From positions 1 through 43,263 of IMG/VR virus record IMGVR_UViG_3300042861_002562: 43,263 nucleotides of DNA; one strand, 5' to 3'. A program made the position numbers and the translations under genes. The stretch's first letter is position 1, and each line of letters opens with the position of its first letter. Below the pieces are notes generated by a model, which had not been told where the DNA came from, did not search any database, and saw nothing but the letters and a program-made list of their open reading frames with translations. Positions 1 to 43,263 of the stretch are shown here, piece by piece. This stretch comes from a virus.

Positions 1-1
1 T

Positions 2-1012
2 TATCCAGCATCGGCAATACATAGGGCTACTTGTCCAATCAGAACAAAAGACGGAGAAATAAACTTTTTTGCTGAAGATTCTGGAGAAAATAACTCTAGA
101 TACGTTATGGGAATAGATCCCGCGTCTGAAAGAGACAACTTTGCAATATCTATAGTGAAAATTTCAGATGAATCAAGTAGACAACTAGTATTTTGTTGGA
201 GCACTAATAGAAAAAAGTTTGAACAAAGCAGAAAGAAAAAACCGCAGAATTTTGTGGGAATAGACGACTACAACACGTTTATCTTAAGAAAGATACATGA
301 ACTTTGTGGAAGGTTTAATATATCAAGAATCAATATAGACTCTGGTGGAGGCGGAAGATCCGTAATAGAGGGTCTTAAAGATCAATCTAAACTAAAAGAC
401 GGAGAGTTTTGCATTTTTGACATGGACGATGATGAGGTGTCAGATAGAAAAGGCTCTCACATAATCAAGGTCATAGAATTCTCTTCTAGAGAATGGTACG
501 AGGCTGCGCATTACAACTTACTAAAAGATATAACTACAATGTCCATACTCTTCCCAGCCTATGATGCGATAACAGTTGAACAAACTAGAATGACGAATTC
601 AGAAGAAGAAATAGGCGATTTTTCAATAGAAAATATTCAGTATGAAATAGAGGAATGCAAATACCAAACGACACTAGTTCAAGAACAAACAACGGCTAAA
701 GGAAATAAAACTTGGGACTTGCCAAAAATTAAAGGTGTTATAACAGAAGGCATAAAGAATAGACTCAGAAAAGACCATTTTACAAGCCTGCTTTTGGCTA
801 ATGATGCTGCTAGATCTTTAAATGTAAGAGAGCCTGACGCAAGAACTACATTTGGTGGTTACTCTTCAAAAGAGGCTGCGGCAAACAAAATGTTTGGAGG
901 AAACATGTATCAGGGAAGAGGGCTTAAAAAGATGAAAAACATAAGCTCTAATATAAATAGACCTTCGAGTAGAAGTAGACCAGACGGATCAAACGGTAGT
1001 ATAGCTTATTAA
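2..1012 (+). CDS. Terminase large subunit, C-terminal nuclease part (5' truncated by window)
   Basis: DNA-packaging motor and nuclease that cuts concatemers and docks on the portal. The frame is open from base 2, so the ATPase half lies before the window; the ATG at base 107 sits inside the nuclease domain and is not a start. Visible are the three acidic positions of the RNase H-like nuclease: Asp in MGIDPASERD (bases 116-118), Asp in INIDSGGGG (338-340) and Asp in LLLANDAARS (803-805). The tail of the protein is low-complexity, rich in Ser, Arg, Asn and Gly, and ends in GSIAY. It ends one base before the convergent stop of the hydrolase gene on -, and the portal follows beyond that gene, the usual terminase-portal order. 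The call rests on motif spacing plus context. Confidence 0.88.
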   Translation, partial: YPASAIHRATCPIRTKDGEINFFAEDSGENNSRYVMGIDPASERDNFAISIVKISDESSRQLVFCWSTNRKKFEQSRKKKPQNFVGIDDYNTFILRKIHELCGRFNISRINIDSGGGGRSVIEGLKDQSKLKDGEFCIFDMDDDEVSDRKGSHIIKVIEFSSREWYEAAHYNLLKDITTMSILFPAYDAITVEQTRMTNSEEEIGDFSIENIQYEIEECKYQTTLVQEQTTAKGNKTWDLPKIKGVITEGIKNRLRKDHFTSLLLANDAARSLNVREPDARTTFGGYSSKEAAANKMFGGNMYQGRGLKKMKNISSNINRPSSRSRPDGSNGSIAY

Positions 1013-1013
1013 A

Positions 1014-1607
1014 TTACTGAATACCGTGAACAAAAACGTGATTTCCTATACGTATAAAAGTAGCTTTTACTTTTCGACCGTTAATTAAAACTTCTGCTGT
1101 CCAAGATGGTTTTTTTGGATTTGCGTCGCTTTGTTTAACAACTATTTTTACCCATTGTTCCTTATTGTTTCTAGAGTCTTTTGAATCTGGATTACAAAAC
1201 AAATATATTTTTTTTGCCTGCTCTAAAGTTAATCCTGTGCCGTTTGTAAAAACAGAATAATCAACTTCTGGTATTGAGGTTATCGTTGCTCCTTGCATAG
1301 CTTTATCGTATCTAACGTTAAATTGTGCGCAGTTAGTAACTCCGTTCCATATTGAAAATTGCGATTTAGATAAACAGGCTATAACCTCCATATTTGTGCC
1401 ATCATATAAAGAATTTGGCCTACGCATATAAGATGGTCCGTTTGCTCTATTTGCTATTACGTTTCTAACCGCCTTTTGTCCGTTAACTGGCTCTCCTTTA
1501 CACTCACCGTTAAGTGTTGCTAATATTACATCAGTCTCACTTTTAGTACAAACAAAAGACTCAATGGCAGACATGGCAAATCTTAACTTGTTTAAAATAT
1601 TTTTCAT
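1014..1607 (-). CDS. SleB-like cell-wall hydrolase, probable endolysin
   Basis: 197 residues. The N-terminal third has the SleB/Hydrolase_2 signature: residues 31-50 read TLNGECKGEPVNGQKAVRNV, followed by IANRA; Glu35 matches the catalytic Glu of SleB lytic enzymes. QFSIWN further on and GNHVF near the C-terminus also fit the family. Likely role: cleavage of host peptidoglycan at lysis. There is no clear signal peptide, so a holin would be needed for export. It is the only - strand gene in the virion half, set between terminase and portal and divergent from the portal. The start codon lies 8 bases after a GTGTAT motif (1621-1616) and has no Shine-Dalgarno. A virion-associated hydrolase is possible but less likely given its own promoter-like motif. 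Confidence 0.82.
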   Translation of the reverse strand: MKNILNKLRFAMSAIESFVCTKSETDVILATLNGECKGEPVNGQKAVRNVIANRANGPSYMRRPNSLYDGTNMEVIACLSKSQFSIWNGVTNCAQFNVRYDKAMQGATITSIPEVDYSVFTNGTGLTLEQAKKIYLFCNPDSKDSRNNKEQWVKIVVKQSDANPKKPSWTAEVLINGRKVKATFIRIGNHVFVHGIQ

Positions 1608-1615
1608 AACATTTT

Positions 1616-1621
1616 ATACAC
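1616..1621 (-). promoter_or_regulatory. GTGTAT promoter-like motif, hydrolase gene
   Basis: On - this reads AGTGTATA, and the hydrolase ATG follows after exactly 8 bases with no Shine-Dalgarno. If the motif acts as a -10 element, transcription would begin at or within about two bases of the start codon. It diverges from the copy at 1653-1658. Confidence 0.6.
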
Positions 1622-1652
1622 TAACGATATAGTTTTTTAACTCCCTTTCAAT

Positions 1653-1658
1653 GTGTAT
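1653..1658 (+). promoter_or_regulatory. GTGTAT promoter-like motif, portal operon
   Basis: Reads ATGTGTATGT, 23 bases before the portal ATG at 1682, in the 74-base divergent gap. It faces away from the motif at 1616-1621, so this gap holds two back-to-back promoter candidates 31 bases apart. Confidence 0.5.
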
Positions 1659-1681
1659 GTAATTGTATTGAGATCCAATTG

Positions 1682-3682
1682 ATGGAAAAAAAGGAAACAT
1701 TCTACACGTCAACAAACTCCTCTAAGCATGAAGCTTTAGAAAATCATGCCAAGTCTATGTCTGAAGTAAAAGCCGACCAGATGGCATTTGGCGGATTTTA
1801 TTCAAACGTTGAAGACGGAATATCTGTAAGACCACCTTTCACAAGAAAGGCATGGGAAAGATTTAGACCAAACGAGAAAATACCAACAAAAGACGCAGAG
1901 GTAATGACAGCGTGTAGAGAGGCTTACGAAAGCGTTGGTCTTATAAGATCAGTCGTTGACCTTATGACGGAGATAGCCGTTGAAGGCCTAGATCTAGTTA
2001 GCGAAAATGAAGGAATTCAAAACTTTTTTAAACAATGGTCAATAAAGACTAATATAAAAGAACGAGCTGAAAGGTTTGCAAATTACTTTGTGGTAGAGGG
2101 AAATGTGGTTTTAGGAAGGAAGTTTGAGTCTATAGATACGCCTTCTGTTAGAAGAATGAAGAGAGATTCTGCGAATGCAGCAAAAAAATCTAAAATACCT
2201 TTATCATATACATTTTATGACCCACAAACAATAGTTCTTATTGGTGGAGAGGCTGCTATATTTTCTGGAATAAAGCGATGGGGAGTTAAAATAAGTTCAA
2301 CAAACATCTCTAACTTTAAAGCGCTCATAAAATCCCAAGGCTCAGATGTTATATCAAATGTTTCAGATGAAATTAAAAAGGCAATAATAAACGCAAAAAC
2401 CGGAGCGGATTTAACGATTCAGTTTCCAGAAGATGAAATATATGTAGCGCATTACAAGAAAAAGGACAGCGCTGTTTGGGCAAAAAGTTTTATATATAGC
2501 ATACTTCACGACGTAATATATAATGAAAAATTAAGAATGGCAAAAATAAGCGCTTTAGATAGCTGGTATAACTCTGTAAGATTATGGCGTCTTGGAGATC
2601 ATAAGGAAGAAATACTTCCAGACATAGGGTCTATAGTTAGACTCTCTAACGTTTTAGAAAATCACAGCGGAGGAACCCTAGACATAATATGGGATTCTAT
2701 GTTGCAGTATGACCAGTACTTCCCACCGATAGAGAAACTAGAAAATTTTACTGAAAACTATGAGTCTATGCTTCTAGGTCTTGGTATACATAAAAGCTTA
2801 GTCGGAGGTAACGCCGCTTCTAGCGGATCAAACGATTCTTTCATGGGGCTAAGAAATCTCATGAAAAGAATAGACTCTATAAGAAGAGCTATTACGGAAT
2901 GGATACAGTCAGAAATTGATATAGTTTCTGAAGAACTAGGTTTTCAATCTAAGCCAAAAATAAAATTTAGCGTTGACAATCTTTTTGACCAACCAAGCTA
3001 CTTTAAGCTTTTAACAGAACTTAACGATAGAAACATAATATCAAATCAAACAATAGTTGAAAAGATTGGCGAAATGTGGGACATAGAAAAAGCAAGAGTG
3101 AGAAAAGAAGAAGAGGATAGAAAATCTGGAGACGTTTCTACGAAATATAGTCCTTTTATTCAAACAGAGATTCCAGACTCAAATCATAAAAAGAATAAAG
3201 AAATGTTAAAGCTTAAACAAGAAAGCACGACAGTTCCTGTTCAAATTACAGAGGACCCAAAACTAAGACCTGGAAGACCAGACGGTAGCCGAGATAAGGT
3301 TAAGCGAAAAGTATCAAAAAGAATAAGGGCTTACGAATTAGCAGCAGCGGAAGACTTTCAAAACAGCGTAGACGCGGTTCTAGACGAGTATTTTTTAAAT
3401 CAATTTAATGCGCAAAATAAAAGACAATTAACCGCTAAGCAAAAAGAGATAATTGAGGCCGCCAAGAATAAGGTATTTTCAAAATACGGAGGCCTAGAAA
3501 TTTCAAAAGATGAAATATTTAAAATAGCGAATAGTGATGTAGACTTTTCAAAATTTGAATCGGTTGTAGCAAAGGAGCTTAGGGAAATAGTAAACCCAAC
3601 AACCGCAAACGCTAGGATGGTTAAAAACACAATTCTCGCTAAAATGGCTAGCCTATTCAAAGACCAACATAAAAACGCTTAA
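1682..3682 (+). CDS. Portal protein
   Basis: About 666 residues. Forms the dodecameric ring at one capsid vertex through which DNA passes, and anchors terminase and neck. Early residues contain PPFTRKAWERFRPNEKIPT and a helical stretch RSVVDLMTEIAVEGLDL typical of portal wings; DPQTIVLIGG and the long helix FMGLRNLMKRIDSIRRAITEW fit the stem and crown. The C-terminal 130 residues are charged, with a basic segment around RPGRPDGSRDKVKRK. Position directly after terminase and before the protease supports the call. The first ATG is at 1682; an in-frame TTG at 1679 is possible. Both have only a weak GAG as ribosome site. Confidence 0.85.
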   Translation: MEKKETFYTSTNSSKHEALENHAKSMSEVKADQMAFGGFYSNVEDGISVRPPFTRKAWERFRPNEKIPTKDAEVMTACREAYESVGLIRSVVDLMTEIAVEGLDLVSENEGIQNFFKQWSIKTNIKERAERFANYFVVEGNVVLGRKFESIDTPSVRRMKRDSANAAKKSKIPLSYTFYDPQTIVLIGGEAAIFSGIKRWGVKISSTNISNFKALIKSQGSDVISNVSDEIKKAIINAKTGADLTIQFPEDEIYVAHYKKKDSAVWAKSFIYSILHDVIYNEKLRMAKISALDSWYNSVRLWRLGDHKEEILPDIGSIVRLSNVLENHSGGTLDIIWDSMLQYDQYFPPIEKLENFTENYESMLLGLGIHKSLVGGNAASSGSNDSFMGLRNLMKRIDSIRRAITEWIQSEIDIVSEELGFQSKPKIKFSVDNLFDQPSYFKLLTELNDRNIISNQTIVEKIGEMWDIEKARVRKEEEDRKSGDVSTKYSPFIQTEIPDSNHKKNKEMLKLKQESTTVPVQITEDPKLRPGRPDGSRDKVKRKVSKRIRAYELAAAEDFQNSVDAVLDEYFLNQFNAQNKRQLTAKQKEIIEAAKNKVFSKYGGLEISKDEIFKIANSDVDFSKFESVVAKELREIVNPTTANARMVKNTILAKMASLFKDQHKNA

Positions 3683-3693
3683 TATAAAATCCA

Positions 3694-3699
3694 GTGTAT
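3694..3699 (+). promoter_or_regulatory. GTGTAT promoter-like motif, protease/scaffold gene
   Basis: CCAGTGTATAACC in the 34-base gap after the portal; 17 bases separate it from the ATG at 3717 and include AAAGGT as Shine-Dalgarno. A long-leader member of the motif set. Confidence 0.55.
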
Positions 3700-3716
3700 A
3701 ACCGAAAGGTAATATA

Positions 3717-5705
3717 ATGAACATTTTTAAATCAGAAGAGACAATATCAGATCTAATTAAAAGCAATAAAACAACGTCCGAGATAAACTATCTAGTTGGT
3801 TTAGATAAAAATAAGGGCGAAGAGCTAGCAACAGCTTGCCAAGGAAATGCTTGCGCGCTTTCCGCACTAAAAGAAAAAAATTATAAGATAACAGATGATA
3901 TAATGCCAATATCATCAATTTTGGTCACAGATATATGGAACGCCAACAACGATGTTTTTACAGCGGAAGAAATCGTTAAGGCATATGAAACTCCAGAGTT
4001 TAAACCAATAAACTGGATGCATAGAGGGTCTGAAGACACGGAAAATGAAAATATAGGAGTTATGGTAAAATCAAAATTAGTCTACGGCGGTTTGCCAGAG
4101 ATTAACTACATGACAGATGAAGAAGCAGGCGTATTTAATACAGAAGGCAATACTCTTTCTGGAAACGTCCACATAAAACAGGATGGCATAATATGGTCTC
4201 AATACTTTCCAACATACGCATCAAAGATTAAAAATGGAATTGGAGAAGGTAAAATATACGTTTCGATGGAGTGTTTTTTCGAAGATTTTGGCTACTGCCT
4301 TAGAAAAAACGAAGACGATGAAAACCCTCTATTTATAGATAGAACAGACGCTACATCACATATTAGCAAAGATCTAACTTCTTATGGAGGTAGCGGCAAG
4401 ACAAAGTATAAAGGTAAGAAATACCAGGTTGGAAGATGGCTTAAAAATATAATTTTTTCTGGACAAGGAATAGTTTTTGAGCCAGCAAATAAAAGAAAGG
4501 GCAAAATATTGAGTATAATAATAAAAGATGAAAATAAATCAAAAGCGGATGTAATAGGATTTGATCCAGCTGCAGCAAATCCGCCAACAGCACCAGTCCA
4601 AGCTCCGAATACAATTCTAAATCCATTAGAAACTCAGACAACAAACACTTTGAATCCAAGCCTTGTGTCAACACCATTAGAGCTTTCAAAAAATTTAAAT
4701 ATGCCAAAAACAAGTGTAGATCCAGCAGACGGTCTACTCTTCTATACTGCAAAGGAAGCAGAAAAAGTTGGCGAAATAGAAATGGGCTGCACTGGTCACC
4801 ACCTATACCAAGAAGACAGGCACTCCGATAACCCGCTTTTATATGCTAAATTGATCGCTGATCCTTCAGACTTAGAAAATCAAATGAAAGTTGCTAGATA
4901 CAGACCTTGCGATGATGAAAGAGAGTTAAGATTTGTTTTAGAAGATATGGCAAAAAAGGGCCTAAGCCTAAGAAGAGGCGGACTTATTTCTCCTAGCCAG
5001 ACAACATCCTTTCAACCAAGTGTTCCAGGAGGAGGAGGGGAAAACATAGGCGGATTAATGACATCAGATACTACCACTGGTCAACCAGGCGGAACAGATA
5101 TGGGTCAGGCTCAAAGCCAAGACAATACTTCAATAAACAATAGTTTATCAGATAATTATAAAAAAGTGTATGAAAACAAAAGAGAGGCTAAATTGGAAAA
5201 AATAACAGAAGAAGAAATCGAACAAGTAATGGATCTTGCTACAGGCAAGATATCAGAGCTTTCCGCTGAAAACTTGGAGTATGAAAAAGCTATAGCCCAG
5301 GCAACGGAATATATAGAAAAACTAAACAGTCAAATTAAAGAACTTCAAGCATTTGCAGCAGAAGTTGAAGAAATAGCAGATAAAGCCAACGCTCAAAAGA
5401 CTGTCGCAAAAAGAAAGACAGAACTAGAGAGCATTGTTGGTCTAGATCTTCTAGATATATCCGACAAAGACATTGAGGCTATGAACGAAGCATCATATGC
5501 TATACTCAAGAAGTCTATGGCGAAAACAGCTTCAGCTATAGATAAGGCTGCCGAAGATTTAGAGAAGGCAAAAGCTGCCTCAGTAGCAATTAGTCACAAA
5601 CCAAGACAAACTTCAGCACCAATGGTCGTTTCCTCAGAAGTTATTGAAACAAAGAAAAACTCTGCGGAAGCACTAATAGGCTTTGCTTTTTCGAAGAAGC
5701 GATAA
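3717..5705 (+). CDS. Prohead maturation protease, probably fused to scaffold
   Basis: 662 residues. The N-terminal ~270 residues look like a herpes/T4-type (U9/U35-like) prohead protease: a new-name region DIMPISSILV, then NWMHRG with His102, and the strand KIYVSMEC with Ser183, a plausible His/Ser catalytic pair; NIGVMVKSKL after the His also fits. Residues ~290-490 are Pro/Thr/Gly-rich linker, then ~490-625 is a long Glu/Lys/Ala coiled coil of the scaffold type. A protease that carries its own scaffold and removes it during head maturation is a known design. It lies between portal and capsid genes. Shine-Dalgarno AAAGGT. No sequence search was possible, and the third catalytic residue is not assigned. 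Confidence 0.68.
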   Translation: MNIFKSEETISDLIKSNKTTSEINYLVGLDKNKGEELATACQGNACALSALKEKNYKITDDIMPISSILVTDIWNANNDVFTAEEIVKAYETPEFKPINWMHRGSEDTENENIGVMVKSKLVYGGLPEINYMTDEEAGVFNTEGNTLSGNVHIKQDGIIWSQYFPTYASKIKNGIGEGKIYVSMECFFEDFGYCLRKNEDDENPLFIDRTDATSHISKDLTSYGGSGKTKYKGKKYQVGRWLKNIIFSGQGIVFEPANKRKGKILSIIIKDENKSKADVIGFDPAAANPPTAPVQAPNTILNPLETQTTNTLNPSLVSTPLELSKNLNMPKTSVDPADGLLFYTAKEAEKVGEIEMGCTGHHLYQEDRHSDNPLLYAKLIADPSDLENQMKVARYRPCDDERELRFVLEDMAKKGLSLRRGGLISPSQTTSFQPSVPGGGGENIGGLMTSDTTTGQPGGTDMGQAQSQDNTSINNSLSDNYKKVYENKREAKLEKITEEEIEQVMDLATGKISELSAENLEYEKAIAQATEYIEKLNSQIKELQAFAAEVEEIADKANAQKTVAKRKTELESIVGLDLLDISDKDIEAMNEASYAILKKSMAKTASAIDKAAEDLEKAKAASVAISHKPRQTSAPMVVSSEVIETKKNSAEALIGFAFSKKR

Positions 5706-5726
5706 TTTCTCCGAAAAATAAAAACA

Positions 5727-5732
5727 GTGTAT
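5727..5732 (+). promoter_or_regulatory. GTGTAT promoter-like motif, decoration and capsid genes
   Basis: ACAGTGTATATTT, 19 bases before the ATG at 5752, with AAAGGT in the leader. The capsid gene has no motif of its own and would be read from here; the pair is closed by the terminator at 7372-7404. Confidence 0.58.
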
Positions 5733-5751
5733 ATTTAACAAAGGTAAAAAA

Positions 5752-6273
5752 ATGGCATTAAAACCCGATAGAAACATAGTAGATGAAGACATTTCATTCT
5801 TTGCTGCCACCAGCTGGGCCTACGGCTCAGCTAGAGGCGGTGTTGTCGTTCCTACTGGTAATACTGTAACTGGACCATCAGGCGCGGCCATGGATCAGTC
5901 GGTAAACCAGGTTTGGTACGCATTAATACCAATAGCAGCGTCAGGATCAAGACCGCTAGGAATTCTAATGAACGATGTAGTAAACATCGATCTAACTAGA
6001 CAAACCCTTAATCCGTACAAGAGCGAGGCCCAGGTTGGCGATAAGGTTACAATTGCCAGAAAAGGCTACGTTGTAACAAACCTGGTTTATCCAACCGGTA
6101 CGATTAGAGTTGGCGCAACCGCATATCTTGGAGTATCTGGCTACATATCACCAAACAGCGGAGTTCTTGCGGGAACCTGGGGCGCGAAAGATAGCACCCT
6201 AGCACCAGAGATTGGTAAATTCCTTTCGTTACCAGACGAAGACGGATATGTAAAGGTCTATGTTGATTTATAA
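5752..6273 (+). CDS. Probable capsid decoration/stabilising protein
   Basis: 173 residues, rich in Gly, Val and Thr, predicted all-beta. The stretch GDKVTIARKGYVVTNL followed by GATAYLGVSGYISP resembles small capsid-cement proteins of the DUF2190 type, in which a beta-barrel binds the shell at symmetry axes. It sits directly before the major capsid gene with 21 bases between and probably shares its message. Shine-Dalgarno AAAGG 8 bases upstream. The role is inferred from size, fold type and position; no catalytic motif is visible. Confidence 0.6.
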   Translation: MALKPDRNIVDEDISFFAATSWAYGSARGGVVVPTGNTVTGPSGAAMDQSVNQVWYALIPIAASGSRPLGILMNDVVNIDLTRQTLNPYKSEAQVGDKVTIARKGYVVTNLVYPTGTIRVGATAYLGVSGYISPNSGVLAGTWGAKDSTLAPEIGKFLSLPDEDGYVKVYVDL

Positions 6274-6294
6274 TTTGAAAGGAAATAACACACA

Positions 6295-7353
6295 ATGAAA
6301 AACTCAATAAAAGCAAGCGTAGATTCAACCGACCTTACACCAGAGGCGAAAAACCTTCTTGTTTCAGCTGGAAGCAATGACAAAAACGTTGCTTTAAAGG
6401 CTCAAGCTCAGATCGCTAAAGGTATCGCAGCCGCTCTTAACGAATACACTCAGGCCGTTGATGGCCCAATCAGAGAGGGTATTCTTGATGGAGATATAGT
6501 TTCAGACATCTTCGTTACTGAAGACTTCACTGAAACAACAGATCTTAGAATACCTCTAGATCTTTTAGCTCCTGGCACCGAGAAAGAGCACGTTGCTTAC
6601 GTCATGCCAGACCATGGTAAGATCCCAATGAGAAGAGTCGAGGCAGATTACATTCAATTGAACACCTACCCAATCGGTAGCTCAATTGACTGCACTAGAC
6701 GATTCTTAAAGCACGCTCGTTACGACGTTCTTCGAAGAATGATAGAAGTTCTTAATATGTCATTCGTCAAGAAGAACAACGATGACGGATGGCAGACCTT
6801 AATCTCTGCAGCCAAGGGTCGTGGTATCATAGCTTTTGATGCCGATGCGGCGCAAGGTTCATTCACTCCAAAGCTCATCAGCCTAATGAAGACCGTTGTT
6901 AGAAGAAACGGCGGCGGAAACTCGACTAGCGTAGCTAGAAGAAAGTTAACCGATCTTTACATGTCTCCAGAAGCTTTTGAAGACATGTCAAGCTGGGGTC
7001 TTGGTTTAGTATCTGATGATATTAGAACTCAGATTCAAAGAAGTGAAGAAGGCGCTGTTAGAGGTATGTACGGAGTCAACTTCCACGATCTTGACGAGCT
7101 TGGCGTTGGTCAAGAGTACCAGCTCTACTATACAAGTACATTAGGCGGCTCTTTAGCAGCTTCAGACGAAGAGCTTATAATTGGTCTTGATCTTTCGCAG
7201 CCAGACAAATCATTTATTCACCCAGTTAGCCAAGAAATAGAGATCACAGAAGATGAGAATCTTCACAGACACGGTCTTGTTGGTTTCTACGGCTCAATGG
7301 AAAGTGGATGGGCTGTTCTAGACGTAAGATACGTATTAGCTGGTTCGTTCTAA
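6295..7353 (+). CDS. Major capsid protein (HK97-fold)
   Basis: 352 residues. Builds the head shell. Features that fit: a helical N-terminus, a long helix rich in charge (RRFLKHARYDVLRRMIEVL) as in the HK97 spine helix, and a C-terminal beta segment SGWAVLDVRYVLAGSF typical of the P-domain end. Order protease - decoration - capsid - terminator supports it strongly. Shine-Dalgarno GAAAGGA lies 11 bases before ATG. Codon choice differs from neighbours: more ATC, AAC, GAC, TTC and some CGT, where most genes here use ATA, AAT, GAT and AGA, as expected for the most abundant product. A strong intrinsic terminator follows. Confidence 0.85.
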   Translation: MKNSIKASVDSTDLTPEAKNLLVSAGSNDKNVALKAQAQIAKGIAAALNEYTQAVDGPIREGILDGDIVSDIFVTEDFTETTDLRIPLDLLAPGTEKEHVAYVMPDHGKIPMRRVEADYIQLNTYPIGSSIDCTRRFLKHARYDVLRRMIEVLNMSFVKKNNDDGWQTLISAAKGRGIIAFDADAAQGSFTPKLISLMKTVVRRNGGGNSTSVARRKLTDLYMSPEAFEDMSSWGLGLVSDDIRTQIQRSEEGAVRGMYGVNFHDLDELGVGQEYQLYYTSTLGGSLAASDEELIIGLDLSQPDKSFIHPVSQEIEITEDENLHRHGLVGFYGSMESGWAVLDVRYVLAGSF

Positions 7354-7371
7354 AGCAAGAGTTTGGTTTTC

Positions 7372-7404
7372 GAAAAGCCCCCGTTTATCGGGGGCTTTTC
7401 TTTT
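7372..7404 (+). terminator. Intrinsic terminator after major capsid gene
   Basis: Perfect 12-bp stem GAAAAGCCCCCG / CGGGGGCTTTTC with a 5-base loop TTTAT, followed by TTTT. Its 3' end touches the GTGTAT motif of the next gene, so it isolates capsid transcription from downstream genes. Confidence 0.93.
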
Positions 7405-7410
7405 GTGTAT
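7405..7410 (+). promoter_or_regulatory. GTGTAT promoter-like motif right after terminator
   Basis: TTTTGTGTATTAAC. The ATG at 7419 follows after exactly 8 bases and there is no Shine-Dalgarno, predicting a leaderless message. A terminator on one side and a start codon on the other leave few alternatives for what this site does. Confidence 0.65.
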
Positions 7411-7418
7411 TAACAAAC

Positions 7419-7901
7419 ATGGCGCTAGCTTATACATCATCAAATGCGGTTCCTACTTCAACTAAAGCTTTTTTAGGAAAAGGTCCGCTAGTTCAACAAT
7501 CAATGAATTATGGACAGGCTGGTTCTGTAGCAGAATCACCGAGCGGTTTTAATTTAATAGAATTCACTAGAAAAGTACCCTTTTCAACAGGTATTAACGT
7601 AATACCAACTGGACAATATATTTATTCTACTGAAGATAACTTAAAGGGTCCGTTCTTTAAGATGTTGGTTGTAAATCCAGGCGTTGCTAATAAAAATGTT
7701 ATATTTGCAGGAATAAACGCCATAGGCACTGGTACAGCTAATATGTCCACTGGTGTAGGCATACCTATAAGCGGTGGTGGAAGCTATGAATTTGGCGGTC
7801 TAGGAGCAGCGCCTGTTAGAAACCTTTGGGTAATTTCATCACCAGGACAAACTGCCACCGCCCAAGTTTATGGTCAATATGACAACCTAGAGGCTCTATA
7901 A
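7419..7901 (+). CDS. Small beta-rich head-region protein, unknown
   Basis: 160 residues from the ATG at 7419. The frame is open further upstream, into the capsid gene, but any earlier start would have to be translated through the terminator hairpin, so the ATG behind the GTGTAT motif is preferred. The C-terminal ~70 residues (VIFAGINAIGTGTANMSTGV, then PISGGGSYEFGGLG and NLWVISSPGQTATAQVYGQY) read like a small beta-sandwich of the sort seen in capsid-surface proteins. Position between capsid and connector suggests a head accessory or fibre. The stop overlaps the next start (TAATG). Function not recognised. Confidence 0.55.
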   Translation: MALAYTSSNAVPTSTKAFLGKGPLVQQSMNYGQAGSVAESPSGFNLIEFTRKVPFSTGINVIPTGQYIYSTEDNLKGPFFKMLVVNPGVANKNVIFAGINAIGTGTANMSTGVGIPISGGGSYEFGGLGAAPVRNLWVISSPGQTATAQVYGQYDNLEAL

Positions 7902-8425
7902 TGGCTACAAACATATCGCCAATGGTAACATCTTTAAGACTTTACATAGGCGATGTGTCATCACCAAATGTTTATTCTGACGCTACGCTAACTCAATTTA
8001 TAATATTAGCAGCTCAGCAAACGCTTGGCGAACTTACCGTTGTGCCAAACACTTTCACGATAGATATAACAACTTCAACAATAGACCCAAACCCGTCTGC
8101 AGATGGTTCAAATCAAGGATTGGCCAGTCTTTTTATACTTAAAGCAGCGGTTATAATCGCAATGTCTGAAATGAGAAAAGACGTTGCTAAATTCGGGGTT
8201 AGAATAAAAGACGATCTTACATCTTACGATGGAACAGCTGCCTTAAAAGGCAGACAGGACGCCGTTAAGATGTTTATAGAAAATTTTGAAAAAACAAAAT
8301 GGGACTGGGAAAGAGGCAACAAGTATGCAGGAAGAGCAATACTTGGGCCTTACGAAAGCGCCGATCTTGGCTATACAACAACCAACTTCACCTACTATCC
8401 AGAGTACGGCCCGTCTAGGAGGTAA
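7901..8425 (+). CDS. Head-tail connector / adaptor protein
   Basis: 174 residues. It starts with a helical signature seen in HK97 gp6-like adaptors: MVTSLRLYIGDVS, then YSDATLTQFIILAAQQTLGE, a long helix LFILKAAVIIAMSEMRKDVA and DDLTSYDGTAALKGRQDAVK. Such proteins form a ring below the portal. Translation is probably coupled to the previous gene through the TAATG overlap. The C-terminal ~35 residues are Tyr/Gly/Pro-rich and may reach to the neighbouring neck protein. Function inferred from motif pattern and position. Confidence 0.6.
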   Translation: MATNISPMVTSLRLYIGDVSSPNVYSDATLTQFIILAAQQTLGELTVVPNTFTIDITTSTIDPNPSADGSNQGLASLFILKAAVIIAMSEMRKDVAKFGVRIKDDLTSYDGTAALKGRQDAVKMFIENFEKTKWDWERGNKYAGRAILGPYESADLGYTTTNFTYYPEYGPSRR

Positions 8426-8427
8426 AA

Positions 8428-8937
8428 TTGTCTTATATTCCAGAAGATATAAAACAGCTATGGAAAGAGGCTGCACAATCTTTCAATGCACAGATAAGCG
8501 GAGTTGGTTACGCTTGCCTTCTCACATTTAATAACGAGATACGGGCTTCTTCAACAATAATGAGCGACACTGTAAGCTCAAAGCCAAGATTCATACCAGC
8601 CATGGGCGGATTAAGCAGCCCGCAACAAATTTACGGTTATCAAGAGACAAACTTTACGGCCTCTAGCGGATTTTATCAAGCTGAGACAACAAAAATTATT
8701 GAGGGAAGGGTTTATGGTGCAAACAAGGATTTCGATAATACACTAATAGCTCAGGGTTCTGCAAATGTATGGAAATTTGTTTGTGATAAAAAGCATATAC
8801 CAGATCTAATGAGGGCTACGACCGCCACGTTTTATAACGGGTCATCAAAAGAATTCAAAACCAAACTTTTTAGGCCGCCAATTTCTTATGGACTTGGGCA
8901 AGACGTAAACTGCATATCATTTTGGGTTGATTTCTAA
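8428..8937 (+). CDS. Probable neck / head-closure protein
   Basis: 169 residues starting at TTG 8428, chosen because AGGAGG (8417-8422) lies 5 bases upstream and no ATG fits. N-terminal helix MSYIPEDIKQLWKEAAQSF, then beta-rich sequence; it ends DVNCISFWVDF. No family recognised. Place between adaptor and tail genes fits head closure. The stop overlaps the next start (TAATG). Confidence 0.45.
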   Translation: MSYIPEDIKQLWKEAAQSFNAQISGVGYACLLTFNNEIRASSTIMSDTVSSKPRFIPAMGGLSSPQQIYGYQETNFTASSGFYQAETTKIIEGRVYGANKDFDNTLIAQGSANVWKFVCDKKHIPDLMRATTATFYNGSSKEFKTKLFRPPISYGLGQDVNCISFWVDF

Positions 8938-10109
8938 TGGCAAAAAGAGGACGAGAGAGACCGCCAAAAGATAGGGTTAGAGATATTCTTATAGATATAA
9001 GCTCTAGCGCATCTATTCAAGACGGAGGATTTGTTACAAACACACTAGCGGCTGTTCTTGGAATAACAATACCAGAAATTATATTGGCAAATGTATGCAG
9101 ATACTGTGGACCTATTCTAACTAGAAGAGCTAACACATATATAAGAAGTCAAATATTAACCAAGATACGTAAGCATCCAAATATAAACTTTTCAGAAGAT
9201 GTCTACTATAGAGGGGCTTTAGGTATACCAAAAAGATTCAATAAAGATAACTTTAAAAAACTTTTATATAAAGCATTAACTATAGAAGTCACAGCTTGTG
9301 GATACGTCGCAAGCCCAACCCTAGGAAGGGCCGCAAGAGCAACAAAAATAAAGGGTCCTACAGCCCTAGCTTCTTATAGAAACGCAAATGCAACAAGTGT
9401 TCAAGAATTAAAAGCCGATCTAAAAAGCATTGTTGAAAAACTTTATCAGGAAACAAGCTTTAGAGTTGGGGCTAGAAAAAGAACAGGCAAAAGAAACTGG
9501 CTTTACGAAGCGGACACTGGAAAGACTGACGTTGGTGGTTATTCTGTTTTTCCAGGACCAGGCGAGGGCGTGCTTAATGAACAGCAGGCTTATACATCTT
9601 CAACAGGCAGAAAAAATTTTAGATACAGTAGATCAGGAACTCATATAATGATAAGCGGGGGTGATTATAACCCAAATGAGTGGCGGCCAAACCCAGGAGA
9701 AACAAATGTAATAGAAAATATCTTTATAAGAAGGCTTCCAGGATTGATAAAATCAGTACAAACAACAGGATTAAAAGCATGTTTAAATAAAATAAAAAGC
9801 AGGTTAGGTAAACAGGCAGAAAGACAAGCAAAAGTTAGATTATCTAGAGCGCTAGGCTCAAGAAGACAAGGAATCGCTGTAACGGAACAGGGAATATCTA
9901 GCGAAGTTGTTTCAAAAGAAATAGATCCAGCGAAAGTTGCAGAAAAATCCGACATATCAGACCTCAACATAGAAGCATCTATAAATCAAATCCTAGGAAC
10001 AAAAAAATTTACAAAAATACAGTTAGATGTCTTTATAGAAAGAGGCAAGGGTCTTGGTTTAACTGTGCAGCAAACTTTGTCAACAATAAAAGAGGGGTTG
10101 GGAATATAA
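8937..10109 (+). CDS. Basic neck-region protein, unknown
   Basis: 390 residues, strongly basic with an Arg/Lys-rich N-terminus (MAKRGRERPPKDRVRDILID), a hydrophobic patch near residues 35-55, and a C-terminal helical domain after residue ~330 (SINQILGTKKFTKIQLDVFI). The length is far above the small HK97 gp10-type neck proteins, but the gene holds that place in the order. It could be a tail-completion protein with added domains. No catalytic motif seen. Start overlaps the previous stop. Confidence 0.4.
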   Translation: MAKRGRERPPKDRVRDILIDISSSASIQDGGFVTNTLAAVLGITIPEIILANVCRYCGPILTRRANTYIRSQILTKIRKHPNINFSEDVYYRGALGIPKRFNKDNFKKLLYKALTIEVTACGYVASPTLGRAARATKIKGPTALASYRNANATSVQELKADLKSIVEKLYQETSFRVGARKRTGKRNWLYEADTGKTDVGGYSVFPGPGEGVLNEQQAYTSSTGRKNFRYSRSGTHIMISGGDYNPNEWRPNPGETNVIENIFIRRLPGLIKSVQTTGLKACLNKIKSRLGKQAERQAKVRLSRALGSRRQGIAVTEQGISSEVVSKEIDPAKVAEKSDISDLNIEASINQILGTKKFTKIQLDVFIERGKGLGLTVQQTLSTIKEGLGI

Positions 10110-10110
10110 A

Positions 10111-11046
10111 ATGTCAATATTTAGAGGAATAAATAGATTTGGTGAATCAACAACTAGAACGATAATCAGAGAAAATATTATGGCTAAACTTTCTCAGGCC
10201 ATGATAGATGCTGGTGGTTACTACAACTTTCCAACTGGCGTTTTAGGATTTGATGGAAACGATCTTTCGCTTTTAAGACCGTCTTACAGACCAGAGTATG
10301 CAAATTTTAGATTTTGGGCTGGTAATAGCTCAAACTGGGTATGGGAAACCCAATCCCCAACTTATACTGGTGGAGCAGCACCAATACAAATAAGCGGAGT
10401 GCATATATCTGGCGTTTTCTACCCAGAAAAAAATGGCGGTCATTATGATCACTACATTGATTACGCAAGGGGCGGCGTTGTTTTTACAAACCCAATGCCT
10501 TCAGGACTTCAGGTAAGATGCCAAAGGTCTGAAAGAGTTGGATTTATATATCCTTCAATTGGTCCAGAGTACAGAAAAATATTTAATGCGCACTTAAGAA
10601 ACTGGCAAAATAGTCCTCCAGGATCAGGTTATGATGAAATTACACAAGAGGTTAAGGCCTTTATGCCAGCCGTATTTGTAGACATTAAAAGAACGGACGG
10701 CGAAGCCTATGAATTAGGTTCTGCAGTAAGAATAGACCGTTTTTCAATATCTTTTGATATCATAACTGAAGATACTATTTTTTATGATTTTTTAATGGAT
10801 TGCTGTAACTCTCTGCAAGACCAAACTATAGCTGCTTATAACGTAGATCAGGCTAGAGCGGGTAATGCATATGGATTAAACTTTGACGGAACCTTAAATC
10901 CAAATAGGAAAAGCTTCGATCAAAGATCGGCTAGTTATCCATGGAAAACAATAAGATTTTTAGGAGATGCCTCAGAAATAGATACTTTTATGGCCTTGCC
11001 AGTCATAAGAGGAGCGGTAGCCGTTGATTTAGAAGTAATAATTTAA
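10111..11046 (+). CDS. Probable tail-completion / tail-terminator-region protein, unknown
   Basis: 311 residues. N-terminal helix TRTIIRENIMAKLSQAMIDA, then a domain rich in Trp, Tyr and Gly (NFRFWAGNSSNWVWETQSP), then AVRIDRFSISFDIITEDTIF and a C-terminal beta stretch VIRGAVAVDLEVII. The last part resembles the beta edge of tail-terminator folds, and the gene lies directly before the tube gene, where the terminator is usually found. This is inference from order and secondary-structure feel. Starts two bases after the previous stop, with no strong Shine-Dalgarno. Confidence 0.42.
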   Translation: MSIFRGINRFGESTTRTIIRENIMAKLSQAMIDAGGYYNFPTGVLGFDGNDLSLLRPSYRPEYANFRFWAGNSSNWVWETQSPTYTGGAAPIQISGVHISGVFYPEKNGGHYDHYIDYARGGVVFTNPMPSGLQVRCQRSERVGFIYPSIGPEYRKIFNAHLRNWQNSPPGSGYDEITQEVKAFMPAVFVDIKRTDGEAYELGSAVRIDRFSISFDIITEDTIFYDFLMDCCNSLQDQTIAAYNVDQARAGNAYGLNFDGTLNPNRKSFDQRSASYPWKTIRFLGDASEIDTFMALPVIRGAVAVDLEVII

Positions 11047-11048
11047 TT

Positions 11049-11054
11049 GTGTAT
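11049..11054 (+). promoter_or_regulatory. GTGTAT promoter-like motif, tail tube gene
   Basis: AATTGTGTATTCT in the 30-base gap, 22 bases before the tube ATG, with GAGAG as a modest ribosome site. It would start the tube/chaperone message. Confidence 0.55.
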
Positions 11055-11076
11055 TCTAAATGAGAGATAACATAAA

Positions 11077-12276
11077 ATGTCCACTAGACTATTAAACAAT
11101 AACAGACTTTTTTACGCAATTGAGGCAATAGGATTTGCTCCATTTAGCGGTGTCGGAACCACAGCAAACACTCTGCAGTCAGGCTTTCTAATGGCCTCTG
11201 GAGTTCAGAGCGTTGGTATAGATACATCTTTTAATATTGAGCAAGTCTTCCAGTTAGGTCAGTTAGATATTTACGCTAACATGGAAAATATTCCAAACGT
11301 TGAAGTAACTGTAGAAAAGGTTCTTGATGGAACTTCTTTACTTCAGCACTTAGCAACACCATTAACTGGCCAAGGTTCTGAGCTTCTCTCTAGATACAGC
11401 AACCAGAGATGCGATGTTGCTTTTAACGTATATAGAGACTACTTATCATCAGCTAGCGGCACTGCTGGAAATATTCACCAGTGCTACATGAGCGGAATGT
11501 ATGTAAGCTCAATCAACTTCAATTTACCAACAGATGGAAACATGACAGAGTCCATAACACTAGTTGGTAATAGTAAAAACTGGAAAAACGGAGCTACTGT
11601 TGGTAACACAATAATGGATTTTAAACCAGTACAAGGTCAAACTTCTGCTCCTCCATTAAGCGGCTTAGTGATGAGACGGCAGAACGTAGTATTTGGTACT
11701 GGAACCACGGCTTCAGACACTAACGTTTCTTATCTACCAAAAGAAATTCCAGGTATAGATGCTACAGGATTCAATAGGACTTATGCCGCAAGCACTCTAG
11801 CAACTGGAGTTTACGAGGGATTCGGCGCTCACATTCAAAGCATTCAGATTTCTGCAGACCTAGGAAGAACTGAGCTTTTTGAATTAGGAAGACGCGGCCC
11901 TTATCATAGATACCTAGACTTCCCAATTGAAGTAACTTGCGCAATTGAAATAATTGATACTCAAGGTGACTCAATAATTGCTAGAGAAGAGTCTCAATCA
12001 AATCTAACCGACCAAAGAATATACCTTGTTCTTGAAGACGGAACGACTATAGATTTAGGAAGCAAGAATAGACTAACGTCTGTAAACAATTCAGGCGGAG
12101 ATACTGGCGGAGGAAACAGAACAGCTACATACAATTACAGCAACTTTAACGCGTTAACAGTAACTAGAAGAGCAGGCTCTGGAGTTTTAGGATTAGGTCC
12201 TGCGGCTCCTGGTAAAGCAGATCCAGCGAATGCATCTGATGAAGATCCGTTTGAATTTGGTGAAGTAGCAACTTAA
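11077..12276 (+). CDS. Tail tube protein with two tandem tube domains
   Basis: 399 residues. The sequence repeats itself: residues ~45-90 (SVGIDTSFNIEQVFQLGQLD, then NIPNVEVTVEKVLDG) align with ~260-305 (SIQISADLGRTELFELGRRG, then LDFPIEVTCAIEIIDTQ). Both show the beta-hairpin pattern of tail-tube folds. A tube monomer with two fused domains would form trimeric rather than hexameric rings, as known for phage T5 pb6. The C-terminal tail is acidic and flexible (KADPANASDEDPFEFGE). Codon use is richer in C-ending codons than in neighbours, fitting high expression. Location before chaperone and tape-measure genes supports it. Confidence 0.72.
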   Translation: MSTRLLNNNRLFYAIEAIGFAPFSGVGTTANTLQSGFLMASGVQSVGIDTSFNIEQVFQLGQLDIYANMENIPNVEVTVEKVLDGTSLLQHLATPLTGQGSELLSRYSNQRCDVAFNVYRDYLSSASGTAGNIHQCYMSGMYVSSINFNLPTDGNMTESITLVGNSKNWKNGATVGNTIMDFKPVQGQTSAPPLSGLVMRRQNVVFGTGTTASDTNVSYLPKEIPGIDATGFNRTYAASTLATGVYEGFGAHIQSIQISADLGRTELFELGRRGPYHRYLDFPIEVTCAIEIIDTQGDSIIAREESQSNLTDQRIYLVLEDGTTIDLGSKNRLTSVNNSGGDTGGGNRTATYNYSNFNALTVTRRAGSGVLGLGPAAPGKADPANASDEDPFEFGEVAT

Positions 12277-12282
12277 TTTTAA

Positions 12283-12310
12283 GGTGCGATGGGCTAATCC
12301 TCATCGCATC
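12283..12310 (+). other. RNA hairpin just before the spanin-like gene start
   Basis: Stem TGCGATG / CATCGCA extended by G-C and G-T pairs on both sides, with a 6-base loop. It ends 4 bases before the ATG at 12315 and is not followed by a T-run on either strand, so it is not a classical terminator. It should hinder ribosomes at that ATG, which also lacks a Shine-Dalgarno. Confidence 0.6.
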
Positions 12311-12314
12311 ACTT

Positions 12315-12746
12315 ATGACAGATAAAATATTGTTTTGCCTTTTATCATCCGCTATAATATGCGGTTGTAGGCAAGACAAAATAACTCAGGAAAAACCACT
12401 AATCGGTGAAAGCTTAGTTTTTCATGAATTTGAGGAATTAAAAGAAACAACTCACACGGAAAATTCAATATCCGATTTGAAAGATAAGAGAAATATTAAT
12501 TTTGGTGACTCCTCAGAAGCACTTAGACCAGAACCACAAATTCAATCTATTTCAGAAAAATCAGAAGTGCAAGAAAAAATAGAGTTAAAAACAATCTACA
12601 ATGAAGAAAGGAGTGAAAAAATGGAATTAATATTAAGCTCAACACTTGGAACAATTTTTTATACGATTACCGTTTTTGTTGCTGGAGCGCTTATTGGAGC
12701 ACCGCTTTGGAATTGGATTTCCTCAAAGTTGCCATGGAATAAATGA
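12315..12746 (+). CDS. Spanin-like lipoprotein with C-terminal membrane segment (unimolecular spanin candidate)
   Basis: 143 residues. The N-terminus is a lipoprotein signal: n-region MTDK, hydrophobic ILFCLLSSAII, lipobox ICGC with Cys18; Arg at +2 does not signal inner-membrane retention. Residues 19-102 are hydrophilic and charged, long enough to cross the periplasm. Residues ~105-127 are one transmembrane segment (STLGTIFYTITVFVAGALIG), then a short basic end SSKLPWNK. Outer-membrane lipid at one end and inner-membrane helix at the other is the layout of T1 gp11-type spanins, which fuse the membranes in the last lysis step. A strong internal ribosome site could give a second, shorter product. 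The stop overlaps the next gene (ATGA). It could instead be a plain membrane lipoprotein. Confidence 0.6.
   Translation: MTDKILFCLLSSAIICGCRQDKITQEKPLIGESLVFHEFEELKETTHTENSISDLKDKRNINFGDSSEALRPEPQIQSISEKSEVQEKIELKTIYNEERSEKMELILSSTLGTIFYTITVFVAGALIGAPLWNWISSKLPWNK
12621..12746 (+). CDS. Internal in-frame start: 41-residue membrane protein
   Basis: Inside the spanin-like gene, AAAGGAG (12607-12613) lies 7 bases before an in-frame ATG at 12621. This is a far better start than that of the long form. The product would be MELILSSTLGTIFYTITVFV plus 21 residues: one transmembrane segment with Trp and Lys after it, a size seen in small holins or pinholins. It would share its C-terminus with the long protein. 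Real translation is inferred only from the ribosome site. Confidence 0.45.
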   Translation: MELILSSTLGTIFYTITVFVAGALIGAPLWNWISSKLPWNK

Positions 12747-13819
12747 GTAAAAAAAGCAATATCGAAATGAAATTGCGCCAGATAGTATCTGGCTTTTTTC
12801 ATATAAAATTTAAAAACAAACTTTTTAAGTTTTTTGAGCCTACAAACGCTCTTTATTCAGAAGTAGCATTTCATACAGAGTCTTTATATGAAGATTTAAA
12901 AGCAGAGGGCTTCTTAACTGAAGAAGAAGAAGAGCAGATCCTGAAGGACAGAGGTTTATGGTCTGATGAAAAAGAAAAAAATCTTAAGCAAATGCAACAG
13001 GATCTAGAAAAACTTTTATCAGAAAGACACAAGTATAAATATCAATCTAAGGCAATAGCATCTATAGACAAAGCAATAAAAACTTTAGAAGAGTCTATAA
13101 AACAATTGCTTGATATCAGAGGCTCGCTTTTTTATCACACGATTGAGTATCAAAAGTCTTATAGAACAAATGTAATACTTATAAGCGAGTGTTTAAGAAA
13201 TAGAGACGACACTAAGGTTTGGTCTTCTTTTGAAGAACTAGAAAATAATGTTTCGGCAAGTGAGATAGATGAATTGATAGTTTTAACTTCAAAAAATAGA
13301 TGCACAACTTCTGAAATAAGAAAAATGGCTAGAACCGAACCTTGGAGAACAGTTTGGAAAACGGCTTGTAAAACATCTGGTAATATATTTAACAAGGCCA
13401 TAACAGACATAACAAAATCTCAATACGAGCTTTGCTATTGGTCAAACGTTTATGACTCGGTTTACGAAAGCTCTGATTATCCAGGGCAGGAAGTAATTGA
13501 CAACGATGAAATGTTAGATGACTGGTTTATATTGCAGGCAGAAAAATATGGAAAATCGAAAAAAGAAAATAGTGAATTTACTCAAAACAAAAAAATAGCC
13601 AACGCTTCTGAGGTTTTTATGGTTGTAGATACTCCTGACGATGCAAAAAAAGTGTATTCAGAATTGAACACTAGCAAGGCAGAGGAAATAATCAAAAAGA
13701 GGATGGCTAAGATAGATGAAAAAGGAAATGTTGCTGAACACGAATTTGCGGACGTTCAGCAAAACATGCAGATAGAGCTTAATAAACTAAATTCCAAGGC
13801 TGCAAATGGAAAAAGATAA
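12743..13819 (+). CDS. Tail-assembly chaperone-position protein A (paralogue of the gene at 14124)
   Basis: 358 residues, helical and charged. The N-terminal part runs beta-hairpin (FHIKFKNKLFKFFEP), then SEVAFHTESLYEDLKAEGFL, EEEEEQILKDRGLW and a coiled coil; later comes CLRNRDDTKVWSSFEEL. The same order of blocks recurs in the gene at 14124 (AIAEGFF, EIENIIKERG, coiled coil, CCFTSENEKVWDTFDDY). Genes between tube and tape measure usually encode the chaperones that wrap the tape-measure protein. A has an extra C-terminal ~130 residues with an acidic patch and a Lys-rich end. It overlaps the preceding stop by 4 bases and the next gene by 14. Confidence 0.55.
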   Translation: MSKKSNIEMKLRQIVSGFFHIKFKNKLFKFFEPTNALYSEVAFHTESLYEDLKAEGFLTEEEEEQILKDRGLWSDEKEKNLKQMQQDLEKLLSERHKYKYQSKAIASIDKAIKTLEESIKQLLDIRGSLFYHTIEYQKSYRTNVILISECLRNRDDTKVWSSFEELENNVSASEIDELIVLTSKNRCTTSEIRKMARTEPWRTVWKTACKTSGNIFNKAITDITKSQYELCYWSNVYDSVYESSDYPGQEVIDNDEMLDDWFILQAEKYGKSKKENSEFTQNKKIANASEVFMVVDTPDDAKKVYSELNTSKAEEIIKKRMAKIDEKGNVAEHEFADVQQNMQIELNKLNSKAANGKR

Positions 13820-14123
13820 CATCACAAGGATATACATAAATTATCAAACTCTAGACGAGACGGCAGAGAAAATACTATGCAAGTTAGTCGAGCTTCATTT
13901 TAAAACCGTTTTTGTAGGAGCCGTGTTTCAAATAGAAAAAAATTTTGGTCATTTATGGGGAGAGGACGAGGAATTGTCAGAAGATGAAATGACGGAAGAG
14001 CAAAAACTATGGTACGAAAAATTTTTGGAAACAAGAGACAGGATATTTGACCAAGGAAACAAAGAGAAAAAACAGGCAATAGCAAAGATAAAAAACTTCA
14101 CAATAAAACCAAAGGAACAATAA
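13806..14123 (+). CDS. Small chaperone-region protein, unknown
   Basis: 105 residues. MEKDNITRIYINYQTLDETA, then KILCKLVELHFKTVFVGAVF, an acidic middle (GEDEELSEDEMTEEQ) and a Lys-rich end. The start is inside the previous gene, with AAGG 7 bases upstream; the frame is +1 relative to it. It ends directly against the next ATG. It probably works with the two flanking paralogues in tail assembly; no family recognised. Confidence 0.45.
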   Translation: MEKDNITRIYINYQTLDETAEKILCKLVELHFKTVFVGAVFQIEKNFGHLWGEDEELSEDEMTEEQKLWYEKFLETRDRIFDQGNKEKKQAIAKIKNFTIKPKEQ

Positions 14124-14777
14124 ATGGAAGAAAAGAAAGTAAAGGTTGGAGAAACGGAATTCACACTAAAGAAACCGAGCAGCAAAATAAGAAAAGAAAG
14201 TGACTCTATTTACGCCAAGTCGTACAGAAGAGCAATAGCTGAAGGGTTCTTTCTAGAAGCTGAGATAGAAAACATAATAAAAGAGCGAGGCATAAAGGCG
14301 GCAAATCAACGCTACAAAAAAGAAATAGACGAAAAGATAGAACATCTTGAGTCTAGATTTAATAAAAACGATTTTGCCTCTGTTGAGGAGGGCGTAGAGA
14401 AATATTCTGAAATAGCCGAACTCAGAAAAGAACTAGAAGATCTAGATCAAGCAAAAAGAGAACTCTCAACTCAGTCTGCGGCAATAATAGCAGAAAATGA
14501 CAGATTTGCGTACTTTGTTTACGCTTGTTGTTTTACTTCAGAAAATGAAAAGGTTTGGGATACTTTTGATGATTATAAAAACGATATCTCAGAAGTAGCC
14601 GCAGGATTATCGTCAGAAATGATATCTTTTATATACGATGGAGCAAGTGCTTTATTAGAGGAGCTTGCTAAAATACGACCAGAGAATATATGGCGTGCCT
14701 CTGTTTCAAAAGCCAAAGAGGAAACTCCAGAAGATGCCAAGCCTAATAAATCTAAGAAATTAAAACCAACCCAATAA
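14124..14777 (+). CDS. Tail-assembly chaperone-position protein B (paralogue of the gene at 12743)
   Basis: 217 residues. Beta-hairpin start (VKVGETEFTLKKP), helix SIYAKSYRRAIAEGFFLEAE, EIENIIKERG, coiled coil to residue ~110, then FVYACCFTSENEKVWDTFDD and a final helix; ends Lys/Pro-rich. Block order matches the gene at 12743, without that protein's long C-terminal extension. AAGGAACA before the ATG is a good ribosome site. It stands right before the tape measure, separated by a GTGTAT motif, so it may be made from the tube-operon message before the tape measure is. Confidence 0.55.
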   Translation: MEEKKVKVGETEFTLKKPSSKIRKESDSIYAKSYRRAIAEGFFLEAEIENIIKERGIKAANQRYKKEIDEKIEHLESRFNKNDFASVEEGVEKYSEIAELRKELEDLDQAKRELSTQSAAIIAENDRFAYFVYACCFTSENEKVWDTFDDYKNDISEVAAGLSSEMISFIYDGASALLEELAKIRPENIWRASVSKAKEETPEDAKPNKSKKLKPTQ

Positions 14778-14779
14778 TA

Positions 14780-14785
14780 GTGTAT
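14780..14785 (+). promoter_or_regulatory. GTGTAT promoter-like motif, tape measure gene
   Basis: AATAGTGTATTCT, 24 bases before the TTG start at 14810, with AAGAGG in the leader. It would start the tape measure and tail-tip genes up to 29738, which contain no further motif in gaps. Confidence 0.55.
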
Positions 14786-14809
14786 TCTTATTGACAAGAG
14801 GATACTTTA

Positions 14810-17800
14810 TTGGAAAATTTTCTGCTGAATTTTGCAGCCCAAATAGATGTAGGAAGAATTGTAATAAGCCCAGGCGTAAAAAATACGCTTGCGGCTTTAG
14901 GCAAAATAGGCGGCGGAACAACAACTAGCAAGGTAAAACAAACAGTAGAGCTTGATGTAAAGACTATTGGAAGGGTTAGTGATCTCGGTTCAGATCTAGC
15001 AGCGCAAATAAGAAAATCTTTAGATAAGATAAAGATAACCCCGACTAAGATACTAGACGAGGCTTCTCTTTCAAAAGTAAACTCTAGACTAGAACAGATT
15101 CCTGTTATAATAAAATCCATAAATGCGGCAATAGCTGGGATCAAGGCTGTTCCTTCTATCGTCCCAGAGCCAGAAAGAGAGCTAGGCAGATTATCTACAT
15201 TAAGAAAATCCCTTAAATCTATAGAGGCTGAGGCAAACAAAGCTCTTAAGTTACAATTCTCTCTAGAGCTAGGCGAAATAAGAGGCTTTGATTCAAGCAT
15301 AGCAAATGCTAGAAGCAACGTAAAAAATCTTCAGGATCAGTTAGATAAGCTAAAGGCCGCCCCGTCAAAAAGCCTAGACATTCAGAAACAAACTGAAACA
15401 GCAAATGCCGCATTTCTAAAAATGCGGGATTTAAGACAGCAAAGAGCGGCTCAAAAAAATCTTTCTCCAGATGAGAAGCTAGCTCTTCAGGCACAAGAAA
15501 AGGAAGCTAGAGACGCGTTGGCAAAGATAGAGGCTAGAAGAGCTTCTAGTAAAAACGTAACTCAACAGATAGCTGAAGCGGAGGCAAAAAGATCTAAAGG
15601 GGCCACGGCTCAGTTTAATTTAGGATCTAGTTTAAAGGCCGAACAAGAGCGAGCTAAACAGGAAATAGAAAAAGCTAGAGCGCGTTTAGAAGCCGAGCAG
15701 CTAGGCCTTTCTATAATCCAAGAGCAATCAGCGGCTAGGTCTTTAACACCAGAGCAGACTAAAAAAATACAGGCTAAAGAAGCGGCAATATCTTCAGTGG
15801 AAGCAAAGAAGACTGAGATATCGAAGGCTTTTGATCAAATAAATAAAGAAATAGCCGACTTACTAGATAAGGAGCGTAAATCAGCTCAAAAGGTTATAGA
15901 CGACTATAACAAGAAAAGGGCAGAAGTTTTACAACAATTTAAGGGTAAAAGAAAAGATCTACCAGCTAGAACCAAAGCGCTAGAAGCCCTAGAAGCACAA
16001 TTCCCAAACCTGCTAGAAGCCCAAAGCGCTATAGGTTTTTCTGGTTTTCAACCAAAGACCAAAAAATTTCAAGAACTTAAAAAGAAGCAAGAAGCCGCAG
16101 CTCAAGCGTTTACCGAGTCAAATCAAGGGGTTGAGGCCGCAAAGAAAGAACTTGAAGAGACTAGGGCTAGTGTCCTAGAGCAGAACAAGAAAAAGGCTGT
16201 CACAAAAGACGTCTTAGATCAGCAAAATAAAGTTAACGAGGCCGCAAAAAAACTTGCGGATATTGAAAAAGCTTCACAAGAAAAAGTTAATAAGCTCAGA
16301 CAAGATTACGAAGCACTAGGAATATCGGTTGCTAAAGCCGCCGAGAAAAAATCGCAATTAGAAAAACTCAAGTCAGAAGGAAAGACCGGCCTTGAAGGAA
16401 TAGATGCACAGATTGAAAAAGCAAAAAAATCACTAAATGAAATTCAGCAAAAACTTGTTGTTTCTGGAGAAAGCCCGAAACTTACAAGAGCATTCCAAGA
16501 TGCGAGAAAAGAGTTTGCTTCAGCTTTAGCAAACAGAAAACAGGCACTTGACACTCAAAAATCTGTTGAGCAAGAAATACTAAATTTAGAAAATCAAATA
16601 AACGCTCAAAAAACAATTCAGATAGATTTAGAAAAACAACAGGCTGCTGCGATATCCGCAAAATCTGGAAATCTAAAGCAGGATATAGCGCTAAGAGAAA
16701 AAATAGAAGATATAATAAATAGGGCTATTATAGCCGAGAAAAATTTACAAAAACAAGTATCTGATTCTTACGCTAGAGTTGGAAAAAACGCACCACAAAA
16801 AACGGAGACAGAACTTAGAACCTCCGCTTTAGCTAGACTAGGTGTTTCAGAACCAGAAATAAATCAACCTACCGAAGAAACACTAAAAAGAATAAAAACC
16901 GCCAGACCTTCAGCCGCTGCAAGTAGGGCTGATGAGCGCGTTTCTAAAATTGAAACCTTAGATTCTCAAGAAAGGCTTAGAGTTCTTAATGAGAGAATAA
17001 GGACATTGGCAATAAAAAGGGTTGAGACGGAAAGAATTAGCATAAAGCCGAGTCTGGATTATCCAACGCCTAGAGAAACCATTGATAGGGCATATACTAA
17101 AACACCCGCCGTCACCCCACTAGGCACAGTAGAGGAGTCTATAAGAGAAAGAGTTTTTGCAGAATTAAAGCCATCTGATCAAGCGTCAGAAGTGAGCGCG
17201 ATTAGACAAGTAAACACTTTAATTAAAGAGCAAGTTGAGCTTAAAAAAGAAGCTTTAAGACTTGCGTCGCAAGAAGGCGAAGCTAGAAGGAAAGCCTTAG
17301 AAATAGAGGCTAAGCTCGAAAAGTTAACCAATATTGAAACTAGAAATAGAGGCAAGATAGCAACAGCTCTTGCGGCTCAAGGTTTTAATTTTGATCCTTA
17401 TACAGGAGTAGCGACTAAAGCTGTTCCGCCAGGACAAACGGCGCCTAGACCATTAAATATTTACCCACAATCAACACCTAGAGAGGCAGTGCTATCAAAA
17501 ATCGGTATTAACGAGAGTGAAGTTGATTATGCTACGACTGCAGAACTTAATTTTCAAGGCGCTACTAGAGTAGCGAAGAGTATAGCTAACGCAGAGGCTA
17601 GACTAGCTAGAGCGGGGCGACAAGAATTAGAAAACGCAAAACTAGTATCGAATAGATCTGTAGCCGCAGGAGATCTTAGAAGAAATTTAGTAGATTTAAT
17701 TCAAAGAGATCTAGATTTATCGAGAAGAAGAGTTGCGCTTTCTGGTGGCGAAGCACCAACTTTAGCACAATCTGCGAATAGAGTTATTAGTCGCACATTT

Positions 17801-20800
17801 GGCACTGGTCCTTCAGCACCTAGAACAGTAGGTGGCGCAGTTGACGTTTTTACTTATGATGAAGAAGCAGGAGCGGTTGAAGCGTTAAAAAGAGTGTCGG
17901 ATGCTAGAAGAGAACAAGTACAGGCAATAAGACAAGTTAGAGCAGAAGAAAGAGCCGCTGCAGAGGCAACTAGAAATGCAGCTAGAGCTGCTCAACAGGC
18001 AGCTAGAAATGCCGCTAGAGAGGAAAGAACAGAAACAGACAGAAGAGCCAGGGCTATAGAAAGAATAAACGCTCTCATAGAAAGATCAGCGCTTTTATAC
18101 GAGCGTCAAGCAAGAGCATCAAACGCGCTGTCTAGGTCTGGGGTGCCAGGTATTCCAACTCAGCGAATCGATCAAGCAGCTTTAACAGCTAATGCTTCTA
18201 GATTAATAACTGGCGGCGCCGATCTAACAGGCCTGTCTTCAACTGAATTAGGTAATTTAGAGAGATCTGGAAGAGGTAGATTGCGGGCACAACAGGCTGA
18301 ACTAAGAGAGTTTAATTCAGCTGTCAAGGAGGTTAGTGCTGGAACTAGATCTGCGTTCGAGTTAATTTCAAAGTATTCAGACAACGCTTTTGATAGATTT
18401 GGCGCTAGAGTTGGTCTTGCCAGTGAAAGGTTGGCAGCTTATGTAATAAGCGGTGCCGGCTTATACTCAGCGATAGCAGCAACTAGACAGGCTATAGTAG
18501 AAACCGCACTGTTAGAGAAAGAAATTACGAGTGTTCAGCAGATTTTCGACACTTTAGGTACTAGTGGCGGAGAGAATGTGGGTTTGGCTGCAACATTTGA
18601 TGCTGCGGCAAAAAGAGCATCTGATCTAAAAGAACAAGTTTTAGCGATATCTCAGGCTACTGGAGCCAATCCTGTAGAAATAGCGCAGTCAGCCAAAACA
18701 CTTGCTGCAGCAGGATTTGCTGATCCTCGAAAATCTGGCTTTGCAGAAACAATATCTGCAGTTTCTTTTGCAACACTAGGACCAAGCTTTGGTAATAGTC
18801 AAGAAGTTATAGACGGTCTTATCGCTTCTATAAATCAGTTTAATAGAAGTCTATCAGAAACACCTTATATTTTGGGGTTGGTAAATCAATTCTCAAAAGA
18901 TTATGCTGTTGAAGCTCAAGATCTCTTCGAATCTATAAAGAGAGGCGGTGGTGCTTTTAGCGCTGTTGGCGGAAATTTAGAAGATTTTATAAAACTAACA
19001 ACTATAATTAGAGAAACTACAAGAGAAGCTGCGCCAGTAATAGGCACGTTTATTAAAACACTCTCATCTAGACTTTACTCAACCGCTGCAGAAAATCTTT
19101 TTGGACAGCTAGGAATAGACACGAAACAGATAACAGATCCTTACGAAAGACTTCTTGAGCTATCCAGAAAGCTGAAAGGCTTAGGCGAACAAAACGTTCT
19201 ACCACTTTTATCAAAGATAGTTGATAGTCGTCAGGCTGGTCGTTTTGCCTCCTTGGTTAAGGTACTAGGAGAGTTTGACACAAGGTTTGGAACATCTGAA
19301 GAGATAAGAGCCAAAGCCGTGAATTCTATCGCTGAAGATGCCAAGAAAAGATTAGACGATATAGGTCCAACTATAGATAGGATAAGAAACAGTTATTTTA
19401 AATTTGTAGAAAATATATACAACAATCCAGCAACTAAAGCTCTTCTAGATATACCAGCCGGCCTCTTAGGTGCTCTTTCAGAGGTTCCAAAGCTAGGATT
19501 TTCCGTTGGTAAGGCAGATTTTAACGCTGCAAATTTTATAAATCCTCTAGCGCAAGGTGGCGCAGCAATAGGTATAGCAAGCGTAATAAGAGGTTCTATA
19601 AGAGCTTTCCAACAAAACGGTCTTAGCGTTAGACAAAATACTGCATCACTAGATCAGCTTAGAGGATCTGTTAACGCATTAACACTTCAAATGGGCGGTA
19701 GAGCTGTAGCCCCAGTTGGTGGCCAGCCTGGGCGAGGAGGCGGTATATTTGCTGGATTCAGAGGCGGTGGAGCGGGAGCCGCTATAGCTCTAGCTGGGGC
19801 CACTCTAATACCAGGTTTAGTTAACTCCATTATTCCAGCTCTAGAATTAGAGGCTGATACTTCTAGTAATATAGCAGCTGGTGTTCAGGGGGGAGTTCTA
19901 GCTGGAGTTGTGGCGAGATCGCTAGGCGCAGGATTAAGAGGAACGGCTATAACAGCACTTGTAGGTACAGCGGTTTCCGCAGCTTCTTCTGAATTTGAGA
20001 ATAGAAGACAAAGGCAATTATTAGAAGAACAAAAAAGACAAGCGGAGGCAGCAAAAAGTACGAGTGAGCTATTTGATATAGGTAAAACTGGTCAGATTAA
20101 AAAAACCGATGTTATAGCGCCTACAAAAGAAGCTAGAGCTTTTATAGATGGCGTAGTTAAGTCAGATAGATTTGATAAATTTAAAAATTTAATACCTAGT
20201 CTATTACTAGACCCTAGTTTAGAACGAAATAGGGTCGAGATAGCTAAAACTGAAGACTTGGCAACAAAAGCCGCAAAAAATCTTAATTTAGACCCAGATG
20301 CATTAAGAAATGGTCTTGAAGATCTTTCACAAAATCTCAGAACCTCTCTAGAAACAGCTCTTACTAAACGTTTAAAGGATGTGCCAGATACACTAGAGGG
20401 TAGAAAACTAGCTATAAAAGACGTTGCAAAACAATTTTCTGAAAAAATAACAATACAAGGTAAACAAATAGATTCTGAAGTCATAGAAAAATCTCTAAGT
20501 GACCAATTTTTAAGAGTTAACAGCCAAACACGAGAATTGTCTCAATCTTTTGGAGATTTCAGAGTGGCTGTGAAATCTCTATACGAAGAGTCTGAAATAG
20601 CTGGAAGAATTTTAAATACTCTAGGATCTACTATAAGTAGGACTGTAGAAATACAAAATACAGGAATACAAAGAGTTTTAGATTCAGCAAACAGATCTTT
20701 GGCGTCTCCAGAGTTTACAAAAAGACTTACAACAAATCCTTTTGCATTTCAAACAACTCAACAGCTTCAACAAAGCGCTTCTATAAGAACTGTTTCAAAC

Positions 20801-22549
20801 ACGATATCTGAACTTTCAAACATTAAACCTGTAGATTTATTATCTAGCTCAATAAAAGAGACAGCTCTGATTATAGACGGTTTTTTAAATGAGATTTCTG
20901 TTGCAACACCAGCTATAAGAGAAGAGTTGATAAGAGTTTTATCGGATCAATCTTTAAGAGATATAGGCGGTATAGGTAGAGATGCTGAAGAAGTAACAAA
21001 TGAAAATAGACAAACGATTGTTTCTCAAAGGGTTACAAATGAAGCATTGAAGTTTCAAACAGAACAAGCCTTTTCGGCTCTCAAAGAGCTAGGCCCGTCA
21101 AGCAAGAAATTATTCGAGCTAATAACAACCTCTGCCCCACTAGGAATACAACCATTTGATTTAAGAGAACTCTCTAAGGCTTTAACTTCTGGAGAAGCAA
21201 GTTCTGGTCTTAGAATACTAGGCTTGCAAGGAGCTGAACAGAAACTAAGAGAACAAGCAAACCTTCTCATAGAGAGGCAAAACCAATCTATTCAAGCTCA
21301 AATACAGGCGTCAGAAGCTTTAATCGCCGCCCTTTTTGAAAGGAGAAATAACGAACTAGAGTCAATAAGATTGTCTAGAGATAATCAGATAGCACTTCTA
21401 GGTTTTAGTTCAACTTTAGGCTTGGTTACTAAAGAGTTTGCGTCGGCCCAAGCTAGTATAATAAAGAGTGGGGAAATATCGGTTAGAGAGGCTGGCCTGC
21501 CTAGCGGAAATATAAGCGGAATATCTAACACAATTAATCTTATAAAGTCTGTTCAGAATGCATTAAGTGGAGCAATTAAAGCTACTGGAACGCCAGGGTT
21601 TTCACAAACAACTGAGTTCCAAGCTTTAGCTGGACAAATAGCAGCGATTAACAGATCTCTCCCAGGATTTGGTTTAAATAATAAAATCAGCACAAGCGAT
21701 ATTGGAAAAACCGCAGCAGATCTAGCCTCCTCTAGAGCTTTACTAGAAAGGTCTATACAGGAGGTTTTCGCTAATTTACAGGATAAATTTAGAAACTTCG
21801 GAGAAACCGTAGATTTAATTGGAAACAAGATACAAGCACAAAGAGCAACACTAGACGGTATTATAACTAAGTTATTCTCTGGAGGTCCAGCAGAAAGGGC
21901 TATAGCAAAGTCTTCGCTAACAACTGCTCAGCAAAATGTAGAAAGAATAATAGCTAGGCTAAATAAACTAGACCCAAACATTTTGGCTAGTGGTACTGGT
22001 CCAAATAACATTCTATCTAGACAGGATATAGCTGATGCCATAAGTCCTTTAATTTCAAGCCTTTCAGAAAGAGATTTTACTGCACTTAGAGAGCTTATAA
22101 GTTTAGCTGGATCTAATCAATTCACGGCGGGAGGTACTGGCGAACAGATAAAAGCTGCTATTGACGCGGCCTTGTCTAAGATATTACCAACATTTGGTAT
22201 AGCCGCTGGACAGAAAGATATTGCAGCAAATGTTTCAGCTGGGCAAGCAGCATTAAATGAGGCAAATAGAATTTTACAGGAGATAAACAGAGCAAGCTCT
22301 GAACAAGCAAATATAATGAGCGGAAATCTAAGCCTAGTTTCTTCCGAAGTGAACAATCTGTCAGCAGCAATAGCAGCAATACCAAAGAAGATAGAACTTG
22401 TTGTAAGCGGAATAAACAATGTATCTGTTGATTTTGATATAACTGATGTTCAAACTTCTGTGGCTTCCATTGGTCAAGAGGTATACAAACAGGTTGTTCA
22501 AACTCTAACTGAAGGATTTAGAAGAGCCGGAGTACCAGTTCAGTTATGA
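14810..22549 (+). CDS. Tape measure protein
   Basis: 2579 residues from TTG 14810 (AAGAGG 8 bases upstream; no ATG near). Sets tail length and leads DNA ejection. Residues ~20-1180 are nearly continuous coiled coil rich in Ala, Glu, Lys and Gln, ending in an Arg/Ala-rich stretch around residue 1050. Residues ~1200-1500 match the phage minor-tail/tape-measure domain (QATGANPVEIAQSAKTLAAA, later FIKTLSSRLYSTAAENLFG). Two Gly/Ala hydrophobic stretches follow at ~1650-1735 (AAIALAGATLIPGLVNSIIP; GGVLAGVVARSLGAGLRGTA), likely the membrane-active part. The C-terminal ~850 residues are again helical. No lytic or peptidase motif was seen. At about 0.15 nm per residue this length predicts a tail near 390 nm. 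The stop overlaps the next start (ATGA). Confidence 0.92.
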   Translation: MENFLLNFAAQIDVGRIVISPGVKNTLAALGKIGGGTTTSKVKQTVELDVKTIGRVSDLGSDLAAQIRKSLDKIKITPTKILDEASLSKVNSRLEQIPVIIKSINAAIAGIKAVPSIVPEPERELGRLSTLRKSLKSIEAEANKALKLQFSLELGEIRGFDSSIANARSNVKNLQDQLDKLKAAPSKSLDIQKQTETANAAFLKMRDLRQQRAAQKNLSPDEKLALQAQEKEARDALAKIEARRASSKNVTQQIAEAEAKRSKGATAQFNLGSSLKAEQERAKQEIEKARARLEAEQLGLSIIQEQSAARSLTPEQTKKIQAKEAAISSVEAKKTEISKAFDQINKEIADLLDKERKSAQKVIDDYNKKRAEVLQQFKGKRKDLPARTKALEALEAQFPNLLEAQSAIGFSGFQPKTKKFQELKKKQEAAAQAFTESNQGVEAAKKELEETRASVLEQNKKKAVTKDVLDQQNKVNEAAKKLADIEKASQEKVNKLRQDYEALGISVAKAAEKKSQLEKLKSEGKTGLEGIDAQIEKAKKSLNEIQQKLVVSGESPKLTRAFQDARKEFASALANRKQALDTQKSVEQEILNLENQINAQKTIQIDLEKQQAAAISAKSGNLKQDIALREKIEDIINRAIIAEKNLQKQVSDSYARVGKNAPQKTETELRTSALARLGVSEPEINQPTEETLKRIKTARPSAAASRADERVSKIETLDSQERLRVLNERIRTLAIKRVETERISIKPSLDYPTPRETIDRAYTKTPAVTPLGTVEESIRERVFAELKPSDQASEVSAIRQVNTLIKEQVELKKEALRLASQEGEARRKALEIEAKLEKLTNIETRNRGKIATALAAQGFNFDPYTGVATKAVPPGQTAPRPLNIYPQSTPREAVLSKIGINESEVDYATTAELNFQGATRVAKSIANAEARLARAGRQELENAKLVSNRSVAAGDLRRNLVDLIQRDLDLSRRRVALSGGEAPTLAQSANRVISRTFGTGPSAPRTVGGAVDVFTYDEEAGAVEALKRVSDARREQVQAIRQVRAEERAAAEATRNAARAAQQAARNAAREERTETDRRARAIERINALIERSALLYERQARASNALSRSGVPGIPTQRIDQAALTANASRLITGGADLTGLSSTELGNLERSGRGRLRAQQAELREFNSAVKEVSAGTRSAFELISKYSDNAFDRFGARVGLASERLAAYVISGAGLYSAIAATRQAIVETALLEKEITSVQQIFDTLGTSGGENVGLAATFDAAAKRASDLKEQVLAISQATGANPVEIAQSAKTLAAAGFADPRKSGFAETISAVSFATLGPSFGNSQEVIDGLIASINQFNRSLSETPYILGLVNQFSKDYAVEAQDLFESIKRGGGAFSAVGGNLEDFIKLTTIIRETTREAAPVIGTFIKTLSSRLYSTAAENLFGQLGIDTKQITDPYERLLELSRKLKGLGEQNVLPLLSKIVDSRQAGRFASLVKVLGEFDTRFGTSEEIRAKAVNSIAEDAKKRLDDIGPTIDRIRNSYFKFVENIYNNPATKALLDIPAGLLGALSEVPKLGFSVGKADFNAANFINPLAQGGAAIGIASVIRGSIRAFQQNGLSVRQNTASLDQLRGSVNALTLQMGGRAVAPVGGQPGRGGGIFAGFRGGGAGAAIALAGATLIPGLVNSIIPALELEADTSSNIAAGVQGGVLAGVVARSLGAGLRGTAITALVGTAVSAASSEFENRRQRQLLEEQKRQAEAAKSTSELFDIGKTGQIKKTDVIAPTKEARAFIDGVVKSDRFDKFKNLIPSLLLDPSLERNRVEIAKTEDLATKAAKNLNLDPDALRNGLEDLSQNLRTSLETALTKRLKDVPDTLEGRKLAIKDVAKQFSEKITIQGKQIDSEVIEKSLSDQFLRVNSQTRELSQSFGDFRVAVKSLYEESEIAGRILNTLGSTISRTVEIQNTGIQRVLDSANRSLASPEFTKRLTTNPFAFQTTQQLQQSASIRTVSNTISELSNIKPVDLLSSSIKETALIIDGFLNEISVATPAIREELIRVLSDQSLRDIGGIGRDAEEVTNENRQTIVSQRVTNEALKFQTEQAFSALKELGPSSKKLFELITTSAPLGIQPFDLRELSKALTSGEASSGLRILGLQGAEQKLREQANLLIERQNQSIQAQIQASEALIAALFERRNNELESIRLSRDNQIALLGFSSTLGLVTKEFASAQASIIKSGEISVREAGLPSGNISGISNTINLIKSVQNALSGAIKATGTPGFSQTTEFQALAGQIAAINRSLPGFGLNNKISTSDIGKTAADLASSRALLERSIQEVFANLQDKFRNFGETVDLIGNKIQAQRATLDGIITKLFSGGPAERAIAKSSLTTAQQNVERIIARLNKLDPNILASGTGPNNILSRQDIADAISPLISSLSERDFTALRELISLAGSNQFTAGGTGEQIKAAIDAALSKILPTFGIAAGQKDIAANVSAGQAALNEANRILQEINRASSEQANIMSGNLSLVSSEVNNLSAAIAAIPKKIELVVSGINNVSVDFDITDVQTSVASIGQEVYKQVVQTLTEGFRRAGVPVQL

Positions 22550-23175
22550 GTGCAGAAAAACTATTAATAGGTTCAGCTCAAGCATTTTTTCTTGGAGCGT
22601 TTGCAACAGTTAGTGGTACTTCTACCTTATTTATATCTGGAACTGGAAATATAGCATCTGGAGCAATGCCGCTTTTCTTAAGGGCGGTTGATTCAAAAAA
22701 TGCAAATCTAACTCTTACACTTTTAGCTTCTTCAAGAACATACTCATGGGAAAGCCTTGGGGATTATTGGCAAAAATATAACACAGCCTGTGATGTTTCT
22801 GCCAGTTATTTTTGTAATGATTGGGAATATCTGCCTTACTCGGCGTCTCAAGCGTCAGGTGCCTCAAGCTATATTACCATGTTCACATCTGGAAGCTACA
22901 GATCTGCAAGAAATTACCAATTACCACTTTTCATGTCTTGCTCGGGCGATGGTGTAGCAAATAACAATTTAAGTCTGTTTTTATACGCGCAAAATAATGA
23001 GACAGTTCATTCTGGTTCTACCACGCTTTTTAATTTAGGCCACGGTATTTCAAATGGAACTATCACAATGACTATAAGTGGAGAGATGCCGTCTTCTAGC
23101 GGTTTAATTACAATGGTATGTAATTCTTACGATAGAGCAGAGACTACTATAAAACTTTTTACATCGGGTATATAA
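22546..23175 (+). CDS. Tail protein with short repeated beta motif
   Basis: 209 residues built of recurring strands with the pattern x-L-x-L-F-x-x-G: STLFISGTGN, AMPLFLRAVD, YITMFTSGSY, QLPLFMSCSGD, LSLFLYAQNN, TTLFNLGHG, TIKLFTSG. This looks like a beta-stack or small beta-helix of the kind found in tail-tip and fibre parts. The start overlaps the tape-measure stop by 4 bases, so translation is likely coupled. Place between tape measure and distal tail genes fits a tip component. Family not recognised. Confidence 0.5.
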   Translation: MSAEKLLIGSAQAFFLGAFATVSGTSTLFISGTGNIASGAMPLFLRAVDSKNANLTLTLLASSRTYSWESLGDYWQKYNTACDVSASYFCNDWEYLPYSASQASGASSYITMFTSGSYRSARNYQLPLFMSCSGDGVANNNLSLFLYAQNNETVHSGSTTLFNLGHGISNGTITMTISGEMPSSSGLITMVCNSYDRAETTIKLFTSGI

Positions 23176-23181
23176 TATAAT

Positions 23182-23976
23182 ATGGGAACGCCACTAACAG
23201 GACAAACTCCAGCAGAGACATATAAGGACTTATTAAAGTTAAGCAATAGCAATAATGGTATTGACGGAACCCTAAGATATTTAGGAGATGGTGAGGGCCA
23301 AGACTCAACGGTTAAAATATCTACTTCTGGAATCGACGTATCTGGAACAATATATTTATCAGGAACAATTCTTTCTGCTTCTGTTGATCAAATAAATAAG
23401 CTAAACAGAACAGTTGTAGATGGAATTGTCGAGGCTAGCAAGGTTTTAGTTGCAGACAACAACAGGGGTCTTAGCACTCTTGGCGGAGACATAGATTTAC
23501 TTTCAAATAGCGCTGGTCTTTCTAATGGCGTTGTTTCAAATTTAGGCTTTGGTCCTTTTGGTTATGTAATGAATGATCTAGGATCAACTAGCGGCATAGT
23601 AATAAATCCAGCTAGCGGCTCTATTTTTAAAGCTGTAATAAATTCAACAACCACAGCATTGTCTTTTCAGATACCAAACTATGTTTTAAATGATTATTAC
23701 GCATCTACACCAAGAGCTTATTGGGTAAGACTTTTTGTTGTTCAAGACGCAACAGGCGGAAGGTCAATAACATGGCCTGCTACAGGCCAAGCGAACGGTA
23801 ATTTATATTTCCCATCTGGTCAATGGACGTCTGTATCAGAAAGATACCCAAAAATATCTGGAGTATCTTATTCTCCATCATCTGGAGAAATAGACATATT
23901 TGATTTCTGGACTTATGATTACGGAGTAAATTGGCTAGGTAATAGAGCAGCTTCTGGGATAAATAGAAATGGCTAA
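23182..23976 (+). CDS. Tail fibre/tip protein
   Basis: 264 residues. The middle holds the fibre-repeat phrase SASVDQINKLNRTVVDGIVE followed by ASKVLVADNNRGLSTLGG, similar to the 'EINKLDG...ASKALVAD' blocks common in phage fibres. The C-terminal ~110 residues form a different, Tyr/Trp-rich domain (YWVRLFVVQDATGGRSITWP). That phrase is usual in C-terminal receptor-side domains, so this may contact the host. Starts 6 bases after the previous stop; overlaps the next gene by 8 bases. Confidence 0.55.
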   Translation: MGTPLTGQTPAETYKDLLKLSNSNNGIDGTLRYLGDGEGQDSTVKISTSGIDVSGTIYLSGTILSASVDQINKLNRTVVDGIVEASKVLVADNNRGLSTLGGDIDLLSNSAGLSNGVVSNLGFGPFGYVMNDLGSTSGIVINPASGSIFKAVINSTTTALSFQIPNYVLNDYYASTPRAYWVRLFVVQDATGGRSITWPATGQANGNLYFPSGQWTSVSERYPKISGVSYSPSSGEIDIFDFWTYDYGVNWLGNRAASGINRNG

Positions 23977-25498
23977 CGTATATATTAATGGAAAAAGAAT
24001 AGTTCCAGCTCCACTGTACGCAATATCTCATGATATTACTAGGACTAACGGTGGAGTAATAATATCCTGCGTATATTCAATATCCCTTACTGGCAGTATT
24101 CTAGCAAATAGAGGATATCCGTCTAGCGCTGGAGCGTTTTCAACAAGCGCTTCAGATGGTTTAGATTTAGATGAATCTTCAACAATCATAACACAACAAC
24201 AAAGATTCAAATCTTTACTTAACAAGCAGTTAGCGCTAAAGCAAGAAATTCTATTAGAGGGTTCTGGTTATGGGGATAATAGAACTGTACAGATAATTAA
24301 TACGACTGGTGGGGCAAATGGTCAAACTAGTGATAAAATAGAGTTTAATTATTTTACTTCAAATATAGAATTTGAACCATCTACCACTACAGATATATCA
24401 AATTATACCATAACACTACAGGCAAATGATGTAAGATTAAATAACAGAAGTATAAACCCAGCTTCTGGTTCTTTTAAAGATTATTATTTAAGATCCGCTT
24501 CAGACACTATGAGTGTCCAAGCATCAAACGATTATGATAACACATATACGGTCACTAGATCTGTAAAGGCTCAGGGTTACAAGCTTTACGATTCAGATGT
24601 GGCTGGCAGTACAGTAGGAACAAGCGGTTGGGCTTCTGCTAAGGCGTGGGTAAAATCACAGTTTGGTGATAAGGATATAAGAAGCTCGCCAACAGTTGGG
24701 GAAAAGGGCGAATTTCCAGTTATAACGCTACCAAGCGCTTATGAATATGTAAATGCTACAGTATCCGAAGATGTAGATAGACTTGGTGGCGAATACGGTA
24801 TAACAATAAGCTGGACATATGCCCCCAAAAATACTAGCGGTGTTTATTATTCATCTGATGATTATACAATATCTCAAACAAAAACAAACATAGGATCTAA
24901 AAACCTATTCAAAATAAGCGGTGTTGTAAAAGGTTATCAAGATAATACTAGAGTAAAAAAGGCTTACGAAGTCGCAAAACTATATTTTGACGAATCTGTA
25001 AACATTAGTGCGAACCTTTCAAATAGAATAGCTAATAAACTAGGTGTTCAATCTTCCTCTATCAAAGGACCAGTATCTTCAGTAATAACACATAATGAGT
25101 TTGGCGGTTCTATAAACTATGACTTCGATTTTTATCAAAGACCAACGGGTCTTCCAGCGGCTTTTTCAGATGTAGACGTTACGATGTCTAAAAACAACAA
25201 CGAAAGAATTATTGCTGAGATTGGTATACCAGGAAGAACTGCCGGGCCAATAATACAAGATATTAAAACTAAACAGGCTAAAAAGAGATCTGTTAATGCT
25301 TCCTTTTTATTGGGCGTTTCAGGGTACGATTTTTCTATTATTGAAGATTTAAGAAGTAGTGGGCTTACTTATTTAAATGATATAAAAGCAACACCAACTG
25401 GTACGGAAAACACTCATTTCTGGATGACAGGATTTTCTCATAATCTAGATATATCAAATGGAAAATATTCTATAGACGCTAACTACACGGAGTTATAA
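23969..25498 (+). CDS. Probable distal tail protein
   Basis: 509 residues. N-terminus MANVYINGKRIVPAPLYAIS, then SCVYSISLTGSILANRG, a pattern seen at the start of distal-tail (Dit-like) rings that cap the tube. The rest is beta-rich (TISWTYAPKNTSGVYYSSDD, SVNASFLLGVSGYDFS) and ends YSIDANYTEL. Order tape measure - small tip genes - this - hub fits a Dit role. Overlaps the previous gene by 8 bases and stops 2 bases before the next. Inference from order and strand pattern. Confidence 0.48.
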   Translation: MANVYINGKRIVPAPLYAISHDITRTNGGVIISCVYSISLTGSILANRGYPSSAGAFSTSASDGLDLDESSTIITQQQRFKSLLNKQLALKQEILLEGSGYGDNRTVQIINTTGGANGQTSDKIEFNYFTSNIEFEPSTTTDISNYTITLQANDVRLNNRSINPASGSFKDYYLRSASDTMSVQASNDYDNTYTVTRSVKAQGYKLYDSDVAGSTVGTSGWASAKAWVKSQFGDKDIRSSPTVGEKGEFPVITLPSAYEYVNATVSEDVDRLGGEYGITISWTYAPKNTSGVYYSSDDYTISQTKTNIGSKNLFKISGVVKGYQDNTRVKKAYEVAKLYFDESVNISANLSNRIANKLGVQSSSIKGPVSSVITHNEFGGSINYDFDFYQRPTGLPAAFSDVDVTMSKNNNERIIAEIGIPGRTAGPIIQDIKTKQAKKRSVNASFLLGVSGYDFSIIEDLRSSGLTYLNDIKATPTGTENTHFWMTGFSHNLDISNGKYSIDANYTEL

Positions 25499-25500
25499 TA

Positions 25501-28449
25501 ATGGCTGCTGATGTGCAAACAATAAAATTTCTAGGATGCTCTGTTATAAGCTTTACATCATCAATAGGATTCAACGGAAATCCTTCAACATTGTCTGTTA
25601 CTATGGCAGAAGATTTTGATGCAGGCGATGATTTTGCAGCAGATAGCCATACTATAAACAATGAGTTAGGGGCAACTTATGGGGGATCAGCATTTTCTGA
25701 TGGAAACCCAGGAACATACGCGACATTTAAAACCCCAAACGACAGTTTTGTTTTTAAAGGCTTTGTTACTAGTTACAGAAGGTCTAAAAGTGTTAGCGGA
25801 AATCTGATAAATGTAGAACTTTCAGATCCTAGATTTTTCTTCGCTAATATACCGATAATAAATGATACAAATCTTGGGATAAATAATACAAATTTCACAC
25901 CAGGTACCTGGAATATAATATCAACACCAGCAATATTCAACAATCCAATAACTCTTGATTGGAATAAATCGGGAGTAAGATTCGATAAATTAGCAAAAGC
26001 TATAGAGGAAAAAACTTTTAATTTATATTTGGTAACTGGTATTAAGATAGTTTTTCACCAATCTTTTTATTCTCAACTTATTGGCGGCTACAGATTAAAA
26101 CAGCAAGCAAGCACCGTTGAAGATGTTATAAATCAAGCGGCAAAAGACGCAAATATAGATTGGTATTTAGAGATGGGCGAGAGTGGAGGGTTAACTGTAG
26201 CTAATGTAAAAGGCATAAAAAGAAAAAACCAGTATAATTTTACGTCTAGTAACGGTTTAGAAACTTTTATATCCTCTAGATCAGATAAAGTTGTGAGCTG
26301 GGAAGTTGGTAGAGAGTTAAGACAAGATCCAACCACAACTATAGTCACAGGAGACAGGGTAAGAACGCTATGGAACACTAGTCCTAACGGAAATTTTCCA
26401 GTTTTTTGCGAATTGGGAAACGGAGCCGTTATAGACAGAGCTTTCGTTTGCTTAGATTTCTTAAAACAAGCGGGCTTCTTAACACTTCCAACTGTTGATC
26501 TTAACATACCAGAAAGCGTTTTAAGCACATTAGGCCAGCAAAGCGATGAATTTGGTAATACTAGACAAAGATATCCAAGTAGAACTAAAAACCAAGTCAC
26601 AAGAACTAGAAGAGGGTATATAGCCTCTGAGTCTATCCTAAGGGCCGCTTTATATAACAAAGCGTCATGGGAAACAGCGGTATGGTATACATATTGCAAC
26701 GGTGTTAATCCGTCTACAACACTAGCTCTTACTTATAACACGTACAATAGTTTTGATTTAGATTATGGATTTGATGCACCAACCACCCAAACGGTATCTT
26801 CGTTTTCAATGAACCCAAACTCAATTGGTGTTTACGGGCCAGCGTTTGATTTTGACACAGGAAATGTTAATGCAACTATTGGACAAAACGCTAATGCTGT
26901 ACAAGAGACTCTTAAGGAAGCTGTTTATCAGGCTACTAGAAGATGCGCTGAGGAGTATTACGGTAAAAAGTTTATTTGTAGACTTCCTGCCTCAACAATA
27001 TGTGAAAGTATAGGCTCTAGTTATGAGGCCAATCAGAAAAAAATACCTATAGAATATGATGTAGTAGATGCCGCTCCAGATATCGCTTTCTATGATTCTC
27101 AGTCGCCTATAGGTTTTCCTAATTCTCTTTTGAACTCTGACGGCAAAAGCTTTAGAGCGCCTAACGGTTTGTTTAGACCTTTCTTGTATGTAAACAATAC
27201 TACAATATCCTCAAACTTCAATCAGCAGCAATACGAATATTTAGACACAAATTCATGTATATGGGCGTACTCTGACCCTAGTGAACAAGGTGGTCAGGAT
27301 GTTACATTGTATCACTCTGGAGTAAGTGTAGAAACTTACAGATTTGATCCTAGATTTGCAATAGTAACACTTAACGAACCGATCCTGTTAGGTACTGACG
27401 GCTATAGAATGGTAACGCCATCAGCTGTAACGAATGGCGCTGTAACAGCATGGAGCACTGGAACTAATTACATAAGCCTAAGTAGAACTGACAGAAGCGG
27501 CTGTTTTTTAGATTTGTTATCTAAAGTATTTTATGATTTCACAATAGTACCAGCGGATGACGCAGATTTGAATACTAGTGGTATTAGGGTAAATGTAAAT
27601 AGAAGCGTTAAAAAGGTTTCTGTTGATTACTATTTATCACTACAAAATCAGGCTATAGCGCTTCAATCAATAGTTGGTTTGGCTGAAGTTAGATTGGTTG
27701 ATATAAATTCTCACGGTGGATTCTTTATACCTTTAGTTTGGAACTATATCAAATATGGACCTTGGGTTAATGGATTAATAAATTCTAGACCAGTTAACCT
27801 TATTGATGATAATAGACTAAATCCGTGGACTTATGGTAATCACGCTAGAATGAATGACGCTGGTAATATAATAGCTGAAAGAGCAAACACTTTAACTCAC
27901 ACAATATCTTATGCAACTGTAGTAGTGGAAGGTTATCCTGAGTTTAATTTAGGATCTGAAATAACAGCCGGAACAGACACGATGGGTTCTATAAGCGATG
28001 TAGGAGTCTCTTTTGGGATCGACGGTGTAAAAACTACATACAAATTTAAAACATTCTTTGGGCCTATAGGTTTTTCAAAGAAGTCAGAGCTAGATCAAAT
28101 ATCCCAAAACTCATTCTCATCAGGATCTAACAAGAACACAATAAATTTAGAATCTATATTTGAAAATGTTCAAGAACAAATATATAACCAAGGTGGTGGT
28201 TTTGGAGGCTCAAACTCAGCATTCGGAACAATTGGTGTTACTACTTTTGTTGGGTCTGTAAATAACGCTGGTGTTAACGGTGGCGTATCTATGAGGCCTG
28301 GCGCTGATGTTAAAAACAATAACAGCTCAAATACATCAAACTACGGCAAAACAGCTAAGGCAGAAGCTAGCGCTATATTTATACCATGTACAACTAGACC
28401 TCCTGCAACAACTAGAGGGGAAGCTCCTACAATAGAGGGAGGTTTATAG
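25501..28449 (+). CDS. Tail hub / tail-associated tip protein
   Basis: 982 residues. The first ~280 residues fit a gp27-like hub: IKFLGCSVISFTSSIGFNGN, VFKGFVTSYRRSKSVSGN, NVELSDPRFFF, then the helical insertion STVEDVINQAAKDANIDWYL. The middle is a large beta-rich region; the last ~80 residues are Asn/Ser/Gly-rich and flexible. Hubs close the tube below the distal ring and open for ejection. No peptidase or lysozyme motif is visible, so wall digestion is not its evident task. Starts 2 bases after the previous stop. Confidence 0.62.
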   Translation: MAADVQTIKFLGCSVISFTSSIGFNGNPSTLSVTMAEDFDAGDDFAADSHTINNELGATYGGSAFSDGNPGTYATFKTPNDSFVFKGFVTSYRRSKSVSGNLINVELSDPRFFFANIPIINDTNLGINNTNFTPGTWNIISTPAIFNNPITLDWNKSGVRFDKLAKAIEEKTFNLYLVTGIKIVFHQSFYSQLIGGYRLKQQASTVEDVINQAAKDANIDWYLEMGESGGLTVANVKGIKRKNQYNFTSSNGLETFISSRSDKVVSWEVGRELRQDPTTTIVTGDRVRTLWNTSPNGNFPVFCELGNGAVIDRAFVCLDFLKQAGFLTLPTVDLNIPESVLSTLGQQSDEFGNTRQRYPSRTKNQVTRTRRGYIASESILRAALYNKASWETAVWYTYCNGVNPSTTLALTYNTYNSFDLDYGFDAPTTQTVSSFSMNPNSIGVYGPAFDFDTGNVNATIGQNANAVQETLKEAVYQATRRCAEEYYGKKFICRLPASTICESIGSSYEANQKKIPIEYDVVDAAPDIAFYDSQSPIGFPNSLLNSDGKSFRAPNGLFRPFLYVNNTTISSNFNQQQYEYLDTNSCIWAYSDPSEQGGQDVTLYHSGVSVETYRFDPRFAIVTLNEPILLGTDGYRMVTPSAVTNGAVTAWSTGTNYISLSRTDRSGCFLDLLSKVFYDFTIVPADDADLNTSGIRVNVNRSVKKVSVDYYLSLQNQAIALQSIVGLAEVRLVDINSHGGFFIPLVWNYIKYGPWVNGLINSRPVNLIDDNRLNPWTYGNHARMNDAGNIIAERANTLTHTISYATVVVEGYPEFNLGSEITAGTDTMGSISDVGVSFGIDGVKTTYKFKTFFGPIGFSKKSELDQISQNSFSSGSNKNTINLESIFENVQEQIYNQGGGFGGSNSAFGTIGVTTFVGSVNNAGVNGGVSMRPGADVKNNNSSNTSNYGKTAKAEASAIFIPCTTRPPATTRGEAPTIEGGL

Positions 28450-28451
28450 TT

Positions 28452-29738
28452 TTGATAGTCCCACAAGGAACACATGGATTAAACCCATTTAGAGCTAGAT
28501 TAGGAAAAGAAGCGGCTAAGCCTAACGTTGCTATGGGAAACACCCCTGGTGATTATAATGCTTTTGATGCTAGAGGTATGGCCATAAGGTTGCCAGTAAT
28601 GGTTGCTGGATGGGGTTATGATATTTTTGGAAGACCAGTCCCTAGTAAAGCCGTTGATCTTGTAACTCTAAACGCTCAAGTAGACATGGGCTATTATGGA
28701 TTTGCCAACGATAACGCATCTGACACAAGAGGATCTCCAGCTCCTTACGGCGCAGAAACGCCGCTAAAAGATTACGTTGGCGGAGCTTTAGATTTAAGAT
28801 ATAATCAAAGACACGGAGTTTGGCAAACAGACCACTCATTCTACGCTCGTATCACAGCGGTAAACGCAACTGCCTCAACTAGCAATAAATTTTATTGGAT
28901 ATACGATTGGGAAGAGGTTGAAGTAAGATATAACCCAATTAAAAATCAAAACTCTGGAGACCCTTTTGATAGAGCCTTGTCTAACCCAGCAAAAGGAAAA
29001 GCGATAAATGTTGCAGAGGTAGTAAAAGACCCTGGTGATAGAAACTATGGATATCTTAGAGCTGGGACGATAATTGAACTAAAGTCCCATCTAGTGGCTA
29101 AGTCTGATGACGGTGACTATACCTTAGAACCTGTTTATCTTTTTAATCACACAGAGGAACAGCCAGTATTTTTACGGATAGATTGGAATTCTACTGTTGG
29201 ATACCCAGCACCGTTAACAAATGAAGATGCTTCTTATGGAGCCGCCAGTTACAATGGCTGTAATAGATTTTTATATAGGGCAGAAATAGCCTATTTTAAT
29301 GAAAGCAATACAGCTGGCGGAAAATTTGGCGCTCCTTTCGGGGCTTTTACTGGAACTAATATATTTGTTCAATGTATAAATGTAAATGAATGGGGTAATC
29401 CCGTAAACACAAGAGGTGTTGTTGCTCCAGGAATTATAATGGCAACTGGTTCGATAGTTCATTCTGCGGCAACAAACTTATCATGGACTGGATCTACCTC
29501 AACTCTCGCATCAGGCGCGTATCCTCCTGGCTTTATGATAAAGCCTATATGGCATAACACTATTGTTGAAGCAAAAAGAATGAAAAACCAGTCGGCAACA
29601 AAGTTATCGACTAACGGTCCATTGTACTACTTTAGCATGGTTAATGGTCATGACGGAGCTTGCGCTACTGGCGCTTGGCCAGCACTAAACACTACTCAAG
29701 AGGCTGGGCGCGGAGAAAACACAACGGTTCTTAGATAA
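28452..29738 (+). CDS. Tail tip structural protein, unknown
   Basis: 428 residues from TTG 28452; GGGAGG (28437-28442) lies 9 bases upstream, inside the end of the hub gene, and no ATG fits as well. Contains VAGWGYDIFGRPVP near the start and GGALDLRYNQRHGVWQ near residue 115, then beta-rich sequence with many aromatic residues (NKFYWIYDWEEVEVRYNP). It ends with a polar tail. Directly after the hub, so probably part of the tip or a fibre base. No motif allows a finer call. Confidence 0.45.
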   Translation: MIVPQGTHGLNPFRARLGKEAAKPNVAMGNTPGDYNAFDARGMAIRLPVMVAGWGYDIFGRPVPSKAVDLVTLNAQVDMGYYGFANDNASDTRGSPAPYGAETPLKDYVGGALDLRYNQRHGVWQTDHSFYARITAVNATASTSNKFYWIYDWEEVEVRYNPIKNQNSGDPFDRALSNPAKGKAINVAEVVKDPGDRNYGYLRAGTIIELKSHLVAKSDDGDYTLEPVYLFNHTEEQPVFLRIDWNSTVGYPAPLTNEDASYGAASYNGCNRFLYRAEIAYFNESNTAGGKFGAPFGAFTGTNIFVQCINVNEWGNPVNTRGVVAPGIIMATGSIVHSAATNLSWTGSTSTLASGAYPPGFMIKPIWHNTIVEAKRMKNQSATKLSTNGPLYYFSMVNGHDGACATGAWPALNTTQEAGRGENTTVLR

Positions 29739-29749
29739 TAAAGTGAAAG

Positions 29750-29755
29750 GTGTAT
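29750..29755 (+). promoter_or_regulatory. GTGTAT promoter-like motif, fibre-type genes
   Basis: AAAGGTGTATTTTAATATATG: the start codon at 29764 follows after exactly 8 bases and the leader has no Shine-Dalgarno. This predicts a leaderless message for the last + genes up to 32444. Confidence 0.6.
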
Positions 29756-29763
29756 TTTAATAT

Positions 29764-30408
29764 ATGGCGACAGTAACATTTTATGCAAACGAAGGTATAG
29801 GAGCTATAAATTCTGGAAGTCAGAACTTAAACGGTTCTGGGTTGGGTTTTTTTGGAGCTGGAGGATCAAGCTCTAGTGTAAGAATTGGTGAGTATCAAGA
29901 AAGGACTTTTGTTTCAAACGCCAATGGTACTAGCGCTGGTGCTGAAATAGATAACGTTCAGTATGTTAACTCAACTGGGGCCATAATATCTAGAGGCGGA
30001 GTGGCTGACGCTACTCTTTGGATAAAAAATATCCCAAACTATAAATCTACTTTAAATATAAGATTTGAGCACACAAGCTCTGTAAGAACACAGAACGGAA
30101 AGATACAGATCTATGATAGATCAAACGTTTCTAATGGCCCCGTTGGTGTTATATGCCAAGCATGTGAAATAGTACATCCAGAAACTAGCCAAGCTGTAGA
30201 AGGATCTGGTTCTTCTGCATGGGTTCCCTGCAGTGGAAGCTCTCCATATTTAACGCTTACTGACAGTCCTGGCCTAAGCGGTCTAAGGCCTAGCGGATCA
30301 AACACATACTCAACAGTTCATGATTGGTTTATGTGTCTTTCAGCATCTCCTACAGGCATAGGGTCACACACAGGCTTTGGACTCTTTTTCTCTGTAGAGT
30401 ACTTATAA
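29764..30408 (+). CDS. Fibre-type virion protein 1 (tandem paralogue)
   Basis: 214 residues. N-terminal half: Gly/Ser-rich, with VRIGEYQERTFVSNANGTSA and WIKNIPNYKSTLNIRFE. C-terminal half: CEIVHPETSQAVEGSGSSAW, then TVHDWFMCLSASPTGIG and a final aromatic SVEYL. The next gene repeats this C-terminal layout. GEYQxRT-type sequences occur in fibre-like proteins of aquatic phages, so an adhesin or fibre role is likely. The start sits 8 bases from GTGTAT without a Shine-Dalgarno; the stop overlaps the next start (TAATG). Confidence 0.5.
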   Translation: MATVTFYANEGIGAINSGSQNLNGSGLGFFGAGGSSSSVRIGEYQERTFVSNANGTSAGAEIDNVQYVNSTGAIISRGGVADATLWIKNIPNYKSTLNIRFEHTSSVRTQNGKIQIYDRSNVSNGPVGVICQACEIVHPETSQAVEGSGSSAWVPCSGSSPYLTLTDSPGLSGLRPSGSNTYSTVHDWFMCLSASPTGIGSHTGFGLFFSVEYL

Positions 30409-31088
30409 TGCCAGCTATAAAGTTTAGGACTACAGAATACGAGGCTGTAAGCGGAGTTAAATATTACGATTTAAGTCCTGACTCAATATGCTTTACTAGT
30501 ACTGGAAGTTCGTTTGGAATTCAGGTTAGCGGCTATTCAGATATAGCAAATGTCTCACCACTAGGTTCTTTAAAAAGAAAAAGATCTACAACAAACGTAA
30601 GAAGAATACCAGACTCTTCTTCTGGCGTTGTTAAAAACGATATATTAAATTTTGTATCTTTACCAATAAGAAATATACCAAATTGGTCTTCAACACTTAG
30701 TATAAATTTTGGAGAGCCAGCATCAACTGGGTCTTATAATATAACTAGCGCAAAATTTGTGGCCTCTGGGCTAGATGTAAATCCATACGTTTACCCTGAA
30801 TCTCAAAAATCTAACGTGGTTATAATTAATGCTTTTGAAATATGCCATACTAGCGCTAGTACTGGAGTGGCTGGTTCTGGAAGTACATCCTGGACTAGCT
30901 TTTACCATCTATCTAAAAACTCATTAAATTTAACTAGAAACCCTGGTCCTAGCGGGGCTTATGCAGCGGTAGGATCTACAGGAATACCATCAAATCAACA
31001 CGATTGGCATATTGGAATGTGCATAGAGCCAACAGACATAAATGTTGCGCCTTTTATAATACTCGCGTGTATTATAGAGTATCTGTAG
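30408..31088 (+). CDS. Fibre-type virion protein 2 (tandem paralogue)
   Basis: 226 residues. The ATG at 30408 overlaps the previous stop (TAATG) and is preferred over an in-frame TTG 84 bases upstream that would overlap the first paralogue. Shared blocks with that protein: RNIPNWSSTLSINF against KNIPNYKSTLNIRF; FEICHTSASTGVAGSGSTSW against CEIVHPETSQAVEGSGSSAW; QHDWHIGMCIEPTDI against VHDWFMCLSASPTGI; both end in EYL. The N-terminal half has diverged and carries a basic patch (LKRKRSTTNVRR). A local duplication followed by divergence, as often seen for receptor-binding parts. Confidence 0.5.
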   Translation: MPAIKFRTTEYEAVSGVKYYDLSPDSICFTSTGSSFGIQVSGYSDIANVSPLGSLKRKRSTTNVRRIPDSSSGVVKNDILNFVSLPIRNIPNWSSTLSINFGEPASTGSYNITSAKFVASGLDVNPYVYPESQKSNVVIINAFEICHTSASTGVAGSGSTSWTSFYHLSKNSLNLTRNPGPSGAYAAVGSTGIPSNQHDWHIGMCIEPTDINVAPFIILACIIEYL

Positions 31089-31094
31089 GTGATT

Positions 31095-31307
31095 ATGTCA
31101 GAAGATAATGGTTGGATTGAGTATAAAAAACTAATTCTTGCAGAACTGACTAGAAGCAACGATAGATTGTCTAGGATAGAGGCTGATCTATCCTCGATAA
31201 AGGAAGAGTTGGCTGTCCTGAGGACTAAAATGTACTTTGGGTCAGCTATAATAGCAGTGTTTATATCTATAGGCGTTACTTTTGTTAATCATGTAATTAA
31301 GGGATAA
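31095..31307 (+). CDS. XhlA-like coiled-coil membrane protein, holin candidate
   Basis: 70 residues from ATG 31095; AGGTGAT just before it matches the anti-Shine-Dalgarno at proper spacing, and an upstream GTG (31089) overlaps that site. Residues 15-45 are an amphipathic coiled coil (RSNDRLSRIEADLSSIKEEL), then one transmembrane segment FGSAIIAVFISIGVTFVNHV and a short basic end. This is the build of haemolysin XhlA-type phage lysis proteins, which help permeabilise the inner membrane for an endolysin. It is far from the hydrolase gene, so the tie is functional inference. It could also be a tail-anchored membrane protein. Confidence 0.5.
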   Translation: MSEDNGWIEYKKLILAELTRSNDRLSRIEADLSSIKEELAVLRTKMYFGSAIIAVFISIGVTFVNHVIKG

Positions 31308-31308
31308 A

Positions 31309-32112
31309 ATGAAAAAACTATCAAAAATTTTAGCTAAGCTCAGAAACGTTTCAGCTGGTGTAGAATACGGAGCTTGTTGTTGTAGAGATCAGAAAACTGG
31401 CGAAGTCAAACACTGCAGTTATTCAGAAGGATTAGCCTGTGGAGATTACCCATATCTTACCTGGGTTTGTACTTTTTATCCAAATCTTTCTTGTGAAGAT
31501 ACGTGTTATGACTCATATCCAGGAGGCACAAAGCCTAAACCATCGACAGACCCCACCATAGAGCCTAGCCCTAATCCTAATGGAGGCGGCGCTATTGACC
31601 CTAGCTCTTTTTACGGCGGTGGAGGCGGAGGCGGACCAGTTCCGTGCCCGACTTCTCCAACAAACATACCAACAGATTGCGAACGCGAAGCTTCTGATGT
31701 TGCTGCATGTTTAGAAACATTAATGGTTGGAAGTAATGCAGATCATCCAACAGCCAAGCTACTCAGGGGTCTAATTGTTGGCTGGGGTAGATATAGATGT
31801 CCAGAAGTAAGGTCTCTATGCTATCACACAGAACAAGGCAATGTCGGATGTTATCCTGGGATGACAATAACCGATATGAAATGCTACTGCAGAATTCATC
31901 AAGAGTATTGGAAGGGACTAAAGAAAATAGTTGAAGAATTCTGCGCTGGAAATAGTAGCGGTGAGAAAGTAAGAAGAGAACTTACAAAACTTTGCAAACA
32001 GCTTAAACTAGCGCGAAATAGATGCGCTGGGGGTGACGGATTGCCTAGAGATCCAATTAAAGACTCAGACAATTCGCTCTCACTTAATTGCGGAATAAAG
32101 AGAGTTGACTAA
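31309..32112 (+). CDS. Cysteine-rich two-domain protein, probable virion or secreted
   Basis: 267 residues with 20 cysteines: 8 in residues ~20-70 (starting GACCCRDQ, then HC, AC, VC, SC, DTC), then a Pro/Gly linker (residues ~70-110, with a run of seven Gly), then 12 in the C-terminal domain. The N-terminal module resembles small 'GACC' disulfide modules seen in some phage and bacterial surface proteins. The even count in each domain suggests disulfides, odd for something folding in the cytoplasm. No signal peptide is evident beyond a basic N-terminus (MKKLSKILAKLR). At the end of the tail module, a fibre-tip or adhesin role is the simplest guess. Confidence 0.42.
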   Translation: MKKLSKILAKLRNVSAGVEYGACCCRDQKTGEVKHCSYSEGLACGDYPYLTWVCTFYPNLSCEDTCYDSYPGGTKPKPSTDPTIEPSPNPNGGGAIDPSSFYGGGGGGGPVPCPTSPTNIPTDCEREASDVAACLETLMVGSNADHPTAKLLRGLIVGWGRYRCPEVRSLCYHTEQGNVGCYPGMTITDMKCYCRIHQEYWKGLKKIVEEFCAGNSSGEKVRRELTKLCKQLKLARNRCAGGDGLPRDPIKDSDNSLSLNCGIKRVD

Positions 32113-32444
32113 TGAAACCAAATTTTATAAAATATTTCTTAAAGGCCACTGAGCATGAAGGTGTAGAAATGCTAATGATGAATCCTCAAAAAGATAGTGG
32201 GGAATATGGGGAAGAAGGGGGAATGGCAAAATCTGACTTAAAAACACTTATCAGAAACGCGCAAGAGTTGCACGACCTTCTTTCAGATAATGAAGATATG
32301 CCAGAGCATGTTCAATCAAAAATAACACTAGCTTCAGACTACATTGTTGATGCTGCAAACTACATTAAGTCAGAAAAACAAAATCCGGGATCCGAGATCC
32401 CAGATTCTGTTGACACCGAAGAATTAGAAATGGAAGACGATTAA
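32112..32444 (+). CDS. Small acidic protein with DMPEHVQSKI helix motif
   Basis: 110 residues. The core TLIRNAQELHDLLSDNEDMP followed by EHVQSKITLASDYIVDAANY matches a helical module found in marine T4-like and other phage structural proteins (usual form 'LPEWVQSKI...A.DYI'). The tail is strongly acidic (DTEELEMEDD). Exact role unknown; head-core or virion-associated in other phages. The start overlaps the previous stop, and its own stop overlaps by 4 bases the stop of the convergent - gene. A GGGATC/GATCCC inverted repeat lies near its end. Confidence 0.5.
   Translation: MKPNFIKYFLKATEHEGVEMLMMNPQKDSGEYGEEGGMAKSDLKTLIRNAQELHDLLSDNEDMPEHVQSKITLASDYIVDAANYIKSEKQNPGSEIPDSVDTEELEMEDD
32388..32402 (+). 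repeat. Inverted repeat at the convergent gene junction
   Basis: GGGATC CGA GATCCC, 40-odd bases before the meeting stops of the + and - modules. It has no T-run, so it is a poor terminator, but it is the only visible structure where two long transcripts collide. It may be chance within coding sequence. Confidence 0.3.
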
Positions 32445-32929
32445 AAAATCTTATCTTCTATAGCTTTGCTGCACATTATGAATAATACTCTAGCTTCGGC
32501 TAGAGTTATTCTTTGCCCACACCAAAATTGATTGGACGACTTTTTAGAGCTTATTTCTAAGCCGTATGTTGGATCCTCACTATCAATTCTATAGAGCTTT
32601 ATTATTGTATTACCGTCCTTGGTTTGGTGAAAAAGACCCTTACCTTTTTGCGTCTGACCATCGCTATTTCCTAAGTGGTCCTTTTTGTCAGAAAGCACCA
32701 AGGCTATCTCTGCAAGCTCTTCCAAGTCTAGTTTTACCGTTTCATGGTTTTCTTTCCAATCAAAAACAGCGTTTCCATTTTGATCTTTAGACTCTAGCTG
32801 CTTGGCAATCGTCAGAAAGAAATTTTTTGTTGTAGGATTATACTCCCACGAAGTGGCAGAACCCTTCGTAAATTCTTTTTGATTTGGTTTATATATTTTA
32901 TATGACGGATTATATTTCTTAGGTTCCAT
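32441..32929 (-). CDS. Putative ssDNA-binding protein, PC4/Whirly-like
   Basis: 162 residues. Beta-rich with a two-fold feel: NFFLTIAKQLESKDQNG and TVKLDLEELAEIALVLSDKK, then KGLFHQTKDGNTIIKLYRID and GLEISSKKSSNQFWCGQRIT, closed by the helix AEARVLFIMCSKAIEDKI. The 'K(S/G)LFHxTxxGNxIIK' core occurs in phage proteins thought to bind single strands with a PC4/Whirly-type fold. Placed with a probable annealing protein upstream in the operon, which suits this role. Last gene of the - module; the start overlaps the previous stop (TAATG). Assigned by pattern only. Confidence 0.42.
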   Translation of the reverse strand: MEPKKYNPSYKIYKPNQKEFTKGSATSWEYNPTTKNFFLTIAKQLESKDQNGNAVFDWKENHETVKLDLEELAEIALVLSDKKDHLGNSDGQTQKGKGLFHQTKDGNTIIKLYRIDSEDPTYGLEISSKKSSNQFWCGQRITLAEARVLFIMCSKAIEDKIF

Positions 32930-33726
32930 TAGATTATGATCTCCGATGATTTGATTTCTTGTGGTATGGATTCTCCGCCGTTAGCTTCTCCTCTAGTGAA
33001 GGAGTTTAGCTTAGAAAGAACGGCATGACCCTCTGAATACGTCAATGTCGAAACGTCTTGCTTCTCTAACCCCATAATAGCAAACAGCTTTACAGGCTTT
33101 ATACCAAGTCTATTTGACATTGTATTTATTGCTATCTTAGCGCTATCTGAGATATTTTTGTTTCCGTCAGATGAAGACATTGATATATCGTTAACGTCCA
33201 TACCTTCCTGTATTTCTTCTGCAGAATAAACCTTGACTAATCCAAGCGCCTTTCTTAATGCTCTAGCTTCAGCTTTAGTAGCCGCTGTTGCGGTGCTAGC
33301 CTTACAATAGGGCCAAGGAGTATTGTCTGGATTAACATCAAATACATCCCCAATAGAAAACGACTTTGAGCTTCCGAATCTTTGAAAAGTCAAACTGCAA
33401 GATACGGTGGCTGTCGGGTCTGAAAGCGTTGGGGCCTTTATCACATCCATATAGCAGCTTATTATTTGACCAATAAGTTTCTTAAAAACTCTTCTAAGCC
33501 CATCGCAAGTAGGCATTCCATCTTTTAATTCGTTTTCAGAAAAATTAGACATAACATAGTCTGACCAACCCGGATCTGTTTCTGAAACTCCGCAAATAAT
33601 TGGTTTTATGTTCTTAGTTACTTCTGAATAAATTTCCTTAAGCTCAGAAACCTTCTTAGTCTTAAGATCGTCCAAAAGCATATCACTGTTTTCTACAATT
33701 GTGTTTATAATTTCTTCTTTCTTCAT
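32929..33726 (-). CDS. Probable single-strand annealing / Rad52-type recombination protein
   Basis: 265 residues. Distinctive central part: GMPTCDGLRRVFKKLIGQII, then a beta sheet (TATVSCSLTFQRFGSSKSFS) with NTPWPYCKASTATAATKAEA and RALRKALGLVKVYSAEEI. The 'AxTxAExRALRKALGL' helix after a sheet resembles the core of Rad52/ERF-like annealing proteins used by phages for recombination and end repair. The C-terminal ~90 residues contain a second small helical domain. Neighbour of a probable ssDNA-binding protein and in an operon with SSB. Family level is uncertain; exact clan would need a profile search. Confidence 0.5.
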   Translation of the reverse strand: MKKEEIINTIVENSDMLLDDLKTKKVSELKEIYSEVTKNIKPIICGVSETDPGWSDYVMSNFSENELKDGMPTCDGLRRVFKKLIGQIISCYMDVIKAPTLSDPTATVSCSLTFQRFGSSKSFSIGDVFDVNPDNTPWPYCKASTATAATKAEARALRKALGLVKVYSAEEIQEGMDVNDISMSSSDGNKNISDSAKIAINTMSNRLGIKPVKLFAIMGLEKQDVSTLTYSEGHAVLSKLNSFTRGEANGGESIPQEIKSSEIII

Positions 33727-34241
33727 GTGAAGCGTTTCTCCAAAAGCATTATATCTAGTTCGTCGGTCGAGGTTTTAGACTCATTTAAAAATGGGAAAAA
33801 TGAAAGGAAAATTGTTCTTATATGCTCATTTACAAAAACAATCTCATCAAAAAAATCGCAAATAGCTGGAAGAGATTTTGATATCTCTTTCATTCCAGTT
33901 ATGTCTGAAATATACCAAACCTTTTTATTTAAAATGCATCCAGACTGCATTAGATTTATAGCAGATCTTATTGTCAACGCTAAAGCATCACCTCTATAGT
34001 GCTCTATATAATTGTAATAATATAAAGCGCAAGGATTCACAAGAGCTGGTGAATTATTATCAGATGTAAATATCATATAATCGTAATCATATGTATTCTT
34101 CTTGTATAGAGTGCTTACTATTTCGTAGTACTCTTGACTCCTAACCGAATCCATGCATATAGCAATTGATTTTCTATTTGGGAATCTAGTTCCTAATAAA
34201 AACGTTTCTTTTATCGGATCCTGGTTATATTTTCCACTCAT
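33723..34241 (-). CDS. Unknown protein of the glycosyltransferase block
   Basis: 172 residues from ATG 34241, chosen because GGAAGGA lies 9 bases upstream; a further ATG at 34259 overlaps that site. Alternating strands and helices (SIAICMDSVRSQEYYEIVST, DYDYMIFTSDNNSPALV, KKVWYISDITGM, FFDEIVFVNEHIRTIFLSFF) suggest a Rossmann-like fold, perhaps a shortened glycosyltransferase domain, but no DXD or nucleotide-binding motif is clear. Overlaps the GT2 gene before it by 17 bases and the next gene by 4. Confidence 0.4.
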   Translation of the reverse strand: MSGKYNQDPIKETFLLGTRFPNRKSIAICMDSVRSQEYYEIVSTLYKKNTYDYDYMIFTSDNNSPALVNPCALYYYNYIEHYRGDALALTIRSAINLMQSGCILNKKVWYISDITGMKEISKSLPAICDFFDEIVFVNEHIRTIFLSFFPFLNESKTSTDELDIMLLEKRFT

Positions 34242-34932
34242 TTTTTTTGATCCTTCCATATATAGTTTCCCATTCTGGATTTATCTTTTCTATATTCGTT
34301 GAATTAGTTTTACTTGCTTTGTGGTTATTGTATGTAAATAATGGAATTGGAACTCTTAGTGCAAAGTAGCCAGATAGGATTATTCTGCACCAAAGATCGT
34401 AATCTTCTATATATCTAAAAGATTCATCAAAGCCTCCAACTCTTTCAATAGCACTTCTTCTAACCATCGAATTGGTTGATACAATACATTCTTTGAATAG
34501 AAGCTCTCTATCAAAATTCATCTTTAATCTTAGTTGCGCTCTGTCTGGATAACGTTCTATATAGTCGCTATAAACAATACCAACGCTATCACCTTTTCGC
34601 ATAAACTTTAAAGATTCTTCAAGTTTTCTTGGATCATAAAAATCATCCCCATCTAAGAAAGATATGAATGGTGCAGAAGATTTGCTTACACCAAGATTTC
34701 TAGCAGAAGCCGTTCCGCCATTATTTTTCTTTGTATACTTTATTTCAAAGTCTGTTTTTGACTGAAGATTAGAAATAATGTCCTGAGTTGAATCTACGCC
34801 ACCGTCGTCTATAACTATCAATTCATACATGTTTTTTGGCAGCGTTTGGTTCAAAACACTTTTGATAGCTTTTTCTATAAAATTCTCTTCATTATATGTA
34901 GTTATCACTACAGAAACTTCAGGATTTAACAT
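34225..34932 (-). CDS. Family 2 glycosyltransferase
   Basis: 235 residues from ATG 34932 (AAAGGT 9 bases upstream; the TTG at 34941 touches that site). Classic GT-A fold: VSVVITTYNEENFIEKAI at the N-terminus, VIDDGGVDST near 40-48, NGGTASARNLG near 71-81, FLDGDD at 92-97 with the metal-binding Asp94/Asp96, and the catalytic ED at 176-177 in FRYIEDYDLWCRI. It transfers a sugar from a nucleotide-sugar to an acceptor that cannot be told from sequence: cell-surface glycan, virion protein or modified DNA base. No transmembrane segments, so soluble. Middle of the glycan block. Confidence 0.9.
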   Translation of the reverse strand: MLNPEVSVVITTYNEENFIEKAIKSVLNQTLPKNMYELIVIDDGGVDSTQDIISNLQSKTDFEIKYTKKNNGGTASARNLGVSKSSAPFISFLDGDDFYDPRKLEESLKFMRKGDSVGIVYSDYIERYPDRAQLRLKMNFDRELLFKECIVSTNSMVRRSAIERVGGFDESFRYIEDYDLWCRIILSGYFALRVPIPLFTYNNHKASKTNSTNIEKINPEWETIYGRIKKNEWKI

Positions 34933-35326
34933 TGCATTCAACCTTTATTATTGAGCAACCATCTTCTAAATAGACCTTAGAAATATCTAATCCAGACGAT
35001 AAAATGAAATTGCTAGCCGCTTGAACATTAAATGCGTTTTTTATCGACTTACAGGTAGCGTGACCTATACCTAGGTCTATTTTATGATTTGCAACATTTA
35101 CAAAAACTTGATAAATATTTATAAAACCAATTGTTATTTTGGAGTCTTTTTTACAGTGCATTTTAATTTTTGCAAGCAGCGCCTCTGGCGCCTCAGAAGT
35201 TTCAAAAGTTCCAGGATATATATAGAGTTCATCTATTGCTGTATCGACTGTTTCTAAAAATTCCTGCTCGGTTAATTTTGTAAAGTTTAAATGTTCTGAT
35301 TCTTTATTTGATATAAAATATTTCAT
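34919..35326 (-). CDS. Partial methyltransferase-like protein of the glycan block
   Basis: 135 residues. The pattern DELYIYPGTFETSEAPEALL, KIKMHCKKDSKITIGFINIY, then a helix and ILSSGLDISKVYLEDG with a final strand CSIIKVECNV looks like the second half of a class I methyltransferase sheet. The glycine-rich SAM-binding motif I is absent, so it is probably not an active methyltransferase by itself. It may be a remnant or a binding partner. Overlaps its upstream neighbour by 23 bases and its downstream neighbour by 14. Confidence 0.38.
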   Translation of the reverse strand: MKYFISNKESEHLNFTKLTEQEFLETVDTAIDELYIYPGTFETSEAPEALLAKIKMHCKKDSKITIGFINIYQVFVNVANHKIDLGIGHATCKSIKNAFNVQAASNFILSSGLDISKVYLEDGCSIIKVECNVKS

Positions 35327-36323
35327 TTACAGTTCCTAGTCTTTGATTATAGGCCTTATTAAATATTGAGTTCCAATTATGAATAAAAGTTTCCATAGAA
35401 TAGTTGGATTCAATAAACCTTCTAGCGTTTGAGCCAATGCTTTCAAATCCTTCCTCATTATTGCAAATTTTAACAACCGCTTCAGCCAAAACATCTAAGT
35501 CATTCGATGAAACAGAGTTTTCTTCATTTAATATCTTAGCAACCTCTTGATATCTAGTCGAAACTATAGGCGTCCCGCAAGACATAGCCTCAAGAAGAGA
35601 CATTGGAACAGGAGAAAATTTTGAGGTGTTTATATAGCAGGCAGAATTTTTAATTTTTTCTGCAATTTTATTTGGATCTGATATAGGCCTGCTTATTCCG
35701 GGATTATCTCCAATAAGAGTAAATTTGATTTTTGGGTCTATAGACGTTGCTTTGTTTTTAACATATTCCCATTCAAAATGACCACAAAAGAAATCTCTAT
35801 CTCTTAGATAGTTTACGGTGTACACAACCTCTTTGCTACCGTTTGGTTTCCATCCAGAAAAGACATTAGTATCTATTCCGTGATTTATGACTATAGCGTC
35901 TTTGTTTTTCCAGCTTTCTTTGTTGTGTTCTGTTATACAGACATTTAAATCTGCTTTTATATTAATCGTCTCTAGCAAGGCTGGATTATTAATAGGCTCA
36001 ACATGATCTATATGTATCAAAGGAAGTCTAAGAGCATTGGCTAGGTTTTTTGAGTTTTGTATTTGAGAATATCTCTCTTGTGAGATTATAAAATCTATCG
36101 AGGATGGTATCTTTTCGAAATCGGTAACTATAACGCAGTTCTTAGGAAGCTTTCTAAACTCTTCATTCCATTTCTTAGATCCTGGCATCTCAAGCAAGAA
36201 GAAGTTATGGCCAGTTCTAGCCATCGCCTCTTGATAAGCTTCGTGTGTAGAGAATGTTAATATATCGTATTTCTCTTTAGATTTTCTATTTATTTTATTT
36301 GAAACAAACAATACTGGATTCAT
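35304..36323 (-). CDS. GT4-type glycosyltransferase 1
   Basis: 339 residues, two Rossmann-like halves (GT-B). C-terminal donor side: EVVYTVNYLRDRDFFCG, IKFTLIGDNPGISRP, CYINTSKFSPVPMSLLEAMS followed by CGTPIVSTRYQEVAKIL. The second Glu of the EX7E motif is present (LLEAM) but the first position is Ser. GGAGG lies 8 bases before the ATG at 36323, inside the preceding gene; start and stop overlap as ATGA. Sugar and acceptor unknown. Works presumably with the flanking GTs on one glycan. Confidence 0.82.
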   Translation of the reverse strand: MNPVLFVSNKINRKSKEKYDILTFSTHEAYQEAMARTGHNFFLLEMPGSKKWNEEFRKLPKNCVIVTDFEKIPSSIDFIISQERYSQIQNSKNLANALRLPLIHIDHVEPINNPALLETINIKADLNVCITEHNKESWKNKDAIVINHGIDTNVFSGWKPNGSKEVVYTVNYLRDRDFFCGHFEWEYVKNKATSIDPKIKFTLIGDNPGISRPISDPNKIAEKIKNSACYINTSKFSPVPMSLLEAMSCGTPIVSTRYQEVAKILNEENSVSSNDLDVLAEAVVKICNNEEGFESIGSNARRFIESNYSMETFIHNWNSIFNKAYNQRLGTVNEIFYIK

Positions 36324-37417
36324 ATCAAGGCCTCCATTTTTTTAGCACAAGCTTCTATGCTAAAATTGTCCTCTAGAAATTTTCTATTTTCTTCAACTAT
36401 GTTTTTAACTAATTCAGGATTGTCTAAAACAAACCTCATTTTTTCACATAGTTCGGTTGTAGATGGGTCTAGCCAGTTTTCTTGCCAATTGTAGTAAGGA
36501 TCCGAATTCATTCCAAAAACCTTTTTAGGAGTGAATGAAGATATTAAAATGTCTTGATATAAAAAGTTTTTCTTTATTCCAGATATTTTGGGAGCTATCA
36601 CTGGCTTACCTCGCATGGCAGCAGAGCAAAGCGGTAAGCCTTCCCCTTCACCTCTAGACATAGACACAAAACAATCACAGGTATCTTCTAGACTACAAAG
36701 ATCGTCATCAGAAAGCATTTCAGTTATCAAAACTATTTTGGGATAAAGTTGCTCGCGCTTACCTATTTGCTTTTTAAGCTCAGATACTACGTTTTTTATG
36801 TAAGCGGATGATTCTGATTTACTTTTACCGCTGACATAGCTCTTTATAACTAAAGAAACATTATCGTGAACAGAAAATTCTGTAAGGAACCCATGTATAA
36901 GTGCGTTTACATTCTTTTTATTTGAGTAATCAGATACTGTATAAAATTTATATGTATTTTTAACTTCTTTTCCAAGATCAAACAAAGAGTTGCTTGTTTT
37001 TGGTTTTTCCTTTGGTTGGTCTACTATTTTTATTTTTAATTTATCAACACCTGAATTGACACAAGCTAAAAACTGTTCTTCAGTTGTGACCCAAATCTCG
37101 TCCATCAACTCGCATCCAGATTTCCATCCAGAAGAATTAAAACTATCAGTTTCCCAGAAGAAATAGCCTATGTTTTTTACTCCAGATATTCTAACAAACA
37201 TATCTGGTAAACATTGTTGTATTACGATATCACAATCGTCTAAATTATTATTCTCCAATTTAGAAACAAAATCACTATTTTTAAATGGAGTCTTATTTAA
37301 AGTTATCCAGATTGGAACAACATCATGTCCAGCCTTACTTATCGACTCTATCATAGATAATGCGGCATTGCCATAACCAGTGCCGTCTTTATATACGGAT
37401 ATATAGGCTATTTTCAT
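36320..37417 (-). CDS. GT4-type glycosyltransferase 2
   Basis: 365 residues. N-terminal half begins MKIAYISVYKDGTGYGNAAL, acceptor-side GT-B; the C-terminal half has KFYTVSDYSNKKNVNALIHG, VSLVIKSYVSG and CFVSMSRGEGEGLPLCSAAM, then RGKPVIAP. The usual second Glu of EX7E is replaced (CSAAM instead of LEAM), while the first Glu is kept. AAGAGGT is 11 bases before the ATG; overlaps the preceding gene as ATGA. Retaining GT4-type transferases use nucleotide-sugars; the donor is not deducible. Confidence 0.8.
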   Translation of the reverse strand: MKIAYISVYKDGTGYGNAALSMIESISKAGHDVVPIWITLNKTPFKNSDFVSKLENNNLDDCDIVIQQCLPDMFVRISGVKNIGYFFWETDSFNSSGWKSGCELMDEIWVTTEEQFLACVNSGVDKLKIKIVDQPKEKPKTSNSLFDLGKEVKNTYKFYTVSDYSNKKNVNALIHGFLTEFSVHDNVSLVIKSYVSGKSKSESSAYIKNVVSELKKQIGKREQLYPKIVLITEMLSDDDLCSLEDTCDCFVSMSRGEGEGLPLCSAAMRGKPVIAPKISGIKKNFLYQDILISSFTPKKVFGMNSDPYYNWQENWLDPSTTELCEKMRFVLDNPELVKNIVEENRKFLEDNFSIEACAKKMEALI

Positions 37418-39132
37418 ACTATTTCAAACCTCTTTGGTTGCTCTAAGATATTATTACAAATTTTATATCTGTATTGTTCAAATATATTGAATTGATTAGC
37501 AATACCTTTAATCATATCAGCTATATCATTTCTAGAAAATCTTTCTTGTGAGTTCTTGACTCTGCTTTTTAGCATTGTGTGAAACTCTTTTCTTCCAGCA
37601 AACGACTTAAGAGAAGATTTTGGTGGTGAAAAATTCATTATTAAATAATCAATAAAATCTTCATCGTTGTTTATAGAATCAATTTCAATTCTAGATGTAT
37701 CGATAATATTTGGTTCCAAATACCATCTAGCATCTGGTAGTTTTGGCATTGATTCAAAAATATGATCCCATTTTTCATAAGTTGTATGATTTTTATGGTA
37801 GGTATTTACGGTTTCTAAAGCTTCATTTGAGATATAATCTCTAAACTCCGAAGACTCTTGGAAGAAAGAAAATATCTTTTCTCCACAATAATCTGGATCT
37901 GGCATTGCTCGTATTTGACCAGTTTCATTGGTAGACTCCTCTCTCCAATAAGCGACTGGAATTTCAGCATAAGATCCGCCTAAAGAGCTTACTTCCTTCA
38001 TTGCAGCGTACTCTGTAGAAATAGTAGGTACGCCACAAGCCTTAGCTTCTATTAGAGGGATCTCTAAGGCGCCAGCCACACTGAGTTGACAGTAAAGATC
38101 GGCGCAATTATATATTGTAGCTAAATCTTGTCTAGATAAACCTAAAACGGTATTTGGAGCGTGAGCGGTGAAATTTCCGCAGTTATTACAAGTACAGACC
38201 TCCCCGTTAAAGAATGAAGCAAAGAATGACTTACAGTATTCACAGCAGTAAGTCATAACAACCTTTGATCCAAGCTTATACTTTATAATGTCTTTTCCGA
38301 TATCAAAGCCAACATCTGGGTAACTAGTATGGAGATACAGATAAGTCTTCTCAGCTATATCATCTCTACCTGCATTTTTCCAATCGTCTAAGGCCTTTGA
38401 AAATGCGTACATCAAGTCTGGAAAAAGCTTTCTAGGTTGATTTCTCATTACAGTCAAAACGATGTTTATATCATCTTTTAGACCTAGCTTCATTCTGGCT
38501 AAGCTTTTATCAGATTTTTTAAATATATCCCTATCTACACCTGGCATTGTGTTTACATTTGCTGTTCTAATTTTTCTTCCAGAGTATTCCTTTAGAACAG
38601 AAAGGCCCCAATTTGTATATGAAGACATCATATCTACGCTAGAATAAACACCTATCCACTCTAACTTTGGTGGCTCCGAATCAACACATGCAGACCATAC
38701 GTAGTTGAATAGATATCTAGACGGAGATTTTGTAATCCACTCATCGTGCCAAAAATCTCTAAATGAGAAAACGATATCTGGCTTAAAATCAAGCACAGCT
38801 CTATCAAAAACCAAAGAACCAAACTGCGCAGTCCTATAATTATTATTATAGTTTTCTCTATCTTGAGGGTTTGTTGGAATTACAGGATAAACCTTCCAAG
38901 GAAGGCCTGCTATTCTAGCGTCGTCATCTTGAATATACGAAGCAACCTCAGCAACTTCGTATTTTCCACTAGCGTGAAGCTCTTTCAATAGATCGTTCGC
39001 CATAACAGCGAAGCCAGTATTTAGCTGACTAAATTCACCTATTAGTAGGACCCGCTTTTTTCGATCCTTGTGTGAATCCTTCGTACCCTGGTAAAACTCT
39101 TTTATGTTGTCCTGCTGTTGCGTGATTTGCAT
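37414..39132 (-). CDS. GT4-type glycosyltransferase 3 with inserted zinc ribbon
   Basis: 572 residues. GT-B start KKRVLLIGEFSQLNTGFAVM (residues 26-45), which must be included, so the start cannot be later than about residue 25. The C-terminal half contains NIVLTVMRNQPRKLFPDLMY and DLYCQLSVAGALEIPLIEAK, then ACGVPTISTEYAAM. Between these, at residues 296-318, sits a Cys cluster: CEYC (297, 300) and CTCNNC (313, 315, 318), a zinc ribbon unusual inside a glycosyltransferase. The first EX7E Glu is Gly354. A ~180-residue helical C-terminal extension follows. The ATG at 39132 lacks a good ribosome site and lies inside the small gene upstream by 98 bases. Confidence 0.78.
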   Translation of the reverse strand: MQITQQQDNIKEFYQGTKDSHKDRKKRVLLIGEFSQLNTGFAVMANDLLKELHASGKYEVAEVASYIQDDDARIAGLPWKVYPVIPTNPQDRENYNNNYRTAQFGSLVFDRAVLDFKPDIVFSFRDFWHDEWITKSPSRYLFNYVWSACVDSEPPKLEWIGVYSSVDMMSSYTNWGLSVLKEYSGRKIRTANVNTMPGVDRDIFKKSDKSLARMKLGLKDDINIVLTVMRNQPRKLFPDLMYAFSKALDDWKNAGRDDIAEKTYLYLHTSYPDVGFDIGKDIIKYKLGSKVVMTYCCEYCKSFFASFFNGEVCTCNNCGNFTAHAPNTVLGLSRQDLATIYNCADLYCQLSVAGALEIPLIEAKACGVPTISTEYAAMKEVSSLGGSYAEIPVAYWREESTNETGQIRAMPDPDYCGEKIFSFFQESSEFRDYISNEALETVNTYHKNHTTYEKWDHIFESMPKLPDARWYLEPNIIDTSRIEIDSINNDEDFIDYLIMNFSPPKSSLKSFAGRKEFHTMLKSRVKNSQERFSRNDIADMIKGIANQFNIFEQYRYKICNNILEQPKRFEIV

Positions 39133-39229
39133 ATTGCTTTATTATTTCCATGTTATCAGGGGCCGTATTTTTCAACAGCCCCTGAGATCTTAAAAATTCT
39201 AAAAATTTTTCTAGTTTTACTTCGCTCAT
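39035..39229 (-). CDS. Small protein coupled to SSB, unknown
   Basis: 64 residues: N-terminal helix SEVKLEKFLEFLRSQGLLKN, then HATAGQHKRVLPGYEGFTQG and a polar end. Start overlaps the SSB stop (TGATG), so it is probably made by re-initiation. Its last 98 bases overlap the glycosyltransferase start in another frame. The helix-like composition and precise junction support a real gene. Function not recognised. Confidence 0.5.
   Translation of the reverse strand: MSEVKLEKFLEFLRSQGLLKNTAPDNMEIIKQYANHATAGQHKRVLPGYEGFTQGSKKAGPTNR
39156..39185 (-). other. Hairpin upstream of glycosyltransferase 3 start
   Basis: TCAGGGGC / GCCCCTGA, 8-bp perfect stem with a 14-base loop, ending 24 bases before the ATG at 39132 in the - message, inside the small coupled gene. 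No T-run follows on -, so it is not an intrinsic terminator. It could slow ribosomes or lower translation of the glycan block compared with SSB. Confidence 0.4.
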
Positions 39230-39654
39230 CAGAATGGAATATCTTCTAGCTGCGCTGCTGCTTCTCTTGTTGGCCGCTTATTCTCTTTTACTACAGGGTT
39301 AGAAGACGAACTTGTTGCGGCAGTCTTCTTATTGCTCATAAACTCAAAATCCTGAATGCTTATGATGTGCTTGCTTCTCTTTTCTCCATCCTTTGTTTCC
39401 CAATTCTCTTGTTTTAGAATTCCGTCAATAAGAATTGGGTCGCCTTTTGTCATATACTCAGAAATGATACTAGCTCTAGCACCCCACATCTCGCAATCAA
39501 TGTATGTGCTTTCTTCTTTCTTTTCGCCAGACTTAGTCGTGAACTTTCTATTAATAGCCACTCTAAATCTAACAACATTGGAGTCTCCAACGTTCTTAAG
39601 CTCTGGATCTGAAACTAAGTTTGCTGCAAGAATAACTTTATTGTAATTTGCCAT
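39229..39654 (-). CDS. ssb: Single-stranded DNA-binding protein
   Basis: 141 residues. Bacterial-type OB fold: MANYNKVILAANLVSDPELK, NVVRFRVAINRKF, STYIDCEMWGARASII, MTKGDPILIDGILKQENWET and RSKHIISIQDFEFM. The linker is Ser/Thr/Pro-rich and the C-terminus is LEDIPF, an acidic tip with final Phe as in bacterial SSB, used to recruit replication and repair partners. Tetramer expected. CGAGGT is 5-6 bases before the ATG, in a 40-base gap after the polymerase gene that also holds TATAAT. Fits with the DnaE-type polymerase and exonuclease of the same operon. Confidence 0.93.
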   Translation of the reverse strand: MANYNKVILAANLVSDPELKNVGDSNVVRFRVAINRKFTTKSGEKKEESTYIDCEMWGARASIISEYMTKGDPILIDGILKQENWETKDGEKRSKHIISIQDFEFMSNKKTAATSSSSNPVVKENKRPTREAAAQLEDIPF

Positions 39655-39671
39655 GTTTTACCTCGTGAAAG

Positions 39672-39677
39672 ATTATA
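39672..39677 (-). promoter_or_regulatory. Possible sigma70-type -10 box before ssb
   Basis: TATAAT on -, 17 bases before the SSB ATG. A -35 box is not convincing. If real, ssb and the glycan/recombination genes below it could be read early by host RNA polymerase without the GTGTAT system. Confidence 0.3.
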
Positions 39678-39694
39678 GTAAGCCTAAAAGTTTT

Positions 39695-41212
39695 TTATAC
39701 GTTTTTAATTGAATTTACAGACCAACCGAATCCAGTTCCCTTAAGCACTACGGAGTAGTATGAACCAACCGCTATAGAGTTTTTAAATTTCTCGTATGTG
39801 TCGGGGAAGCAAACCACGTTTATAAAACCAGTGTTGTCTGCAATAGAAAGTTGGCACATATTCTTGCCAGGATCTTTGCCCTTTTTTGTTTTTGTAATCT
39901 TGATATCGTTTATTTTTACAGTTAGATTCGCAATCATGTTTTTGTTGACACGCATTTTATTGAAACACTCCTTGCAACTCCAGTCGTCTTCGACATTTAC
40001 ATTGTAATCATAACTAAAGGCTATTCCAAGAAGATCTTTTTCAACAGAATTTTTTATCACTGCAGAGTCGCTAGACTTTATGTCAATTGACAAAGCTTCT
40101 GACATAACTATGTCTTTTCTTTTCTTTACGCATTGTTCAAAAGAACATTTTTTAACAGCCTCAATCAAATCTAGAACTCCGCTTTCTGAATTTATTTTTG
40201 AGAAAATAAACTCGATCTCTTTTTGAGTTAATTGCTTAAGCATGTTGTAGACAGATAGCATGCACGATCTAGATAGTCCGTATTCATCGCAAGCCCCACA
40301 ATTTATAAGGCTTTCTAGGGCTAGTGATCTTATTTTTTCTGAAGACGCGAAGTGTGTGATAAGTAAACTAGTAAAACTAGCTGGTCTAATAGATTCTATC
40401 AGTTCGGCGTCAGATTCACCAACCTGTTTTATGTGAGATAGACCATAATGAATGACGCCCTCTTTTATTGAGAAGTCAAAATTTGACTTTGAAACAGAAG
40501 GTTTTTCTATGCTTATACCAAGCATCTTAGCCTCGTTTATCAAATCCTCTATCTCCTCTCTAGGCTTCTGTTTACCTTTGCTGTAGGTTAGATAGACGCA
40601 ATAAAATTCAAGCGGAAAGTTTGCTTTTACGTAGGCTGTTTTGTAAGCCCAAAGCGCATATTTTTTAGCATGAGCATCGTTAAAAGCATATCTACCAGCG
40701 CCTTCGATAAGAGAAAAAAGCTTTTCAGCCATTTCTTTTGATCTACCGTTCTTAAGACATCCTGCTATGAATTTGTCCCTAAGATCAATAATTATTTTTT
40801 GATCCTTCTTACCAATGCCTTTTCTAAGCTTATCAACAATCACAAGTCTATCAAGGTATGGAAGATCCCTCCAAGCTATTTCGCCACCAAATTTCATCAG
40901 CTGTTCTTGATATATAAGAACACCCATTGTTGGGGACAGTATCGAATTAACAGACTCATCATTGTAATCTGGCTTCTCAATTAATCCACTTTTTACCTTT
41001 GAATAAGTCTCGGTCATTCCAGATTCTAGGCACGCAGGTCTTATCAATGATATTACGGCACTAAGCTCATTTATATTAGAGGGCTTTATTGTAGCAGACC
41101 ATTTCTTACCGAGATCACTCTCTAGTTGGAATACGCCTATAGTGTGACCATTCTGTATTAGCCGCCAAGCCTTGTCGTTTTTAAGGGATATATCTGATGT
41201 GTCAAACTTCAT
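39695..41212 (-). CDS. DNA polymerase III alpha (DnaE) C-terminal half
   Basis: 505 residues, matching bacterial DnaE from just after the palm: IGVFQLESDLGKKW, LIRPACLESGMTETYSKVKS, PTMGVLIYQEQLMKFGGEIA, RYAFNDAHAKKYALWAYKTA, then KDLLGIAFSYDYN and an OB domain (NLTVKINDIKITKTKKGK to the end). The PHP domain and the palm with the catalytic Asp residues are absent. An in-frame TAA lies five codons before the ATG at 41212, so this is a separate gene, not a truncated read. The catalytic half must be encoded elsewhere for this to be active. No Qxx(M/L)F-type clamp motif is evident. No Shine-Dalgarno before the ATG. Stands with a DnaQ-like exonuclease and SSB. Confidence 0.85.
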   Translation of the reverse strand: MKFDTSDISLKNDKAWRLIQNGHTIGVFQLESDLGKKWSATIKPSNINELSAVISLIRPACLESGMTETYSKVKSGLIEKPDYNDESVNSILSPTMGVLIYQEQLMKFGGEIAWRDLPYLDRLVIVDKLRKGIGKKDQKIIIDLRDKFIAGCLKNGRSKEMAEKLFSLIEGAGRYAFNDAHAKKYALWAYKTAYVKANFPLEFYCVYLTYSKGKQKPREEIEDLINEAKMLGISIEKPSVSKSNFDFSIKEGVIHYGLSHIKQVGESDAELIESIRPASFTSLLITHFASSEKIRSLALESLINCGACDEYGLSRSCMLSVYNMLKQLTQKEIEFIFSKINSESGVLDLIEAVKKCSFEQCVKKRKDIVMSEALSIDIKSSDSAVIKNSVEKDLLGIAFSYDYNVNVEDDWSCKECFNKMRVNKNMIANLTVKINDIKITKTKKGKDPGKNMCQLSIADNTGFINVVCFPDTYEKFKNSIAVGSYYSVVLKGTGFGWSVNSIKNV

Positions 41213-41236
41213 ATTTTGTGTTTTTTAAAAAATATC

Positions 41237-41776
41237 TTAAAAACCCTTAAGAATTAAGCCTATTCCATTGGCTACTTTGTATTTATGATTAAAATCAATG
41301 TTATCCATCAGAGTAACTCCTTTGATTAAAAGATCGTCAATAATTACCGCGCATTTTTTTGCTGTAATACTATTAAATTGCTTTTCGGTTTCATTAGGAT
41401 CGTTACCACCGTCTAGGTAGTAGATATCGTAGTCTTTTGCTGAGATTATTTCTCCTGCGTCTGCTAACTCAAAGTTAATTTTATAACCCATATGAGATGC
41501 CGCAAAATAACTATTTGCTATATTATCTAAATGAATGTCGCAAATGGTTAGAGATCCTCCATTATTTTTTATATAATTGCCAAAGATTATATCGGACCAT
41601 CCTGATCCATATCTCCATCTCTCATCAAAGGTTTCTATCGCCCCAACCTGAAAAATATCTACAGAACCTCCGTTAAATAACGATAAAACTTTAGAAAATA
41701 TTAAATCTCTATCAGTGTTATCGAAAGCCTCTGTTTTGTTTACTATTCTTTCGTAAGCATATTTAAAATTATTCAT
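41237..41776 (-). CDS. Class I methyltransferase-like protein
   Basis: 179 residues. VDIFQVGAIETFDERWRYGS followed by GWSDIIFGNYIKNNGGSLTI and CDIHLDNIANS fits a Methyltransf_24-type SAM domain, in which the first glycine loop is 'VGxxE...GxGwS' and the Asp of CDIH binds the ribose; DYDIYYLDGGNDPNETEK is the later strand. Relatives are often found in glycan gene clusters. Here it lies between an exonuclease and the polymerase half, apart from the glycosyltransferases. The start lies within the end of a 33-residue microORF; GGAAAAAT is the ribosome site. Confidence 0.6.
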   Translation of the reverse strand: MNNFKYAYERIVNKTEAFDNTDRDLIFSKVLSLFNGGSVDIFQVGAIETFDERWRYGSGWSDIIFGNYIKNNGGSLTICDIHLDNIANSYFAASHMGYKINFELADAGEIISAKDYDIYYLDGGNDPNETEKQFNSITAKKCAVIIDDLLIKGVTLMDNIDFNHKYKVANGIGLILKGF

Positions 41777-41870
41777 TTATTTTTCCAGCTTCATAATTCA
41801 TTGTTAATCCAAACCCGTCTAATAAATCATTCAAGCATTGGGGATTGGTTTTAAACGGCAACTTGTTCAT
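41769..41870 (-). CDS. 33-residue microORF linking exonuclease and methyltransferase genes
   Basis: Fills the otherwise empty 74-base gap. ATG 41870 overlaps the exonuclease end by 20 bases, with AAAGAG just upstream, and the stop lies 8 bases inside the methyltransferase gene. Product: MNKLPFKTNPQCLNDLLDGF plus 13 residues, ending GKINE; the composition looks protein-like. It could be a real small protein or only serve coupled translation. Confidence 0.42.
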   Translation of the reverse strand: MNKLPFKTNPQCLNDLLDGFGLTMNYEAGKINE

Positions 41871-42507
41871 TTTTCTCTTTCGTATTTATCTTTGGTCTGA
41901 TCTTAAAATTCATAAAGTTCATATATCTTTGGAACATCTTTTTTGTTATGTCTACATCCTCAGCAGCGTCGTGATTTGCGGTTGCTCTCTTAAGTCCTAT
42001 TATCTCTGCATACGTGTCCATCTTGTTGTTTTTCAAACCGTCTCTTCCAAATACGCAAAACATCAATGGAAACATGTCTATTTGCATGTTAGACCAGGGC
42101 AAATCATCTTTTTCTGATATTATCTTGTATTCAAGCATCTGGTGCTTAAGGAATGGTATGTCAAAGTTTACTATGTTGAAGCCAACAAGAACTGGGGATG
42201 TCCAAAACTTCTTTGTATGATTAACAGAGTCTAAAAACTCTTTGAACTTTCTTATGCCAACCTTTGGATGAAGTCCATCAGATTTAGCCCTACTCCATAA
42301 ATCTTCGCCAATCACCTTTATAGCGTCTGGACTAGCCCTTTCGGGCTTTTGAGGCTTTATAAGCAAATCAAACCTGCCATTTTCTATTTCAGAGTAGTCT
42401 GAATATTTTAAAGCAACCGCTGATATCTGAACAATCTCAGCGCCGTCTTTAGGATCTAACCCGCTAGTTTCTAAGTCAAAAACAACGAAATTCTTATTGT
42501 TGGCCAT
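41851..42507 (-). CDS. DnaQ-like 3'-5' exonuclease (DEDDh)
   Basis: 218 residues. Exo I: FVVFDLETSG with Asp11 and Glu13. Exo II: VGFNIVNFDIPFL with Asp116. Exo III: NHDAAEDVD with His179 and Asp184, giving the DEDDh class. In a Pol III-type replicase this is the proofreading subunit; with a DnaE half and SSB in the same operon that role fits. It could also act in nucleic-acid degradation. The C-terminal ~20 residues are basic. Starts 8 bases after the zincin gene. The stop lies inside the microORF. Confidence 0.85.
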   Translation of the reverse strand: MANNKNFVVFDLETSGLDPKDGAEIVQISAVALKYSDYSEIENGRFDLLIKPQKPERASPDAIKVIGEDLWSRAKSDGLHPKVGIRKFKEFLDSVNHTKKFWTSPVLVGFNIVNFDIPFLKHQMLEYKIISEKDDLPWSNMQIDMFPLMFCVFGRDGLKNNKMDTYAEIIGLKRATANHDAAEDVDITKKMFQRYMNFMNFKIRPKINTKEKNEQVAV

Positions 42508-42515
42508 GAATCATT

Positions 42516-43127
42516 TTAGGCGCCTATGAAGGATCTTTCGACGTTTTTTGGAAGACTCCTAAAAGACCTTTTAAGCGATCTTCCACTGGCAGCCATTTGC
42601 TTTTTACCTATCTTAGCGTCCCATTTTTTGGTTTTTATTGAAACCCAATAACTATAAAGAACGGCTGAAGCTTTAGATTTATATATGTCTAGATCAATTG
42701 GAAGATTGAATTCTTTTATTAGTTTTACTGCTCTTCTCTCTGCGTTTAATTCACAATCGATCATTTTTTGAGTGTACCTAATTAAGATTTTATTATTCAA
42801 AGTTATCTCATTATTTATCCACATACAAACCGCATTTTGAACACTGCCATATTTTCTATGATCGCAGAACTTGTACGTTTTGTCTCCCTCAATCCACTGT
42901 AAAACATGCGCAAACTCATGAACTAGTGTTGAAAGAAAATCTTGTGCGGACCCTCCGCTGGCACAGGCAAGTATTGAACCGCCTTCGTCAAAATATCCTA
43001 AAACTCTAAACCCAAAAGGTTTCATAACAACAGACTTGCCCCTGCCTATCTTAAGCTTAATGCCATTTCTAGCGCAAGTTTTTTTGACAAAATCTAAGAA
43101 ATCACCTGGGATCTGATGTGTTGGCAT
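42516..43127 (-). CDS. Zinc metallopeptidase-like protein (HExxH)
   Basis: 203 residues. LVHEFAH at 69-74 gives the zincin motif (His70, Glu71, His74) followed by VLQWIEGD; the third ligand is probably Glu126 or Glu130 in DCELNAERRAVKLI. This arrangement resembles small SprT- or peptidase-like phage zincins. The C-terminal 50 residues are strongly basic (KWDAKIGKKQ, SGRSLKRSFRS), suggesting nucleic-acid contact. No signal peptide. First gene of the - operon, 8 bases after GTGTAT, no Shine-Dalgarno. Substrate unknown. Confidence 0.7.
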   Translation of the reverse strand: MPTHQIPGDFLDFVKKTCARNGIKLKIGRGKSVVMKPFGFRVLGYFDEGGSILACASGGSAQDFLSTLVHEFAHVLQWIEGDKTYKFCDHRKYGSVQNAVCMWINNEITLNNKILIRYTQKMIDCELNAERRAVKLIKEFNLPIDLDIYKSKASAVLYSYWVSIKTKKWDAKIGKKQMAASGRSLKRSFRSLPKNVERSFIGA

Positions 43128-43131
43128 AATT

Positions 43132-43137
43132 GTGTAT
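43132..43137 (+). promoter_or_regulatory. GTGTAT promoter-like motif, + half of palindrome
   Basis: Half of GTGTATACAC (43132-43141), pointing to the gene at 43157 with a 19-base leader. It overlaps the - copy in the central TATA, so only one direction can be used at a time. Confidence 0.5.
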
Positions 43138-43141
43138 ACAC
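43136..43141 (-). promoter_or_regulatory. GTGTAT promoter-like motif, - half of palindrome
   Basis: Reads AGTGTATACAC on -; the zincin ATG follows after exactly 8 bases without a Shine-Dalgarno. It would drive the long - operon down to 32441. Confidence 0.6.
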
Positions 43142-43156
43142 TATTGGGTTAGTTAA

Positions 43157-43263
43157 ATGTCCCTATCAAAATCAATACAAAAACTCCTTAACAAGTTAAC
43201 CGCTAGCTATAAAGGATTCATGGTTGGCGATACTATTAAGAACATAAATACGAAGTGTTTACA
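43157..43263 (+). CDS. 5' part of an unknown gene (runs off window)
   Basis: ATG 43157 opens a frame that stays open to the last base: MSLSKSIQKLLNKLTASYKG, then FMVGDTIKNINTKCL. Basic and helical at first. It has no clear Shine-Dalgarno. Divergent from the zincin gene and placed behind the palindrome promoter, which supports it. Too little is visible to name it. Confidence 0.5.
   Translation, partial: MSLSKSIQKLLNKLTASYKGFMVGDTIKNINTKCL

Follow-up and report, generated by a model that had tools for sequence, protein, structure and literature searches.

Two divergent genes near the end of a viral contig lie 29 bp apart, and the question raised by this locus is whether the short palindrome between them serves as a promoter for both. 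The window analyzed here (43,263 nt) is a 43-kb virus contig. It belongs to a group of uncultured tailed phages in which the largest contigs closely related to it measure ~122–125 kb. Searches for GenBank phage relatives gave no DNA match, no terminase or capsid match, and only distant DnaE matches; a search for the host through capsid relatives in genomes returned only two MAG contigs, at 48–49% identity and from unrelated phyla. From the comparisons described below, we consider it likely that the palindrome acts as a phage promoter in both directions, with GTGTATW as its −10-like core and no visible −35.

The palindrome at the divergent boundary

The intergenic gap (43128–43156, 29 bp) separates a minus-strand gene starting at 43127 from a plus-strand gene whose ATG is at 43157. 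Within it, GTGTATACAC at 43132–43141 is a perfect 10-bp palindrome and the sole exact copy in the 43-kb window. It reads GTGTATA on both strands, the property by which a bidirectional promoter is recognized, with the two copies overlapping by 4 bp. An earlier sequence-only reading had described overlapping motif copies in a perfect palindrome between divergent genes, and its positions and gap agree with ours. It had also placed the minus-strand ATG 8 bases away; 7 nt lie between motif and ATG, and 8 is the count to the A. The longer plus-side leader that it noted corresponds to a motif-to-ATG distance of 18 nt, compared with 7 nt on the minus side. A first-order Markov model predicts 0.012 copies of GTGTATACAC per window, and for perfect 10-bp palindromes of any sequence the expected number in a gap of this size is 0.035. 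We also considered an ordinary sigma-70 promoter and rejected it; the sole overlapping match (9/12, minus strand 43169–43140) scored at the level of shuffled sequence.

The minus block (Table 1) is probably read from the palindrome, its extent as an operon being deduced from the sequence. Its designation as a replication/glycan operon is upheld: it encodes the C-terminal half of DnaE, a DnaQ-like exonuclease, and SSB, followed by glycosyltransferase-like genes (SSB and glycosyltransferase-like genes assigned by sequence). On the other side, the 85-aa plus gene heads an operon of small genes in relatives. DNA polymerase III alpha is apparently split in these phages (window 39695–41212, minus strand; G003 27202–29070 and 36380–37900), into an N-terminal half of PHP type (622 aa, seen in relatives) and a second half of 505 aa that begins at the finger domain. 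Their operons are distinct and flank the palindrome locus, one on each side; no intein was seen by eye.

Table 1. Coordinates of the boundary features and of further GTGTATW sites in the window.
Feature	Position	Strand	Remark
Palindrome GTGTATACAC, predicted common core of two opposed promoters	43132..43141	.	Invariant in 7 contigs / 4 lineages
GTGTATA element, 18 nt before ATG 43157, leadered class	43132..43138	+	Spacing classes
GTGTATA element, 7 nt before ATG 43127, leaderless-type class	43135..43141	-	Spacing classes
203-aa protein with HExxH motif (SprT/metalloprotease-like, without Pfam match), first of minus operon	42516..43127	-	
Start of small gene, cut by window end; 85 aa in relatives	43157..43263	+	
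Minus block: HExxH protein, DnaQ-like exonuclease, DnaE C-terminal half, SSB, glycosyltransferase-like genes	32441..43127	-	
GTGTATA, 7 nt before ATG of endolysin-like gene	1615..1621	-	
GTGTATA with Shine-Dalgarno, before 662-aa gene	3694..3700	+	
GTGTATA with Shine-Dalgarno, before gene at 5752	5727..5733	+	
GTGTATT, directly 3' of intrinsic terminator (7372-7404), 7 nt before ATG 7419	7405..7411	+	
GTGTATT, leadered class, before gene 11077	11049..11055	+	
GTGTATT, leadered class, before 2579-aa (tape-measure-sized) gene	14780..14786	+	
GTGTATT, 7 nt before ATG 29764	29750..29756	+	

GTGTATW as an intergenic signal

GTGTATA is the 7-mer most enriched in intergenic DNA, both in the window alone and in five pooled relatives, where 35 copies are intergenic and 26 fall in the much longer coding DNA. 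All five window copies are intergenic (5/5), although intergenic DNA makes up 2.7% of the window (binomial p ~1e-8). The consensus is GTGTATW. Many GTGTATW copies also occur within genes, which counts against a promoter reading. The first six bases all matter: GTGTAT followed by N8-ATG was found in 32/181 cases, compared with at most 8 for each single-base variant. We sought a −35 element upstream of the motif sites and found nothing convincing, with no upstream position carrying much information. A literature search for a GTGTATA phage promoter returned none.

The distance to the start codon falls into two classes. Across five genomes, 29 of the 132 GTGTATW sites have an ATG exactly 7 nt downstream, a peak that is absent for scrambled motifs, and N7-ATG matches are far fewer for single-base variants. 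A second, broad mode spans 15–26 nt; distances of 12–14 nt are empty and almost no sites fall at 10–14 nt. At leadered sites, the stretch separating the motif from the ATG is rich in purines and resembles a Shine-Dalgarno sequence (e.g., GTGTATA-ACCGAAAGGTAATATA-ATG). The two classes and the gap between them fit a −10-like element with transcription starting ~8 nt downstream, and GTGTATW is very probably such a core, as judged from its sequence context. The ATG would then lie either at the RNA start or far enough away to accommodate a Shine-Dalgarno sequence, with intermediate lengths presumably useless. The sharpness of the 7-nt peak suggests that this class yields leaderless mRNAs.

Intrinsic terminators end just upstream of 4/91 motif sites, compared with 65/20,000 random windows. 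At the terminator at 7372–7404, the T-run touches GTGTATT, and the gene that follows probably starts at ATG 7419 rather than at the upstream ATG at 7308. In a distant relative (G012, L062–L069; capsid 41% identical), the top intergenic 7-mers are TATAAAT and TTATATA instead of GTGTATA, hinting at a different late promoter.

Conservation of the symmetry and competing explanations

The palindrome is present at the same boundary in 7/7 contigs carrying either flanking gene at at least 58% identity. These contigs (the window, L092, L093 (near-identical to the window), L094 and L095, L096 (G003), and L089 (G004)) represent four lineages, between which the flanking proteins are 58–65% identical. Among the lineages, 10/10 palindrome columns are invariant, compared with 2/60 flanking columns, and pairwise identity is 100% within the palindrome versus 36–43% in the 20-bp flanks. 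This conservation in diverged relatives is the strongest evidence against a chance palindrome, which it rules out. The minus ATG lies 6 nt from the motif in L089 and 7 nt from it in every other lineage. The plus ATG is 18–19 nt away in the other lineages and exactly 7 nt away in L089. Together with motif enrichment and start-codon spacing on both sides, conservation thus gives good support to the opposed, overlapping promoter elements proposed in the sequence-only reading.

Farther afield, the palindrome is absent from the more distant relatives G005–G012; at its exonuclease boundary, G007 carries only a plus element. More remote HExxH-gene homologues (30–38% identity) lie without the palindrome in a different gene context. 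Divergent gene pairs with separate GTGTATW elements 44 bp apart, offering a non-overlapping arrangement to compare with the palindrome, were observed in G007 (91059–91134) and G009 (57098–57173).

If the site were a promoter in one direction, most likely minus, the second half-site would be incidental and the plus gene would be read from elsewhere. The weak Shine-Dalgarno sequence (TTGGG) in the plus leader before ATG 43157 and the tighter minus spacing agree with such an arrangement. However, unlike the flanks, the second half (CAC beyond GTGTATA) does not vary among the four lineages, the plus-side spacing in L089 falls on the 7-nt class, and the 29-bp gap holds no other plus motif; we therefore regard a single direction as improbable. 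The ten invariant bases and the L089 spacing instead indicate that both half-sites are probably in use, and by this sequence-based argument transcription probably proceeds in both directions.

Divergent genes flanking a perfect dyad also form the classical layout of an operator, at which a dimeric repressor or activator would bind the 10-bp palindrome and control both genes. An operator is nevertheless very unlikely, as the half-site occurs alone across the genomes, orientation-specific and at a fixed distance from the ATG, whereas the palindrome is found once per genome where it occurs and its conserved symmetry stops at the limits of the two overlapping motifs. We give just as little credence to GTGTATW acting at the RNA level, in ribosome binding or processing. 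The fixed 7-nt spacing to the ATG does resemble a translation signal, but leadered sites have a Shine-Dalgarno-like stretch of their own downstream of the motif, no site is spaced at 12–14 nt, and some sites lie directly 3' of intrinsic terminators.

A model for the proposed two-way promoter and its known counterparts

From the motif, its enrichment, the spacing classes, conservation, symmetry, and the sigma-like genes of relatives, all observed at the sequence level, we infer transcription, its start positions, the sigma factor used, the temporal class, and an exclusion effect. RNA polymerase with a phage-encoded sigma factor probably reads GTGTATW, and because the element is fully symmetrical, it could bind in either orientation. 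Minus transcription would begin at ATG 43127 or no more than one or two bases from it, so that the HExxH/exonuclease/DnaE-C/SSB block would be carried on a leaderless mRNA, and plus transcription would begin near 43146, leaving a leader of ~11 nt before ATG 43157. The two predicted starts (43127 and ~43146) are ~19 bp apart, a geometry in which one bound polymerase would physically block the other. A mutually exclusive "choice" between the two operons, as previously proposed, is a plausible but hypothetical outcome. A more elaborate scenario, in which the symmetry was selected as a switch, with polymerase competition balancing a leaderless replication/repair operon against a leadered late-gene operon, both read by a divergent phage sigma lacking region 4, is speculative and in our view rather unlikely.

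Relatives encode two families of sigma-70-like proteins (L075, L078, L080, L085, and L131–L157). Members of one family (174–188 aa) have regions 2 and 4. Those of the other (194–199 aa) have a weak region 2 and are encoded beside late genes; a search for a region 4 match in them gave none, and no PDB sequence match was obtained. The predicted structure of a 198-aa member is of modest confidence (pLDDT 76), and its named fold matches are mostly sigma factors, none with E < 0.001. Neither gene lies within the window. In the window's 99% capsid relative (L151, L005 same contig), the 194–199-aa gene is located at one contig end, and its counterpart here would fall beyond the limits of the window. 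A promoter without a −35 would fit a sigma factor without region 4, as in T4 late transcription (PMC1524935), and we suggest this pairing by analogy.

The two-way type of promoter is already known, and the motif and phage group appear not to have been described before. The locus offers a sequence-level case in which promoter symmetry itself is maintained across diverged phages, something difficult to demonstrate for the bidirectional promoters of bacteria. The resulting rule for promoters, GTGTATW followed either by N7-ATG or by a short leader with a Shine-Dalgarno sequence, can be used to map transcription units in an uncultured group without a GenBank phage relative.

Bidirectional promoters with a common symmetrical −10 element are known in bacteria and archaea from the work of Warman, Grainger, and co-workers (PMC12825309, PMC10268837). 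Like these, the phage element has one near-symmetrical core common to opposite strands, so that steric exclusion is possible. The predicted distance of ~19 bp between phage starts compares with 18 bp as the commonest start-to-start distance in bacteria (PMC12825309, PMC10268837) and lies in the 7–25 bp range that defines bidirectional promoters. In contrast to the known examples, the phage site has GTGTATW rather than TATAAT, is perfectly palindromic, would serve genes in both directions, and is kept across diverged phages, being known here from sequence. Bidirectional promoters measured in E. coli are too weak for competition unless one direction is strongly activated (PMC12825309).

T4 late promoters (TATAAATA) are read by gp55 with gp45 and gp33 (PMC1524935). 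The sites described here would likewise be short phage promoters of a single element, lacking a −35 and similarly spaced from the start, and a small sigma-like protein whose only match is a weak one to region 2 is encoded by relatives. They differ in having GTGTATW instead of a TATAAATA-like motif and in the leaderless spacing class; the 194–199-aa protein gave no sequence or significant fold match to gp55. Both the promoters of mycobacterial leaderless mRNAs (PMC4633059) and the late promoters of phage AR9, which transcribes with its own multisubunit polymerases (PMC5312081), resemble the sites described here in having a core whose position puts the transcription start at or close to the start codon, although their motifs and polymerases are different.
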